Positions 1 through 53,773 of a stretch of DNA of 53,773 nucleotides are shown in pieces. The translations under genes were made by a program, and so were the position numbers. This stretch comes from Thermosynechococcaceae cyanobacterium MS004 (GTDB lineage: Bacteria; Cyanobacteriota; Cyanobacteriia; Thermosynechococcales; Thermosynechococcaceae), in NCBI GenBank assembly GCA_022402525.1, contig JAKRSB010000005.1:1-53773 (forward strand), written 5' to 3'. Numbering within the stretch: the stretch's first letter is position 1; each line of letters starts with the position of its first letter. Under the pieces are notes generated by a model. That model saw only the letters and a list, made by a program, of their open reading frames with translations. It made no database searches and had not been told where the DNA came from.

Positions 1-254
1 AGTCACAAAATACTGTCTAAGTATTTCTACTTATCGCAAAAGTGAGATGCTCCCAACGCTACTCCGCTAATTCTTCCAAAGAAGAATAGAGCTGTGTTGA
101 GTTCATCAATGCAGAGGGAAGCCTAGTAACAGAGGTATGATCAGCCGTTTTTGACTTTCTGCGGCGGTTATGGGCGTTTGCCTGCTCCTGCTGATTAAGA
201 TCGCCCCAGCTTGTGGTCCAGCTTAGTTTCCAAAATCAATCTAATACGCTCTTC
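1..254. other. Spacer before first gene
   Basis: I see no gene, RNA or strong hairpin here. An in-frame GTG at 213 could extend the following gene by 14 codons, but the signal peptide of that gene argues for the ATG at 255. Confidence 0.4.
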
Positions 255-2744
255 ATGCTCCATTGTTCTTCACGCCTAGCGAAATTTCCACAACGACCGT
301 ATCGTTGCTTACTCATCGCAGCCATACTCTTAGGCGGAAACCTATGGTCAGGGAAGGCGATCGCCGCTAGTCCAGCCCCCGGCCTCGTCATCGAAAACCA
401 AGCCACCGGATCTTATATAGACGCCGCAGATGGCCAATCTAAAACCGTCACCTCCGATATTGTCAGAATCACCGTTGCCGAAGTTGCTGGCATTACCGTT
501 ACCGCCGCCAACCTCCCCAGCCAGCCCCTCCCAGGCGGAACGGTCAACTTCGACTTTACAATTACCAACGTCGGCAACGACCCGACCCAGTTCTTTATTC
601 CTGGCGCACCTTCCAGCATCAGTGGCGGCACCGCAGGGAATCTCCAACTCATTGCCTACGATGCTGATGGCTCAGGGGCAACCGCCCCCGTCGATTTGAC
701 CAGTAACAATATCACCGTACCCGCTGGCGGCAGAGCAACGGGGGGCGTCGGTGGACTCCTCACCAGCCTTGCCACTGCCAACAACGGATCCATTCCAGCA
801 GGGGCAACCCTAATTGTCCGAATTCCCACTACCGCTACAGGTGCAGGGGGTGATACCGTCAGTGCCACCCTCGGTAAAACCACCCCCGCCAATGCTCAAA
901 ATCAGCCCTATGTGGCAGATGGCAACGATCTCTACACCCTTGACAATAGCGATGGCGCACCCGGAGAAGCGCCAGGTTCCCCCATCAATGGAGACACTAC
1001 AAATCGCCGTCAAGAAGCTAGTGCGACCCAATCCGTCACGGTCAGGCTGGTCACGGGTATTTCAGGTCTGGTCTTTAACGATGCCGATGCCAGCGTGACG
1101 ATCAACGACAGCGATGCTGGCACCGATGCGGGGTCAGCCACCCTCACGGTCTATGCCATTGATACCGCTGGCCTAGTCGTTGCAAAGGCTTCCGTTGCGA
1201 CAAACGGCACCTACAATCTGGCCAACCTCCCCCAAAATACTAGTCTGAAGCTGCGGCTCTCCAATGATGCGTCTATTGCGGTTGGGGCCACAGCACCCAT
1301 AGCCCCTAGTTTGCCGACAGGCTGGTTCCATACGGGCGAAAATCTTAACGGCACCATTGATGGGGCGATCGCCACCCTTGGTGATATTGCCCTAACCACC
1401 ACCACTGCTAGCCTCAGTCAGCACAACTTCGGCATTCGACAGAGCTACGTCCTCCCCGCCGCACCTGCACCTGCCACCTGTGCCGCCAACTTTACCACCA
1501 CCTTAAATACAGGCGTGAGTGCCTCTGGCGAACTGTTGCTCTCTGGCTCCAATGACCTCAACTGGACTGCAGAGTGGCTGCCTGGCCCTGCCAGTGGGCT
1601 TTATACTCCCTACGCAACGCCTCGTCCTGTGGGCGTCATGCCTGCGGTCGTTGTTGGCAAACTCGCTGGGACTTGGGTAGATTCGCCGTCAAGTGTGCAA
1701 TGGATTAGCTACCCGTTTCGATTATCTTCTAACAGGAATGGCAATCATCAGGATGCCAATCTGAATGGGACAAACAATCAGGAAAATGATACGGTACGGC
1801 TTAAATTTACAGCGAAAGTAACCTTACCCAGCAATGCAGCCTCCATTGCCATTTCTTTACCTGTGGGCGTATCGGCTGATAATCAATTTGTCAGCCTTAA
1901 AGTGAATGGGGTCGAGAATCTAGTCCCAACCCCAGCTCAAAATGCCTACATTCAAGATTTCCGTTCAATTCGGTCTACTAATATTCAAAATGGATGGCAA
2001 CCTGGCGTAAACACCATTGAGGTGATTGTGGATTCAGGCCCTCCTTTAACGGGTTTTTTCCTTGGGGTTCAGGCCACCACTACCCAGATTTGCACTAACC
2101 CTAATGTATTGCTCGTCAAGCGGATTACGGCCATTAACGGCGATACAACTACCCTGGAGGGAGATAATCTGGCTATCTATAACCAAGATGATGCCTATCC
2201 CTACGATGACAACCTTCTTGAACCGAGCCTTGCCCCTAGTCCAGCGTTTCCAGGCGCTGATACTGACAAGTGGCCTGCGACAACTGCTAAGACGAGCAGC
2301 AGTTTTTTGATTGGTGGCCGTATTGGCGGCAAGACTAAGCCCAATGATGAGGTGGAGTATACAATTTATTTCCTGTCCGCTGGCACCTCTCCTGCGAAAA
2401 ATGTGACCCTCTGCGATCGCATTCCCGCCCACCAAACCTTCGTCCCCGATGCCTTTAACAACGTCACGCCAGCACCCAGTACCGCAACGCCTACCCCTTC
2501 TGGAGATCGCGGCATTTTAGTCTCCCAAGGGGGCATTGCCTACGCCCATACAAATATTGGGGATGGGGATGCTGCTCGCTACTATCCGCCTGGGTCAACC
2601 TTACCTAGCGCCTGTACCCAGCCACTCACTGGCGAAGACAACGGCACCATCGTGGTTAACTTAGGCGAGGTGCCTAACGCCACAGCGCCAGGAACTCCCG
2701 CAGACTCCTACGGGTTTATTCGGTTGCGTGCCAAGGTGAAGTAA
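255..2744 (+). CDS. Secreted DUF11/SdrD-like surface protein
   Basis: An 829-residue exported protein of unknown role, probably on the cell surface. From ATG 255 it starts with a typical signal peptide (basic start, hydrophobic LLIAAILLGG, cleavage likely after GKAIA near residue 37). The body is rich in Thr, Asn, Ala, Pro and Gly and is beta-strand-like. Around residue 270 a stretch with the motif GLVFNDADASV resembles SdrD/Cna-B-type repeats. The C-terminal part (about 690-829) has the DUF11 pattern (VEYTIYFLSAG then NVTLCDRIPAHQTF) and ends in GFIRLRAKVK, an ending common to cyanobacterial DUF11 proteins. There is no sorting signal or membrane anchor at the C-terminus. The domain names are family knowledge; adhesion or envelope function is inference. 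The GTG at 213 is a weaker alternative start. Confidence 0.8.
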   Translation: MLHCSSRLAKFPQRPYRCLLIAAILLGGNLWSGKAIAASPAPGLVIENQATGSYIDAADGQSKTVTSDIVRITVAEVAGITVTAANLPSQPLPGGTVNFDFTITNVGNDPTQFFIPGAPSSISGGTAGNLQLIAYDADGSGATAPVDLTSNNITVPAGGRATGGVGGLLTSLATANNGSIPAGATLIVRIPTTATGAGGDTVSATLGKTTPANAQNQPYVADGNDLYTLDNSDGAPGEAPGSPINGDTTNRRQEASATQSVTVRLVTGISGLVFNDADASVTINDSDAGTDAGSATLTVYAIDTAGLVVAKASVATNGTYNLANLPQNTSLKLRLSNDASIAVGATAPIAPSLPTGWFHTGENLNGTIDGAIATLGDIALTTTTASLSQHNFGIRQSYVLPAAPAPATCAANFTTTLNTGVSASGELLLSGSNDLNWTAEWLPGPASGLYTPYATPRPVGVMPAVVVGKLAGTWVDSPSSVQWISYPFRLSSNRNGNHQDANLNGTNNQENDTVRLKFTAKVTLPSNAASIAISLPVGVSADNQFVSLKVNGVENLVPTPAQNAYIQDFRSIRSTNIQNGWQPGVNTIEVIVDSGPPLTGFFLGVQATTTQICTNPNVLLVKRITAINGDTTTLEGDNLAIYNQDDAYPYDDNLLEPSLAPSPAFPGADTDKWPATTAKTSSSFLIGGRIGGKTKPNDEVEYTIYFLSAGTSPAKNVTLCDRIPAHQTFVPDAFNNVTPAPSTATPTPSGDRGILVSQGGIAYAHTNIGDGDAARYYPPGSTLPSACTQPLTGEDNGTIVVNLGEVPNATAPGTPADSYGFIRLRAKVK

Positions 2745-2762
2745 CTCCCATCGACATGGCAC

Positions 2763-2816
2763 ATTCAAGCGCTCCCTAGAATTCAAGCGCTCCCTAGAAT
2801 TCAAACGCTTCCCAGA
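2763..2816. repeat. 18-bp tandem repeat, 3 copies
   Basis: Unit attcaagcgctccctaga at 2763, 2781 and a diverged third copy at 2799. It follows the stop codon of the surface protein, and its last copy forms the final codons and stop of the kinase gene on the other strand. Confidence 0.9.
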
Positions 2817-3712
2817 AGCTGTAGCCATTCACGGGTTCCAAACGACTGACAGGATAAAGCCGCGATCGCAGCGGCCTGCTGAAGCGCATCCACAAAGGAA
2901 GTCTGCAAAATTGCGTGACAAAATGCCCCATGAAAGATATCCCCAGCCCCCAGGGTATCGACAGGCTCTATCACGGGGACAGAGACTTTGCCAGACTGCC
3001 CTGACTGTACATACTCAATGGGTTGACCACCGTGGGTAATCGCTAGGCAGGGCGATCGCGAACCGCTACGGCCAGCCCCGTTCAGACTCTGCATCAGGTA
3101 GGGGACAACCTCCGACATCGCCGTGCAGCCTGGGGGCAAAAAATTTGCAGAACAGATGGCGTAGTCAATCCAGGGCAGCAGCGCTTCGAGTCCGGGCTTC
3201 CAGCTTCCGCCATCCAGCACCACTGGAATGTTGCACTGACGGGCACGCTGCGCGATCGCCACACTCACCGCCATCTGGTGCCCATCCACGAGAATAATAT
3301 CCATTGTTTCTAGATGAATAGACGCTAACCCGGTCTCTCCAAACTGTTCAGCAGAGATCTGAAGGTCAACCGCATTGCGCGAAACCACTGAGCGATCGCC
3401 GGTAGACTGCGTGACCAAAATCGAAGAGAGGGGTGGCGGCTCAGTTCGCGCTGAAGCCAGATCCCTCAGCTCAACCTGCTGCGCCCCCAAGTCGGAGCGC
3501 ACCAGTTCAACCAATGGGTGCTGACCCACCGCACTCAGCAAGACCGCCTGATTTCCCAAATGACGGAACGCCACGGCAGCATTGGTCGCAGGGCCTCCCG
3601 CCGCGATCGCCAAATCCGTGGCCACCTGTTTTTTATTGGCCTGGGGTAGACCCGCCACGCCATACATTAAATCCAGGGTCGTTAGCCCCACAAACAAACC
3701 CCTATGGGTCAT
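2801..3712 (-). CDS. PfkB-family carbohydrate kinase
   Basis: A 303-residue ribokinase/PfkB kinase, cytoplasmic, phosphorylating an unidentified sugar or nucleoside with ATP. The N-terminal substrate-binding signature (AGGPATNAAVA, about 37-47) and the C-terminal PfkB signature with anion hole and catalytic base (DTLGAGD, 252-258, then IFHGAFC) are both present, and the length is normal. ATG 3712 begins the fold directly. The gene stands alone and converges on the surface-protein gene. Its last codons lie in a tandem repeat, so its natural C-terminus may have been altered. Substrate cannot be told from sequence. Confidence 0.88.
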   Translation of the reverse strand: MTHRGLFVGLTTLDLMYGVAGLPQANKKQVATDLAIAAGGPATNAAVAFRHLGNQAVLLSAVGQHPLVELVRSDLGAQQVELRDLASARTEPPPLSSILVTQSTGDRSVVSRNAVDLQISAEQFGETGLASIHLETMDIILVDGHQMAVSVAIAQRARQCNIPVVLDGGSWKPGLEALLPWIDYAICSANFLPPGCTAMSEVVPYLMQSLNGAGRSGSRSPCLAITHGGQPIEYVQSGQSGKVSVPVIEPVDTLGAGDIFHGAFCHAILQTSFVDALQQAAAIAALSCQSFGTREWLQLLGSV

Positions 3713-3734
3713 GGGATTTTATGCTTCAATACCT

Positions 3735-3809
3735 GATGATTCAAGACTTGATGGTTCAAGACTTGATGGTTTTAACACTTGATAGTTCAACACTTGATGG
3801 CTCATCGCT
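3735..3809. repeat. 15-bp degenerate tandem repeat, 5 copies
   Basis: Unit gatggttcaagactt, five adjoining copies with scattered substitutions and one 16-bp copy. It fills the spacer upstream of the PfkB gene start (3712), between it and the DUF2141 gene. Confidence 0.9.
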
Positions 3810-3861
3810 CAGCGTTCGTGAATCCCCAGCCTGAGAATAACCCGTGTTCTATGGATTTTCC

Positions 3862-4407
3862 CTATGGAATCAGATAGCGGATCCTAACCTGCTGCACAGT
3901 CTTCGTGCCGGATAGAAAAAACTGTGACTCAGAAAAGCTTGCGGGGCCGGCTCTAAGGGGTGGGCTATTGGAAAACCCAAAGCCCTCCGTGGGCAGACCC
4001 AAAGCATTTTGGTTAAGGCGGCCATCACTATTGATATCGTGGATCACTGCGATCGCATAGACCCCGTAGGGCAGGGTATTAAACGTCATCATGCTCCCGC
4101 CCTTTTCGATTGCGGTACAGCGTGAAGTCTTAAGATTGGAACCCTTCCCCCCTCTAGGAAACCCCTTCGCCCCCGAAAAAAGGCTAAGACAAATCTGTCC
4201 CTTAGTATTTTTGAGATTGACAAGCCGCACCTCTAAATTGCCCGTATAGGCTGCTGTGGCGGGTCGGGAGCCAAGGGGCAAGCTCAAATTATCCTGCGCC
4301 ATAAAATTAGGCATCACCCATTCAGGAAGAAATAACGCGGCACCAGCAGCCACAACTACGCTAGACAACACGCTACATAGATGGATGCAGCGATTAAAAT
4401 AAACCAT
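3862..4407 (-). CDS. Secreted DUF2141 protein
   Basis: A 181-residue exported protein of the DUF2141 family, role unknown. A hydrophobic signal segment (about 9-28, with VVVAAGAALFL) is followed by a linker and the DUF2141 domain (about 55-181): LEVRLVNLKN, a QICLSLFSG strand, then the hallmark YAIAVIHDINSDGRLNQN and EGFGFSNSP stretches. The HDxNxDGxLN element looks like a metal-binding turn, which is typical of the family. The length matches family members. The gene is monocistronic on the minus strand, and its spacer with the PfkB gene holds a tandem repeat. Confidence 0.85.
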   Translation of the reverse strand: MVYFNRCIHLCSVLSSVVVAAGAALFLPEWVMPNFMAQDNLSLPLGSRPATAAYTGNLEVRLVNLKNTKGQICLSLFSGAKGFPRGGKGSNLKTSRCTAIEKGGSMMTFNTLPYGVYAIAVIHDINSDGRLNQNALGLPTEGFGFSNSPPLRAGPASFSESQFFLSGTKTVQQVRIRYLIP

Positions 4408-5271
4408 ATTCGTCTCACGAAAACCACGAGCCTACATAGACTATCCTGTTCTCGGTATGTTTCCAAACCACGACATTTTGGGGTTAGCGTTGCGTGGGCG
4501 GCTGGAGAAGTGGGGTTTGCGCCTCGCCCTTTGTCGGTTGTCTACGGTGGCTGCAATGCGACAGGTTCAGCAATTTTTAGAGCAAACTGCTTGAAGTCTC
4601 CACAAACGCTTTGAATCGCTGTACTATGCGCTCCAATAGCTCCATCTGTAGGCTTCAAGTAAAAAATCAGCAATCCCAAATTCAAAATCTTGACAGAAAA
4701 GCCAGATATTCTAGAGTTTGAATCAATGTCCCTTTGAGGCTACCAAGATCTTGAGGCTACTAAGATTGAGTCGGTGCCATCTCTGGAATGGGAGAACCCT
4801 GAAAAGCCAGCAACGCAACGCGCCATAGCTTTAAAGACCCTATATTGGGCTCATTCTCTGGATTTTTCATGCAATGCGACTCATTTCTGGAGCACCAGCG
4901 CCAGAGGCAGAGCCATCAAGGGAAAAACAATGCCCAAACCCTATTTGGGGTGTTCAAGATTCCAAACACACCTCAAATATGCAACATCTTGGGCAAGATA
5001 TTAGCCCAGCAGCTTTTTGTCGTGTTTACCTAGGTCTACCAAGTCTTACAAAAGGGTGGACGCCTAAAGCCGTTCCACAGTCTTGAAAACCATCTGCTCG
5101 TGCCCTTAGAGGGAACTCAGAACTATAGTTCTTCAGAACGGAATAACTGAACAGCAACAGTTTGACTAGCTAGGATGCGAAAGAATATAGGCTACACCGT
5201 TGGCCAATTTAGGTGGGCAGATAGGCGGTAAAATAAAAGCGAGGGAGTAAAGTACAGCCACCGCAGATAAA
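4408..5271. other. Gene-poor spacer, about 0.86 kb
   Basis: No convincing gene. A 45-codon stretch at 4457-4594 (MFPNHDILGLALRGRL...) reads like protein but has no recognisable family, and could be a gene remnant. The spacer also holds a 17-bp tandem duplication at 4734-4767 (tgaggctaccaagatct) and a 14-bp palindrome agaactatagttct at 5119-5132. Confidence 0.4.
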
Positions 5272-5273
5272 AG

Positions 5274-5308
5274 AAAAAGCCCAAGCACTGCAATGCTTAG
5301 GCTTTTGA
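5274..5308 (-). terminator. Rho-independent terminator
   Basis: On the minus strand aaagcctaagca-ttgcag-tgcttgggctttt forms a nearly perfect 12-bp stem followed by a T-run. It lies 46 bp past the stop of the small membrane protein gene, and the hairpin could work in both directions. Confidence 0.8.
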
Positions 5309-5353
5309 TAATTTACTGAACCTAGTTGATTTGCGCTAATAGAACTTTGCCCC

Positions 5354-5626
5354 TCACCGATTTAGGGTAGGTTTTGGGGTATCAGGCACTGGTATGATCT
5401 GAGACTTTGAATTTGGGCTGAAATTGCTCTGAACTCCAAGCAAGCCAAGCAACGCCATCAGCGAAACCCATAGACCCCTATGCTGTAGGGACTGAGAGAT
5501 TTTATCCCATGTTTCTTGATAGAGGGTTAGCTTGACTTCTCCTACACGGGGAAGCTTAGCGTGAACCTCAAAATCATTGGGTGAAGGCTGTGGCGGCTTT
5601 GGCGGTTCGGTAATGTTGTCAGACAT
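5354..5626 (-). CDS. Small single-TM hypothetical protein
   Basis: A 90-residue protein with no family I recognise. It has a Pro-rich, acidic N-terminus (EPPKPPQPSPND), an amphipathic middle (VGEVKLTLYQETWDKISQSL), one membrane segment (LWVSLMALLGLLGV, about 52-66) and a polar tail ending in TPKPTLNR. ATG 5626 is preceded by a clean AGGAG nine bases upstream, and a terminator follows, so it is very likely a real, independently transcribed gene. Function unknown; a membrane-tethered small protein is all that can be said. Confidence 0.7.
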   Translation of the reverse strand: MSDNITEPPKPPQPSPNDFEVHAKLPRVGEVKLTLYQETWDKISQSLQHRGLWVSLMALLGLLGVQSNFSPNSKSQIIPVPDTPKPTLNR

Positions 5627-5640
5627 CACAAAGATCTCCT

Positions 5641-6354
5641 AAAGGTTTGTGGTTAAACAAAACCCTGGAGGTCATCTTGAAAAGGCAATTCAGCTAATGG
5701 AGCTTTCCCGTAAGGGCTACGGATCGACTCAATTTATTTAGTGGTGGAGGTGTCGGTATAACGAGCCTGCTGATTGACTACTAAGAATCTAAATCAGCAG
5801 CATCATTGCTAAGACTGCAATGATGACTTACGAGGAAACTACCATCGCTCAACTGCTTTAGCAGGAACGAAACCTCGCAGGTGGGTTATTACCGAACACT
5901 CTCAGAAAATGCTTAGAAGCTCTCTCGCTACTTTAAATCAGTTTTATGGGATGTTCGAGGTGATCGCTACTTGTTACTTAGCCCTCCATATAAAACAATT
6001 TTACTTGGGATTCAGCTAATCGAGAGAGGACTTTACCTTTTTAGTAAGCCTAGAATACCAGCTGGTTATGCGAATCCCTTTACGATTTCGCCTACCCTTC
6101 CATACCTACCCTTCCATGCTTTACGCACTCTTCTAGGGAGCAGCATGGGCATAAATCATTTATATCAAATAAACCTGAATCCTGCATGAATGCTTTGTCT
6201 CATGCCGTAACCTTTTCTGGGAAAGATTGAAATAAGGCTGTTTGATACCTGGCACCTAAGGCTACTTTCCCTTGCATTGCACGAAACCCTTGGGATCCCT
6301 GCCTGATTTAGAACGTTTAGCATTGAGCCGATGGGCAATCTCATTCCCTACGGC
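5641..6354. other. Gene-poor spacer, about 0.7 kb
   Basis: No supported gene. It contains inverted repeats at 5801-5825 (catcattgc / gcaatgatg, 7-bp loop), a 14-bp tandem duplication cctacccttccata at 6091-6118, and an open stretch at 5971-6189 with no known homology and no ribosome site. It may be a decayed region. Confidence 0.4.
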
Positions 6355-6909
6355 CTAAAGCGACAGCCAACCAAAAATCTCAGCTACGGTTAAGGACAAA
6401 TCTACGTCCTGCGGAACAGGCAACGTAGCCTCCCTTGCCAACAACTGCACCCGCTGCTCCGGCAATACTACCAAAACACTTTCTTCTGATGGGTCAAGCA
6501 ACCAGCCCAACTCAGCCCCATGCTGCACACAGTGCAACAGCTTCCCAAGCAATTTAGTTGAACTTTGCCCCGGCGACAAAATCGCGATCGCCCAGTCTGG
6601 CGCTAACTCAAATCGATTCGCAACCCGTCTCGACTCCGTGCGGGGTATGCGTGCCCAGCGAAACACCGCAATATCCGGCACAATCACCTCGCCGCCAAAC
6701 ACACAGCGCAATTCAGGAAATGTACAGGCAACTTGCTGGGGTTCGGCAACTTGACTAACAGCAGCACATAGCTTGAATTGCAGCCTGCTGTGTTCTCCTT
6801 GGGGCATTGGCTTTTGAACAACCGCTCCATTGATAAATTCCGACGCAGGTTCCGTCTCTGGCAGTTCTAAAAATGCCGCTAACGTTAGGGGCGGGGCAAC
6901 AACAACCAT
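6355..6909 (-). CDS. Uma2-family protein, catalytic Glu lost
   Basis: A 184-residue member of the Uma2 (DUF820) PD-(D/E)XK nuclease-like family that is expanded in cyanobacteria; cellular role unknown. The order is normal: an N-terminal ASEFINGAVV, VPDIAVF with Asp79, then APDWAIAILSPGQSSTK and GWLLDP. In active members the strand reads (I/V)E(I/V)LSP; here the Glu position is Ala109. The Ala codon is created by a HIP1 octamer at 6584-6591. The protein is therefore probably folded but catalytically dead. The other Uma2 gene upstream (6957-7556) keeps its Glu. The pair is in the same orientation 47 bp apart and may be cotranscribed. Confidence 0.85.
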   Translation of the reverse strand: MVVVAPPLTLAAFLELPETEPASEFINGAVVQKPMPQGEHSRLQFKLCAAVSQVAEPQQVACTFPELRCVFGGEVIVPDIAVFRWARIPRTESRRVANRFELAPDWAIAILSPGQSSTKLLGKLLHCVQHGAELGWLLDPSEESVLVVLPEQRVQLLAREATLPVPQDVDLSLTVAEIFGWLSL

Positions 6910-6956
6910 AAACGAACTCTCCTATCGCAACTGCTCACAAAATGATGGGCAATCTC

Positions 6957-7556
6957 CTAGACGCGATCGCCCTCTACTGCCGTAGCCTCTAACTGCACTT
7001 TGTTGTAGAGGTCTGCTAGTGAAATCTGAAAGGGAACTTTTGTAAAAGCGATCGCCTCATCTGAACCGTCATATTCGCAGAAAGACCATTGCTTCACTCC
7101 GGTCTTAGAAAATTGCTCCACATGAATGCGCGTTTGGTCGATAAGCAAATATTCTTGAAAGCTAGGAATAGTGCGATAGGCATCAAACTTACTTTCCCGG
7201 TCGTAGCTTTTTGTCCCTTTCGACAATACTTCTACGATCAGGATTGGATTGAGGACAGTATCCGTTCGATTTGGGAAATACTCCGGCTCTCCCGCAATGA
7301 CCATGACATCTGGATAGGTGTAGATGCGACGTTCAGGAATCCAAAGCCTCACATCGCTCATATATATGCGGTATGCCTGTCGCTTAAACGCAAAGTTCAA
7401 TTCTGAACTCAGATTCAGCGAGATCTGATTGTGCTTTGTTGAGCCGCCTGCCATTGGGATAATTTGCCCATCGATATATTCGCTTTTATATTCCGCAACA
7501 GTCTCCAGTTCTAAATATTCTTCTGGTGTGTAGTATCGCGGCTCAATGGCTTGCAT
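6957..7556 (-). CDS. Uma2-family putative endonuclease
   Basis: A 199-residue Uma2 (DUF820) protein with the fold intact: YTPEEYLELE at the start, SEYIDGQIIPMAGG (about 25-38), YPDVMVIAG with the metal-binding Asp (about 82), LIVEVLSKGTKSYDRESK with the catalytic Glu and Lys (about 107-123), and QEYLLIDQ. The nuclease fold is established for the family, but no biological target is known. It lies 47 bp upstream of a second Uma2 gene on the same strand. Length and motifs suggest an active protein, unlike its neighbour. Confidence 0.88.
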   Translation of the reverse strand: MQAIEPRYYTPEEYLELETVAEYKSEYIDGQIIPMAGGSTKHNQISLNLSSELNFAFKRQAYRIYMSDVRLWIPERRIYTYPDVMVIAGEPEYFPNRTDTVLNPILIVEVLSKGTKSYDRESKFDAYRTIPSFQEYLLIDQTRIHVEQFSKTGVKQWSFCEYDGSDEAIAFTKVPFQISLADLYNKVQLEATAVEGDRV

Positions 7557-7614
7557 AACTCAACCCCTTCAGGGACTTTGATTTAAGTATTGTAGCTGAA
7601 CCGCCAAAGCCCCC

Positions 7615-9393
7615 TTATCGCTGTCCCGTTTGGACATTCCAAAGTTGGGTATAGATTCCTCCCAGACCCAATAGCTGCTCGTGCTTGCCCTGCTCCACGA
7701 TTTTGCCCTGCTCCATCACGTAAATGCAGTCGGCATAGCGAATGGTCGAGAGCCGATGGGCGATCGCCACGGTTGTCCGGTTGGCCGTAATGTATTCCAA
7801 GGATTTCTGGATGGCGGCTTCGGTTTCGTTATCCACCGCAGACGTGGCCTCATCCAAAATGAGGATAGGTGGGTCTTTGAGCAGGGCACGGGCGATCGCC
7901 AGTCTTTGCCGCTGTCCCCCCGATAACTTCTGTCCTCGTTCCCCCACAATGGTGTCGTAGCCTTGAGACAGTTCCTGAATGAATTCGTGGGCCTCTGCGT
8001 TTTTAGCAGCATGGATAATATCTTCTAGGGTCGCTTCAGGGCAGCCGTAGGCAATATTTTCCCGCACCGTGCCGTGGAACAGAAAAATATCCTGGCTCAC
8101 CAAGCCAATGGCGCGGCGCAGATCTTTGAGGCGCAGATCCCCAATGGAAATGCCGTCCAGCCAAATTTGCCCTGACTGAATCTCATAAAACCGCAGCAGT
8201 AGCTTAACCAAAGTACTTTTGCCCGAACCCGTAGAGCCCACAATGGCAATGGTTTGCCCTGCCGGAACCTTGAGGCTGAGATCTTCAAGAATGGCTCGCC
8301 CGTTTTGGTAGCCAAAGGTGACATGGTCAAAGAGAATATCGCCCTTCACCTGAGCCACGGGGAGCGGCGTTGCGCCGGAGTGAATTTCGACGGGCGTATC
8401 CAGCAAATTCATCACCCGTTGCGTGGAGGCCATCGCCCGCTGGTACTGGTCGAGGGTATCGCCCAGGCGGGTGAGCGGCCACAGCAGCCGCTGAATCAGA
8501 TAGATCAGGACACTGTAGGTGCCCACGGTGAGGTTGCCTGCCACCACCTGAAGTCCACCGCCGCCCAAGGTGGCCAAAAAAGCCAGCAAAATCAAAATCC
8601 GAATGATGGGTATAAAGGCAGCACTTAAGGCGATCGCATGGCGGTTGCTTTGGCGATAGCCCTCACTATCTTGACGGACTTGTTCTGCCTCAAAGTCTTC
8701 GGTGGTGAAGCTTTTGATCGTGGTGATGCCGCTCAGGTTATTGGAGAGGCGGCTATTGAGAAAACTCACCCGCTCCCGCACGGCGGCATAGCGGGGGGCC
8801 AGGAACTTTTGAAAGGCGATCGCCCCCCAAATAATAAAGGGCATGGGCAGAATCGCCACCCAGGCCACCTCCGGTGCCAGCACAAAAAATGCACCCCCAA
8901 TAATAATCACCGTAGTGATCACCTGGATCACCTCATTGGCACCCCCATCTAAAAACCGCTCAAGCTGGTTGATATCGTCACTCAAGATCGACATCAGCCC
9001 ACCGGTACTCTGCTCCTCAAAGAACGCCATCTCCAGGTTTTGCAGATGGCCGTAGGCATCGAGTCGCAGATAATGCTGCACCGTCTGGGCTAAATTGCGC
9101 CAGAGTCGCGCATAGGCATACTCAAACAGCGACTCCAGCCCCCAGATCACAATAGATGCCCCGCAGATCAGCAAAAGCTGCTGCCCCACGTCTGGAATTC
9201 CCCAGCGCCCCAAAATCGACTGATCCTTTTGCACCACCACATCCACCGCCGTCCCAATCAGCGCCGGGGGGGCCAAATCAAACAGTTTGTTGAGCACCGA
9301 ACACAAGCTCGCCAGCCAAATTTCGCGCCGATAGGGACGACTGTAGTGCAGGAGACGACTGAGGGGAGGCTGCTGGCGAGAAGATGTGACCAT
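7615..9393 (-). CDS. ABC exporter, fused TMD-NBD
   Basis: A 592-residue MsbA/lipid-A-exporter-type half transporter of the inner membrane. Six predicted membrane helices lie in about 1-320, followed by an ATPase domain with Walker A GSTGSGKST (386-394), Q-loop SQDIF (about 433), signature LSGGQ (490-494), Walker B ILILDEAT (about 510-517) and switch His546 (AHRLST). All ATPase residues are intact. It probably acts as a homodimer exporting a lipid, peptide or drug; substrate unknown. It is transcribed away from the SRPBCC gene across a spacer with nested inverted repeats. A second exporter of the same type is at 33784. Confidence 0.92.
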   Translation of the reverse strand: MVTSSRQQPPLSRLLHYSRPYRREIWLASLCSVLNKLFDLAPPALIGTAVDVVVQKDQSILGRWGIPDVGQQLLLICGASIVIWGLESLFEYAYARLWRNLAQTVQHYLRLDAYGHLQNLEMAFFEEQSTGGLMSILSDDINQLERFLDGGANEVIQVITTVIIIGGAFFVLAPEVAWVAILPMPFIIWGAIAFQKFLAPRYAAVRERVSFLNSRLSNNLSGITTIKSFTTEDFEAEQVRQDSEGYRQSNRHAIALSAAFIPIIRILILLAFLATLGGGGLQVVAGNLTVGTYSVLIYLIQRLLWPLTRLGDTLDQYQRAMASTQRVMNLLDTPVEIHSGATPLPVAQVKGDILFDHVTFGYQNGRAILEDLSLKVPAGQTIAIVGSTGSGKSTLVKLLLRFYEIQSGQIWLDGISIGDLRLKDLRRAIGLVSQDIFLFHGTVRENIAYGCPEATLEDIIHAAKNAEAHEFIQELSQGYDTIVGERGQKLSGGQRQRLAIARALLKDPPILILDEATSAVDNETEAAIQKSLEYITANRTTVAIAHRLSTIRYADCIYVMEQGKIVEQGKHEQLLGLGGIYTQLWNVQTGQR

Positions 9394-9444
9394 AATACCT
9401 GCGGTTTGAACCTGAAACAGGGAACACTAGGGGGATAGCTTTAA

Positions 9445-9504
9445 ACTAGGTTAAGTACTGTAACGATATACATCGTTGTCTTAACATTTTTGTCTTAACC
9501 TAGT
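9445..9504. promoter_or_regulatory. Nested inverted repeats in divergent spacer
   Basis: Outer arms actaggttaag (9445-9455) and cttaacctagt (9494-9504) are perfect. Inside them aacgat-atac-atcgtt (9462-9477) is a second perfect inverted repeat, and gtcttaac occurs twice. The position between two divergent genes suggests an operator or cruciform; no regulator can be named. Confidence 0.55.
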
Positions 9505-9559
9505 AAGGAGATCAGCTAGTTTTCGCGAACTTACTCTTTCACTGTGCGTTGATTCCACC

Positions 9560-10111
9560 ATGATAGAACTTGATTCTCTCCCCATTGCGGCTGAAGGCCT
9601 TGAAACCCTAGAGGGTAACGTACTGCTTACCCTAACGAAACTAGCAGGTCGTCAGCGCCGCATTGAGGCCACGATTCATTTACCGCACCCCATTGAGCTA
9701 GTTTGGCAGGTCTTGACGGACTACGATGGGCTTTCAGACTTCATCCCCAACCTCTCTAAAAGCTGCCGCATCCCCCACCCAGACGGCGGCATTCGGGTAG
9801 AGCAGATAGGCATCCAAAACCTGAAGATTGTGACCTTTTCTGCACGGGTGGTGTTGGATATGGTGGAAGACTACCCCACCGCAATCCGATTCACCATGAC
9901 AGAGGGAGATTTCAAGGCATTCTCTGGGGCGTGGCTGCTCCAGCCTATCCCAGAGGCAGACGGTGGCGGAACTCGGCTGACCTATATCTTAGAAGTCTGG
10001 GCCAAGGCAACCATCCCCGTGGTTGCCATTGAGCAACGCCTCAAGAAAGACCTGCCCCAGAATTTATACGCCATCCGCGATCGCCTTGCGGTACTCCATC
10101 AAGCAGCCTAA
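9560..10111 (+). CDS. SRPBCC (START-like) family protein
   Basis: A 183-residue protein with a helix-grip SRPBCC fold of the Coq10/polyketide-cyclase type: IEATIHLPHPIELVWQVLTDYDGLSDFIPNL (start about 32) is the typical first strand and helix, followed by the curved sheet and a C-terminal helix (AIEQRLKKDLPQNLYAIRDRL). Such proteins bind hydrophobic ligands. In cyanobacteria this subfamily is widespread and not assigned a reaction. ATG 9560 has no Shine-Dalgarno directly before it; an aaggag at 9505 is too far away. The EamA gene follows convergently with a 5-bp gap. Confidence 0.82.
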   Translation: MIELDSLPIAAEGLETLEGNVLLTLTKLAGRQRRIEATIHLPHPIELVWQVLTDYDGLSDFIPNLSKSCRIPHPDGGIRVEQIGIQNLKIVTFSARVVLDMVEDYPTAIRFTMTEGDFKAFSGAWLLQPIPEADGGGTRLTYILEVWAKATIPVVAIEQRLKKDLPQNLYAIRDRLAVLHQAA

Positions 10112-10116
10112 GCAAC

Positions 10117-11082
10117 CTAAGCCTTCCGCGATCGCCCCACGATGCTCCCTTCTCCGCTCAGGAGGGCAATCCCCAGGGTGACAATCACAATTCCTGTGAC
10201 CTGAAGGCTGCTCAAGGCTTCGCGGATTGTTGCCCAGGCCATGAGGGCGGTAATGGCAGGGCTCCCCGAACCCGTTATGGAGGCAGCAGTTGCGCCAATC
10301 ATCCGAATACCGAGGTTGTGCAGGGTGTGGCCCACAAAGCTCATGAGTCCGGAAAAAATGCCTCCAATCCAGAGGGGTGTCCAGTCTAGGGCTTGGATAT
10401 TAGGTAGGGGAAACAGCAGCAGACTCAGACCCGACAGGAACAGCGTTACGGTAAAACTCACCCAGGTAAAGGGGATGGGGTGGAGTGCCTGAAAGCATTT
10501 TTGGGCAATGACGGAGTAGAAGGCATAGACCACTCCCCCCCCTACGCTTGCCAAAATGCCGAGGGTAATGGAGGCGCGATCATCAATGGCGCTGGACTGG
10601 GGAATGGTAAGGGCACTGCCCACTAGGATGATGCCCATCACAACCCAACGAAAAAGAGTCGGGCGATCGCCAAAAAAGCGCCAGGAAAGCAGCGCTGTAA
10701 AGACGGGATAGGTAAAAAATAGGGTCATGGCAATCCCCGTGGGGATAAGACCAATGGCAATGTAGAGCAGGGCAATGTTGAGAAACATCAGCGCCCCACA
10801 GCCCACAGCCTGCTGGAGTACCGTCCACTGCTGTCCCTGCACTAAAAGCCGAAGTTCCTTTAGGGCGCTGGGATACAGCCGCAGGGAGAGTATCGCCATC
10901 AGGGGAACAACCAGCACCATTCGCTGCACCATCAACAGCATGGAAGATTGTAGATTGGGCTGTACGTAGCCCCCCACCCAAAAGGCCCCCAAGAGAAGCT
11001 GTTCTGTAAACAAAATTCTGACGGCAACGTTATGAAACGTCAGGAAGATCGCACCGAGAATCACCGTGCCGATACCAAGCAT
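10117..11082 (-). CDS. EamA (DMT superfamily) transporter
   Basis: A roughly 322-residue integral membrane protein with ten hydrophobic segments arranged as two EamA repeats, typical of drug/metabolite exporters. From ATG 11082 it begins LGIGTVILGAIFLTFHNVAVRILF, the usual start of this subfamily, and ends GSIVGRSRKA. Substrate unknown. The reading frame stays open upstream to a TTG at 11196 and through sequence that encodes part of an ABC ATPase, so the annotated start could be placed too far upstream. No good ribosome site precedes ATG 11082 or the alternative ATG 11121. Confidence 0.83.
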   Translation of the reverse strand: MLGIGTVILGAIFLTFHNVAVRILFTEQLLLGAFWVGGYVQPNLQSSMLLMVQRMVLVVPLMAILSLRLYPSALKELRLLVQGQQWTVLQQAVGCGALMFLNIALLYIAIGLIPTGIAMTLFFTYPVFTALLSWRFFGDRPTLFRWVVMGIILVGSALTIPQSSAIDDRASITLGILASVGGGVVYAFYSVIAQKCFQALHPIPFTWVSFTVTLFLSGLSLLLFPLPNIQALDWTPLWIGGIFSGLMSFVGHTLHNLGIRMIGATAASITGSGSPAITALMAWATIREALSSLQVTGIVIVTLGIALLSGEGSIVGRSRKA

Positions 11083-11088
11083 TATTTT

Positions 11089-11211
11089 TAGTGCGTGAAG
11101 AATGACGGTTTTGCCATCCATGTCCTTATCTAGGGTATCTTGGATGACCTTGTCCGTAATGGCGTCAAGGCTGAAGGTGGCTTCATCAAAAACCAAGATG
11201 GGGGCATTTTA
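11089..11211 (-). pseudogene. ABC-ATPase gene scrap joined to EamA gene
   Basis: On the minus strand, directly after a TAA and in frame with the EamA gene, about 33-35 codons read APILVFDEATFSLDAITD followed by VIQDTLDKDMDGKTVI. This is the Walker B/D-loop part of a bacteriocin- or lantibiotic-type ABC exporter (family pattern PILxFDEATSxLD...VIQxTLxR...GKTVI). Walker A, LSGGQ and the H-loop are missing. It is best read as a gene remnant left by a deletion or recombination that joined it to the EamA gene, and not as a working domain. Confidence 0.72.
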
Positions 11212-11325
11212 GGCGTCGTTTACAAATCATTTTTGAGATAGAAGATCAAGCCAAAAAGCACCTAAAGGGGGTTCTATACCCTAGGGTGCAGTAGGATCGG
11301 AGAGTAGCTTTCAGGAGCATGGGTC

Positions 11326-11541
11326 ATGGGTGAAGCGAAACGACGCAAAGAGCAGCTTGGCGAAAAATATGGACAGCCCGAAACGTCTTTTTTGTCAGGG
11401 CTCTCCGTCGGCAAGTTTAAGCCAGAGCAGTTCGTCAAATGGAGCACCCGTGGCGCGTGGATAGGAATTGGCGCTGTGGTAGTGGTTTGGGTGGTCATTC
11501 GGTTTATTGGCCCTGGCTTTGGTTGGTGGGAGGTGCAGTAG
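11326..11541 (+). CDS. DUF2839 small membrane protein
   Basis: A 71-residue protein of the cyanobacterial DUF2839 family, function unknown. MGEAKRRKEQLGEKYG at the N-terminus, FVKWSTRGAWIGIG and a single membrane segment (IGIGAVVVVWVVIRFIGPGFG) are hallmarks. The family is almost confined to cyanobacteria and plastid-bearing relatives and probably sits in the thylakoid or plasma membrane. Monocistronic; a 14-bp exact tandem duplication lies 50 bp past the stop. Confidence 0.9.
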   Translation: MGEAKRRKEQLGEKYGQPETSFLSGLSVGKFKPEQFVKWSTRGAWIGIGAVVVVWVVIRFIGPGFGWWEVQ

Positions 11542-11592
11542 GCTCTCCTCAAAATCTTTGTGCTATGGCCCCTCTTGTCCACAAAGCCCTGG

Positions 11593-11620
11593 GATCAAAG
11601 CTTGATGATCAAAGCTTGAT
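11593..11620. repeat. 14-bp exact tandem duplication
   Basis: Two identical adjoining copies of gatcaaagcttgat in the spacer between the DUF2839 gene and tRNA-Cys. Confidence 0.85.
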
Positions 11621-11695
11621 TTTCTGTAGGCTGGCATGAGATGATAAGTGACTGCTGAAAGGCTTTGTGGCAACAAAGGTTTAGGCAGCAAAACT

Positions 11696-11766
11696 GGCGG
11701 CATGGCCAAGTGGTAAGGCAGGAGCCTGCAAAGCTCTTACCCCCAGTTCGAATCTGGGTGCCGCCT
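11696..11766 (+). tRNA. tRNA-Cys(GCA)
   Basis: A 71-nt cloverleaf. Acceptor ggcggca pairs with tgccgcc, followed by discriminator T, as usual for Cys. D arm tggccaagtggtaaggca, anticodon loop ctgcaaa (anticodon gca) on a ggagc/gctct stem, and T arm ccccagttcgaatctgggg with a near-perfect stem. CCA is not encoded. Confidence 0.95.
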
Positions 11767-11843
11767 TTCAATCTTAGACGTCACGGCGCTGCGATCAAGG
11801 CAGATGGGCTAAGGCTCCGCCGCTATTTTTTATGAGGACTTTT

Positions 11844-12830
11844 ATGACGCGCTACGACGTATACGGGTTAGGAAATGCGCTCTTAGATATTGAGTGCGAA
11901 GTTGTACCACAGGTACTTGAGGATTTGGGCATCGATAAAGGCGTTATGACCCTTTTAGATGAAGAGAGCCAAAACAAAATTTTAAGCCGTCTGGATGGAC
12001 ATCCCACCAAAAGAACCTGTGGTGGCTCCGCCGCAAACACTATTATTGCAATTAGCCAGTTTGGGGGTAAAGCGTTTTACTCCTGCAAGGTAGCGCAGGA
12101 TGAGCCGGGTCAATACTATCTTCAGGATCTAGCCCAGTGCGGTGTAGATACCAGCCCCCAAACCTACGCTGAGTCAGAAATTACAGGCAAGTGCCTTGTC
12201 TTTGTGACGCCTGATGCTGACCGCACGATGAATACGTTCCTAGGAATTTCTTCGAGCTTTTCTGAGGCGGAACTGGTGCCAGAGGCGATCGCTGCATCGA
12301 CCTACACCTACATCGAAGGCTACCTGGTTACGGGAGAAAATAGCAAGCAGGCCGCAATTAAAGCCAGAGAAATTGCAGTGGGGGCGGGGCAAAAGGTAGC
12401 CCTAACGCTCTCTGACCTCAATATGGCCAAGTTTTTTAAGCAGGGCCTCCTAGAGATGATTGGCCCCGGCGTTGACTTTTTGTTTGCCAACGAAAGCGAA
12501 GCACTTGAAATAGCGGGTACTCAAAGCCTAGACAATGCCATTGCCTACCTCAAGACCTTGACCAAAGGCTTTGCCATTACCCTCGGCCCCAAGGGCTCCA
12601 TTATTTTTGATGGGGAAACGCTGATCAATATCGAAGCGTTTCCGGTCAAGGCGATCGATACCGTGGGAGCTGGTGATATGTATGCTGGAGGCGTCCTGTA
12701 TGGCATCACCAATGGACTAGACTGGGCAAAAGCTGGGCGTCTTGGGTCCTTGGCTTCCGCAAAGCTCGTCACCACCCTTGGCGCTCGGATGGCTACAGCA
12801 GATGTTCAGGCACTTTTAGGCAAGCTATAA
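11844..12830 (+). CDS. PfkB-family adenosine-kinase-like protein
   Basis: A 328-residue PfkB kinase of the adenosine kinase-like group (close to Synechocystis slr0537 in appearance), cytoplasmic. N-terminal YDVYGLGNALLDIE, the substrate signature GGSAANTI (about 54), GYLVTGENS, and the C-terminal DTVGAGD (272-278, catalytic Asp278) are all present. ATG 11844 is chosen over ATG 11832 because AGGA stands five bases before it. Probably phosphorylates a nucleoside or sugar with ATP; the exact substrate is uncertain. A stem-loop follows the stop. Confidence 0.88.
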   Translation: MTRYDVYGLGNALLDIECEVVPQVLEDLGIDKGVMTLLDEESQNKILSRLDGHPTKRTCGGSAANTIIAISQFGGKAFYSCKVAQDEPGQYYLQDLAQCGVDTSPQTYAESEITGKCLVFVTPDADRTMNTFLGISSSFSEAELVPEAIAASTYTYIEGYLVTGENSKQAAIKAREIAVGAGQKVALTLSDLNMAKFFKQGLLEMIGPGVDFLFANESEALEIAGTQSLDNAIAYLKTLTKGFAITLGPKGSIIFDGETLINIEAFPVKAIDTVGAGDMYAGGVLYGITNGLDWAKAGRLGSLASAKLVTTLGARMATADVQALLGKL

Positions 12831-12844
12831 ACCCACCAGGCTAC

Positions 12845-12878
12845 AAACCGACCAGATCATCAATCATCTGGTCGGTTT
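12845..12878 (+). terminator. Stem-loop after adenosine-kinase-like gene
   Basis: Perfect 13-bp stem aaaccgaccagat / atctggtcggttt with an 8-nt loop, 14 bp after the stop. The T-run is short, so termination may be partial or the loop may stabilise the mRNA end. Confidence 0.65.
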
Positions 12879-12924
12879 GTGGGTAAATATGATGCACCAA
12901 GTCCGCAAGCAGTGATTCAGAAAG

Positions 12925-12980
12925 CTAGTTCAACAAACTAGCTCAACAAACCAGCCTGCCTAAGCGCGATCGCGCTTAGG
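12925..12980. repeat. Tandem duplication plus HIP1 palindrome
   Basis: ctagttcaacaaa and ctagctcaacaaa adjoin at 12925-12950. At 12959-12980 a perfect 22-bp palindrome has arms cctaagcgcga / tcgcgcttagg around a HIP1-like core. A further 6-bp inverted repeat taggcc/ggccta overlaps its end. It may form a terminator without a T-run for the following minus-strand gene. Confidence 0.6.
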
Positions 12981-12991
12981 CCTTTGACGGC

Positions 12992-13480
12992 CTAAAGGTT
13001 CTTGATAGCCTCTTGTGCATCAAGCTCTTGCAAAACTTCCTGCATTCTTTCCTGCGACACGCCCCGTCTTGCCAGGTTGGAGAAGCAATGACCCGTTCCC
13101 TTCTGTGCGACGGGTTGACGGCGCAATTGCTGTAGAACAGTCATACAGGACGCGCAGTCACAGCCAAAGAGGGCCACCGCTGCATCGCTCTCAGCTTCGG
13201 TAAAATCTGGGGAAAATTCCCCATATAGCATATTCTCTGCCAGGGTATTGCTGTTGGAGGCAACTAGTAGAGACGCTTTTGAATGAAGCAAGCTTTGAAT
13301 GTTTGGAGAATGGAAACTGGCATCTTGGGGCAAGCTGCAAAAGCCTACGTTGACCTTGGTGGTGGCTGCTTGCGCTTCAAAAGCGGTTCCAGCAAGCAAA
13401 AAAGGCCCCAATAACGAACCAGAAATAGCTGGAATCGAGACTAATCTTAGTAAGATTTTAGTTTTGATTTGGGTGGTCAT
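12992..13480 (-). CDS. Secreted Cys-rich hypothetical protein
   Basis: A 162-residue exported protein without a named family. From ATG 13480 a signal peptide (LLGPFLLAGTAFEAQA, cleavage about residue 39) precedes a mature part with five cysteines: VGFCSL, then FGCDCASCMTVLQQLR (CxCxxC) and GHCFSNLARRG. The conserved-looking stretch ESDAAVALFGCDCASC sits before a long helix and a second helix near the end (VSQERMQEVLQELDAQEA). The CxCxxC motif could bind a metal or form periplasmic disulfides; this is inference. The six codons upstream of ATG 13480 are probably not translated. Confidence 0.7.
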   Translation of the reverse strand: MTTQIKTKILLRLVSIPAISGSLLGPFLLAGTAFEAQAATTKVNVGFCSLPQDASFHSPNIQSLLHSKASLLVASNSNTLAENMLYGEFSPDFTEAESDAAVALFGCDCASCMTVLQQLRRQPVAQKGTGHCFSNLARRGVSQERMQEVLQELDAQEAIKNL

Positions 13481-13675
13481 ACCGCACTCTTCAATCAATA
13501 GGTTAGGGATATTATAGACACGGCTTAGACAAATCGGACACTTTTGAGGCCAATATTACCTCAGAGATATACGATGTACTTTGCGCCTTCATCGCTTTTG
13601 CACTTACATCGCTTAAGCTTACCGAGAACTGGATGTAATGTATTGAGATTTCCCTATTGATCGTGAGCTTAGAAA

Positions 13676-13700
13676 GCCCGTCATTGCTGACGGGCAGTGG
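13676..13700 (-). terminator. Hairpin downstream of 13789 gene
   Basis: gcccgtca-ttgc-tgacgggc (13676-13695), an 8-bp perfect stem. Read on the minus strand it is followed by tttctaag, so it can end transcripts of the minus-strand gene that stops at 13789. The rest of 13499-13788 shows no gene. Confidence 0.6.
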
Positions 13701-13788
13701 GGAAAAACAGTACCCTGCTCAAAAAAAGATTAGAGGGGCTGAGATGTATTGAAATAGTTTATGAATAGGATTCATTTTGTGGATTAGA

Positions 13789-14148
13789 CTACCCTTTGCC
13801 CGTCACACTTTCAAATGCGCCCTTCACCTGATCTAAGACTGTTACGGCATCTTGTGAGTTGCTAGGACGGTTCATTTTGTCAGCATCTGCTGCGCCTTGA
13901 ATCTCATTGATGCCCTTATTAGCCTCTTTCTGAACCTGCTTACCATTGAGTAGGCCCGACTTAGCGGCATCCTGAGATTTCTTTTCAATGTTGCTCAGCT
14001 GGGCTGTACCATCTGTAAGAGCGCTCTTGTTGGCGCTGATGGCCATTGCGGGCAAAGCATGAGAGAGCAGCAGTAAGGAGCAAACAAACGCAACAAGCAG
14101 AGCTTTTGCTGGACGAAGGAGGGAAGACTTTATGCTATGGAGTGTCAT
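13789..14148 (-). CDS. Secreted small helical protein
   Basis: A 119-residue exported protein, unknown function. The signal peptide (ALLVAFVCSLLLLSHALPAMA, cleavage about residue 36) is followed by a short polar, Lys/Asp/Asn/Gln-rich sequence with no Cys and helical character (ANKSALTDGTAQLSNIEKKSQDAAKSG and the C-terminal VLDQVKGAFESVTGKG). It resembles the low-complexity stress-induced exported proteins of cyanobacteria. The next gene upstream has the same design and orientation, so the two may be related or coregulated. Confidence 0.65.
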   Translation of the reverse strand: MTLHSIKSSLLRPAKALLVAFVCSLLLLSHALPAMAISANKSALTDGTAQLSNIEKKSQDAAKSGLLNGKQVQKEANKGINEIQGAADADKMNRPSNSQDAVTVLDQVKGAFESVTGKG

Positions 14149-14296
14149 AATTCAAATTCCAAATGTGATTTTAACGCAAGGAAGTGCTTCGGATTCGGGC
14201 ATGTTGAGGTCGGTTGAATCTAAATTATTTTTAAATTCAACCTGCTGATAGATGGCTTAGGTAGGAACTTAGGTAGTGACTTAGATGCTAAAAGCC

Positions 14297-14728
14297 TTAA
14301 CCTTTGAAAAAATCCTTAACGTTGTCTATTAAGTTGCTCGTGGACTCATCCGTTTCATCAAGCTTTTGTTCAATGGCACCTTTGGTGCGCCCGATGTCTT
14401 CTTTTACTTTGCCTTGAGCCTGTGCTGCTTTTTGTTTCGCAATTCCAGAGACTTCTTCAACTTTGCCTTGGACTGTTCCGGCAAGCTTTTTAGCTTTTCC
14501 TTCAAGGCGATCGCTTGTTCCAGCACCACTGACGGTATCTAAGTTGGTCTTTGCTTTGCTGTCAGCCTGCTTCGCTAGGTCAGAAATTGTCGAGATTGTG
14601 GGGGCGGCGATCGCAGAAGAACTTGCAGACAACAATAGCGTGGAGCCAGAAGTAGTAGCGATCGCAAACATCATCACGAATAATAGTCTGACGATCTTTG
14701 AAATGACTTTTTTTAGAGTAAGCTTCAT
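14297..14728 (-). CDS. Secreted CsbD-like stress protein
   Basis: A 143-residue protein. From ATG 14728 it has a signal peptide (IVRLLFVMMFAIATTSGSTLLLSASSSAIAA), then a CsbD-like central part: DRLEGKAKKLAGTVQGKVEEVSG, followed by two Lys/Gln-rich heptad-like helices (KQKAAQAQGKVKEDIGRTKG). CsbD-like proteins are general stress proteins, in cyanobacteria often exported; biochemical function is unknown. A start 38 codons further upstream is open but would place residues before the signal peptide, so it is rejected. The spacers on either side are AT-rich and likely hold the promoters. Confidence 0.7.
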   Translation of the reverse strand: MKLTLKKVISKIVRLLFVMMFAIATTSGSTLLLSASSSAIAAPTISTISDLAKQADSKAKTNLDTVSGAGTSDRLEGKAKKLAGTVQGKVEEVSGIAKQKAAQAQGKVKEDIGRTKGAIEQKLDETDESTSNLIDNVKDFFKG

Positions 14729-14848
14729 AAGTCTAATCCTGTGTAGGTCGAATAATACTGACTCAAGAAAATATTGCTGCCACACAGATGAAATAAATTC
14801 AAAGGTGGGGGCAAAGAATGAATTTCTCGCTCTTGCAATCATCTAAAA

Positions 14849-15205
14849 CGTTATACAAATAAAGAGCTATTTAAATCTTTATTCTTTACGAGGACAGCAA
14901 GTCTCTTGACTTCACATAGTATTTCTACAACGATTCCAAGCTCCTTAGAATCTCTCTTCAGGGTGAAATCATTTTGAAACTTGTGTTGTGAGTCTCTCTA
15001 TGGACAGAGAAGCTGTGGTTTTTAGGGACGGAAAGTTTGTGAATTCTTGATGCAGGCAAGATTTTTATCAGTCATAATTATTGGAAATAAAGCAACTATT
15101 GGGAATAAAGCGGACGGTCAATGAAAAATTGGCGATTCTGAGTCTAATTTTTCATTGACTTTGTAGATTTAGACTTTTTTTTAGATTTTTACAGTTTTGA
15201 GTTTT
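14849..15205. promoter_or_regulatory. AT-rich spacer with long inverted repeat
   Basis: No gene. At 15117-15159 gtcaatgaaaaatt and aatttttcattgac form a perfect 14-bp stem around a 15-nt loop. Just before it, attggaaataaagc is repeated in near copy (15080-15110). The function is unclear; possibilities are a terminator, a small mobile-element relic or an mRNA structure. Confidence 0.5.
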
Positions 15206-15261
15206 GACGACTCAGCTTTGACGACTCAGCTTTGACAACTCAGCTTTGACAATTCAGCTTT
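15206..15261. repeat. 14-bp tandem repeat abutting a start codon
   Basis: Four copies of gacgactcagcttt with one or two changes each (15206, 15220, 15234, 15248). The array ends seven bases before ATG 15269 and replaces any normal ribosome site of the aminotransferase gene. Confidence 0.92.
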
Positions 15262-15268
15262 GACAACA

Positions 15269-16504
15269 ATGAATCGATCGCATGCCTTCCCAACGCCCTC
15301 TCGTTCCTTTGCCCATCACTGGCAGCTCGATCCAGAGGTTGTGTTTCTGAATCATGGGGCGTTTGGGGCCTGCCCTACGACCGTGTTAGAAGCCCAGCAA
15401 GCCTTTCAGCGACAGCTAGAGCGAGAGCCATTGCGGTTTGTGATGCGAGAGTATGAGCCGCTCCTAGACCATGCCCGTACTGTTCTGGCAGACTTCGTAG
15501 GGGCGGCCCCTGCAAATCTCGTCTTTGTGCCCAACGCCACCACAGGCGTCAATAGCGTCCTGCGATCGCTCTCCTTCAGTCCTGGAGACGAACTGCTCAC
15601 CACAAACCATGCCTATAACGCCTGCTGTAATGCCTTGCGGTTTGTGGCTGAGCGATCGGGTGCCAAGGTGGTGGTGGCAGAAATTCCCTTTCCCCTAGCG
15701 CTTGATTTACAAACTGCAGAAGCCCAGATCCATCAGGCGATCTTGAGCCAGGTTTCACCGCGTACCAGGCTGGTCATGCTGGATCATGTGTCTAGCCCTA
15801 CGGCACTCATCTTTCCGCTGCGATCGCTCATTCAAGCGCTCGCAGCGCAAGGAATTGAAACCCTGATTGACGGCGCTCACGCTCCTGGAATGCTGCCCCT
15901 CAACCTAGAAACCCTGGGTGCCACCTACTACACGGGAAACTGCCACAAGTGGCTGTGTGCTCCAAAGGGTGCTGGGTTTCTCTATGTGCAGCCAGAGCGT
16001 CAAAGCCAGATTCGACCCCTCACCATTAGCCACGGCGCTAACGCCAACCGTACTGATCGCTCTCGGTTTCAGCTGGAATTTGACTGGACTGGCACCCAAG
16101 ACTATTCCGCCTATCTGGCCGTGGCGACCGCGATCGACTATCTGGATAACCTATTGCCCCAAGGCTGGGCGGATGTCATGACCCATAACCGTCTCCTAGC
16201 GCTTCAGGCCCGTGAGATTCTGTGCAATGCCCTAGAGCAGCCCCTCCCTTGCCCTGCTGAAATGGTAGGGGCGATCGCAGCGGTTCCACTCCCCACCCGC
16301 TTTGGCATACCAGAAGCCATGACCAGCGAGATTGACCCGCTCCAAGATTGGCTCTGGGAGATCTATCAAATTGAAGTGCCCATTGTGCCGCTCTTTAACC
16401 CCGCCCGCAAGCTCATTCGCGTGTCAGCACAGATCTATAACGATCTTGAGCAATATCATTACCTGGCTCACGCGCTCCAGCAGCGGTTAAAGGATCTGGA
16501 CTAA
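15269..16504 (+). CDS. Class V aminotransferase, isopenicillin N epimerase-like
   Basis: A 411-residue fold-type I PLP enzyme. FLNHGAFGACP (27-35) is typical of the isopenicillin N epimerase/cysteine desulfurase-like group. Asp201 and His204 (IDGAHAPG) hold PLP, and Lys227 in NCHKW is the Schiff-base lysine. Length and motifs are complete. The true substrate in cyanobacteria is not established; desulfurase, epimerase or amino-acid lyase activity are all possible. The start is ATG 15269; the upstream in-frame TTG at 15260 lies in a tandem repeat. Confidence 0.85.
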   Translation: MNRSHAFPTPSRSFAHHWQLDPEVVFLNHGAFGACPTTVLEAQQAFQRQLEREPLRFVMREYEPLLDHARTVLADFVGAAPANLVFVPNATTGVNSVLRSLSFSPGDELLTTNHAYNACCNALRFVAERSGAKVVVAEIPFPLALDLQTAEAQIHQAILSQVSPRTRLVMLDHVSSPTALIFPLRSLIQALAAQGIETLIDGAHAPGMLPLNLETLGATYYTGNCHKWLCAPKGAGFLYVQPERQSQIRPLTISHGANANRTDRSRFQLEFDWTGTQDYSAYLAVATAIDYLDNLLPQGWADVMTHNRLLALQAREILCNALEQPLPCPAEMVGAIAAVPLPTRFGIPEAMTSEIDPLQDWLWEIYQIEVPIVPLFNPARKLIRVSAQIYNDLEQYHYLAHALQQRLKDLD

Positions 16505-16678
16505 AAAGCATGGCCTAGAAAGCAGGACACAGACTGAGTCAATTCGCAGGGTTGGCGGGAATCCTTCTGGATGTTACATCCTCCTTTTAATAGGGAAGAT
16601 CTGGCCAGATTTGCCGACTTTTGCTATGATTTACATAACTTTACACAATTATTCAGCAATAAGGTCGCAGAGCAGGTC

Positions 16679-16978
16679 ATGGCAGAGTCTTTTTTCTTAG
16701 ATCCAGATGAAGCAAAGTCGATGGGAGATATCGACTACATGCGTACCGCCAAAAAGGTCAAAAAAACCTTCCCCGCCACAACGGCTTGGGGCAGTGCGTT
16801 TGAGGAAGAAGTGGAGATTTCTGCTACGACAAAAATGGGTGGTGCCCGCCAGCCCGACCCTCAACTAGATACGTTTCAACCCTCTGAAACGCCCCAGCCA
16901 GAAGCATCAGTACGGCGAAAGGCTGCATCTGATTTGGATCTATTTCGCAATATGGCAAAGGATATTCGGAAGTCTTAG
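16679..16978 (+). CDS. Conserved cyanobacterial hypothetical protein
   Basis: A 99-residue soluble protein. The start MAESFFLDPDEAKSMGDIDYMRTAKKVKKTFP looks like the conserved core of a small cyanobacterial family; the rest is a low-complexity, Pro/Glu-rich linker and a basic C-terminal helix (SDLDLFRNMAKDIRKS). The reading frame is open 36 codons further upstream, but that part has no family character. No function is known and no catalytic motif is visible. A terminator follows. Confidence 0.65.
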   Translation: MAESFFLDPDEAKSMGDIDYMRTAKKVKKTFPATTAWGSAFEEEVEISATTKMGGARQPDPQLDTFQPSETPQPEASVRRKAASDLDLFRNMAKDIRKS

Positions 16979-16992
16979 GCTTAAGCAGTTTT

Positions 16993-17047
16993 AAGACGAG
17001 GCGCTGTCTTCTAGGGTTCTTCCAGAAAGCAGCGCTTTTCTCGTCTT
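16993..17047. terminator. Long terminator hairpin between convergent genes
   Basis: aagacgag pairs with ctcgtctt and the inner gcgctg with cagcgc; a tttt bulge follows the inner stem. Lying between convergent genes it can serve both strands. Confidence 0.65.
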
Positions 17048-17102
17048 TACCCGTCGGATCTCTACCCGTCTGAATTGATAGGTGCACAATTGATAGGTGC
17101 AC
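17044..17102. repeat. Two adjoining 15-bp tandem duplications
   Basis: tctttacccgtcgga / tctctacccgtctga at 17044-17073 run directly into two exact copies of aattgataggtgcac at 17073-17102. Two unrelated units of the same length sit side by side. Confidence 0.85.
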
Positions 17103-17136
17103 AGGGATTGAGTGCAGCCTCATTCTGGGCGCAGGT

Positions 17137-17811
17137 TTAAGGGTCGGCCCACTGCCGCAGTAGATTAGCGTGGGTTTTGGAAATGAGGTCAAACTCCGTC
17201 GTTTTCCCCTGGCTTTGAAAGAGCGATCGCCGCACGACATCTAAATCAAACAAGAGATCTCGCTGCTGCGAGTCCCGAACGAGACTCTGCACCCAGCCCA
17301 CCGCCGCCAGCCTCACACCGTCAGTGACGGTCTTAACCTGATGTAAAAAGCAGGAGGGGTAGAAGATAGCTGAGCCAGCCTTTAGCTTAAAGACCTGCTC
17401 TCCTTCAGACCCCTCGATGACTAATTCTCCCCCCGTATAGCCGTCTGGCTCACTTAAAAAAAGCGTCCAGGAAACGTCCGAACGATAACGGCGATCGCCA
17501 CTTCCCATTAATGCGTTGTCCACATGCAGCCCATAGGCCATCCCGTTCTGGTATCGGCTAAACAAAATAGAATGAACGGCCGATGGATAAAGCGCTGTGG
17601 TCACTAAAGGATGACGACTGAGCGCCGCTTTTACCAAGACTTCCAGTTTTTCATGCTGCGGGCTACTTTTTTCGAGCTGGCTGTTTTGTTTAACGACTTT
17701 GGCATGCCAGCCCGCCGTTCGCTTTCCATCCAGAAACTCAGCATCTTCTAGTGTCGACGTGATTGTCTCCAATTCATCTGGGGAAAGAAGGTCATCAAGG
17801 ATTAGCAGCAT
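17137..17811 (-). CDS. PiuC/YbiX-type Fe(II) 2OG dioxygenase
   Basis: A 224-residue PKHD-type hydroxylase using Fe(II) and 2-oxoglutarate. The facial triad is His96, Asp98 (YGLHVDNA) and His157 (CFLHQVKTV), and Arg167 is placed to bind 2-oxoglutarate. The first half (MLLILDDLLSPDELETI) and SDVSWTLFLS match the family. PiuC proteins are often iron-regulated and found next to iron-uptake genes; the substrate is unknown. The acidic lipoprotein gene lies 23 bp upstream in the same direction, so the two are probably one operon. Confidence 0.9.
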   Translation of the reverse strand: MLLILDDLLSPDELETITSTLEDAEFLDGKRTAGWHAKVVKQNSQLEKSSPQHEKLEVLVKAALSRHPLVTTALYPSAVHSILFSRYQNGMAYGLHVDNALMGSGDRRYRSDVSWTLFLSEPDGYTGGELVIEGSEGEQVFKLKAGSAIFYPSCFLHQVKTVTDGVRLAAVGWVQSLVRDSQQRDLLFDLDVVRRSLFQSQGKTTEFDLISKTHANLLRQWADP

Positions 17812-17834
17812 GAAGAGTTCGCTATATATACAAG

Positions 17835-18080
17835 TTATTTCCCTTCGCCACCTTCACCGCCTTCATCACCTTTTTTGTCTTCATCACCTTTTTTGTCCTC
17901 ATCACCTTCGCCCCCCTCACCTCCTTCAGCAGCAGGACTTACTGTACCAGGAGTCTGAGTTTCTGTGGGGGCAGCGCCTTCACCCCCCTCACCTCCTTCC
18001 GTATCTCCGCCGCCACAGGCCGTTAATGGGGCAAGAAGACCCAGCATGAGTAAAAGGCTGATAGATTGCTTCGGATTCAT
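17835..18080 (-). CDS. Acidic Gly/Glu-rich lipoprotein
   Basis: An 81-residue lipoprotein. The lipobox LTAC puts the acylated Cys at residue 22. The mature part is almost only Gly, Glu, Asp, Lys, Pro and Thr: GGDTEGGEGGEG, a PTETQTPGTVSP linker, then repeats GEGDEDKKGDEDKK. The hexapeptide GDEDKK comes from an exact 18-bp duplication at 17861-17896. A good AGGAG precedes ATG 18080. The upstream position to a PiuC-like iron enzyme and the acidic repeats suggest cation (iron or calcium) binding at the periplasmic face, but this is inference. Confidence 0.8.
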   Translation of the reverse strand: MNPKQSISLLLMLGLLAPLTACGGGDTEGGEGGEGAAPTETQTPGTVSPAAEGGEGGEGDEDKKGDEDKKGDEGGEGGEGK

Positions 18081-18435
18081 TGCAACTCCTTTTGAGGATT
18101 TCTTTCAGTAAGTTTTTGATAAATCTGCGATCGCGCCGTTAGTTTCGTCCCCCTTCCCGTCAGGAAATAATCGATTGCAGGATAGGTAAGGGAGGATTGG
18201 GCTGACAATAGAAATCGCTGCTATATTTTATCTCCAGAGCTTATTATTGCCATTAAGTGTCAAAAGTGCAAAGTCATTCAGGGCTCCTTGGAGGATTGAG
18301 CCTGAGCTGATTGGGCCTTCAATTTAACCCCAGCCTCACTTCACTAGAAATGGTTTAATGCGATCGTGATCGCATTCAGAGAGAGAATAACAGAGAGCTT
18401 CAGACTGCCTCCGTTCTATTTCTCTAGATACTCCT
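18081..18435. promoter_or_regulatory. Divergent promoter region with palindrome
   Basis: A 355-bp spacer between the divergent lipoprotein and pgsA genes without a gene of its own. At 18357-18376 aatgcgatc-gt-gatcgcatt is a 9-bp perfect inverted repeat about 60 bp before pgsA. It overlaps a HIP1-like core, so it may be a HIP1 by-product and not an operator. Confidence 0.45.
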
Positions 18436-18954
18436 ATGACCTTTGCAACTTGGATTACCCTCTCTCGACTCTTAGCCGTCCCGGTTTTACTTGTGGGTCT
18501 ATCCAGAACGCCGTCAGCGGATCTGCGCTGGATTTGTGCGGCAGTTTTCTTGATCGCAGCGGGCACAGACTGGCTAGACGGCTACGTGGCGCGCCGCTGG
18601 AACCAGGTGACGGAACTGGGGAAGTTTCTTGATCCACTGGTGGATAAGCTCTTGGTGTTGACGCCGCTGCTGAGTCTGATCGAGCTGCGCGAAATTCCGG
18701 CCTGGAGCGTCTTTTTAATTTTGTTTCGGGAGTTGGCGATCGCGGGTTGGCGGGTGCAGCAAACGCAGATTTCTGGCGCAAATCTATGGGGTAAAGCGAA
18801 AACAGTCACCCAGATTATCGCGGTGACGCTTTTAATCCTGCCCCTAGATGGGTTGGGGCATCTGCTGGGGTTGGGGGTCTATGGTTTGGCGATCGCGCTG
18901 ACCTTTATTTCTGGGGCGATCTACCTCTGGCCGAGTTCGCCAAGTCAGGCTTGA
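18436..18954 (+). CDS. pgsA: CDP-diacylglycerol-glycerol-3-P phosphatidyltransferase
   Basis: A 172-residue CDP-alcohol phosphatidyltransferase of the membrane that makes phosphatidylglycerol phosphate, the committed step to phosphatidylglycerol, which cyanobacteria need in photosystem II. The CDP-OH motif is complete: Asp45, Asp48-Gly49, Ala52-Arg53, Gly62, Asp66 and Asp70 (DWLDGYVARRW then LGKFLDPLVDK). Four or more hydrophobic segments are visible. The length is normal. It stands alone between divergent and convergent neighbours. Confidence 0.93.
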   Translation: MTFATWITLSRLLAVPVLLVGLSRTPSADLRWICAAVFLIAAGTDWLDGYVARRWNQVTELGKFLDPLVDKLLVLTPLLSLIELREIPAWSVFLILFRELAIAGWRVQQTQISGANLWGKAKTVTQIIAVTLLILPLDGLGHLLGLGVYGLAIALTFISGAIYLWPSSPSQA

Positions 18955-19026
18955 TTATCGACAGGATTCAACCCCAGTCGAAAACTCCACAAAGATCACC
19001 GACCGTTTACAGAATAGTGTGCAGAC

Positions 19027-19368
19027 CTAAGCGTTATTGGCTGAACCATCGCCAAAAATGCTGGTTTCCAGCTCCATGCGCTGCTCCATTTTGCGTAGGA
19101 AGTAGCCCGTCATCATGGCTGATGCAAGCAGGCCAGATAAGTTTTCACGATCTGTCATGATTTGGACATGAAAAGCTTCGCTAGGCAGTACCCCAACTAA
19201 CCCCTGCACATTTTGAGAAATAATCTGCTTAATTTCTGGGCTAACGGACTTTGCCACCCTGGCCAGCACTTCCGGGGGCTGATTTTGTAAATACTGGATC
19301 AGCAGGTTGTTTTGGTCTTCATCGCCCTCATTCAGAATGAAGTTGGCGTTGTCGGAGTCAAATGCCAT
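19027..19368 (-). CDS. DUF760 protein
   Basis: A 113-residue soluble protein of the DUF760 family, found in cyanobacteria and chloroplasts; function not established. It has an acidic N-terminus, LLIQYLQNQPPEVLARVAKSVSPEIKQIISQNVQGLVG, then LPSEAFHVQIMTDRENLSGLLASAMMTGYFLRKMEQRMEL, the typical core. The start ATG 19368 is preceded by a purine-rich agaag. It converges on pgsA and lies upstream of nothing in its own direction. Confidence 0.9.
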   Translation of the reverse strand: MAFDSDNANFILNEGDEDQNNLLIQYLQNQPPEVLARVAKSVSPEIKQIISQNVQGLVGVLPSEAFHVQIMTDRENLSGLLASAMMTGYFLRKMEQRMELETSIFGDGSANNA

Positions 19369-19476
19369 AGCTCTTCTCGATGAACCGCTTTTTTATCTTG
19401 CTTCTATTGTCTAGTCTGCCCACAGGTAAGACAGGACTGAAACCCGAACCAATAGAGTCGCGTTTCACGCACCTTC

Positions 19477-20256
19477 TTAGGGAGACAGACGCTCTATCTT
19501 CCAGGTTTGAGCCTCTTGGCTCTGGGAAACTGGGTCTTGGGCAGTTTGGCTCGGAGGATTCTGAACCGTGTTTTGCCGATAGCATAACCGATCATGGAGT
19601 CGATTGGGCCGACCCTGCCAAAATTCAAAGGTATGGGGCTGGAGCCGAAACCCACCCCAGTGGTCAGGGCGTGGAATAGAACGATTTTTATAGGTTTGCT
19701 CTAAATCTTGAAGGCGCTGCTCTAGGGCTGCTCGCCCGTCAATGACTTTGCTTTGGTCAGAGGCCCAAGCCCCTAATTGGCTGCCTCTAGGACGGCTTTG
19801 GAAATAGGCATCGGCTTCTGCCCCAGAGACTTGGACAATGCGGCCTTCAATTCTGACCTGGCGCTCTAGCGGCCCCCACCAAAATACGAGGGCGGCTAGG
19901 GAATTGTGGCTGAGTTCCTGGCCTTTGCGGCTTTGAAAGTTGCTGTAGAACACAAACCCACGCTCGTCAAAGTCCTTGAGCAGCACAATGCGTGCTGAGG
20001 GCTGTCCCTCGGAGACGGTGGCGAGGGTCATGGCGTTAGGCTCTAGTACCTCAGCGGCGATCGCATCCTGAAACCAGCTCTGAAACTGGAGGATAGGATT
20101 TGGGTTGACGGTTTGCTCTAGTAAATCGCTGCGCTCATAGCTAACCCGTAAGTCCGCCACATTTACAGGCTTGTCTTGCTTATCTTGTGCGGAAGCTTCG
20201 GCATTGGAGGGGTGAGGGGCTGATTCTTGGGAGGCTGAACTCATGACTGAACGCAT
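19477..20256 (-). CDS. pdxH: Pyridoxamine 5'-phosphate oxidase
   Basis: An FMN flavoenzyme that oxidises PNP/PMP to PLP. The N-terminal LRVSYERSDLLEQ, FMN-binding SARIVLLKDFDERGFVFYSN, SRKGQEL and the C-terminal WGGFRLQPHTFEFWQG / RLHDRL are intact. Two oddities: a non-conserved Ser/Gln/Asp-rich N-terminal tail of about 30 residues, and about 20 extra Gln/Ser/Pro residues (NTVQNPPSQTAQDPVSQSQ) inserted just before the final WKIERLSP. The start falls in a 12-bp tandem duplication (20242-20265) that gives two in-frame ATGs (20256 and 20244); either could be used. Confidence 0.93.
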   Translation of the reverse strand: MRSVMSSASQESAPHPSNAEASAQDKQDKPVNVADLRVSYERSDLLEQTVNPNPILQFQSWFQDAIAAEVLEPNAMTLATVSEGQPSARIVLLKDFDERGFVFYSNFQSRKGQELSHNSLAALVFWWGPLERQVRIEGRIVQVSGAEADAYFQSRPRGSQLGAWASDQSKVIDGRAALEQRLQDLEQTYKNRSIPRPDHWGGFRLQPHTFEFWQGRPNRLHDRLCYRQNTVQNPPSQTAQDPVSQSQEAQTWKIERLSP

Positions 20257-20347
20257 GACTAAAACATTACTGGATGAAAGATAGCTGAACGAAAAGACGG
20301 CTTAGGAGGCGCGTGCCTTAAGGAACCGAGCTGATAGCACAAAGGCG

Positions 20348-20701
20348 CTAGCTTAGCTTTTTAAGAATCTCTGCATCAGCTCCCCGAAAGCCCACCATCA
20401 CCGCAGTCTCCTGCTTTACAAAGAGGGGACGCTTAATCAGCATCGCATCTTGAGCAAAGGCATCCACCCACTGATCATCTGTCCAGGTTTGCTTTGCTTC
20501 TCCCAATGCACGGTAGGACAGGCCGGAAGTATTGCGCAAAGACTTTGCCCCTAGACTTTTTACCCAGTCCTCAATCATCTCCTGGGTGGGTGGGTGCTCC
20601 TTGGTGTTGATGAACTGATGATCAATGTGATGATCCACCAGCCACTGAAGGGCTTTTTTGCAGGTGCCGCAGTTGGGGATGCCGTAAACTTTGAGCGTCA
20701 T
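20348..20701 (-). CDS. Spx/MgsR/ArsC-like thioredoxin-fold protein
   Basis: A 117-residue ArsC-superfamily protein. Cys11 and Cys14 form a CxxC (IPNCGTCKKA), and the end reads LIKRPLFVKQETAVMVGF as in the Spx/MgsR/YffB group. Arsenate reductases normally keep a CX5R loop, so this one is more likely a redox-sensing or thiol-disulfide protein than a true arsenate reductase. In cyanobacteria the role is untested. The spacing to purF (35 bp) and equal strand suggest cotranscription from the purine operon. Confidence 0.85.
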   Translation of the reverse strand: MTLKVYGIPNCGTCKKALQWLVDHHIDHQFINTKEHPPTQEMIEDWVKSLGAKSLRNTSGLSYRALGEAKQTWTDDQWVDAFAQDAMLIKRPLFVKQETAVMVGFRGADAEILKKLS

Positions 20702-20736
20702 AAATTCAGGGTCGTCATGCAGCTAGACAGAGTACG

Positions 20737-22314
20737 CTAGGCGATCGCCGATTCTTCAAGCATGAGCTTAGAGCGCTTAAGCGGTTCTGGGATAGCAATC
20801 GGATATTTGCCGGTAAAGCAGGCCGAGCAAAAGTTTTCAGAGGATTCGTGGGTGGCATCCAGCATCCCCTGCCAGCTCAGGTAGTACAGCGAGTCAACCC
20901 CAATCTGCTCAGCAATTTGGGCAACGGACTTGGTGGCGGCAATCAAATGGTCTTGGCTGTCGGTATCAATGCCGTAAAAGCAGGGATGGGTGACGGGCGG
21001 CGAGGAAATCCGCATATGCACCTCGGTTGCCCCAGCATCTCGCAATGCCTTAACAATTTTGCGGCTCGTGGTGCCGCGCACAATGGAGTCATCCACAATA
21101 ATGACGCGCTTCCCTTCGAGCACATCCCGCAGAGGGTTTAACTTCATGCGGATGCCCATTTCCCGCATTTTTTGGGTGGGCTGAATAAAGGTGCGTCCCA
21201 CGTAGCGATTCTTTATCAACCCTTCCACGTAGGGAATGCCGGACACCTGAGAGAACCCAATGGCGGCAGGGATGCCGGAATCTGGCACGGCAATCACAAT
21301 ATCCGCCTCAACGGGGGATTCTCTGGCCAGGTAGTGCCCGATGCGGGTGCGGTAGCTATAAAGGCTTGCCCCGCGCATTTGGCTATCCGGCCGAGCGAAG
21401 TAAATCATCTCAAAAATACAGAGTTTGCGCTCTGGCTGGGTAGACCAGTAGAAAGAGGCCAGTCCGTCCTGGGTAATCCAGACCAGTTCCCCTGGCTCAA
21501 CGTCTCTCAGGTATTCCGCACCGATAATATCCAGGCCGCAGGTTTCTGAAGACAGCACGTAGTGGACAGGGCCTTCATCTTCTGCGTTTTCCTTGGGTAA
21601 AATGCCGATCACCAAGGGGCGAATCCCGTGGGGGTCACGGATGCCCATGATGCCTTGAGGGGTGCCCACAACTAAGCTAAAGGCTCCTTCACACTGCTGA
21701 CAGGCAGAGATGGCGCTCTCTAGCCAGTCTTTCCCAGACTGCACCTGATGAGCGATCGCGCAGGCAATGCCTTCGGAGTCAATGGTGGTTTCCAAAGACC
21801 ACTGATCTGCAATCAGCTGATCGCGCAGTTCAACGGTGTTGACCAAGTTGCCGTTATGGGCCAAGGCAAGCTGTCCTAGCCGTGTCTTAACCAGCACCGG
21901 CTGGGCGTTTGCCACTCGACTTGACCCCGTGGTGGAGTAACGAGTATGGCCCACCGAAATCGAGCCAAGTAGCCCTCCCAAAATGTCTTCGTCAAAGACC
22001 TGAGTCACCAGCCCCATATCTTTATGAAGGTGAACCGTATCGCCATCGAAGGTGGCAATTCCGGCGGATTCTTGACCCCGATGCTGGAGGGCAAATAGAC
22101 CAAAATAGGTCAGTTTGGAAACTTCAACCCCAGGGGCGAAAATGCCAAAAACGCCACAGGCCTCTTCTGGTTTATCTGAGCCTGAGTGCTCTAGGTCTGA
22201 ATGCTCATTTAGGCTGGGGTCATAGTCTAGCTCGGCAGATGCCGATGACTCATCTTCCTCCAGGCTGTGAGAGATTGACAGCGCACCGAGAGGAAGAGAA
22301 GAAAAATCGGCCAT
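20737..22314 (-). CDS. purF: Amidophosphoribosyltransferase
   Basis: A 525-residue first enzyme of purine synthesis (PRPP and Gln to phosphoribosylamine). After a non-conserved acidic leader rich in Ser and Glu, Cys53 (EACGVFGIF) is the N-terminal nucleophile expected to be exposed by propeptide removal. The glutaminase domain (GHTRYSTTG, LAHNGNLVN) and the PRPP-binding VIIVDDSIVRGTTS are intact. Cysteines near the end (ENFCSACFTG) fit the Fe-S form of the enzyme. Follows purL in the same direction after 209 bp, so purL-purF is probably one unit. The leader is longer than usual. Confidence 0.96.
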   Translation of the reverse strand: MADFSSLPLGALSISHSLEEDESSASAELDYDPSLNEHSDLEHSGSDKPEEACGVFGIFAPGVEVSKLTYFGLFALQHRGQESAGIATFDGDTVHLHKDMGLVTQVFDEDILGGLLGSISVGHTRYSTTGSSRVANAQPVLVKTRLGQLALAHNGNLVNTVELRDQLIADQWSLETTIDSEGIACAIAHQVQSGKDWLESAISACQQCEGAFSLVVGTPQGIMGIRDPHGIRPLVIGILPKENAEDEGPVHYVLSSETCGLDIIGAEYLRDVEPGELVWITQDGLASFYWSTQPERKLCIFEMIYFARPDSQMRGASLYSYRTRIGHYLARESPVEADIVIAVPDSGIPAAIGFSQVSGIPYVEGLIKNRYVGRTFIQPTQKMREMGIRMKLNPLRDVLEGKRVIIVDDSIVRGTTSRKIVKALRDAGATEVHMRISSPPVTHPCFYGIDTDSQDHLIAATKSVAQIAEQIGVDSLYYLSWQGMLDATHESSENFCSACFTGKYPIAIPEPLKRSKLMLEESAIA

Positions 22315-22462
22315 GTTGGGGATGACTCCTGATCAGCGAGAACAAGCCAGAACGGAATAGCTAAAAGGAAATGACTCATTAAAAAATTGCGCGAAGGGGG
22401 GTGCAAGCGCCATGAGCGTCAACCCAGAAGTGTCTAAAAAATTAAGTGCCTAAATAACGGCC

Positions 22463-22494
22463 TTAAACGATTTCAAAATAAAACGATTTCAAAA
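22463..22494. repeat. 16-bp tandem duplication between purL and purF
   Basis: ttaaacgatttcaaaa and taaaacgatttcaaaa adjoin in the 209-bp purL-purF spacer. The remainder of the spacer shows no gene. Confidence 0.8.
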
Positions 22495-22523
22495 ATTAAA
22501 CGGTGTTTGAAGCCTGCTGCTGT

Positions 22524-24938
22524 CTAGTCAGCCTCCAGGCTTTTCTCAATGGCGTTGAGCCAAGCAGAAGATATTTCTTCCATCCTAGCGTTGATTAACG
22601 TGAGGTTATCACGGGTTGAGATCAGAAATCCTTTATTAGCAGGGCCAACAACCCCTAAAAATTGCCAAAATCCTGCGAGTTCTTCCTGTAGATAGCGCTC
22701 AAAGTCTTTTTGCTGATCTGCTCTGATCGACACAATAATACGGGCACCCCCTTCGGCAAACAATAGCTCATCCCAGCGTTGTCCAGATGTGGGGAGGGGC
22801 ACAGTAACCTGCGCGCCTTTGCGCCCCGTAATGCAGGATTCAGCTAGGGCGATCGCCAATCCCCCCTCGGCACAATCATGGGCAGAGCGAACCCAACCCT
22901 GGCGAATACTGTGGCGACAAACGGCCTGCACCGCTTTTTCTTGGTCAAAGTTAACCTGGGGGGGCTGGCCGGCGGTGGTGTGGTGAATAAAGGCTAGGTA
23001 TTCTGATCCCCCTAGGGTGACGCTGGGGGTGAGGGCGTCTAGGGGCGTACCCAAAAGATAAATGCGATCGCCCTCTTGCTGAAACCCTTGTCCGCAGATT
23101 TGGACAATATCTTGGATCAGGCCCACCATCCCCACTACAGGTGTCGGATAGATGGGCTGAGGAGTACCCTCACTATCAAGGGTTTCATTATAAAGAGAGA
23201 CGTTGCCGCCGGTGACGGGGGTTTCTAGGGCGCGACAGGCTTCGGCCAACCCACGACAGGCTTCGGCGAGCTGCCAGTATCCGATGGGCTTTTCGGGGCT
23301 CCCAAAGTTGAGGTTGTCTGTCACGGCGATGGGGTCTGCCCCCACACAGCTTAGGTTGCGGGCGGCTTCTGCCACGGTGGCCTTTGCCCCCTCGTAGGGG
23401 TTGAGATAAACATAGCGGGCATTGCAGTCTACGGTGGCAGCAACGCCTCTGGTGGCCTGCTGAGCGCTCACGGGCGGGTCTACAGGCCGCAGGCGCACCA
23501 CCGCCGCATCGGCTCCCCCTGGCAGCAGAACGGTATTGTTTTGCACCTGATGGTCATACTGGCGGTAGACCCAGCGCTTGGAGGCAATGCTGGGAGACGC
23601 CAGGAGTTCTAGGCAGATCTGAGTCCAGGAAGTTTTCCCCTGCGATCGCGTGAGTCCGGTGGCGCTACAGCTCGGTAGGCGATCGCTGCTCCAGGCCCAG
23701 GCTTCTTGGGCATAGGCAGGGGGCTCGGCCAGCAGGGCGTGCTCATAAATAGGCGTATTGTCCGAGAGCGCCAAGGCTGGAATTTCGGCAGCAATTTCGC
23801 CACCAAAGCGAATCCGGACGATTGGCTCTGCAATGACGCTCCCCGCCACCACGGCCTGTAGTCCCCAGCGATGGAAAATCTCAATCAGCTCCGCCTCGCG
23901 GCCCTTTTGTGCCACAAACAGCATCCGCTCCTGGGATTCTGAAAGCAGGTACTCGTAAGGAACCATTCCCGACTCTCGGACGGGAATTAGATCTAAGTCT
24001 AGGTCGATCCCCACGCCGCCTTTGGCCGCCATTTCCGCCGTCGAGCAGGTCAGTCCCGCTGCACCCATATCCTGGGCCGCTACCACCGCTCCCGTCTTAA
24101 AGGCTTCCAGGCAAGCCTCAATTAAGGACTTTTCTAAAAACGGATCGCCTACCTGTACCGCAGGGCGATCAGCCTCCGAATCATCGGTCAGCTCCGCGCT
24201 GGCAAAGCTAGCTCCGCCCATGCCGTCTCGCCCCGTGGTGGAGCCAACGTACAAAATAGGGTTGCCCAGGCCAGAAGCCCCTGACTTCACAATCTCCTTT
24301 GTCTCCATCAACCCCAGCGCCATGGCGTTTACCAGCGGGTTGCCGCTGTAGGCTGGGTCAAAGTAAACTTCTCCGCCCACGGTAGGCACGCCCACGCAGT
24401 TGCCGTAGTGCGAGATCCCGGCCACCACGCCATTAAATAGGCGTCTTGTCTTGGCATCGTCCAGGGAGCCAAAGCGCAGGGAGTTGAGAATGGCAATGGG
24501 CCGGGCACCCATCGTAAAAATATCCCGCAGGATGCCGCCCACGCCCGTAGCTGCCCCTTGGAACGGCTCGATCGCGGAGGGATGATTGTGGGACTCAATT
24601 TTGAAGGCGAGCTGGAGGCCGTCACCTAGATCTACCACGCCAGCATTTTCACCAGGGCCGACGAGCACATGCTTCCCTTCCGTCGGGAACTGCTTGAGCA
24701 GGGGCCTAGAATTCTTGTAGCAGCAATGCTCTGACCACATGACCCCAAACATGCCCAGCTCGGCGCGATTGGGATGACGGCCCAGACGCTGCACAATGTC
24801 CTCATACTCTTGGGGCTTGAGTCCTTCTGCTGCAATCTCGTCTGGAGTAAAGGCTTTTGGGGCAAAGGCTTCTGGAGTAACGGTAGATTGGGTCACGGCT
24901 TCTGGAGTCACAGTTTTATCACTAGGACGGTTTATCAC
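22524..24938 (-). CDS. purL: FGAM synthase, large subunit-type
   Basis: An 804-residue ATP-dependent phosphoribosylformylglycinamidine synthase, PurL of the PurLQS type (fourth step of purine synthesis). Characteristic stretches: [48 protein letters not shown], and the second-half [11 protein letters not shown] and [11 protein letters not shown]. The glutaminase domain is absent, as expected, because cyanobacteria supply PurQ and PurS separately. The first 35 residues are an unusual TVTPEA / FAPKAF / FTPDEI repeat-like tail encoded by near-duplicated DNA (about 24836-24920). The true conserved start is [15 protein letters not shown]. Confidence 0.96.
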
Positions 24939-25067
24939 TAAGGCTTTTAGGCTAAACGGGTTAGTGGGACGGGTCCCAGCACCTTTCCAAACTTTAGGTT
25001 CCTATTGTACTCGTACGAGTTGAGTCCGAAGACATTTAAGGTTGAGTCAAGTCATGAGTCAAGGGGT

Positions 25068-25127
25068 AAACATGGCGCAGGTAAACATGGTGCGGATAAA
25101 CATAGTACGGGTGAACATGGTGCGGGC
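25068..25127. repeat. 15-bp tandem repeat ending at a start codon
   Basis: aaacatggtgcggat-type unit, four copies (25068, 25083, 25098, 25113). The last base directly precedes ATG 25128 of cobK. In the cobK frame each unit would read as a pentapeptide such as KHGAG, so an upstream TTG start (25005) would give a repeat tail. No Shine-Dalgarno is visible. Confidence 0.9.
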
Positions 25128-25904
25128 ATGGTAAGCGGCGAACATCCCCAAAGGGTTTTGATTCTGGGCGGCACCAGTGAGGCGATCGCCTTAGCGACTC
25201 AGGCCGCGCAACACCCAGATCTTGAAATCATCACCGCCTTGGCAGGGCGCACCCAGAACCCCCAAGTTCCGGGTCAGGTGAGGCTAGGCGGCTTTGGCGG
25301 CGCGGCAGGTCTTGCGGACTACCTGCGCGGCCACAATATTTGTGCCCTGGTGGACGCGACCCATCCGTTCGCTGCACAAATGTCCTGGAACGCAGCGGCA
25401 GCGGCAGCCATCACCAAGATTCCGCACCTTATCTTGACGCGATCGCCCTGGCAGCCTGTGAAGGGCGATCGTTGGATTGAGGTGGAGGATCACGAAGCCG
25501 CAGCGGCGATGCTGCCTGAACTGGCTAACCGCGTCTTTCTCACCATCGGCCGGCAAGAGCTTGCGGCCTACGAGCCCCTTAAGGCTCTTTGGTTTTTGAT
25601 GCGCATGATTGATGCCCCTGCACCGGATGCGCCGATTCCCCCCGGACAGGTAGTGCTAGCGCGAGGCCCCTTTACCCTGGGCAATGAGCGATCGCTGCTC
25701 TTAACCTATGACATTGAGGCGATCGTCAGCAAAAACAGCGGCGGAACCGCAACCTACCCCAAACTTGAAGCCGCGCGAGAGTTGGGTTTGCCCGTGCTGA
25801 TGATTCAGCGCCCCTCCATGCCAACCGCCCAACAGACAGGCAGCGTTTCTGACGCACTGCACTGGATTTTAGAATGCTCCCAACAAAGAAGGGAGTTTTC
25901 CTAA
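25128..25904 (+). CDS. cobK: Precorrin-6A reductase (CobK/CbiJ)
   Basis: A 258-residue reductase of cobalamin synthesis: NAD(P)H-dependent reduction of (cobalt-)precorrin-6A. The core begins RVLILGGTSEAIALA (nucleotide-binding loop), followed by VDATHPFA, and TIGRQELAAYEPL and SKNSGGTATYPKLEAARELGLPVLMIQRP, all typical. The conserved fold starts right after ATG 25128. The frame is open 41 codons further up through a tandem repeat. The stop codon lies inside the terminator stem. Not clustered with other cob genes, which is common in cyanobacteria. Confidence 0.92.
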   Translation: MVSGEHPQRVLILGGTSEAIALATQAAQHPDLEIITALAGRTQNPQVPGQVRLGGFGGAAGLADYLRGHNICALVDATHPFAAQMSWNAAAAAAITKIPHLILTRSPWQPVKGDRWIEVEDHEAAAAMLPELANRVFLTIGRQELAAYEPLKALWFLMRMIDAPAPDAPIPPGQVVLARGPFTLGNERSLLLTYDIEAIVSKNSGGTATYPKLEAARELGLPVLMIQRPSMPTAQQTGSVSDALHWILECSQQRREFS

Positions 25905-25925
25905 ATTTAGGAAAACTCCCTTTTT
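25889..25925 (+). terminator. Terminator overlapping the cobK stop codon
   Basis: aagggagttttcctaaa / tttaggaaaactccctt is a perfect 17-bp stem with no loop bases of its own, followed by ttt. The cobK stop (25902-25904) is in its left arm. It also shields the convergent hli gene. Confidence 0.9.
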
Positions 25926-26006
25926 ACTCACCGTCAATGGGGATGCCCATCGACATGCACTGAACGAACAAACACTCATGGGACGAATAAACGTCCGCAT
26001 TTCAAC

Positions 26007-26147
26007 CTACAGCAAACCGATTTGAGAGAGGATGCCTTGCCCCGTAATGACCTCAGTGGCCAAACCAATTACAAAACCCAGCATGGCGAGACGGCCATTC
26101 CAGTTTTCAGCAAAATCTGTGAAGCCAAACTTTTTTTCGCTTTCCAT
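26007..26147 (-). CDS. hli: High light-inducible one-helix protein (HLIP/Scp)
   Basis: A 46-residue thylakoid protein with the chlorophyll-binding motif ENWNGRLAMLGF (Glu14, Asn17, Arg19) in one membrane helix, continuing IGLATEVITGQGILSQIG. HLIPs bind chlorophyll and carotenoid and protect newly made photosystem II and chlorophyll synthase under strong light. Too short for many gene callers. ATG 26147 has AAGG eight to ten bases upstream. A perfect HLR1 box lies upstream, so light-stress control by RpaB is expected. Confidence 0.95.
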   Translation of the reverse strand: MESEKKFGFTDFAENWNGRLAMLGFVIGLATEVITGQGILSQIGLL

Positions 26148-26170
26148 TGAAGTTACCTTCCCTTGATTAG

Positions 26171-26208
26171 AGCATAAAGTTTTGTGTAGCTATGTAACTC
26201 AATGTAAA
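26171..26208 (-). promoter_or_regulatory. HLR1 (RpaB) box and likely -10 of hli
   Basis: On the minus strand tttacatt-ga-gttacata (26208-26191) fits the HLR1 consensus (G/T)TTACA(T/A)(T/A)NN(G/T)TTACA(T/A)(T/A) at every position. Fifteen bases further on, tatgct (26176-26171) is a plausible -10. If so, HLR1 covers the -35 area of hli. Confidence 0.85.
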
Positions 26209-26220
26209 CCATTCTTCTTG

Positions 26221-26501
26221 AATTGGCAACGAGACATCAATTGCCAATTGATATCAAAGGCTGCTGGCGATCAGGAGATGCCGTATCCAGTGTGGCTATT
26301 GATGTTGGCGTGGAATTGTGGCGTGAAGTGTTGGCGTAGAACGCTGGACAAGAGAACGGCAATTAGCAATATTTCCTGCACGGCCTGATCTGGAACCTAG
26401 CTGAATACTCGAAACCCGCGATCGCGAAAGGGGCGGGAGAAGTTCGGTTATTTGGATATAGGTGAGGCGTTTTACACGGGCTACAATGAGCTTGCTCAGA
26501 G
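26221..26501. other. Spacer between hli and groEL
   Basis: No gene. Nested inverted repeats aattggcaa (26221) / ttgccaatt (26241) and atcaatt-gcc-aattgat occur near its start. tacaat at 26482-26487 could be a -10 element of groEL. Confidence 0.4.
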
Positions 26502-26528
26502 TTGGCACTCTACTTAAGAGAGTGCTAA
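26502..26528 (+). promoter_or_regulatory. CIRCE (HrcA operator)
   Basis: ttggcactc-N9-gagtgctaa, differing from the CIRCE consensus TTAGCACTC-N9-GAGTGCTAA at one base. It lies 171 bp before groEL and should bind the heat-shock repressor HrcA. Confidence 0.93.
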
Positions 26529-26687
26529 GACCCCTTTAATTCATAGGGATTTGATTCAAGGGATTTGCAGTCAATCTTAGGGGCAAAGCATCTGCCCATT
26601 GGGGTGGTAGGGTCTTCAACCGCTGGCCATTACCGCTTGCCTCAGAGCCACTCGCCTCAGAATTCCGACTAAAACGCTGACCTATAG

Positions 26688-28373
<1,686 letters not shown>

Positions 28374-28489
28374 TCATCTGCCCTGGATAAGCGCTAAAGA
28401 CTCTATGTAGGCTTTGGCGTTACTCCAGCTCATGTTCCGGTTCATGTCTAGGAATATTCTTTGGGAGTATCTTCTAGCGATATCTTTTG

Positions 28490-28518
28490 GCGGGGCTTTG
28501 CAAAGCCCCGCTTTTTTT
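28490..28518 (+). terminator. groEL terminator
   Basis: gcggggctttg / caaagccccgc is a perfect 11-bp stem followed by seven T. Confidence 0.95.
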
Positions 28519-28597
28519 GGAATTGTTGTAATTCTTGGGTTTGGGGCAAAGATCTAACATGAGGCTTCAGGGCATTTCCCCTAGGGCTAGAGCAAGT

Positions 28598-28645
28598 CCT
28601 TCTGGGCATCCTTCTGGGCATCCTTTGGGATATCCTTCTGGGCAT
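28598..28645. repeat. 12-bp tandem repeat, 4 copies
   Basis: Unit ccttctgggcat at 28598, 28610, a diverged third copy at 28622, and 28634. It lies in the groEL-nitrilase spacer, which holds no gene from 28519 to 28840. Confidence 0.9.
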
Positions 28646-28757
28646 CCCGTCAGGAATCGCGCCAGAGTGCCTTCTAGTGTGAAAGAAGCATGCTAGGCTT
28701 TTGGGGGTCTAATGATAGTCAATCTTTCCTCACGGGAATAGACTTTCACCAAACCGT

Positions 28758-28829
28758 GCTTCTAACTTCTACGCTTCTAATTTCTACGCTTCTAATTTCT
28801 ACCCTTCCAATTCCTACGCTCTGAATTTT
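28758..28829. repeat. 15-bp tandem repeat, nearly 5 copies
   Basis: Unit gcttctaatttctac with few substitutions, ending about 12 bases before ATG 28841. A different array (28598) is in the same spacer. Confidence 0.92.
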
Positions 28830-28840
28830 GTGCAGCCTCC

Positions 28841-29653
28841 ATGAAGTCTTATCTTGCTGCGGCTATTCAAATGACTAGCCTTCCCGATCTCCGCCATAAT
28901 TTAGCCCAAGCCGAAGAACTGATTGACCTAGCCGTTCGCCGTGGGGCTGAACTGGTGAGTCTCCCTGAAAATTTTTCATTTTTAGGAAATGAAGAGGCCA
29001 AGGTTCAGCAGGCCGTTGAAATTGCAGCCCAAAGCGAAAAGTTTTTAAAGACCGTTGCCCAGCGCTATCAAGTCACTATTTTGGGTGGCGGTTTTCCGGT
29101 GCCGGCACCGGAGGGCAAGTTTTATAACACTGCGCTTCTGGTTTCTCCCAATGGTGAGGAACTTGCGCGGTACGAAAAGGTTCATTTATTTGACGTAGAT
29201 TTGCCAGACGGCAATATCTACTCCGAATCGGACATGGTAGTGGCCGGAACCCAGGTTGCTCCGGTCTATCATTCCGCAGATTTGGGTAATCTAGGGCTGT
29301 CGGTCTGCTACGATGTGCGCTTTCCAGAGCTGTACCGAACCCTGTCTCAATCGGGGGCGGAGGTTCTATTTATTCCAGCAGCCTTTACAGCCTTTACGGG
29401 CAAAGATCACTGGCAGGTCTTGATTCAGGCCAGGGCCATTGAAAATACGAGCTATGTCATTGCACCGGCTCAGACCGGAAAGCATAACTCGCGGCGACAG
29501 TCCCACGGCCATGCAATGGTGGTAGACCCTTGGGGGGTGGTGATGGCCGATGCCGGAACAGAACCCGGTATGGCGATCGCGCCGATCGAGCCACTCCGTC
29601 TCCGGCAAGTCCGTCGTCAGATGCCGTCTCTAAAGCATCGCGTATTTTTCTAA
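28841..29653 (+). CDS. Nit1-like carbon-nitrogen hydrolase
   Basis: A 270-residue nitrilase-superfamily amidase. The catalytic triad is Glu43 (SLPENFSF), Lys113 (YEKVHLFDVDLP) and Cys156 (LSVCYDVRFPELY). The FDVD after the Lys and VRFPELY after the Cys place it in the Nit1/Nit2 group (deaminated glutathione amidase / omega-amidase), which repairs or clears side products of amino-acid metabolism. This is distinct from the Nit6803 nitrilase at 44332. Likely cytoplasmic, monocistronic. Confidence 0.9.
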   Translation: MKSYLAAAIQMTSLPDLRHNLAQAEELIDLAVRRGAELVSLPENFSFLGNEEAKVQQAVEIAAQSEKFLKTVAQRYQVTILGGGFPVPAPEGKFYNTALLVSPNGEELARYEKVHLFDVDLPDGNIYSESDMVVAGTQVAPVYHSADLGNLGLSVCYDVRFPELYRTLSQSGAEVLFIPAAFTAFTGKDHWQVLIQARAIENTSYVIAPAQTGKHNSRRQSHGHAMVVDPWGVVMADAGTEPGMAIAPIEPLRLRQVRRQMPSLKHRVFF

Positions 29654-29691
29654 CCTATCTTTGCAAGGAGGTTGCTCAATCAGGTCAATCA

Positions 29692-29739
29692 GGGCATTAC
29701 AGCTTTAGGGCATTACAGCTTTAGGGCATTACAGCTTCA
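29692..29739. repeat. 16-bp tandem repeat, 3 copies
   Basis: gggcattacagcttta at 29692 and 29708, and a one-base variant at 29724. It lies 39 bp after the nitrilase stop. Confidence 0.92.
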
Positions 29740-29852
29740 GAGTTCCTAAGACTCAGGAGGCCGCATTCTGATTTAGGGGTTTAGTTCAAGCGAATCGTAA
29801 AAAGTGCCCCGACCACGGGGCAGCGCACAGGTTCAAAGACGGAGACGACTTC

Positions 29853-31844
29853 ATGGGGCAATGGTTTGGACGCAATCAGCAGAGGCAGACTATCGTCGCT
29901 GCGGTTTTGGGGGGAGTGGCCGCAATCGGGATGGGGTTTGCTTCCTTGGCAGAAGCAGCACAACTTCAGTCCTGGCGCTATAGTCCGGCTCAAAACCGTC
30001 TAGAGTTTACGACCGATGAAGGGATTCGGCCCAGGGTACAAATTATTCCGAATCCAGTGCGTCTGGTCATTGACCTGCCGGGCGTGCAGCTTAATCGGCC
30101 CACAGTCACCCAAACCTATGGCGCAACGGTGCGCTCGGTGCGCGTGGGGCAGTTTGATGCCCAAACGGCACGAATTGTGGTTGAGATTGCCCCAGGCTAT
30201 ACGGTTGATCCGTCTCTGGTTAAGGTTTCTGGCTCTTCTCCCACCGCGTGGGCGGTTGACCTGCCCACGCCCGTTGCGCTGCCCTCCACTCCAGACGATC
30301 TGCAGTCAGCGGCCACGCCAGAAGCTACGATCGCCACTCCAACCCCTAGAGGATCTGTCCAGTCCAGCCGCCGCCTTCCGCCGCCGAGCCTTCCCTCAAG
30401 GAATCTTGATAGCCCTGACACCGCCAGTCCTGGAACGGGTGCGATCGCCGCTGCGCCAGTCGGCAGCAATATTCTAGAAGACATTTTAGTCACCCCCGAC
30501 GGTCTTTTCTTAAAGACCCCGGCAGCGGTGAGCGGCACAGACATCCGCCGCAGAGGTCGGGAAGTAACGATCACCCTGAATGGCGTTGTGGTTTCGAGTC
30601 AGCTTGCCAAAAGCAGCTACCAGATGAACTACCACGGCATCCGTAGAATTTCAGTACGGCAGCTTTCAGCCCAGCCCCCCGTGGCCCAAGTCACCCTTCA
30701 GGTGGATCGACAAAGCCCAGCTTGGGTTGCTAGCGCCAGCCGTTTTGGGAGCGTGATTCTGCTGCCTCAAGGGGGTGTAGCATCCAGACTCCAGCGACCT
30801 TCCACGACCCTGAGCGTTTTGGGGAATGCCGTCAGCACCGCCAGCACCGCCCCAGGCGAATCGCCTCGCAACCCTTTTGGACAAACCAATTCCCAATCGA
30901 TACCCAACGCTCAGGCCGCAACGATACAGAATCTGGCGTTAGGGGGCAGTCAATTTTTAATTCAGACCGATCAGCCCCTTGTGTATACCAGCGGCTGGGA
31001 GCAGTCGCGGTATCGAATCACCATCCAAAATGCTCGATCAACCCCAAGGCTGCGGCTTCCCCAGACCGGCGTGGGCAGCGCTTTATCGAATGTGACGCTT
31101 CGGCAAGACGGCAGAAACCTGTCAATCTTAGTCACCCCCGCACCAGGGGTCAGGATTGGCGGCGTCAGTCGACCAGATTCCCAGACGGCTGTGTTGAATC
31201 TGGTGCGGTCTGGGTCTACGGCCGTCTTTTCCCAGCCTTTTCCCCAGTCTTCTTCTTCTGTCCTGTCTCAGCCCACGCTGCCCACTCCCATTAGCCGTTC
31301 TATTGTCGTCATTGATCCTGGGCATGGCGGCCCGGATCCTGGTGCAGTCGGCATCGGGGGGCTACGGGAAACGGATGTTGTCCTGCCCATAAGCTTAGAA
31401 GTAGCGCGACTCCTTCAGGGCCAAGGGCTACAGGTCTATTTGACGCGCACCGATGAGTCTCGTGACGTTGATCTGCCGCCACGGGTGGCGTTGGCGGAGC
31501 GCGTTCGCGCCAATGTCTTTGTGAGTATTCACGCCAATGCCATCAGCCTCAGCCGACCCGATATCAATGGGGTTGAAATGTACCATGCCCCAGGGTCTGC
31601 CTCTGGTGCTGCCTTGGGTCAGGTCTTGCTCAACAGCATCACGCGGAGCATCAATATTCCAAATCGGGGGTTGCGGGCGGCGCGGTTTTATGTTGTCCGC
31701 AATACGTCAATGCCCGCTGTACTGGTTGAGACTGGATTTGTGACGGGGGCACAGGATGCTCCAAGATTGGCCGACCCCAATTTTCAGAATCAGATGGCCG
31801 CTGCGATCGCCCGGGGCATTATTGAGTTTCTGAATCGTCGTTAG
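29853..31844 (+). CDS. amiC: N-acetylmuramoyl-L-alanine amidase with AMIN domains
   Basis: A 663-residue exported Zn amidase that cleaves peptidoglycan between MurNAc and the stem peptide, at septa and cell junctions. Signal peptide 1-35 (GGVAAIGMGFASLAEA), AMIN domain about 38-130 (RLVIDLPGVQL...VRVGQFDAQTARIVVE), a second AMIN-like part about 205-300 and a third about 360-440, Ser/Thr/Pro linkers, then Amidase_3 from about 480: His491 (DPGHGG), Glu506 (LRETDVV), His560 (SIHANA) and Glu626 (LVETGF). A GGAG stands eight bases before ATG 29853. AmiC proteins drill nanopores in the septum of filamentous cyanobacteria. Confidence 0.93.
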   Translation: MGQWFGRNQQRQTIVAAVLGGVAAIGMGFASLAEAAQLQSWRYSPAQNRLEFTTDEGIRPRVQIIPNPVRLVIDLPGVQLNRPTVTQTYGATVRSVRVGQFDAQTARIVVEIAPGYTVDPSLVKVSGSSPTAWAVDLPTPVALPSTPDDLQSAATPEATIATPTPRGSVQSSRRLPPPSLPSRNLDSPDTASPGTGAIAAAPVGSNILEDILVTPDGLFLKTPAAVSGTDIRRRGREVTITLNGVVVSSQLAKSSYQMNYHGIRRISVRQLSAQPPVAQVTLQVDRQSPAWVASASRFGSVILLPQGGVASRLQRPSTTLSVLGNAVSTASTAPGESPRNPFGQTNSQSIPNAQAATIQNLALGGSQFLIQTDQPLVYTSGWEQSRYRITIQNARSTPRLRLPQTGVGSALSNVTLRQDGRNLSILVTPAPGVRIGGVSRPDSQTAVLNLVRSGSTAVFSQPFPQSSSSVLSQPTLPTPISRSIVVIDPGHGGPDPGAVGIGGLRETDVVLPISLEVARLLQGQGLQVYLTRTDESRDVDLPPRVALAERVRANVFVSIHANAISLSRPDINGVEMYHAPGSASGAALGQVLLNSITRSINIPNRGLRAARFYVVRNTSMPAVLVETGFVTGAQDAPRLADPNFQNQMAAAIARGIIEFLNRR

Positions 31845-31949
31845 CGGCTTGTGCCAGCAGGAGATAACTCCAGCAGGCTTTGACCATAGACTTTCAGGCA
31901 TTGATTCGAGAGGATGGCTTCTAAACTGAGTCCTCTAAAATCAGCAGGC

Positions 31950-32538
31950 ATGATCCCCAAGGGGAAAAGGCAGGCTCGAAGCGTTCAGTGACGGCGTGAT
32001 TGCAATTATTATCACCATCATGATGCGAGGAACCAAGGTGCCCCATGATGCGGCAACCTTAGCCGCGCTGCGTCTCCTCATTCCCGTCTTTTTAAGCTAC
32101 GTGCTGAGCTTTATTTTTCTGGGCATCTACTGGAACAATCATCACCCTCTATGGCAGACGATCAGCCAGGTCAATGGCCGCATTCTCTGGGCAAGCCTCC
32201 ACCTGCTTTTTGGGCTCTCGCTTATTCCATTGGTGACGGGCTGGATGGGCAACAATAATTTTGCGACCTGGCCTGTGGTATTTTACGGCGCTGTAATGCT
32301 GCTTTCGGCGATCGCCTACACCATTTTGACCCAGTGCCTAATTGGGCATCACAGCAAAGAGTTTCCCTGAGCGATCGCGATGGGTCGAGATCTCAAGGGC
32401 AAAATTTCTCTGGCGCTCTACTCCTTGGGCATGATTTTAGCGTTTGTGAACCCCTGGCTTGGCTGCGCACTTTATGTAACCGTTTCACCAATATGATTTT
32501 TGCCAGATCGGCGCATTGAGAGAACGCTGACAAGATAA
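31950..32538 (+). pseudogene. Broken TMEM175-family K+ channel gene
   Basis: A TMEM175 (DUF1211) gene with three lesions. ATG 31950 starts MIPKGK, but one extra A in the run aaaa at 31965-31968 puts the family start GRLEAFSDGVIAIIITIM in the next frame, where no start codon exists before GTG 31996. The frame then gives good family sequence (VPHDAATLAALRLL, VFLSYVLSFIFLGIYWNNHH, HLLFGLSLIPLVTGWMG) to a TGA at 32368, continues in the same frame (MGRDLKGKISLALYSLG, FVNPWLGCALYV), meets a second TGA at 32494 where the family has Trp, and ends LPDRRIERTLTR at 32538. TMEM175 proteins are K+ channels. The gene cannot give a full protein unless the sequence is wrong. Confidence 0.85.
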
Positions 32539-32584
32539 AGATTGAAGCCCTCTCCCGAAGGCGAGGGGTTAAGATTCTTCGTTT

Positions 32585-33574
32585 TTATAGAGACTGGCTA
32601 GGGTCTAGCGTTAAGTGGACTGAAGCCTTACTGGAGTTGGCCAGATAAATGCCGGAAAGAATGACGGCAAAGCCTACCCAAGTGGAGGCGCTAATCTGCT
32701 CCTTAAAGATTACCCAGGCTAAAATCGCGCAGAGAATGGGCTCTAGGAGGAGTAAGAGCGAAATGAAGCTTGCCGATAAAACATCCATGCTGTCGGCCAA
32801 GAGTCTCTGGCCAAAGCCTTCACAGATAATGCCTAAGGCTAGGGCTGCAAGCCAGGTGGTTTGGGTCTGAGCCAGAATTTGCTGGTGGGTTAGCAGTAAA
32901 ACGGGGAGCAAGACACCACTGCCCACTAAGCCACGCCAGAGCAAGATTGTCGTGGCGTCAAATCGATTTCTAAGCTGCTCCACAACCAGAAGGTAGCTGC
33001 CTAAAAAAACAGCGGAGAGTAAGGCCAGAAAATCGCCAATCAGGAATCCATCTACCCCGTTTAGGTCTTCAACGCCCATCGCGATCGCCCCAGCTAAGGC
33101 AATCACCATTCCAGCTAAAAATCGACGGTCGAAGCGCTGCTTGAGAAAAATCCAGCCCCCAAGGGTGGTAAAAATGGGCGTGAGGTTATTGAGCAGCATG
33201 GACTTTGCCACGCTGGTATATTCCAGGGAAAAGGCCCAAAGTCCCATGGAAAAAATAGAAATGCAGCCCACACTCCCCAGTAACATCCATTCTTTGGTGG
33301 AGATGGGTGCAGGCGGTTCCCGATCTTGAGTGGGCTGAGCGATCGACCGATTGAGAAACGGCGTCACCTGCTGGCGAAGAATGCGGCCAGTTCCAAATAC
33401 AAGGCTAAAAATCGCAAACCGATTGAAGACCGTTGCCGGAGCACTCAACTCTTGCTCGCTGAATCGAATAAAAATCGGCGCAAAGGCGATCGCCACCAGC
33501 CCAATACAAAGCGTCACTAACGCAAGGGGAAAAGACTTAGAGCCCTCCCGACTCGGCACTTCAGGCTCAATCAT
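32585..33574 (-). CDS. EamA/DMT-family transporter
   Basis: A 329-residue inner-membrane protein with ten hydrophobic segments in two EamA halves (LVTLCIGLVAIAFAPIFIRFSE at the start, SFISLLLLLEPILCAILAW near the end with the usual Glu-Pro-Ile). A cytoplasmic loop around 65-90 is Pro/Gln-rich. Probably exports a metabolite or drug; substrate unknown. No link to the other EamA gene (10117) beyond family. ATG 33574 is followed directly by a polar leader; a tandem repeat sits 20 bp upstream. Confidence 0.85.
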   Translation of the reverse strand: MIEPEVPSREGSKSFPLALVTLCIGLVAIAFAPIFIRFSEQELSAPATVFNRFAIFSLVFGTGRILRQQVTPFLNRSIAQPTQDREPPAPISTKEWMLLGSVGCISIFSMGLWAFSLEYTSVAKSMLLNNLTPIFTTLGGWIFLKQRFDRRFLAGMVIALAGAIAMGVEDLNGVDGFLIGDFLALLSAVFLGSYLLVVEQLRNRFDATTILLWRGLVGSGVLLPVLLLTHQQILAQTQTTWLAALALGIICEGFGQRLLADSMDVLSASFISLLLLLEPILCAILAWVIFKEQISASTWVGFAVILSGIYLANSSKASVHLTLDPSQSL

Positions 33575-33593
33575 GGATGTCGTACCGCAGCTA

Positions 33594-33635
33594 GAGATTT
33601 AATGGAGGAGATTTAATGGAAAAGATTTAATGGAG
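33594..33635. repeat. 14-bp tandem repeat, 3 copies
   Basis: Unit gagatttaatggag at 33594, 33608 and 33622 (variants) just upstream of the EamA start. The rest of the 209-bp divergent spacer has no gene. Confidence 0.9.
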
Positions 33636-33783
33636 AGAAAGATGTCTTAGCCTTGAATCGAACAAAGACCAGGGGACTCCGACTGAAGCTACCCATTTAG
33701 GTTGATCCTCTAATCTGCTCATGTTTAGGCCACTAACCTAACCCACTAATATTAGACTATTCAACCATTCTGGACATGACGGA

Positions 33784-35511
33784 TTGAAACCGCGATCGCA
33801 TTACTGGCTTTTGATTCCCTATCTACGCCCTTACACAGCAACCCTCTGCATTGCAATACTTTGCACCCTAGGGTTTGTGCTAACCATGCCGTTGATTGCG
33901 GCGCTGGTGGGTCAAATTGCGACCGATATCGGCAACGGCAACCGGGCAGCGCTCCTGCGGCTCCCCCTGACTGCGGTCATTCTATTTTTAGTGCGGGGTG
34001 GCTTTCAGTTTGGCCAGGATGTACTTATGGCCAAGGTTGCGCTAGCGATCGCCTACGATCTGCGGCGGCGAGTTTACCTTCGGCTTCAGTCGCTCAACAT
34101 TGACTACTTCGAGACGGCCCAGACGGGGGACTTGGTGTACCGCCTCACCGAAGAAATTGATCGCATCGGCGAAGTCGTTCACAAACTCTTCCACCAGTTT
34201 TTGCCCTGCACCCTTCAGCTCATCGTCATTCTGCTGTACATGATCTATCTCAACTGGCAGTTGACCCTTGCCACCCTGCTGATTGCACCCGTCATTGCGC
34301 TGCTGATCGGCTGGTTTGGAGAGCGTCTGCTGCGGTTTTCCCACAACAGTCAGGCGCAAATTTCAGACCTGTCCACCTTACTTACAGAAGTGTTTAGCGG
34401 GATTCGTCTGGTCAAAGCCTTTGCCGCAGAAGATTACGAAATTGAGCGGTTTTTGCACTCCGCCGAGAAAAACCAGCGGGCTAAGTTCGCCACAGAGCGC
34501 ATTAAGGCCATTCAATACCCCGTCCTAGGGTTTTTAGAAGCCATGGGCATTGTGCTGCTCTTTATGGTGGGCGGCTGGCAAATTTCGCGGGGGAACCTCA
34601 CGGGTGGCCAGTTTATTAGCTTTATTGCCGCTGTGGCCCTCATTATTGACCCGATTAATCTGATTACTCAAAACTATAACGAGTTTAAGCAGGGCGAAGC
34701 TTCCGTAGATCGTATCTTTGAGCTACTGCACCTGCGGCCCACTATCGTAGACCGCCCCAACGCGATCGCCCTGCCCTTGGTGCGCGGCACTGTCGAATAT
34801 CGGGCGGTATCCTTTGCCTATCCATCCGGGCGCGCCATTCTCAAAGCCCTCAACCTCACGGTCAACGCAGGGGAGGTCATTGCCCTGGTTGGCTCCTCAG
34901 GAGCAGGCAAGACCACATTGGTCAATCTTCTGCCCCGATTTTACGAACCCCAGTCCGGGGAAATTTTGATTGATGGGGTTGAAATTTCTGGCGTCACCCT
35001 CAAAAGCCTGCGCCAGCAAATCGGCATCGTCCCGCAAGATACGATTTTGTTTTCTGGCACCATTGCCCAAAATATTGCCTTTGGCCAAAAAGACTATTCC
35101 CTTTCTGCCATTGAAGCTGCGGCTAAAGTTGCCAATGCCCATCAATTTATTTCTCAATTTCCCCTGGGCTACCATACCGTCCTCGGAGAGCGCGGCGTCA
35201 ACTTATCGGGCGGGCAGCGTCAGCGCATTGCGATCGCCCGTGCCGTTCTGCTAGACCCGCGCATTTTGATCCTAGATGAAGCCACCAGCGCCCTGGATTC
35301 TGAATCGGAGGCCTTAGTCCAAGAAGCCCTAGAGCGCCTCATGCGGGGGCGCACCGTTTTTGTGATTGCCCATCGGCTGGCGACGGTGCGCGGCGCAAAC
35401 CGTATTTTGGTCTTAGAAAAAGGTCAGGTGGTTGAGGCCGGAACCCACGAGCAGCTCATGACCCAAGGCGATCGTTATGCGCGCTTTTACGCCCAGCAGT
35501 TTCCTGCCTAA
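33784..35511 (+). CDS. ABC exporter, fused TMD-NBD
   Basis: A 575-residue half exporter. Six membrane helices in about 15-300, then Walker A GSSGAGKTT (370-378), PQDTILF Q-loop, LSGGQ (474-478), Walker B ILILDEAT and AHRLATV. All catalytic residues are present. Most like the MsbA/HlyB-type exporters that cyanobacteria use for lipids, glycolipids or peptides; substrate unknown. The likely start is TTG 33784 (no ATG or GTG in frame before the fold); an ATG at 33776 is out of frame. It stands alone. Confidence 0.9.
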   Translation: MKPRSHYWLLIPYLRPYTATLCIAILCTLGFVLTMPLIAALVGQIATDIGNGNRAALLRLPLTAVILFLVRGGFQFGQDVLMAKVALAIAYDLRRRVYLRLQSLNIDYFETAQTGDLVYRLTEEIDRIGEVVHKLFHQFLPCTLQLIVILLYMIYLNWQLTLATLLIAPVIALLIGWFGERLLRFSHNSQAQISDLSTLLTEVFSGIRLVKAFAAEDYEIERFLHSAEKNQRAKFATERIKAIQYPVLGFLEAMGIVLLFMVGGWQISRGNLTGGQFISFIAAVALIIDPINLITQNYNEFKQGEASVDRIFELLHLRPTIVDRPNAIALPLVRGTVEYRAVSFAYPSGRAILKALNLTVNAGEVIALVGSSGAGKTTLVNLLPRFYEPQSGEILIDGVEISGVTLKSLRQQIGIVPQDTILFSGTIAQNIAFGQKDYSLSAIEAAAKVANAHQFISQFPLGYHTVLGERGVNLSGGQRQRIAIARAVLLDPRILILDEATSALDSESEALVQEALERLMRGRTVFVIAHRLATVRGANRILVLEKGQVVEAGTHEQLMTQGDRYARFYAQQFPA

Positions 35512-35855
35512 CGCTTGCTCTGCCTAAGTTCCGCCAGCCACGTCTCAATTCATGCCTCAATTCATGTCTCAAAGTGATATCGACAAGAAATAATCGTGAG
35601 AGAGTTGTTCTTTGCGGTATAGCCGAATCAATGGGTATCGCTAAAAGTCCCATGGGTGGAGTGTAATGTCAGGGGTTTCATTGATCAACGCAAGAGCAAT
35701 CAACGCTAGAGTAATCAACTCCAGAGCAAATGGATAAAGTTGAGCTAAATGACCCTGGCATACTCAGCTACACCCGCAAAGGGTAAGCATACTGTTTTAG
35801 AGCCTGCACATTTGGGTTGCAGCCTGAGATTGGCAACGATTTTGAGGCTTATAAC
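35512..35855. repeat. Spacer with two tandem arrays
   Basis: tctcaattcatg/cctcaattcatg/tctcaa (12-bp unit, 35543-35572) and atcaacgcaagagca/atcaacgctagagta/atcaactccagagca (15-bp unit, 35684-35728). Otherwise no gene is seen. Confidence 0.88.
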
Positions 35856-37160
35856 TTACCCGAAAACCTCCCTACAGAATCCGCCAGAACCAGCTTCATT
35901 GAAAGCCTTGGCTGCACTCATCGGCTGCACCTTCTGCTTTGTTGCAATGCAGTCCGCTAAATAAATCGCATCCCGCGCAATCCCCGAAAACCGTCCAGAA
36001 CCCCAGGTATAGAGCCAGGGCAACCCTAAAAAGTAAAGTCCTCGCACCCCTGTAACGCCACGCTTATGGCCGGGGTATCCCTTGCCATCAAAAACCGGAA
36101 TTTCAATCCAGCTAAAATCGGACTGATACCCTGTACACCAAATGACCGCGCCAATATCGGCGGCATTATAATCTAAAGTCAAGTCATCAGTGTCAGGTTC
36201 CCACACGGGCTGATAGAGCGGGTCAATGGGTGCTTCAATGTGGTGCTTTTCGATAAATTCATCAATGCTTTTTTTGATGCTTTCAGCGACGGTATCCGCA
36301 TTATCTAAATTTTGCTTCAGATCCTCGCAAAACTGAAGCGTGCTGCCATTGAGACTCTGTAACCTGCCGTAAAGCTTCATGCCTTCTAGCGCAAACTGTC
36401 GCAGGTCAATCTCTCGGCCTCCATCCCGTCCAGTTACATAGTGATTTGCATTGGTTCTCACCTTGTCTTTTTGAGGATGTTCATCAATCGAAAGATTGTA
36501 GTACCCCATCTGGTCTAGCCAATCCACCACGTCCTTGCCGCGATACCGACGGGGCGATCGCGGTGCTCCTCCCACGCACAAATGTACCTGCTTGCCAGCA
36601 AGATGTAAATCTTCGGCAATTTGACAGCCAGACTGTCCAGTGCCCACCACCAAGACAGCTTTGTCGGGTAAAGACTGTGGGTTTTTATACTCTGAGGAAT
36701 GGATCTGCACAATCGACTCAGGAAATCGTTGAGCGATTTTTGGCAATTTGGGAATATGGTAGCCACCCACCGCAACCACCACCTGATCTGCCGTATATTC
36801 CCCCAAAGTGGTTGAAACCTCAAAAGTACCCGCATTACTCGTTTTACGAAGGCTCGATACGCTCACTCCTTCTTGCACAGGCGCACCAAAAGAAGCCGCA
36901 TAGTCCTCAACGTACTGAACAATGGCATCTTTTTGCATAAACCCATGCGGGTCATTGCCGGGATAGGGATAGCCCGGTAACCGACATTGCCAATTCGGCG
37001 TCACCAAACAAAAGGAATCCCAACGTTTTGAGCGCCAGGAATGCGCAATTTCATTTTTCTCGAAAATAATGTGGTCTAGGCCTCTTTCCTTTAGGCAATA
37101 GCTGACGGATAGTCCCGCTTGTCCACCGCCCACAACAATGACGGAATAATGCGTTTTCAT
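35856..37160 (-). CDS. MSMEG_0569-family flavin oxidoreductase (Nit1C)
   Basis: A 434-residue FAD/NAD(P)H oxidoreductase of the MSMEG_0569 family, a marker of the Nit1C cluster. Two dinucleotide-binding motifs: FAD at VIVVGGGQAGLSVSYCLKERGL (about 6-27) and NADPH at VLVVGTGQSGCQIAEDL (about 170). WCTGYQSDFSWIE and LYFLGLPWLYTWGSGRFSGIARDAIYLA are family hallmarks. It probably oxygenates or oxidises a product of the nitrilase pathway; substrate unknown. It has its own NtcA promoter. Confidence 0.9.
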   Translation of the reverse strand: MKTHYSVIVVGGGQAGLSVSYCLKERGLDHIIFEKNEIAHSWRSKRWDSFCLVTPNWQCRLPGYPYPGNDPHGFMQKDAIVQYVEDYAASFGAPVQEGVSVSSLRKTSNAGTFEVSTTLGEYTADQVVVAVGGYHIPKLPKIAQRFPESIVQIHSSEYKNPQSLPDKAVLVVGTGQSGCQIAEDLHLAGKQVHLCVGGAPRSPRRYRGKDVVDWLDQMGYYNLSIDEHPQKDKVRTNANHYVTGRDGGREIDLRQFALEGMKLYGRLQSLNGSTLQFCEDLKQNLDNADTVAESIKKSIDEFIEKHHIEAPIDPLYQPVWEPDTDDLTLDYNAADIGAVIWCTGYQSDFSWIEIPVFDGKGYPGHKRGVTGVRGLYFLGLPWLYTWGSGRFSGIARDAIYLADCIATKQKVQPMSAAKAFNEAGSGGFCREVFG

Positions 37161-37198
37161 TGCTTATCTTCCCTAAAGTGATTCAGCCTGTGATGCCT

Positions 37199-37241
37199 AC
37201 GGTAGGGGGAAGCTCTAGGGGCATTTTGTAGTGTCTACTAC
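37199..37241 (-). promoter_or_regulatory. NtcA-activated promoter of the flavin oxidoreductase
   Basis: On the minus strand gtagtagacactac (37241-37228) is a full GTA-N8-TAC NtcA box; after exactly 23 bp comes taccgt (37204-37199), matching TAN3T. The start codon follows 38 bp later. This is the class-II NtcA layout, with the same spacing as at 45897. Confidence 0.82.
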
Positions 37242-37373
37242 GGAATAATGAAGTCTAATGATATGGCTAGCAAGGGTTTAGCAGATGCCTCTAAGGCACC
37301 CAATTGAGGCTTCAATAAGAGGTTTCTTGCTATCTAAATTAATAGGTATCGTGACAACAAGCATCACCGTAGG

Positions 37374-38513
37374 CTATTCAATCCATCCATTTACCATCAC
37401 TTTGTAGAGTGCCTGAAACCGAGTTTGAGCCTTGAGTTTTTTGACCGCATTATTAATATGAAATTTAACGGTACTTTCACTGATAATGAGATGGGTCGCA
37501 ATGTCGCGATCGCGCAATCCCTGAGCCAATAGCCTCAAAATCTCTTGCTCTCTCTCAGATAAGGGTGAGTTCTGCTGGCTTGAAGTCACTTGGTAGGGAA
37601 CCGTAAGCAGAATCTGAATGACCTTTTGATGAATATCCGTTTGGTACGCTAATGTGCCCCCTAAACAGGTCACAGTTGGCTTAAGCTGCCTAAATGAACC
37701 AGACAACGCGTCTTGAAGGTCTGACTGTGATCGTCCAGAGGGAGAAATCAGGGCTTCTAGCGCTACCGTATCTTCACGGTACATCAGGCGAAAAGAAATG
37801 CAGTCCATCGGTTTAAGCACATCCGCCAATTGCAGCATGATATTGTGCACCGAGAGAGGCAGCACTTGTTCAGTTCCAATCAAGGTGATGCGTACCGAGT
37901 CGAGTAGACAGGCCAACTGATCCGACAGCACAAGCTTATGAAACACTGGGGTTGCAGTCGAGGATTGCCAGTTTTGCTGCGCTTGCTGATACTTGAACGC
38001 CATTTCAAGGGCTACGGCAATGGTTGTACATAACGATTGCAGCACTTCTAAAAATTCTGCCACCATTGGCCGTTGACTAAAGGCTGCCAAAACTCCCACC
38101 ACACGATCACCAACGGTCAACGGATACCCGGCAAACCCCTGAATTTTGTTGGCGATCGCCCAGTCCCGATCTTTGACCCAAGGTTCTTCCACTAGGTTAT
38201 TGCTCAAAAATGAAATCCGATTTTGCGCAATTTTTCCAACCTTATAAGATCCCATCGCAACCCGCGCAAACTCGCCATTGGTGCGAGTTGATAAGCCAGA
38301 GGAGGCCACTAGACGAAGAAATTTGGCATCTGCTTCTACCAACCAAATGCGTGCAAAAACGCAGTCAAAGTTCTCAATCAATCCATTGGTAATGCAGTTG
38401 GCGATCTCCTCTGGCTCAAAACAGCCGCTCAGTTTCTGTGCGAGCCGATTGATGCGTTGAAGATAGAAAATGAGCTGTGATCCATCTATTAATTGTGGCG
38501 AGGTGTTAGACAC
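37374..38513 (-). CDS. GAF-domain LuxR-type regulator
   Basis: A 379-residue transcription factor. GAF domain about 30-175 (FDCVFARIWLVE, GFAGYPLTVGDRVVGVLAAFS), a middle part without clear domain that could be a second GAF-like sensor, and a C-terminal LuxR HTH about 318-375 (LSEREQEILRLLAQGLRDRDIATHLIISESTVKFHI). The gene is embedded in the Nit1C block, same strand, between the MSMEG_0570 gene and the flavin oxidoreductase. Synechocystis also has a regulator next to sll0783. It may sense a cluster metabolite; no receiver domain, so it is probably not a two-component partner. Confidence 0.85.
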   Translation of the reverse strand: MSNTSPQLIDGSQLIFYLQRINRLAQKLSGCFEPEEIANCITNGLIENFDCVFARIWLVEADAKFLRLVASSGLSTRTNGEFARVAMGSYKVGKIAQNRISFLSNNLVEEPWVKDRDWAIANKIQGFAGYPLTVGDRVVGVLAAFSQRPMVAEFLEVLQSLCTTIAVALEMAFKYQQAQQNWQSSTATPVFHKLVLSDQLACLLDSVRITLIGTEQVLPLSVHNIMLQLADVLKPMDCISFRLMYREDTVALEALISPSGRSQSDLQDALSGSFRQLKPTVTCLGGTLAYQTDIHQKVIQILLTVPYQVTSSQQNSPLSEREQEILRLLAQGLRDRDIATHLIISESTVKFHINNAVKKLKAQTRFQALYKVMVNGWIE

Positions 38514-38641
38514 GAATTGACTCTCAAGGCAGGCTCATAACCTTTCTCATAGTCCAGTTGACTCTCTAGAAACTGTGTTGTTGACTACCAGACCATGAGG
38601 CCAAATCTTTTCAGATGCACACTTTTCAGGCGCTCAGCGGA

Positions 38642-38929
38642 TTACTCAATAAATCGGATGACTTTCACAGTGCGCGGTAATTGTTCTTCGTACTGTGCCG
38701 CAGTCGCTTCGATTTCCTGGAGTTGACCCAGCGCTAACCCGCAAGGGAATCCATATTTTGCCTTCACGCGATCACTGGCAATGGTCAACGCCGCCTGCGA
38801 TCGCGCGACAAAATCCGATAGGTCATAGCTTTGGTCAGGGGTGAAGTATTCTTTGATGATTAAAGACGGAGAGTAGCAGATCGCCTGAGACCCATCAGGC
38901 CACTCGATTTGAAACCGCATTTCTGGCAT
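38642..38929 (-). CDS. MSMEG_0570-family nitrogen starvation protein
   Basis: A 95-residue soluble protein of the MSMEG_0570 family, found only with Nit1C clusters. MRFQIEWPDGSQAICYSPSLIIKEYF, YDLSDFVARSQAALTIASDRVKAKYGFPCGLALGQL are the family pattern. Biochemical role unknown. Cotranscribed with the glycosyltransferase upstream (59 bp, spacer filled by a 14-bp tandem repeat). Confidence 0.9.
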   Translation of the reverse strand: MPEMRFQIEWPDGSQAICYSPSLIIKEYFTPDQSYDLSDFVARSQAALTIASDRVKAKYGFPCGLALGQLQEIEATAAQYEEQLPRTVKVIRFIE

Positions 38930-38942
38930 TGGAAACTCCTGT

Positions 38943-38984
38943 AGATTGAGTCCTATAGATTGAATCCTATAGGTTGAATTTATT
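38943..38984. repeat. 14-bp tandem repeat, 3 copies
   Basis: agattgagtcctat / agattgaatcctat / aggttgaatttatt between the glycosyltransferase stop and the MSMEG_0570 start. Confidence 0.9.
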
Positions 38985-38988
38985 TAAT

Positions 38989-40167
38989 TTAGACCACATG
39001 AACTTCTGAAACGGAGTGCCGTTGCAAAAGCTGTTTATAGCGTTGGATATGCAGGCAAGCAGAGGCTTCCCAAGTGTATTGAGTCAAAACGGTTTGACTC
39101 TTTTGCTTCAGCGGCTCAGATAGGTTCGGCTGCACGCTTGCAATCATGGCCTGAGCGATCGCATCTACGTCACAGGGGTTCACCAATAGCGCCTGATCTG
39201 CGGCTAAAAACTCGGTGAACGGCGGCTGATTAGACGTGATAACGGGGAGATTGGAGGCGATCGCCTCTAGCACCACCAGTCCCCAACCTTCTTTAAGGGA
39301 CGGAAACACAAAGGCATCGGCACAGCGATACAGCACGGGCAGTTCCTCCGCAGAGACTACGCCAGAAATGATTAGCGATTGACCCAAAGAGATATTCAAT
39401 TTTTGAACCGCATCAAAAAATAGCTCTCGGTAGGGCGAAACGTCAAAGAATGTATCGCCCCCAGCAATGACGAGCTGTGCATCGGGGAAGTATTTTAGGA
39501 CTTGGGCAAACGCTTCTACTATTGCAATGGAATTTTTACGAGGCTCAATGCCGCCTACTGTTAAGTAAATGGGATGTCCCTTTAAGCCAAGCTGCTGTTT
39601 GAGTGCCGCAGTCGCCTCTGGGTTAGGAAGAAAACGCTGCACATCTACCCCATTGGTGACGCGAGCCGTTTTGACTTGATAGTGCTGTTCTACCTGAGTT
39701 TGCCAATACTCGCTGACGCACAAACACAAATCTGGTAGCCGAATGGATCGATCTTGGCACTCCTGAAGGTAAGGGTGGTTGAAGTCATCAATGTGGTGAA
39801 TGGTGCGGAGATAGTGGGGGATGACTTGGCGATCGCGCAGGATAGCCAGCGCATTGGCGCTAATGCAGTCTTGGGCATGGTAGTAATCAAACCCCTCAGA
39901 GGATTGCTCAAAGTAATCCACAAACTCTTGAATTCGCTGCTTTACCAAGGCTTCAACATCATCGGCAGCAGGAAATGACGGAATTAGACGAGACTCGCAC
40001 TGAAGAGGGCGGCAAAATTCAGCACCAGCTTTTGCCAACGCAAAAATACAGACCTGATGGCCCAAAGCCTGAAGCGCTTCAGCAAGATATATCGTATGCA
40101 TCACCCCGCCGCGAGGCTTGGTGGAATAGAGCAGAAAAGCAATGCGAAGGGTATTTTTTTGAGTCAT
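38989..40167 (-). CDS. MSMEG_0565-family glycosyltransferase (GT4)
   Basis: A 392-residue GT4 glycosyltransferase of the MSMEG_0565 family, part of Nit1C. Starts RIAFLLYSTKPRGGVMHTIYLAEAL (acceptor-binding Gly loop), has GGIEPRKNSIAIVEAF and the EX7E-like EGWGLVVLEAIASNLPVI near residue 290. Donor and acceptor unknown. Upstream it now faces the divergent + strand insert, so its original link to the AIR-synthase gene in the operon is cut; no NtcA box is visible in its 169-bp upstream spacer. Confidence 0.9.
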   Translation of the reverse strand: MTQKNTLRIAFLLYSTKPRGGVMHTIYLAEALQALGHQVCIFALAKAGAEFCRPLQCESRLIPSFPAADDVEALVKQRIQEFVDYFEQSSEGFDYYHAQDCISANALAILRDRQVIPHYLRTIHHIDDFNHPYLQECQDRSIRLPDLCLCVSEYWQTQVEQHYQVKTARVTNGVDVQRFLPNPEATAALKQQLGLKGHPIYLTVGGIEPRKNSIAIVEAFAQVLKYFPDAQLVIAGGDTFFDVSPYRELFFDAVQKLNISLGQSLIISGVVSAEELPVLYRCADAFVFPSLKEGWGLVVLEAIASNLPVITSNQPPFTEFLAADQALLVNPCDVDAIAQAMIASVQPNLSEPLKQKSQTVLTQYTWEASACLHIQRYKQLLQRHSVSEVHVV

Positions 40168-40336
40168 AAAGATGTTGATCTATTTACGCTGTCTGTCAAA
40201 AGGCAGTTTATTGGAAAGACATCCTCGATGATCGGAACTGTTTAGATTATGGGCATCCTATCTTAATCGTTTTGCTGCTTGGCACAAGCGATTTAACCAA
40301 AGAACACATGTCCATAAAAGCACTGGAGCGGTTGAC

Positions 40337-40798
40337 ATGGATTTACAGCATTTAAAGTGGACTAAAAACGTAAAAAGGAAGGATGATGATTGGGCTTACA
40401 AAGAGTTCAAGGTCTTCGATCTCTTTAAATTGGCCTGGAAAAATGACGAGAAAAATGCTGATAAACCTGCCAAAAATGACTTAATTCTGCTTAGACAGAA
40501 AGGATACGTCACTCATTTAGTCAAAGTTTTAGATTACAAGTCTGAACATGAGGATGAAAAGCATGACTATGATGTCTACCGAATTGTTGAAGTACTTTGG
40601 ATTATCAATTTTAGTTGCCCACCTACATTAGCAAAGGCAGATGTGTTGTTTAATTATCCAGAGGTTCTCAAATATCAAAGCGGACACATAATGGAATTAG
40701 AGAGCTTGCCCACATTCAAAAAAAGTTGGGAAGAGAAGAGTGGATTAAAAGGTTTCCAAGTTCACATTGAAGAGTTGTTGGCGTTGAGCAATGTCTGA
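40337..40798 (+). CDS. Unknown protein in AT-rich insert
   Basis: A 153-residue soluble protein, acidic and Lys-rich, with no family I recognise with certainty. The core DLILLRQKGYVTHLVKVLDYKSEHEDEKHDYDVYRIVEVLWI resembles the beta-barrel of EVE/PUA-like nucleic-acid or ligand binders, but that is only an impression. Base composition is visibly AT-richer than the Nit1C genes, and it lies on the opposite strand between them, next to a toxin-antitoxin pair; recent arrival by transfer is likely. Confidence 0.6.
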   Translation: MDLQHLKWTKNVKRKDDDWAYKEFKVFDLFKLAWKNDEKNADKPAKNDLILLRQKGYVTHLVKVLDYKSEHEDEKHDYDVYRIVEVLWIINFSCPPTLAKADVLFNYPEVLKYQSGHIMELESLPTFKKSWEEKSGLKGFQVHIEELLALSNV

Positions 40799-40848
40799 AG
40801 CTTTGATCTCTACTCCTGCTATCCTAGAAGTAGGAATAGGAGAGATCT

Positions 40849-41046
40849 ATGACTGTTTTAGTGCAAGAGTTTTTGAAGACTTTTGACCGCTTGACGAACT
40901 CCGAACGACTAGATTTAGCGTCAGAGATCTTGAGGCGGACAGTACATTTAGATTTTCCACCTTTGCCTGATCAAGATTTAGCTTTGAATGCCGAGGCAGT
41001 TTTTCTAGCGTTGGACGAGCAAGAAGCTGTCAATGAATGCTCCTAA
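40849..41046 (+). CDS. PemK/MazF-associated antitoxin
   Basis: A 65-residue protein. LVQEFLKTFDRLTNSERLDLASEILRRT then PPLPDQDLALNAEAVFLALDEQEA is the short antitoxin type paired with PemK toxins in cyanobacteria. The toxin frame starts inside its last codons (ATG 41033), a typical TA overlap. A ggagagat precedes ATG 40849. Since the toxin is frameshifted, it may be an orphan antitoxin. Confidence 0.78.
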   Translation: MTVLVQEFLKTFDRLTNSERLDLASEILRRTVHLDFPPLPDQDLALNAEAVFLALDEQEAVNECS

Positions 41047-41364
41047 TCGTGGGGAAGTTTGGTTGGTAGACCTAAGGCGTATGTCGCGAAGGTTAGACCA
41101 TGCTTAGTCATCAGCATCCCTACCTTAAGCCAAGATCGTGCGTTAGCGACTCTAATTCCGCACACAACTAGTCCGCGTGATTCAAGGTTTGAAGTCAATA
41201 TCAAAGTTAAGTTCCTTCGAGAAGGGGCTTTCGATGTACAAAACATTATTACAATCTCTCATGCAAAGCTTTTACGGAAATTGGGAAGTTTAACCCCAGA
41301 GCAAATCGGGAAATTAGAGCAAGTGCTGGACTTTTGGTTGGGATTGGGAAACGCCGACGAGTAA
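41033..41364 (+). pseudogene. Frameshifted PemK/MazF toxin
   Basis: ATG 41033 starts MNAPNRGEVWLVDL, the exact PemK start, but a net -1 indel around 41072-41080 shifts the frame, and translation stops at TAG near residue 25. The other frame continues the toxin perfectly: VAKVRPCLVISIPTLSQDR, ATLIPHTTSPRDSRFEV, FLREGAFDVQNIITISHAKL to 41364. Catalytic Arg and Thr/Ser regions are in the second part, without a proper start. So the ribonuclease is inactive unless ribosomes slip or the base is an assembly error. Confidence 0.83.
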
Positions 41365-41401
41365 ATTACATATTTTTTACAACGGTTCACCTCTATCCCG
41401 A

Positions 41402-42346
41402 TCAACTGGACGAAAATCCCGTTAGTGGCTGCTGCGCAAAGTCCCAAAATGTAGCGGTTTCAGACTCAGATTTTAAGAGCAGTTGTGGCTTGGCCTGGAT
41501 GGTTCCGACTGCCTCGCAAACTAACTCGCGCTGATGAAAATAGGACTGAATTTTCTCGACATAGCTGGGACGGACGCTCAAAAGAAAGCCATAGCTAGGG
41601 AAACAGACCAGCCACTTCTCTAGCAATAATTCTTCTGGACAAGGAATCTGATCGAGGTTCAGGATTGCGCCGCAGCCGGAGGTTTCGAGGAGCATGAGTA
41701 ATGTGCCAATAATGCCGCCCATGCTGATGTCTTTACCTGTATCGCACAAGCCTAATTCTGCGATTTTGGGCAACAGTTCTAAATCGCCTTGTAGACGCTC
41801 TGGGTCGGCAGTGGTTGCAGCATTCCAGAACGGGTAGATTGGATGAGGCTGACCGCGAAAGTCGGTGACGACCAAAAGAACATCGTTAGGTTTGGCGCTA
41901 AAGCTTGTGATGAGATGGGTAGCTCTTCCCAAAATTGCGACGGACAGAGCACTGTAGGGACTATGGCAGTTTGTATGGCCTCCTACGATGGGAATGTTAT
42001 AGGCGTTCGCCGCCGCAAGCATTCCCTGCCAGATGGGTTGAGTGGCTTCGGTAGACTGGCTCCAGATGGTATCTACCAGGGCGATCGCCCGTCCACCCAT
42101 GGCGTGGATATCGCTCACGTTCACCATCACCGCACACCAGCCCGCAAACCAGGGGTCTGTCTCTAAAAACTCTGGCAAAAGTCCCTCAGCGGCGAGCAGT
42201 AAATAGCCATTTCCATCGGGAATCGCGGCGCAATCATCGCCAACTTTGATGGCGCTTGATTTAAGGTGAAGGGCCGCCGTCTGGATATCTTGCTTGGATT
42301 GAAGGCCAAGAGATGCTTTGAGCTGGGCGGCAAGGATGGATAACAT
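41402..42346 (-). CDS. Sll0787-family AIR synthase-like protein (Nit1C)
   Basis: A 314-residue protein with a PurM/AIR-synthase ATP-grasp-like fold, Sll0787 family. From ATG 42346 MLSILAAQLKASLG, IKVGDDCAAIP (ATP-binding Asp), VMVNVSDIHAMGGRAIALVDTI, VGGHTNCH, CDTGKDISMGGIIGTLLMLLETSGCG. It probably phosphorylates or activates a substrate in the nitrilase pathway. The frame is open another 36 codons upstream across the acetyltransferase stop; those residues are not conserved. The stop lies next to the frameshifted toxin, convergent. Confidence 0.88.
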   Translation of the reverse strand: MLSILAAQLKASLGLQSKQDIQTAALHLKSSAIKVGDDCAAIPDGNGYLLLAAEGLLPEFLETDPWFAGWCAVMVNVSDIHAMGGRAIALVDTIWSQSTEATQPIWQGMLAAANAYNIPIVGGHTNCHSPYSALSVAILGRATHLITSFSAKPNDVLLVVTDFRGQPHPIYPFWNAATTADPERLQGDLELLPKIAELGLCDTGKDISMGGIIGTLLMLLETSGCGAILNLDQIPCPEELLLEKWLVCFPSYGFLLSVRPSYVEKIQSYFHQRELVCEAVGTIQAKPQLLLKSESETATFWDFAQQPLTGFSSS

Positions 42347-42351
42347 GACAT

Positions 42352-42858
42352 TCAGGAGGCTTCCTGGCTTAAGAATGGAAGGGCGGGACGAGGTTCTGTG
42401 CCAGCAGGATAGTGATTGAGGTCGGCTTCCATCAGGTGATGGGTTAAGCCGCAAAGATCTAGTTCTTCTAAAGAGTTCCAGTGCAGTCGCTGGAAGAATC
42501 GCACATTTTGAAGCTGTACCGTGGCTAAAAAGCGATCGCAGCCCCAGGTGTTTGCAGTTGTGACGGCTTTATAAATTAGGCCTTTCCCCACCTGGGCAGC
42601 ACGGCGATGGTCGAGATGAACGCCTAAACGTCCGCCATACCAAAGTCTAGATTCTGATTCGTAGATGCGGACAATACCGACAACTTCAGAGGCTTGGGTG
42701 GCAATAATGGGGTAGGCGATCGCATCCAGGGCATCCTCATCACTGCCTGTAAATATCCCCTGCTCTTCCACAAAAATAGAATGGCGGAGGGCAAAATAGG
42801 CTTGAATTTCGGTGGGGGTCTTTGCCAGTTGAAACTGATAGGGGTGAGTCTTGTTCAT
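42352..42858 (-). CDS. Sll0786-family GNAT acetyltransferase (Nit1C)
   Basis: A 168-residue GNAT N-acetyltransferase of the MSMEG_0567/Sll0786 type. FALRHSIFVEEQGIFTGSDEDALDAIAYPIIA and VGIVRIYESESRLWYGGRLGVHLDHRRAAQVGKGLIYKAV (acetyl-CoA loop Q/R-x-x-G-x-G/A) are present. The ATG 42858 is chosen over a TTG six bases upstream. It overlaps or abuts both neighbours, so translational coupling in the operon is likely. Substrate unknown. Confidence 0.9.
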   Translation of the reverse strand: MNKTHPYQFQLAKTPTEIQAYFALRHSIFVEEQGIFTGSDEDALDAIAYPIIATQASEVVGIVRIYESESRLWYGGRLGVHLDHRRAAQVGKGLIYKAVTTANTWGCDRFLATVQLQNVRFFQRLHWNSLEELDLCGLTHHLMEADLNHYPAGTEPRPALPFLSQEAS

Positions 42859-42867
42859 GGTCAAAAT

Positions 42868-43956
42868 TCATCCCTCAAAGTTAGAGAGCGCAGAGCAAGC
42901 ACCGCACTTGGCGCACCCTGCTTTAATATCTTGAGAAAACATGCCTGCCTGCCGCAGCTTTTGACCAATCTGCTCATACAGCGGATACATAAACGCGCTG
43001 CTGGGCGAAGGATAATTTGCCAAAGGCGTTCCGGTGATGGGCACAAAGGGCACAACAAAGGGGTAAACGCCAAGGGCAATCAGGCGATCGCAGGCATCAA
43101 GCAATGTCTCTGCACTATCTCCCAACCCTGCAAGTAAGTAGGTACTCACCTGTCCCCATCCAAAGACGTTAACGGCAGCAGCAAAAGCTTCGTAGTAATA
43201 GTCTGTGGGTACGGTCGCCTTCCCTGGCATAATCCGCGCGCGCACCTGCGGATCGACGGCTTCGAGGTGCATCCCTAAGCTGTCTACCCCCGCAGCCTTC
43301 ATTCGCTCAAACCATACAAAATCGTCCGGAGGTTCGGACTGTGCCTGAATGGGAAGATCCACCGCCGCTTTAATAGCCTTAGCGCACTCGGTCAGGTAGG
43401 CCGCGCCGCGATCGCTGACGTTTGGCGTCCCGGTGGTCATAATCATGTGTTTCACCCCGTCTAGTCGCACGGCGGCTTCAGCGACTTCTGCAAGCTGGGC
43501 TGGGGTTTTACGGGCAATGGTTCGATCGCCTTCCAAAGATTGACCAATGGCGCAAAACTGACAGGATGTTTTAGTGTCGCCATAGCGGATGCAGGTTTGC
43601 ATCACCGTGGTTGCCAGCACATCACGGCTGTGGAGCAGCGCAATTTTCCAGTAGGGGATGCCCTCGGCGGTGTTTAGGCCATAGAACTTGGGCTGATGGG
43701 GGAAGCTGATAGGGGCGATCGCTTCTCCTTTCCACTGCAATTGACGCTGGTCTGCGTCTGCATCATAAACGACCGAATAGGGAGACTCAGCAGCAGCACT
43801 GGTGTAGATGGGCACCATCACCGTCGTGTCTCCGACCGTAATGGCCTTATGGTCGGATGGCCCTGCGCCGCCTTTTCGTCCGGCTGCGCCTAGGGTCGGG
43901 TCAAGCAGCTTAAGACCGTGGGACTGCAGATCTGTAATGAGCTGACTCTGGTTCAT
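42868..43956 (-). CDS. MSMEG_0568-family radical SAM protein (Nit1C)
   Basis: A 362-residue radical SAM enzyme. The cluster Cys are 122, 132 and 135 ([14 protein letters not shown]), a CX9CX2C spacing and not the usual CX3CX2C, as in its family. A C-terminal CAKCGAC (348, 351, 354) likely holds a second Fe-S cluster. [11 protein letters not shown] and [18 protein letters not shown] fit the TIM barrel. Start overlaps the DUF1348 gene stop by four bases (ATGA). Reaction unknown. Confidence 0.9.
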
Positions 43957-44384
43957 GGGGTAGGACGCTCCCAGCGAAACTTGCGATCTGATTCCAAGAT
44001 GGGGACGTCGTTAATGCTGGCTTCTCGACGCTGCATCAAGCCGTTGGGGGCAAATTCCCACTGTTCGTTGCCATAGGCGCGGTACCAAAAGCCAGCGTCA
44101 TCATGCCACTCGTACTCAAACCGCACAGAAATTCGGTTTTCGGTAAAGCTCCACAGCTCTTTTTTAAGGCGATAGTCGAGTTCCCTGGCCCACTTGCGCT
44201 GCAAAAAGGCACGAATGGCCTCTCTGCCGCTAAAAAATTCGGCTCGGTTTCGCCACTGGGAGTCTTCGGTATAGGCGAGGGCAACACGGTCTGGATCACG
44301 AGTATTCCAAGCATCCTCGGCGGCCTGAACCTTAGCTGTCGCTGTTTCCAGCGTGAAGGGGGGCAATGGGGGACGGCTTTCCAT
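43953..44384 (-). CDS. DUF1348 / NTF2-like protein in Nit1C operon
   Basis: A 143-residue cone-shaped NTF2/SnoaL-like protein of the DUF1348 family ([59 protein letters not shown]-like [12 protein letters not shown] region, then ASINDVPI). Such folds bind small molecules or act as isomerases or hydrolases. Not part of the standard Nit1C set. It overlaps the nitrilase end by 53 bp and the radical SAM start by 4 bp, so it is truly within the operon. ATG 44384 fits family starts better than ATG 44414. Confidence 0.85.
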
Positions 44385-45375
44385 AGTCTTGAGGTCTGAA
44401 GGTGAAAGGTTCATCGGTTGAAGATACGCCGTCTGAGAGAGATGAAGGCTGTTGGATGACGGTCTGAGTCTCTAAATTCAGGTTGAGCTGGAGCAGGTCG
44501 GGTCGGGCATAGTGGCCCACCGAATCCATCATGCGCTTGCGTTTGGTGATGAGGGAAAAATCAAGATCGGCGATCGCCATTCCTTCTCCCTCTGTAATGG
44601 GCGCACAGAGATGATTCCCCTCCGGCCCAATAATGGCGGTATTGCACCCCCCTACGAGCGCCTTTTGCAGCTTCTCGTCTGGGGTGATCTGCGCCACCTG
44701 CTCAGGGGAAAGCCATCCGGTGGCATTGATCACAAAACAGCCAGATTCCAGAGCATGGTGGCGAATGGTTACCTCAATTTGATCCGCAAAAATTTGCCCC
44801 ACGAGCGACCCCGGAAACTGGGCACAGTGGATCTGTTCATGCCCTGCCATCAGCGCATACCGTGCAAGGGGGTTGTAATGTTCCCAGCAGGCCAAGGCTC
44901 CTAATTTGCCCACGGCAGTATCCATCACCTTGAGTCCTGACCCGTCCCCCTGTCCCCAGACCATCCGCTCATGGTAGGTGGGCGTAATCTTGCGCCGCTT
45001 GAGAATCAGGGAACCATCGGCATCAAAGATGAGCTGGGTGTTATAAAGTGAGCCGTGGTCGCGCTCATTCACTCCCAAAACCACCACGATGCTGTGAGCT
45101 TTCGCGGCCTGACTGACCGCATCGGTGACAGTCCCAGGCACTTCTACCGCTTCCTCGTATAGTCGCATGTGCTCTTTGCCCATCAAAACGGGCGGCTGCA
45201 CAAAGGAAAAATACGGGTAGTAGGGCACAACCGTTTCTGGAAACACCGCTATCTGAGCGCCTTCTTTGGCAGCTGCGGCGATCGCCTCCAGCACTTTAGC
45301 CGTGGTTCCCTCACGGCTAAACAGGACAGGGCTGAGCTGAACGGCTGCGGCTCTCACCTTGCGAGAGTAATCCAT
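44332..45375 (-). CDS. Nit6803-family nitrilase (Nit1C)
   Basis: A 347-residue nitrilase that hydrolyses organic nitriles to acids and ammonia. Catalytic triad Glu47 ([14 protein letters not shown]), Lys129 ([20 protein letters not shown]) and Cys163 ([16 protein letters not shown]). YYPYFSF and [12 protein letters not shown] belong to the Nit6803 group. Nit1C nitrilases have been linked to growth on very low cyanide and to nitrogen starvation. Second gene of the NtcA-driven operon (2 bp after the Sll0783-like gene). C-terminal tail overlaps the DUF1348 gene. Confidence 0.94.
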
Positions 45376-45377
45376 GA

Positions 45378-45860
45378 TTAGAGCGTCCAGGTATCAAGGA
45401 TAAATGCGCCATCCTTACGGTGGAGCAGCACAATATCTAGAACATCTAAGGGACTGATGGGGATAATACCAGGGAGAAGCGATGGTTCACCGTGGCCGTA
45501 AAGTGCTTGTAGGGCAAAGCGACAGGCGTAAACTTTACCGCCTTCTGACATAAATTTAAGAATCTGGTCGCCAAAGTTCTGATGCCCAGGGAAGGCGGAA
45601 TCACCCAGTTTGGGAAAGCCACGCTGGATACCGAGGGTGACGCCAGGGCCATAGAGCAGAATGGAAGTTTCAAACCCTTTACGCTGCAAGCGCGTGGCCT
45701 GCAACAAGTTCACAAAACCAATAGAACCTTCAAAGGCAACGGTATGAAAGGTAACAAGGGCTTTCTCGCCTGGGTCGGCTTGAACATCGGGGAATACTTT
45801 TTCTTCATAATCAACGAAGAAATCGCCTGTTTGGTGGGCGGGCTTTGTTACTTCAGGCAT
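45378..45860 (-). CDS. Sll0783/MSMEG_0572-family starvation protein
   Basis: A 160-residue soluble protein of the Sll0783 family, first gene of Nit1[67 protein letters not shown] and [24 protein letters not shown] are the hallmarks; DsrE-like fold is likely. In Synechocystis loss of sll0783 impairs PHB formation in nitrogen starvation. ATG 45860 follows an NtcA promoter. Confidence 0.93.
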
Positions 45861-45896
45861 CGTCTATTTCTCTTTTGCAACAACGGGTATGGCGCA

Positions 45897-45939
45897 AGCG
45901 TAAAGCGATGCTCTAAGTGATTTTTGTATCTGCAACTAC
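45897..45939 (-). promoter_or_regulatory. NtcA-activated promoter of the Nit1C operon
   Basis: Minus strand gtagttgcagatac (45939-45926) is GTA-N8-TAC; 23 bp later tacgct (45902-45897) fits TAN3T. The Sll0783-like start is 36 bp further, which leaves a leader of about 30 nt. Confidence 0.85.
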
Positions 45940-46316
45940 GAAAGACAAAAGCCTAACAGTAAGGACAGGAAAGGCGATCGCCGTCCCCAACTTTGCCTGA
46001 ATCATCCCGACTAACCTAGTGATTTAGATAGGTGTTGTTGCATCGATAGAAACAGAGACAGAAATCCCCCTTTGTTGAGTCCCTATACCAGCGCTCAACA
46101 AAGGTAAAGCCCATCTCAAGCTCAAGAAAAACATGCGGAAAAAGAGGCAAGCAATCGCAAAAAACGCGCAGACCTGATGTTAGGTTTGCACGAGTACATC
46201 CAGTCACAAGGACGGATACAGGCTGAAGCCGCTCAGTATTTTAGTGAGACACAATTCTGGTGAGAAACAATTCTGGTGAGAAACAATTCTTGCGAGAAAC
46301 AGCCTCGAACCAGTAG
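45940..46316. other. Spacer with hairpin and tandem repeat
   Basis: No supported gene. cctttgttgag (46069) / ctcaacaaagg (46094) is a perfect 11-bp inverted repeat with a 14-nt loop. A 16-bp tandem array gtgagaaacaattctg, almost four copies, lies at 46244-46304 just after the pstS stop. Confidence 0.6.
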
Positions 46317-47390
46317 CTAGAACTCAGCCTGCTTACGAAGCAGCTGACCAATGGTCAGGTCAGGCTGAGGTTCTCCACCAAAGACCGTGCCTACCTTGCC
46401 CCTTTGAAAATGTAGAAAGGAAAGGCGATAGCCTTCTGCTGGCAGGGGAATATACCCGACGGATTGAACACTCTTCTGATCGTTGGTCAGGTAAAAATCG
46501 ATAAAAGCACGCAACTCAGGCTTATCCTGAGCAGCCTTGGAGTTCACGTAAATAAACAAGGGTCTTGACAGAGGTCGGTATTCAGACTTCTCAACGGTCT
46601 GACGAGAGGGGACAACCGCACCATTCCCGCTGTCTACACCGAGGGCTTTTAGCTTGGTCTGGTTCGCTTCGTAATAGGCCAACCCAAAATAACCTAGGGC
46701 TTGTGGGTCATTACTGACCCCTGCGACGAGAATGTCGTCGTCTTCACTGGCAGTATAGTCAGAGCGGCTAGCGCCATCTTTGCCCGTAATCACTTCGGTA
46801 AAGTAGTCGTAGCTGCCAGAATCAGCGCCGGGGCCATAGAGCTTAATGGGCTTGGCAGGCCAAGATGACCGAACCTGCTGCCAGGTTTTGATTTTGCCCT
46901 GGGCGGCAGGCTCCCAGAGGCGCTTGAGTTCTTCTGTGGTGATGTCATTTGCCCAATCATTTTTGGGGTTGACCACAACAGTCAGAGCATCAAAGGCAAC
47001 CGGAATCTCAATATAGGCCACGCCTCCCTGCCGACAAGCCTCCATTTCAGCTTTGGTGATGGGGCGGGAGGCACCGCTTACTTGAGTTTCTCCGGCGCAG
47101 AATTTTTCGAACCCACCGCCAGTCCCCGAAAATTTGCTGTCAATTTGAATTTGCTGATTGTGAGCCCTAAATTCTTTGACCACGGCCTCAGTAATCGGGA
47201 AAACGGTACTAGACCCGTCAATTTGGATGCTGCCCGCCAAGGAAGCCTTCGGCAGTATGGGGGCAAGCTGTACTGGAATCTGAGCAGAGTCAGCAACCTT
47301 TTGCGCGCCACCACAGGCGGTGAGCAACAGCATGACGGTAAACAAAACGATGGGGTAAGGGTTCCGGCGTATAGAATTGACTAAAAACAT
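46317..47390 (-). CDS. pstS: PstS-like phosphate-binding lipoprotein
   Basis: A 357-residue periplasmic phosphate-binding protein anchored by a lipobox (LLTAC, Cys26). GSSTVFPITEAVVKEF, SGTGGGFEKFCAGETQVSGASRPI, GPGADSGSYDYFTEVITG and the C-terminal FIYVNSKAA fit the PstS/SphX type. It is 9 bp after arsH and without pstCAB, so it is probably cotranscribed with arsH; it may discriminate phosphate from arsenate, which is inference. A 16-bp tandem repeat follows. Confidence 0.88.
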   Translation of the reverse strand: MFLVNSIRRNPYPIVLFTVMLLLTACGGAQKVADSAQIPVQLAPILPKASLAGSIQIDGSSTVFPITEAVVKEFRAHNQQIQIDSKFSGTGGGFEKFCAGETQVSGASRPITKAEMEACRQGGVAYIEIPVAFDALTVVVNPKNDWANDITTEELKRLWEPAAQGKIKTWQQVRSSWPAKPIKLYGPGADSGSYDYFTEVITGKDGASRSDYTASEDDDILVAGVSNDPQALGYFGLAYYEANQTKLKALGVDSGNGAVVPSRQTVEKSEYRPLSRPLFIYVNSKAAQDKPELRAFIDFYLTNDQKSVQSVGYIPLPAEGYRLSFLHFQRGKVGTVFGGEPQPDLTIGQLLRKQAEF

Positions 47391-47399
47391 AGGTATTTC

Positions 47400-48035
47400 T
47401 CACAGTTTTGATAGGTGATGGGCATTGACCACCAGAGCCTTGCGTTCACTGTGGCGATCTGTTAAGTAGTCCACCTGATCTCGAAGCAAAAGGGTGAACT
47501 TGTACAGTTCCTCCATTACGTCGACTACGCGATCGCGGTAGGCAGAATCTTTCATCGCGCCGTCCTCGTTAAACTCCTGGTAGGCCTTCGCCACCGAAGA
47601 CTGATTTGGAATTGTAAACATCCGCATCCAGCGCCCCAAAATCCGCAGTGTATTCACCGCATTAAAAGACTGCGACCCACCACTGACCTGCATCACCGCA
47701 AGAGTGCGGCCTTGGGTGGGTCGCACAGCGCCAATGTTCAGGGGAATCCAATCAATCTGATTTTTCAAAACCCCTGAAACCTGTCCGTGGAGTTCTGGGC
47801 TAGACCAAACCTGCCCCTCTGACCACAGACTCAACTCCCGCAATTCCTGCACCTTGGGGTGGGTTTCCGGCACACTGCCATAAATGGGCAATTCACGCGG
47901 ATCAAAAAATCGCGCCTCTGCCCCAAACCCCTCCAGGATGCGGGCCGCTTCTTCCGCTAGCAGGCGGCTGTAGGAGCGATCGCGCAAAGAGCCATACAGA
48001 AACAAAATTCGAGGCGGATGGTCAAAGCTGCCCAT
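47400..48035 (-). CDS. arsH: NADPH-dependent FMN reductase ArsH
   Basis: A 211-residue ArsH flavoprotein. [20 protein letters not shown] (FMN phosphate loop, about 15-34), [47 protein letters not shown] and [27 protein letters not shown] are typical. ArsH oxidises trivalent organoarsenicals and reduces quinones; in cyanobacteria it often sits in the ars operon. The upstream spacer has inverted repeats like an ArsR/SmtB operator. Confidence 0.93.
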
Positions 48036-48073
48036 AGGAAAGAAGCGATACGTTCAACACATTGACACTCATA

Positions 48074-48127
48074 TATATTGAGAGTCATCAATATACTGAA
48101 GCTTATATCGAACGCTGTCAATATAAG
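48074..48127 (-). promoter_or_regulatory. Inverted repeats upstream of arsH
   Basis: tatattga-gagtca-tcaatata (48074-48095) is a perfect 8-bp inverted repeat with the TTGA-N6-TCAA core of ArsR/SmtB-type sites. A second pair cttatat (48102) / ataTAAG-type atataag (48121) has a 12-nt gap. Both lie 39-92 bp before arsH in an AT-rich spacer. Confidence 0.6.
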
Positions 48128-48204
48128 GGTATTGCGCAACACATCGCCCTATTGACCCAAGCCCGCTAGAATGCTGGGCTTTATATGACCGCAAACCGCT
48201 GTAC

Positions 48205-48420
48205 ATGAGTTCGCTTTGCCTAGATCAGGACTCAGACAGCTTGCTCATGATGTCCCTCGTCTATTTTTCGTTTTCAAATAAATCAGCCCTGCGACCCAGA
48301 CGGCGCACTGAGCAGCAAGTTCAGCACTGGAAAGAGATCTTGCTGAATGCGTTAGATCTCTCCCTTGATGAAGATGAGGGCTTCCCATTAGTCAAAGCAG
48401 CCCCATCCGCTAGGGCGTAA
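48205..48420 (+). CDS. Small hypothetical protein
   Basis: A 71-residue protein without a known family. The part RRRTEQQVQHWKEILLNALDLSLDEDEGF is helical and looks real. No clear ribosome site is seen at ATG 48205 or the alternative ATG 48247 (MSLVYFSF...). It is divergent from arsH. Could be a small regulator or nothing; low confidence. Confidence 0.4.
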   Translation: MSSLCLDQDSDSLLMMSLVYFSFSNKSALRPRRRTEQQVQHWKEILLNALDLSLDEDEGFPLVKAAPSARA

Positions 48421-48479
48421 GAGAGCGCCACCGACACCATACAGGATGGACTTTGGCTATTAGCAATAGGCAATCGTTA

Positions 48480-50144
48480 TTAGGCGATCGCGCCCGCCTT
48501 GACCTTAGCACTCAGCTTGACCTGGAACTCCGCTTCAAAACAGGCTTTTTTGTATTCAAAACTCCAGAGTTCAAGGTCACAGTCATCCCCTGCTTGAGCT
48601 GGTGTGAGATGGATGATGAGTTCGCGGGGTTCTGGGCGAAACTCGCAGTCAATGGCCTGGATAGCGCTGATTTGGCGGCGATCTAGGGCAACGGCAACCT
48701 TGAGAATGGCGCTGAGTTGATCCACTACCTGTCGTGATTCCTTGCTGAGGACTTGGTAGGCTTCATGCTTTTTCTTGGGTGCACCCTTGCGGTGATAGCG
48801 CGCCAAGTTGGCAATCATTTCAATTTCAGCATCGGTATAGCCCAGTAGCCCACCGTTGCGGATCAGGTAGTAAGAATGCTTGTGATGGGCAGAGTGGCTA
48901 ATGTAGTGGCCGCAGTTATGCAAAATGGCCGAAGCCCACAGCAGCTCTCGCTCCCCTGCTCCCCACCGGTGGAGGGTGCTATGGGTTTGGTCAAAAATAT
49001 TGACGGAAAATTGAGCAATTTGCTGGGCGTTTTCGAGGTTGACTCGATACTTTTGCGCCAGATTCAGGACGCTTCGCTGGCGGACGGAGCCCTGGTATCG
49101 TAGACGATCTTCAATGAGGCCGTGGTTAAGCATCCAGTCCACAATGATGCCTTCCCGCAGAGCACGGGGACAGGCGTGAATCTGCTTCATGCCGAGGCTT
49201 TCCATCACTTCTTGCAAAATGATGGCCCCTGACAAAATAATTTCGGCGCGGCGCTCAGACATGCCGGGCATTTTACAGCGATCGCTAAAGGGCAGCTTGC
49301 GTAGGCGTTGGGTTAGGAGCTGAAGCCGCTCTAGGGTGAGTCCGTAGCCGTGGAGTGAGGCTGGGGCAACTCCCTGAGTTTCGCTGGCATCTAGGCGAAT
49401 CAGACTTTCAATGGTGCCGGAGGTGCCCAAAATCCGCACGGCTTCGCCCGATTGGATATGGCCTTTAAGATCTTCCAGCGGCCATTCCAACATGCCGCGT
49501 ACGTAGGCTTTAAGGCGATCATATTCGCGGTTGCTGATGGGGTCTGTGGCAATAAATTCATTGGACAGCCGCACCGCGCCGACTTTAGTGCTGCTCAGAA
49601 AGCGGGGGTCGTGGCCGTCCCCCAGAATAAGCTCTGTAGAGCCGCCGCCAATGTCCACAATGACGTGGGGCTGGTTATGGAGTTCAAGACCAGAGAGGAC
49701 GCCCAAATAGATCCGGCGGGCTTCTTCCTGTCCGGCAATGAGGTCAATTTGGAGGCCGAGCTGAGCCTCAACGTCCCGGATAAATTCTCTGCCGTTGGGC
49801 GCTTCCCGCGTGGCGCTAGTGGCAACGGCAATAATTTGCTCAGCATTCCAGGCTCTTGCCATGTCCAGGCAGCGACGGAGAGCCGCGATCGCCCTTGCCA
49901 TGGCTTCTACCGTGAGGTTTCCGGTCTGCGGACAGCGCTCACCCAGCCGTACCGTGCTTTTTTCTGCATCTACGATGTTAAAGGCTGGCAACGAGGAGTT
50001 GATTTTAACCACTACCATGTGGATGGAGTTGGTGCCAATATCGATCGCCGCCAAAATTCGGCTATTGGGGTCTGAGGGAATGGGTGCTTTGGACAAGAGG
50101 CTAACGGCGGGCAATGGCGGATTGAGCATCGCGTCTGTAGTCAT
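48480..50144 (-). CDS. ppx: Exopolyphosphatase/GppA-family phosphatase
   Basis: A 554-residue Ppx/GppA enzyme that releases phosphate from polyphosphate or converts pppGpp. ASKHA fold: AAIDIGTNSIHMVVVKIN (phosphate loop), GQEEARRIYLGVLSG, VDIGGGSTELILG, GTSGTIESL; then an HD-like C-terminal domain (LHNCGHYISHSAHHKHSYYLIRNGGLLGYTDAEIEMIANLARYHRKG). Length as in cyanobacterial Ppx. With pstS nearby a phosphate theme is visible, though no operon is shared. Confidence 0.93.
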   Translation of the reverse strand: MTTDAMLNPPLPAVSLLSKAPIPSDPNSRILAAIDIGTNSIHMVVVKINSSLPAFNIVDAEKSTVRLGERCPQTGNLTVEAMARAIAALRRCLDMARAWNAEQIIAVATSATREAPNGREFIRDVEAQLGLQIDLIAGQEEARRIYLGVLSGLELHNQPHVIVDIGGGSTELILGDGHDPRFLSSTKVGAVRLSNEFIATDPISNREYDRLKAYVRGMLEWPLEDLKGHIQSGEAVRILGTSGTIESLIRLDASETQGVAPASLHGYGLTLERLQLLTQRLRKLPFSDRCKMPGMSERRAEIILSGAIILQEVMESLGMKQIHACPRALREGIIVDWMLNHGLIEDRLRYQGSVRQRSVLNLAQKYRVNLENAQQIAQFSVNIFDQTHSTLHRWGAGERELLWASAILHNCGHYISHSAHHKHSYYLIRNGGLLGYTDAEIEMIANLARYHRKGAPKKKHEAYQVLSKESRQVVDQLSAILKVAVALDRRQISAIQAIDCEFRPEPRELIIHLTPAQAGDDCDLELWSFEYKKACFEAEFQVKLSAKVKAGAIA

Positions 50145-50330
50145 GGAGCACCCCCAGGTTGGTTCTAAAGCTGATTCGAGTTGGAGTCTGCTATTGGAGC
50201 CTATTCGTGTTAGCGATCGCGTCGTTATGATTTATTCCATCCTCAAATTTACACGGTTGCCAGCCTAAAGCGGTAGGCGTTTCAGGATGATCCAGGCTGA
50301 ATTTACGCTTCCTTAAACGATCTCCCAAGG

Positions 50331-51995
50331 TCAGCGGCGCAGCGCAGTCGGTAAGCGATCCTTAATCCGCGCAATAAAGAGATCAAACTCTGGCACCTTA
50401 AGGCGCGCCGCCACTAAGCCAAACAAGAGTAGACCCACCAGACCTGCCACGCTCAAGGAGAGCAATGCACCCAAAAAACCCTGCTTGCCCCAGATCAACT
50501 GTATTCCCTGGATAATTCCCCAACTGCTTAGCCCTGCTAGAACGCTGGCACCCGTGAGCCCCACAATCGGCTGAACCCAGGAGCGCAAATTGAGGCCGTT
50601 GAGCCGTTGATTCAAGATCCATAGCAAGGCAATCATCGAAAATACATTGACGCTAACGGTAGCCAACACTAAGCCCGGTGCGCCAAAGTCAAAAAACCGG
50701 ACAAACACAAAGTCCATCAGCGCGTTGATGAAAATATTCACCATACTGATTCGGAAGGGGGTATCCCCGTCACCAAGGGCATAAAAGACCCGTACCAATA
50801 CATCCCGACCTAAGTACACAAACATGCCTAAGCTATAGGCAATCAGGACAGGTGCCACAACGTCAGAGGCGTTTCTATCAAAGGCGTAGCGCTCATAGAC
50901 CACCTGCACAATAGGATAGGCCAAGGCCATCATTAACGCCCCCAAGGGCAGCATAGTGACGGCGGTGAGCATCATGCCCTGACGAATGCGGCTTTTGAGT
51001 TCTGTCCAGTCGGTGGGGTCGGCCAACCGCGAGAAGATGGGCAGCAAGGGTACCAAAATCACGTTGGATAAAATGCCCAAAGGGGTTTGCACCAGCAGTG
51101 TAGAGTAGCCCAAGGCTGAAGCAGCTCCTGGAATGTAGGAGGCAAAAAACAGATCTGTGTAGACGTTGATCTGCATCATGCCCGAAGAGAACGTGGCGGG
51201 GCCTAAGATCCGAAGCACTTCGGCAACACCGGGTTCTCGAAAGTTAAAGCGCAGCCGCAGTCCACCCATGTTAGCTTTCCACTGGGCGGGCACCTGCACC
51301 AGCCACTGCAAAATTGCTCCTGCTAAGGTGCCGTAGGCCAGCACCAGGCCGCCAAGATGCACATACTGCGGATCAATAATTTTGCTGCCCAAGGTGAGGA
51401 GGAGTCCGCCAATGCCGAGAATCACGGTCAGGCTGGACAGCAGGGGGCTAACGGAAGGGAGCCAATACTGGTCGGCCGCGTTGAGAGAGCCAAAGCCAAT
51501 GCCAATCAGTCCGGCGAGAAGGGCCATGGGTGCCATGATCCGCAACTGCTCAATGGCGATCGCCTGAGTTTGCTGAAGGAGCTGGAAATTTTCTGGGCTT
51601 CTGGCCTGCTCTAGGGTAATAAATAAGCCGGGTGCCACAAGCTGAAGCAGCGGCTGGGCAAACACCATGAGCGCGATTGTGACCAGAATCAAAACGCCGC
51701 TAACTAGGGTCGTAATGGTTTCAACGAGGGGGGCAGCTTCTTTCGCAGAGCGCTTAGCTAGGACGCTCACCATCGCGCTATGGAATGGGCCGTTGATGCC
51801 CCCCAGCAAAATCAAGAAGAACCCTGGGATGACGTAGGAAAAGTTATAGGCCTCAAATACAGGCCCCACGCCAAAGGCAGCGGCGATCGCCTGCTGGCGG
51901 AGCAGTCCTGCAATTTTACTAATGAGTGTGGCGATCGCCACAATGGCGGCAATATTGACCAGAGAGCGGCGGACGGGCTTAGGCGTTTCACTCAC
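50331..51995 (-). CDS. murJ: Lipid II flippase MurJ
   Basis: A 554-residue MOP-superfamily protein with fourteen membrane helices that flips lipid II for peptidoglycan synthesis. VNIAAIVAIATLISKIAGLLRQQAIAAAFGVG at the start (conserved Arg in helix 1-2), NFSYVIPGFFLILLGGINGPFHSAM, GRDVLVRVFYALGDGDTPFRISMVNIFINALMDF are family hallmarks. Single gene; a 15-bp tandem array lies 115 bp upstream of its start. Confidence 0.93.
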   Translation of the reverse strand: MSETPKPVRRSLVNIAAIVAIATLISKIAGLLRQQAIAAAFGVGPVFEAYNFSYVIPGFFLILLGGINGPFHSAMVSVLAKRSAKEAAPLVETITTLVSGVLILVTIALMVFAQPLLQLVAPGLFITLEQARSPENFQLLQQTQAIAIEQLRIMAPMALLAGLIGIGFGSLNAADQYWLPSVSPLLSSLTVILGIGGLLLTLGSKIIDPQYVHLGGLVLAYGTLAGAILQWLVQVPAQWKANMGGLRLRFNFREPGVAEVLRILGPATFSSGMMQINVYTDLFFASYIPGAASALGYSTLLVQTPLGILSNVILVPLLPIFSRLADPTDWTELKSRIRQGMMLTAVTMLPLGALMMALAYPIVQVVYERYAFDRNASDVVAPVLIAYSLGMFVYLGRDVLVRVFYALGDGDTPFRISMVNIFINALMDFVFVRFFDFGAPGLVLATVSVNVFSMIALLWILNQRLNGLNLRSWVQPIVGLTGASVLAGLSSWGIIQGIQLIWGKQGFLGALLSLSVAGLVGLLLFGLVAARLKVPEFDLFIARIKDRLPTALRR

Positions 51996-52110
51996 AAATT
52001 TTTATGATTCCAGAACAAACCTTTCCCATTTAAGCTTGTCTTTCGCCCTATCCCACACTCTAGACGCGCTTTTTTTGGGAGTTGGGGAAGCCCCCTTGTC
52101 CATCACCTTC

Positions 52111-52185
52111 CCAGATTTACATAAACCAGGCTCAGATAAGCCAGGTTCACATAAACCAGATTGGCGTAAATCAGATTCACATAAA
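52111..52185. repeat. 15-bp tandem repeat, 5 copies
   Basis: Unit ccaggttcacataaa and variants at 52111, 52126, 52141, 52156 and 52171 in the murJ-apcD spacer. Confidence 0.92.
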
Positions 52186-52257
52186 ATATTGGGGTTAACT
52201 CAGCAAAACCGAGTCAACCCCTTCAGAGATTGGATAGCGCTATTCCCGCGTTGCAGG

Positions 52258-52743
52258 TTAGGACATCGCCTGAATAATATAGTCAAAATAAGGCGCGGCC
52301 TCCGCTGCCTCTTCCTCGCTGAGGAGCGCTAGGGAAGCATCCTTAAGTGCTGCGATCGCGGTAACCATGCCAGGGACAGGCACACCTAGAGAGTTGTACA
52401 TCTCCCGCACGCCAATAAGGCCAATACTTTCAATCGGGCCTTTATCGCCCGCAATAATGCCGTAGGTAATCAGACGCACATACCAGCCGTAATCACGCAA
52501 ACAAAGCGCGCGTTCACGACTGCCATAGGCATTACCACCGGGCGCAATAAAATCAGGACGCTTTTGCCACAACTGCCGACTTGCTTGCTCAACAATGCGC
52601 TTCTCATTTTCGGCGAGGGTGGTCGCAATTCGCACCCGAATGTCGCCGGTCTGAAAAAATTCGGCAATGCTTCTTAACTCGCCAGCGCTGGGGTAGCGCA
52701 GCTCATCGTCCGCTTGGAGTACGACTTGACTGACAACACTCAT
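52258..52743 (-). CDS. apcD: Allophycocyanin alpha-B subunit
   Basis: A 161-residue phycobilisome core linker-terminal emitter, the far-red allophycocyanin alpha-B that passes energy mainly to photosystem [25 protein letters not shown], the chromophore Cys in [17 protein letters not shown] (Cys81 region), [20 protein letters not shown] and the end [15 protein letters not shown] 52743 matches all ApcD; 18 codons further upstream are open but not conserved. Monocistronic. Confidence 0.95.
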
Positions 52744-52889
52744 AACGTTTTTGTCACCTTTGATATCATTTTCTAGTTTACCGATTTGATGCCGCAAAAA
52801 AAGACTTGCGCAAAGTTGTCTCAGGAAAGCGTAATGATCTGCAACATTTCCAGGGAGCCCATTGAGGATAAAGGGGACTAAGTCTGGAA

Positions 52890-53240
52890 TTAAAAATTGG
52901 ATTGAGAATTGGGTTGAGGCTTAGATTGAGAATTAGATTGAAGATGTCCATGGGTGGGGCAAGGCGGGGCACTAATGCTGCGATCCAGCCAACCTGTTGC
53001 TTGGTTGAGGCGCGCCAAGGCTTCCTCAGTTTGGTTATTCAGCAGGTAGACGAGAGCGACCGACATCTGCTCAAGGGCGCGCGCTTGCCGATTAGCCTTT
53101 AGTCGATGCCAGTCTCCGGAAGTAATGGTAAGCCGATAGGCTAACTGCTCTGCGAGGACTTTGGTCTCTTCTTGGTTTAGAGCTTGTGAGGCTGAAGATG
53201 AGAGATCTTTCGAAGCCGGAGGGGATGGATAAAAGGTCAT
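52890..53240 (-). CDS. DUF6439-type cyanobacterial protein
   Basis: A 116-residue soluble protein. The core [74 protein letters not shown] is a conserved cyanobacterial family (DUF6439), function unknown. The final 15 or so residues ([16 protein letters not shown]) are tetrapeptide repeats made by a 12-bp tandem array at 52895-52942, so the native end was replaced. Start ATG 53240; an ATG 12 codons upstream is also open. Confidence 0.78.
52895..52942. repeat. 12-bp tandem repeat inside a gene end
   Basis: aattggattgag / aattgggttgag / gcttagattgag / aattagattgaa, four copies. They encode the Q/S/N-rich C-terminal tail of the DUF6439 protein. Confidence 0.92.
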
Positions 53241-53553
53241 TATGGTTTTGGGCAAAGTTCTGATAGGAGCAAGCACCCCTATCTTATCGAAAAGAGCCTA
53301 GACGCAGAATGGAGGCACTGTAGACCGTATCTGCAGGAATCTGATTTTGAATCTGAGCTTTGAGTCTGAGCTTTGAGTCTGATTTTAGAGAAGCGAGTTG
53401 AGTTTGTGGATAGATGGTTTATAGCAAAGCAAATCGACGTTTTTCGGGTGTTGAGGGCTGGCTTCTTCAAGCTGCTGGGAACAGCCAGCTCTAGGGCAAC
53501 ATTGTCTCTAGGTCTCTAGCTCACTTTGCGCTGAATTGCTCAAGAATTCAGTC
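53241..53553. repeat. Spacer with 12/13-bp tandem array
   Basis: ctgattttgaat / ctgagctttgagt / ctgagctttgagt / ctgattttagag at 53341-53390. No gene is supported in 53241-53553. Confidence 0.8.
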
Positions 53554-53584
53554 AAAAAAGGCCAGCCCCAAATAAAGGCTGACC
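53554..53584 (-). terminator. Terminator downstream of cpcA
   Basis: Minus strand ggtcagcc-tttatttgg-ggctggcc (one G-U pair) followed by tttttt. It lies 125 bp past the cpcA stop and ends or attenuates the cpc transcript here. Confidence 0.88.
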
Positions 53585-53708
53585 TATATTCTTATCCCTG
53601 GAAGAACGGATTGAAAACCGACCAGAAGGCATAACTTAAACCTGAGTCGCGTCAATGTTTCTATAAACGCCTCAAGCAAGTGACTTCTAGTCGATTCTCA
53701 CTCCCTTC

Positions 53709-53773
53709 TTAGCTGAGGGTATTGATCGCGTAGTCAATGTAGGAATTGGCTTCCGTTGCAGAATCACCACTCA
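53709..53773 (-). CDS. cpcA: C-phycocyanin alpha subunit, 3' end
   Basis: Only the last 21 codons are in the window, ending SGDSATEANSYIDYAINTLS and TAA at 53709-53711. This is the C-terminus of phycocyanin alpha (family pattern LSGDAAxEANSYIDYAINALS), part of the phycobilisome rods. Phycoerythrocyanin alpha is a remote alternative. cpcB is expected outside the window, upstream on the same strand. Confidence 0.88.
   Translation of the reverse strand, partial: SGDSATEANSYIDYAINTLS

Follow-up and report, generated by a model that had tools for sequence, protein, structure and literature searches.

What could keep the genes for nitrile and cyanide use under one nitrogen signal once their cluster has been broken in two? 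The question is raised by the Nit1C genes of the window, the whole stretch of 53,773 nucleotides analysed here, in front of which the earlier note had placed a promoter for the nitrogen regulator NtcA. We put at roughly 0.86 the probability that two class II NtcA-activated promoters, at 45939-45897 and 37241-37199, hold this split cluster in one regulon, a reading drawn from sequence comparison. The second of them, in front of the MSMEG_0569 gene, is absent from the earlier note and was found in this analysis. The assignment of the first to NtcA is supported by the conserved box, -10 element and spacing and by the full-length NtcA of the genome, with binding and the nitrogen response as predictions; a LuxR-type regulator that accompanies the cluster had been overlooked.

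A split Nit1C cluster

The genes concerned are all encoded on the minus strand:

45378-45860, minus: MSMEG_0572/Sll0783 family nitrogen starvation response protein, encoded at the head of the operon (TIGR04044, 286.5 bits)
44332-45375, minus: Nit6803 family nitrilase (TIGR04048, 580 bits)
43953-44414, minus: DUF1348/SnoaL-like protein, the 'ntf2' gene of Nit1C clusters (PF07080)
42868-43956, minus: MSMEG_0568 family radical SAM protein (TIGR04043, 590.7 bits)
42352-42864, minus: MSMEG_0567/Sll0786 family N-acetyltransferase (GNAT; TIGR04045)
41402-42454, minus: Sll0787 family AIR synthase-like protein, end of the tight run (TIGR04049, 460 bits)
38989-40167, minus: MSMEG_0565 family glycosyltransferase (TIGR04047, 479 bits)
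38642-38929, minus: MSMEG_0570 family nitrogen starvation response protein (TIGR04042)
37374-38513, minus: GAF-LuxR regulator (GAF_2 and GerE domains), listed here for its co-occurrence with Nit1C in the counts given below
35856-37160, minus: MSMEG_0569 family flavin-dependent oxidoreductase, nitH of Nit1C (TIGR04046, 678 bits)

The identification of the operon as Nit1C, made earlier from the letters, is borne out by curated models for most genes: the nitrilase, MSMEG_0572, radical SAM, GNAT and AIR synthase-like genes all exceed the curated cut-offs, and 'ntf2' is recognised through PF07080, its orthologs in three other contigs (L025, L042 and L057) likewise coming after the nitrilase gene. 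The six genes from MSMEG_0572 through the nitrilase, DUF1348, radical SAM and GNAT genes to the AIR synthase-like gene form one run, and the true start of the last of them probably lies near 42346, the TIGR04049 match beginning at residue 40. After the AIR synthase-like gene the cluster is interrupted, at 40337-41364, by a plus-strand hypothetical ORF and a plus-strand PemK/MazF-like toxin ORF. On their far side, separate from the first run, come the genes for the glycosyltransferase, MSMEG_0570, LuxR and the flavoprotein, the last of them about 4.2 kb past the AIR synthase-like gene. In many relatives the MSMEG_0572 gene is directly preceded by the flavoprotein gene in the same orientation, and sometimes the LuxR gene comes ahead of that. 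In the window the LuxR-flavoprotein pair occupies the opposite end of the cluster, and both promoters are retained.

Two predicted promoters of the same build

The elements in front of the two transcription units are as follows:

45926-45939, minus: NtcA-type box GTAGTTGCAGATAC, that is GTA-GTTGCAGA-TAC, supported by the sequence, by conservation in orthologs and by the best matrix score of the window
45897-45902, minus: -10 element TACGCT (TA-CGC-T, of the form TAN3T), supported by the sequence and by a spacing enriched in relatives
37228-37241, minus: second NtcA-type box GTAGTAGACACTAC, GTAN8TAC with no mismatch, conserved in orthologs
37199-37204, minus: -10 element TACCGT, separated by 23 nt from the second box

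The pattern described earlier, GTA-N8-TAC followed by 23 bp and TAN3T, is present exactly as claimed and belongs to the minus strand: the box at 45939-45926 has no mismatch, and 23 nt separate it from the -10 element. Its position before the operon also stands, the distance of 37 bp given for it being 36 nt when measured between the -10 element and the ATG at 45860. The TACGCT element is weaker than TAATCT, the commonest form among relatives. In class II NtcA promoters the box is centred at about -41.5 and accompanied by a TAN3T -10 element, one example having 22 nt between the two (PMC3898017), and counting 41.5 nt from the box centre we predict that transcription of the main operon starts near 45891. 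The second promoter repeats the build of the first, 23-nt spacer included, with its -10 element 38 nt before the ATG of the flavoprotein gene at 37160. At the second site, a genome of the same genus (G002) retains the GTA, TAC and TAN3T elements, with two bases inside the box and some of the spacer changed.

How would such a pair of promoters operate? Under nitrogen shortage, NtcA loaded with 2-oxoglutarate would occupy GTAN8TAC, centred some 41.5 nt upstream of the start, and contact the RNA polymerase recognising the TAN3T element, with the result that genes for the use of nitriles or cyanide as nitrogen would be switched on. The promoter at 45939-45897 would drive the run of six genes from MSMEG_0572 to the AIR synthase-like gene, and that at 37241-37199 the MSMEG_0569 flavoprotein gene; with a separate box for either transcription unit, the split cluster would remain a single regulon. 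From the NtcA literature we infer that NtcA binds and activates here, that 2-oxoglutarate is the signal, and where transcription starts.

Upstream of the first gene the gap measures 456 nt, and a tandem array of 3.6 copies of GTGAGAAACAATTCTG occupies 46244-46301, between pstS and the Nit1C promoter. Another tandem array, 14-bp, is found at 38937-38979. A search of Rfam over 34000-48500 gave no match.

Conservation across cyanobacteria

Upstream regions of orthologs were taken from named genomes and from a class-wide sample, which includes closely related and hence not fully independent genomes, and the search before the first gene covered 300 nt. We observe the exact GTAN8TAC-N22/23-TAN3T arrangement upstream of the first gene in 61 of 96 cyanobacterial orthologs, and in 13 more with one mismatch in the box. 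The controls, run over the same 96 regions, single out each component of the pattern: a gap of 8 nt between the triplets occurs in 67 regions and gaps of 3-7 or 9-14 nt in 2-9; a spacing of 22 or 23 nt to TAN3T is seen 62 times and any other spacing 0-3 times; the antisense strand yields 3/96; and GTA is found 61 times against 3 for the next-best palindromic triplet.

Once duplicates were removed and both ortholog sources joined, the first-gene promoter was present in 65/112 cyanobacteria and in none of 42 non-cyanobacteria, and the exact promoter of the flavoprotein gene in 48/71 and 0/33, respectively. It was found in none of the 186 cyanobacterial upstream regions of the nitrilase, radical SAM, GNAT, AIR, glycosyltransferase and MSMEG_0570 genes, and the window has no exact box match before its glycosyltransferase, MSMEG_0570 or LuxR genes. 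In some genomes a boxless first gene directly follows, in the same orientation, a flavoprotein gene whose start is available; all of these except one (L027) have an exact or one-mismatch box ahead of the flavoprotein gene. This distribution fits, as far as comparison of sequences can indicate, one regulon with one or two entry points.

In one family of the sample (f2), probably the picocyanobacteria, no recognisable NtcA box was found upstream of the first genes (L205, L208-L212 and L217), whose flavoprotein gene is divergent. Across most of the sampled cyanobacteria outside this family, the sequences identify the box and -10 element at 22-23 nt as a conserved feature of the first gene. A matrix built from the sites of 60 other genomes, with this genome left out, ranks the main site first in the window at 25.7 bits, followed by a site at 14.3 and by the second promoter at 14.0; as the matrix was made from exact matches, which favours the GTA, TAC and TAN3T columns by construction, it is the inner positions that set the main site above the other exact ones.

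An exact NtcA-type promoter also accompanies the Nit1C cluster of a contig labelled Tatlockia (L042, a Legionellales MAG). This contig had been the single non-cyanobacterial match in an earlier count; its genes look cyanobacterial, so it is counted among the cyanobacteria in the deduplicated set, and it is probably a misbinned cyanobacterial contig.

NtcA and its other putative sites

The genome encodes a full-length NtcA (on L089; 375 bits against a cut-off of 244.95), whose best match in the PDB is the NtcA of 8h3v, with 222 residues aligned and the STRVTVTRLLG stretch of the DNA-binding domain unchanged. Upstream of both ntcA and amt of this genome lies a GTAN8TAC ending in GATAC like the main Nit1C box, with no canonical -10 element at 21-24 nt. 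In other genomes known targets provide a comparison of modest weight, the exact box being present in only part of the ntcA and amt promoters; for ntcA it occurs in 17 of 31 genomes, usually without a canonical -10 element, which makes these promoters a weak yardstick for NtcA. The inner GA before TAC is found in 38/61 Nit1C boxes, 6/17 amt boxes and 5/17 ntcA boxes, the expectation being 1 in 16, or about one each at amt and ntcA. Searched with the GlnA model, the genome yields a single protein, GlnN/GSIII-like and 723 aa long (L253, 865-3036), which scores below the cut-off; no GlnA above it was found.

Relation to known systems

This kind of control is already known, and the example here is well supported as an ordinary one. 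The canonical class II NtcA promoters of cyanobacterial glnA, nirA and urtA share GTAN8TAC and about 22 nt to TAN3T; the present case differs in its target, a nitrile/cyanide cluster, and in its TACGCT -10 element. The sll0783-sll0787-ssl1464 operon of Synechocystis PCC 6803 has gene families in common with the cluster of the window, and it is repressed by ammonium (PMC10094980), sll0783 being raised under nitrogen starvation (PMC3901256). Unlike that operon, the cluster of the window is split, and its flavoprotein gene has an NtcA-type promoter of its own. The MSMEG_0572 cluster of Mycobacterium smegmatis shares the gene family and is likewise placed under the global nitrogen regulator of its host, with the OmpR-type GlnR in place of NtcA (PMC3662644). 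The Nit1C genes (nitHBCDEFG) of Pseudomonas and picocyanobacteria belong to the same families as those of the window, yet none of 42 non-cyanobacterial and seven family f2 upstream regions has a GTAN8TAC promoter at the first gene. What the comparison contributes is controlled sequence evidence that would tie nitrile or cyanide use to the global nitrogen switch in many cyanobacterial genera, together with a case suggesting that a rearranged cluster can retain its regulation through a box on each of two units.

Which protein reads the box?

Could the GAF-LuxR protein, in place of NtcA or together with it, be the reader of GTAN8TAC at the Nit1C genes, making the operon responsive to a signal of the pathway such as cyanide? 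NarL/LuxR-type proteins often recognise GTA and TAC half sites. An ortholog of the regulator occurs in 124 of 150 genomes with Nit1C and in 14 of 238 without it in the class sample, several of the 14 being incomplete assemblies, and its gene adjoins the flavoprotein gene in the window and in several relatives. Ten Nit1C genomes, seven of them from family f2, have neither the first-gene box nor the LuxR ortholog, and NtcA was found in all five of these ten that were tested. One genome (G058) points the same way: its amt and ntcA are boxed and its Nit1C first gene is not, a one-mismatch box stands before its divergent flavoprotein gene, and LuxR is absent. Against this, the motif with its 22-23 nt spacing is the published class II design of NtcA (PMC3898017), and the inner GA is enriched at the amt and ntcA boxes as well. 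Six genomes retain the exact box with no LuxR detected, several of them incomplete and one (G274) with a LuxR gene perhaps truncated where its contig stops. In family f2, genomes missing the Nit1C box mostly miss it at amt too, an argument weakened by G058. On balance we regard a LuxR reading of the box as improbable.

We met no link between the GAF-LuxR protein and Nit1C in the literature searched, and it is a candidate for a dedicated Nit1C regulator, for which a second, pathway-specific role is more likely than that of reader of the box. Control of Nit1C might then be arranged in two layers, with NtcA boxes before the transcription units and the GAF-LuxR protein sensing a compound of the pathway at or next to the same promoters; we offer this tentatively and consider it rather doubtful. 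For a pathway with an unsettled natural substrate, the protein offers a candidate second regulator that can be put to the test.

It is also conceivable, and quite unlikely, that NtcA binds the main site to repress or modulate, most transcription coming from another promoter, for example by read-through out of pstS or from a sigma-70 promoter farther upstream. The 456-nt gap would leave room for one, and a weak promoter-like match, within chance, lies at 46266-46238. However, sites at which NtcA represses lie downstream of the -35 box (PMC3898017), and the position of the main box relative to its -10 element is that of an activator.

Chance expectation

That the main site is a functionless chance match is barely credible. 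In favour of this view, the window holds no more bare boxes than shuffles do, and many genome-wide extended matches fall inside genes. It is rejected on the controls for gap, spacing, strand, alternative triplets, internal genes and taxon: the site is conserved, with its spacing fixed, at the corresponding position in dozens of genera, and a second copy stands before another Nit1C gene.

Bare GTAN8TAC occurs 5 times in the window, as against 3.5 per 53.8 kb in dinucleotide shuffles, and the count is not significant. The shuffled rate of about one per 15 kb is rarer than the one per 4 kb that had been assumed. Extended by TAN3T at a spacer of 20-26 nt, the pattern has 78 matches in the 4.93-Mb genome, and by hand count the spacer measures 22 or 23 nt in 30 of these. 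Many of the 78 are intragenic and few first genes could be named, and the set was not used as proof in the form of a list of NtcA targets. Three fall in the window, at 45897-45939, 37199-37241 and 12037-12080, the last inside a sugar-kinase-like gene and probably a chance match. At the genome density of matches with spacer 22 or 23, the expectation for the 150 nt upstream of any given gene is below 0.001, and two Nit1C genes of the window have the pattern. The earlier note argued that the -10 element and the position before the operon make the box credible; the comparative evidence puts the site far beyond chance.
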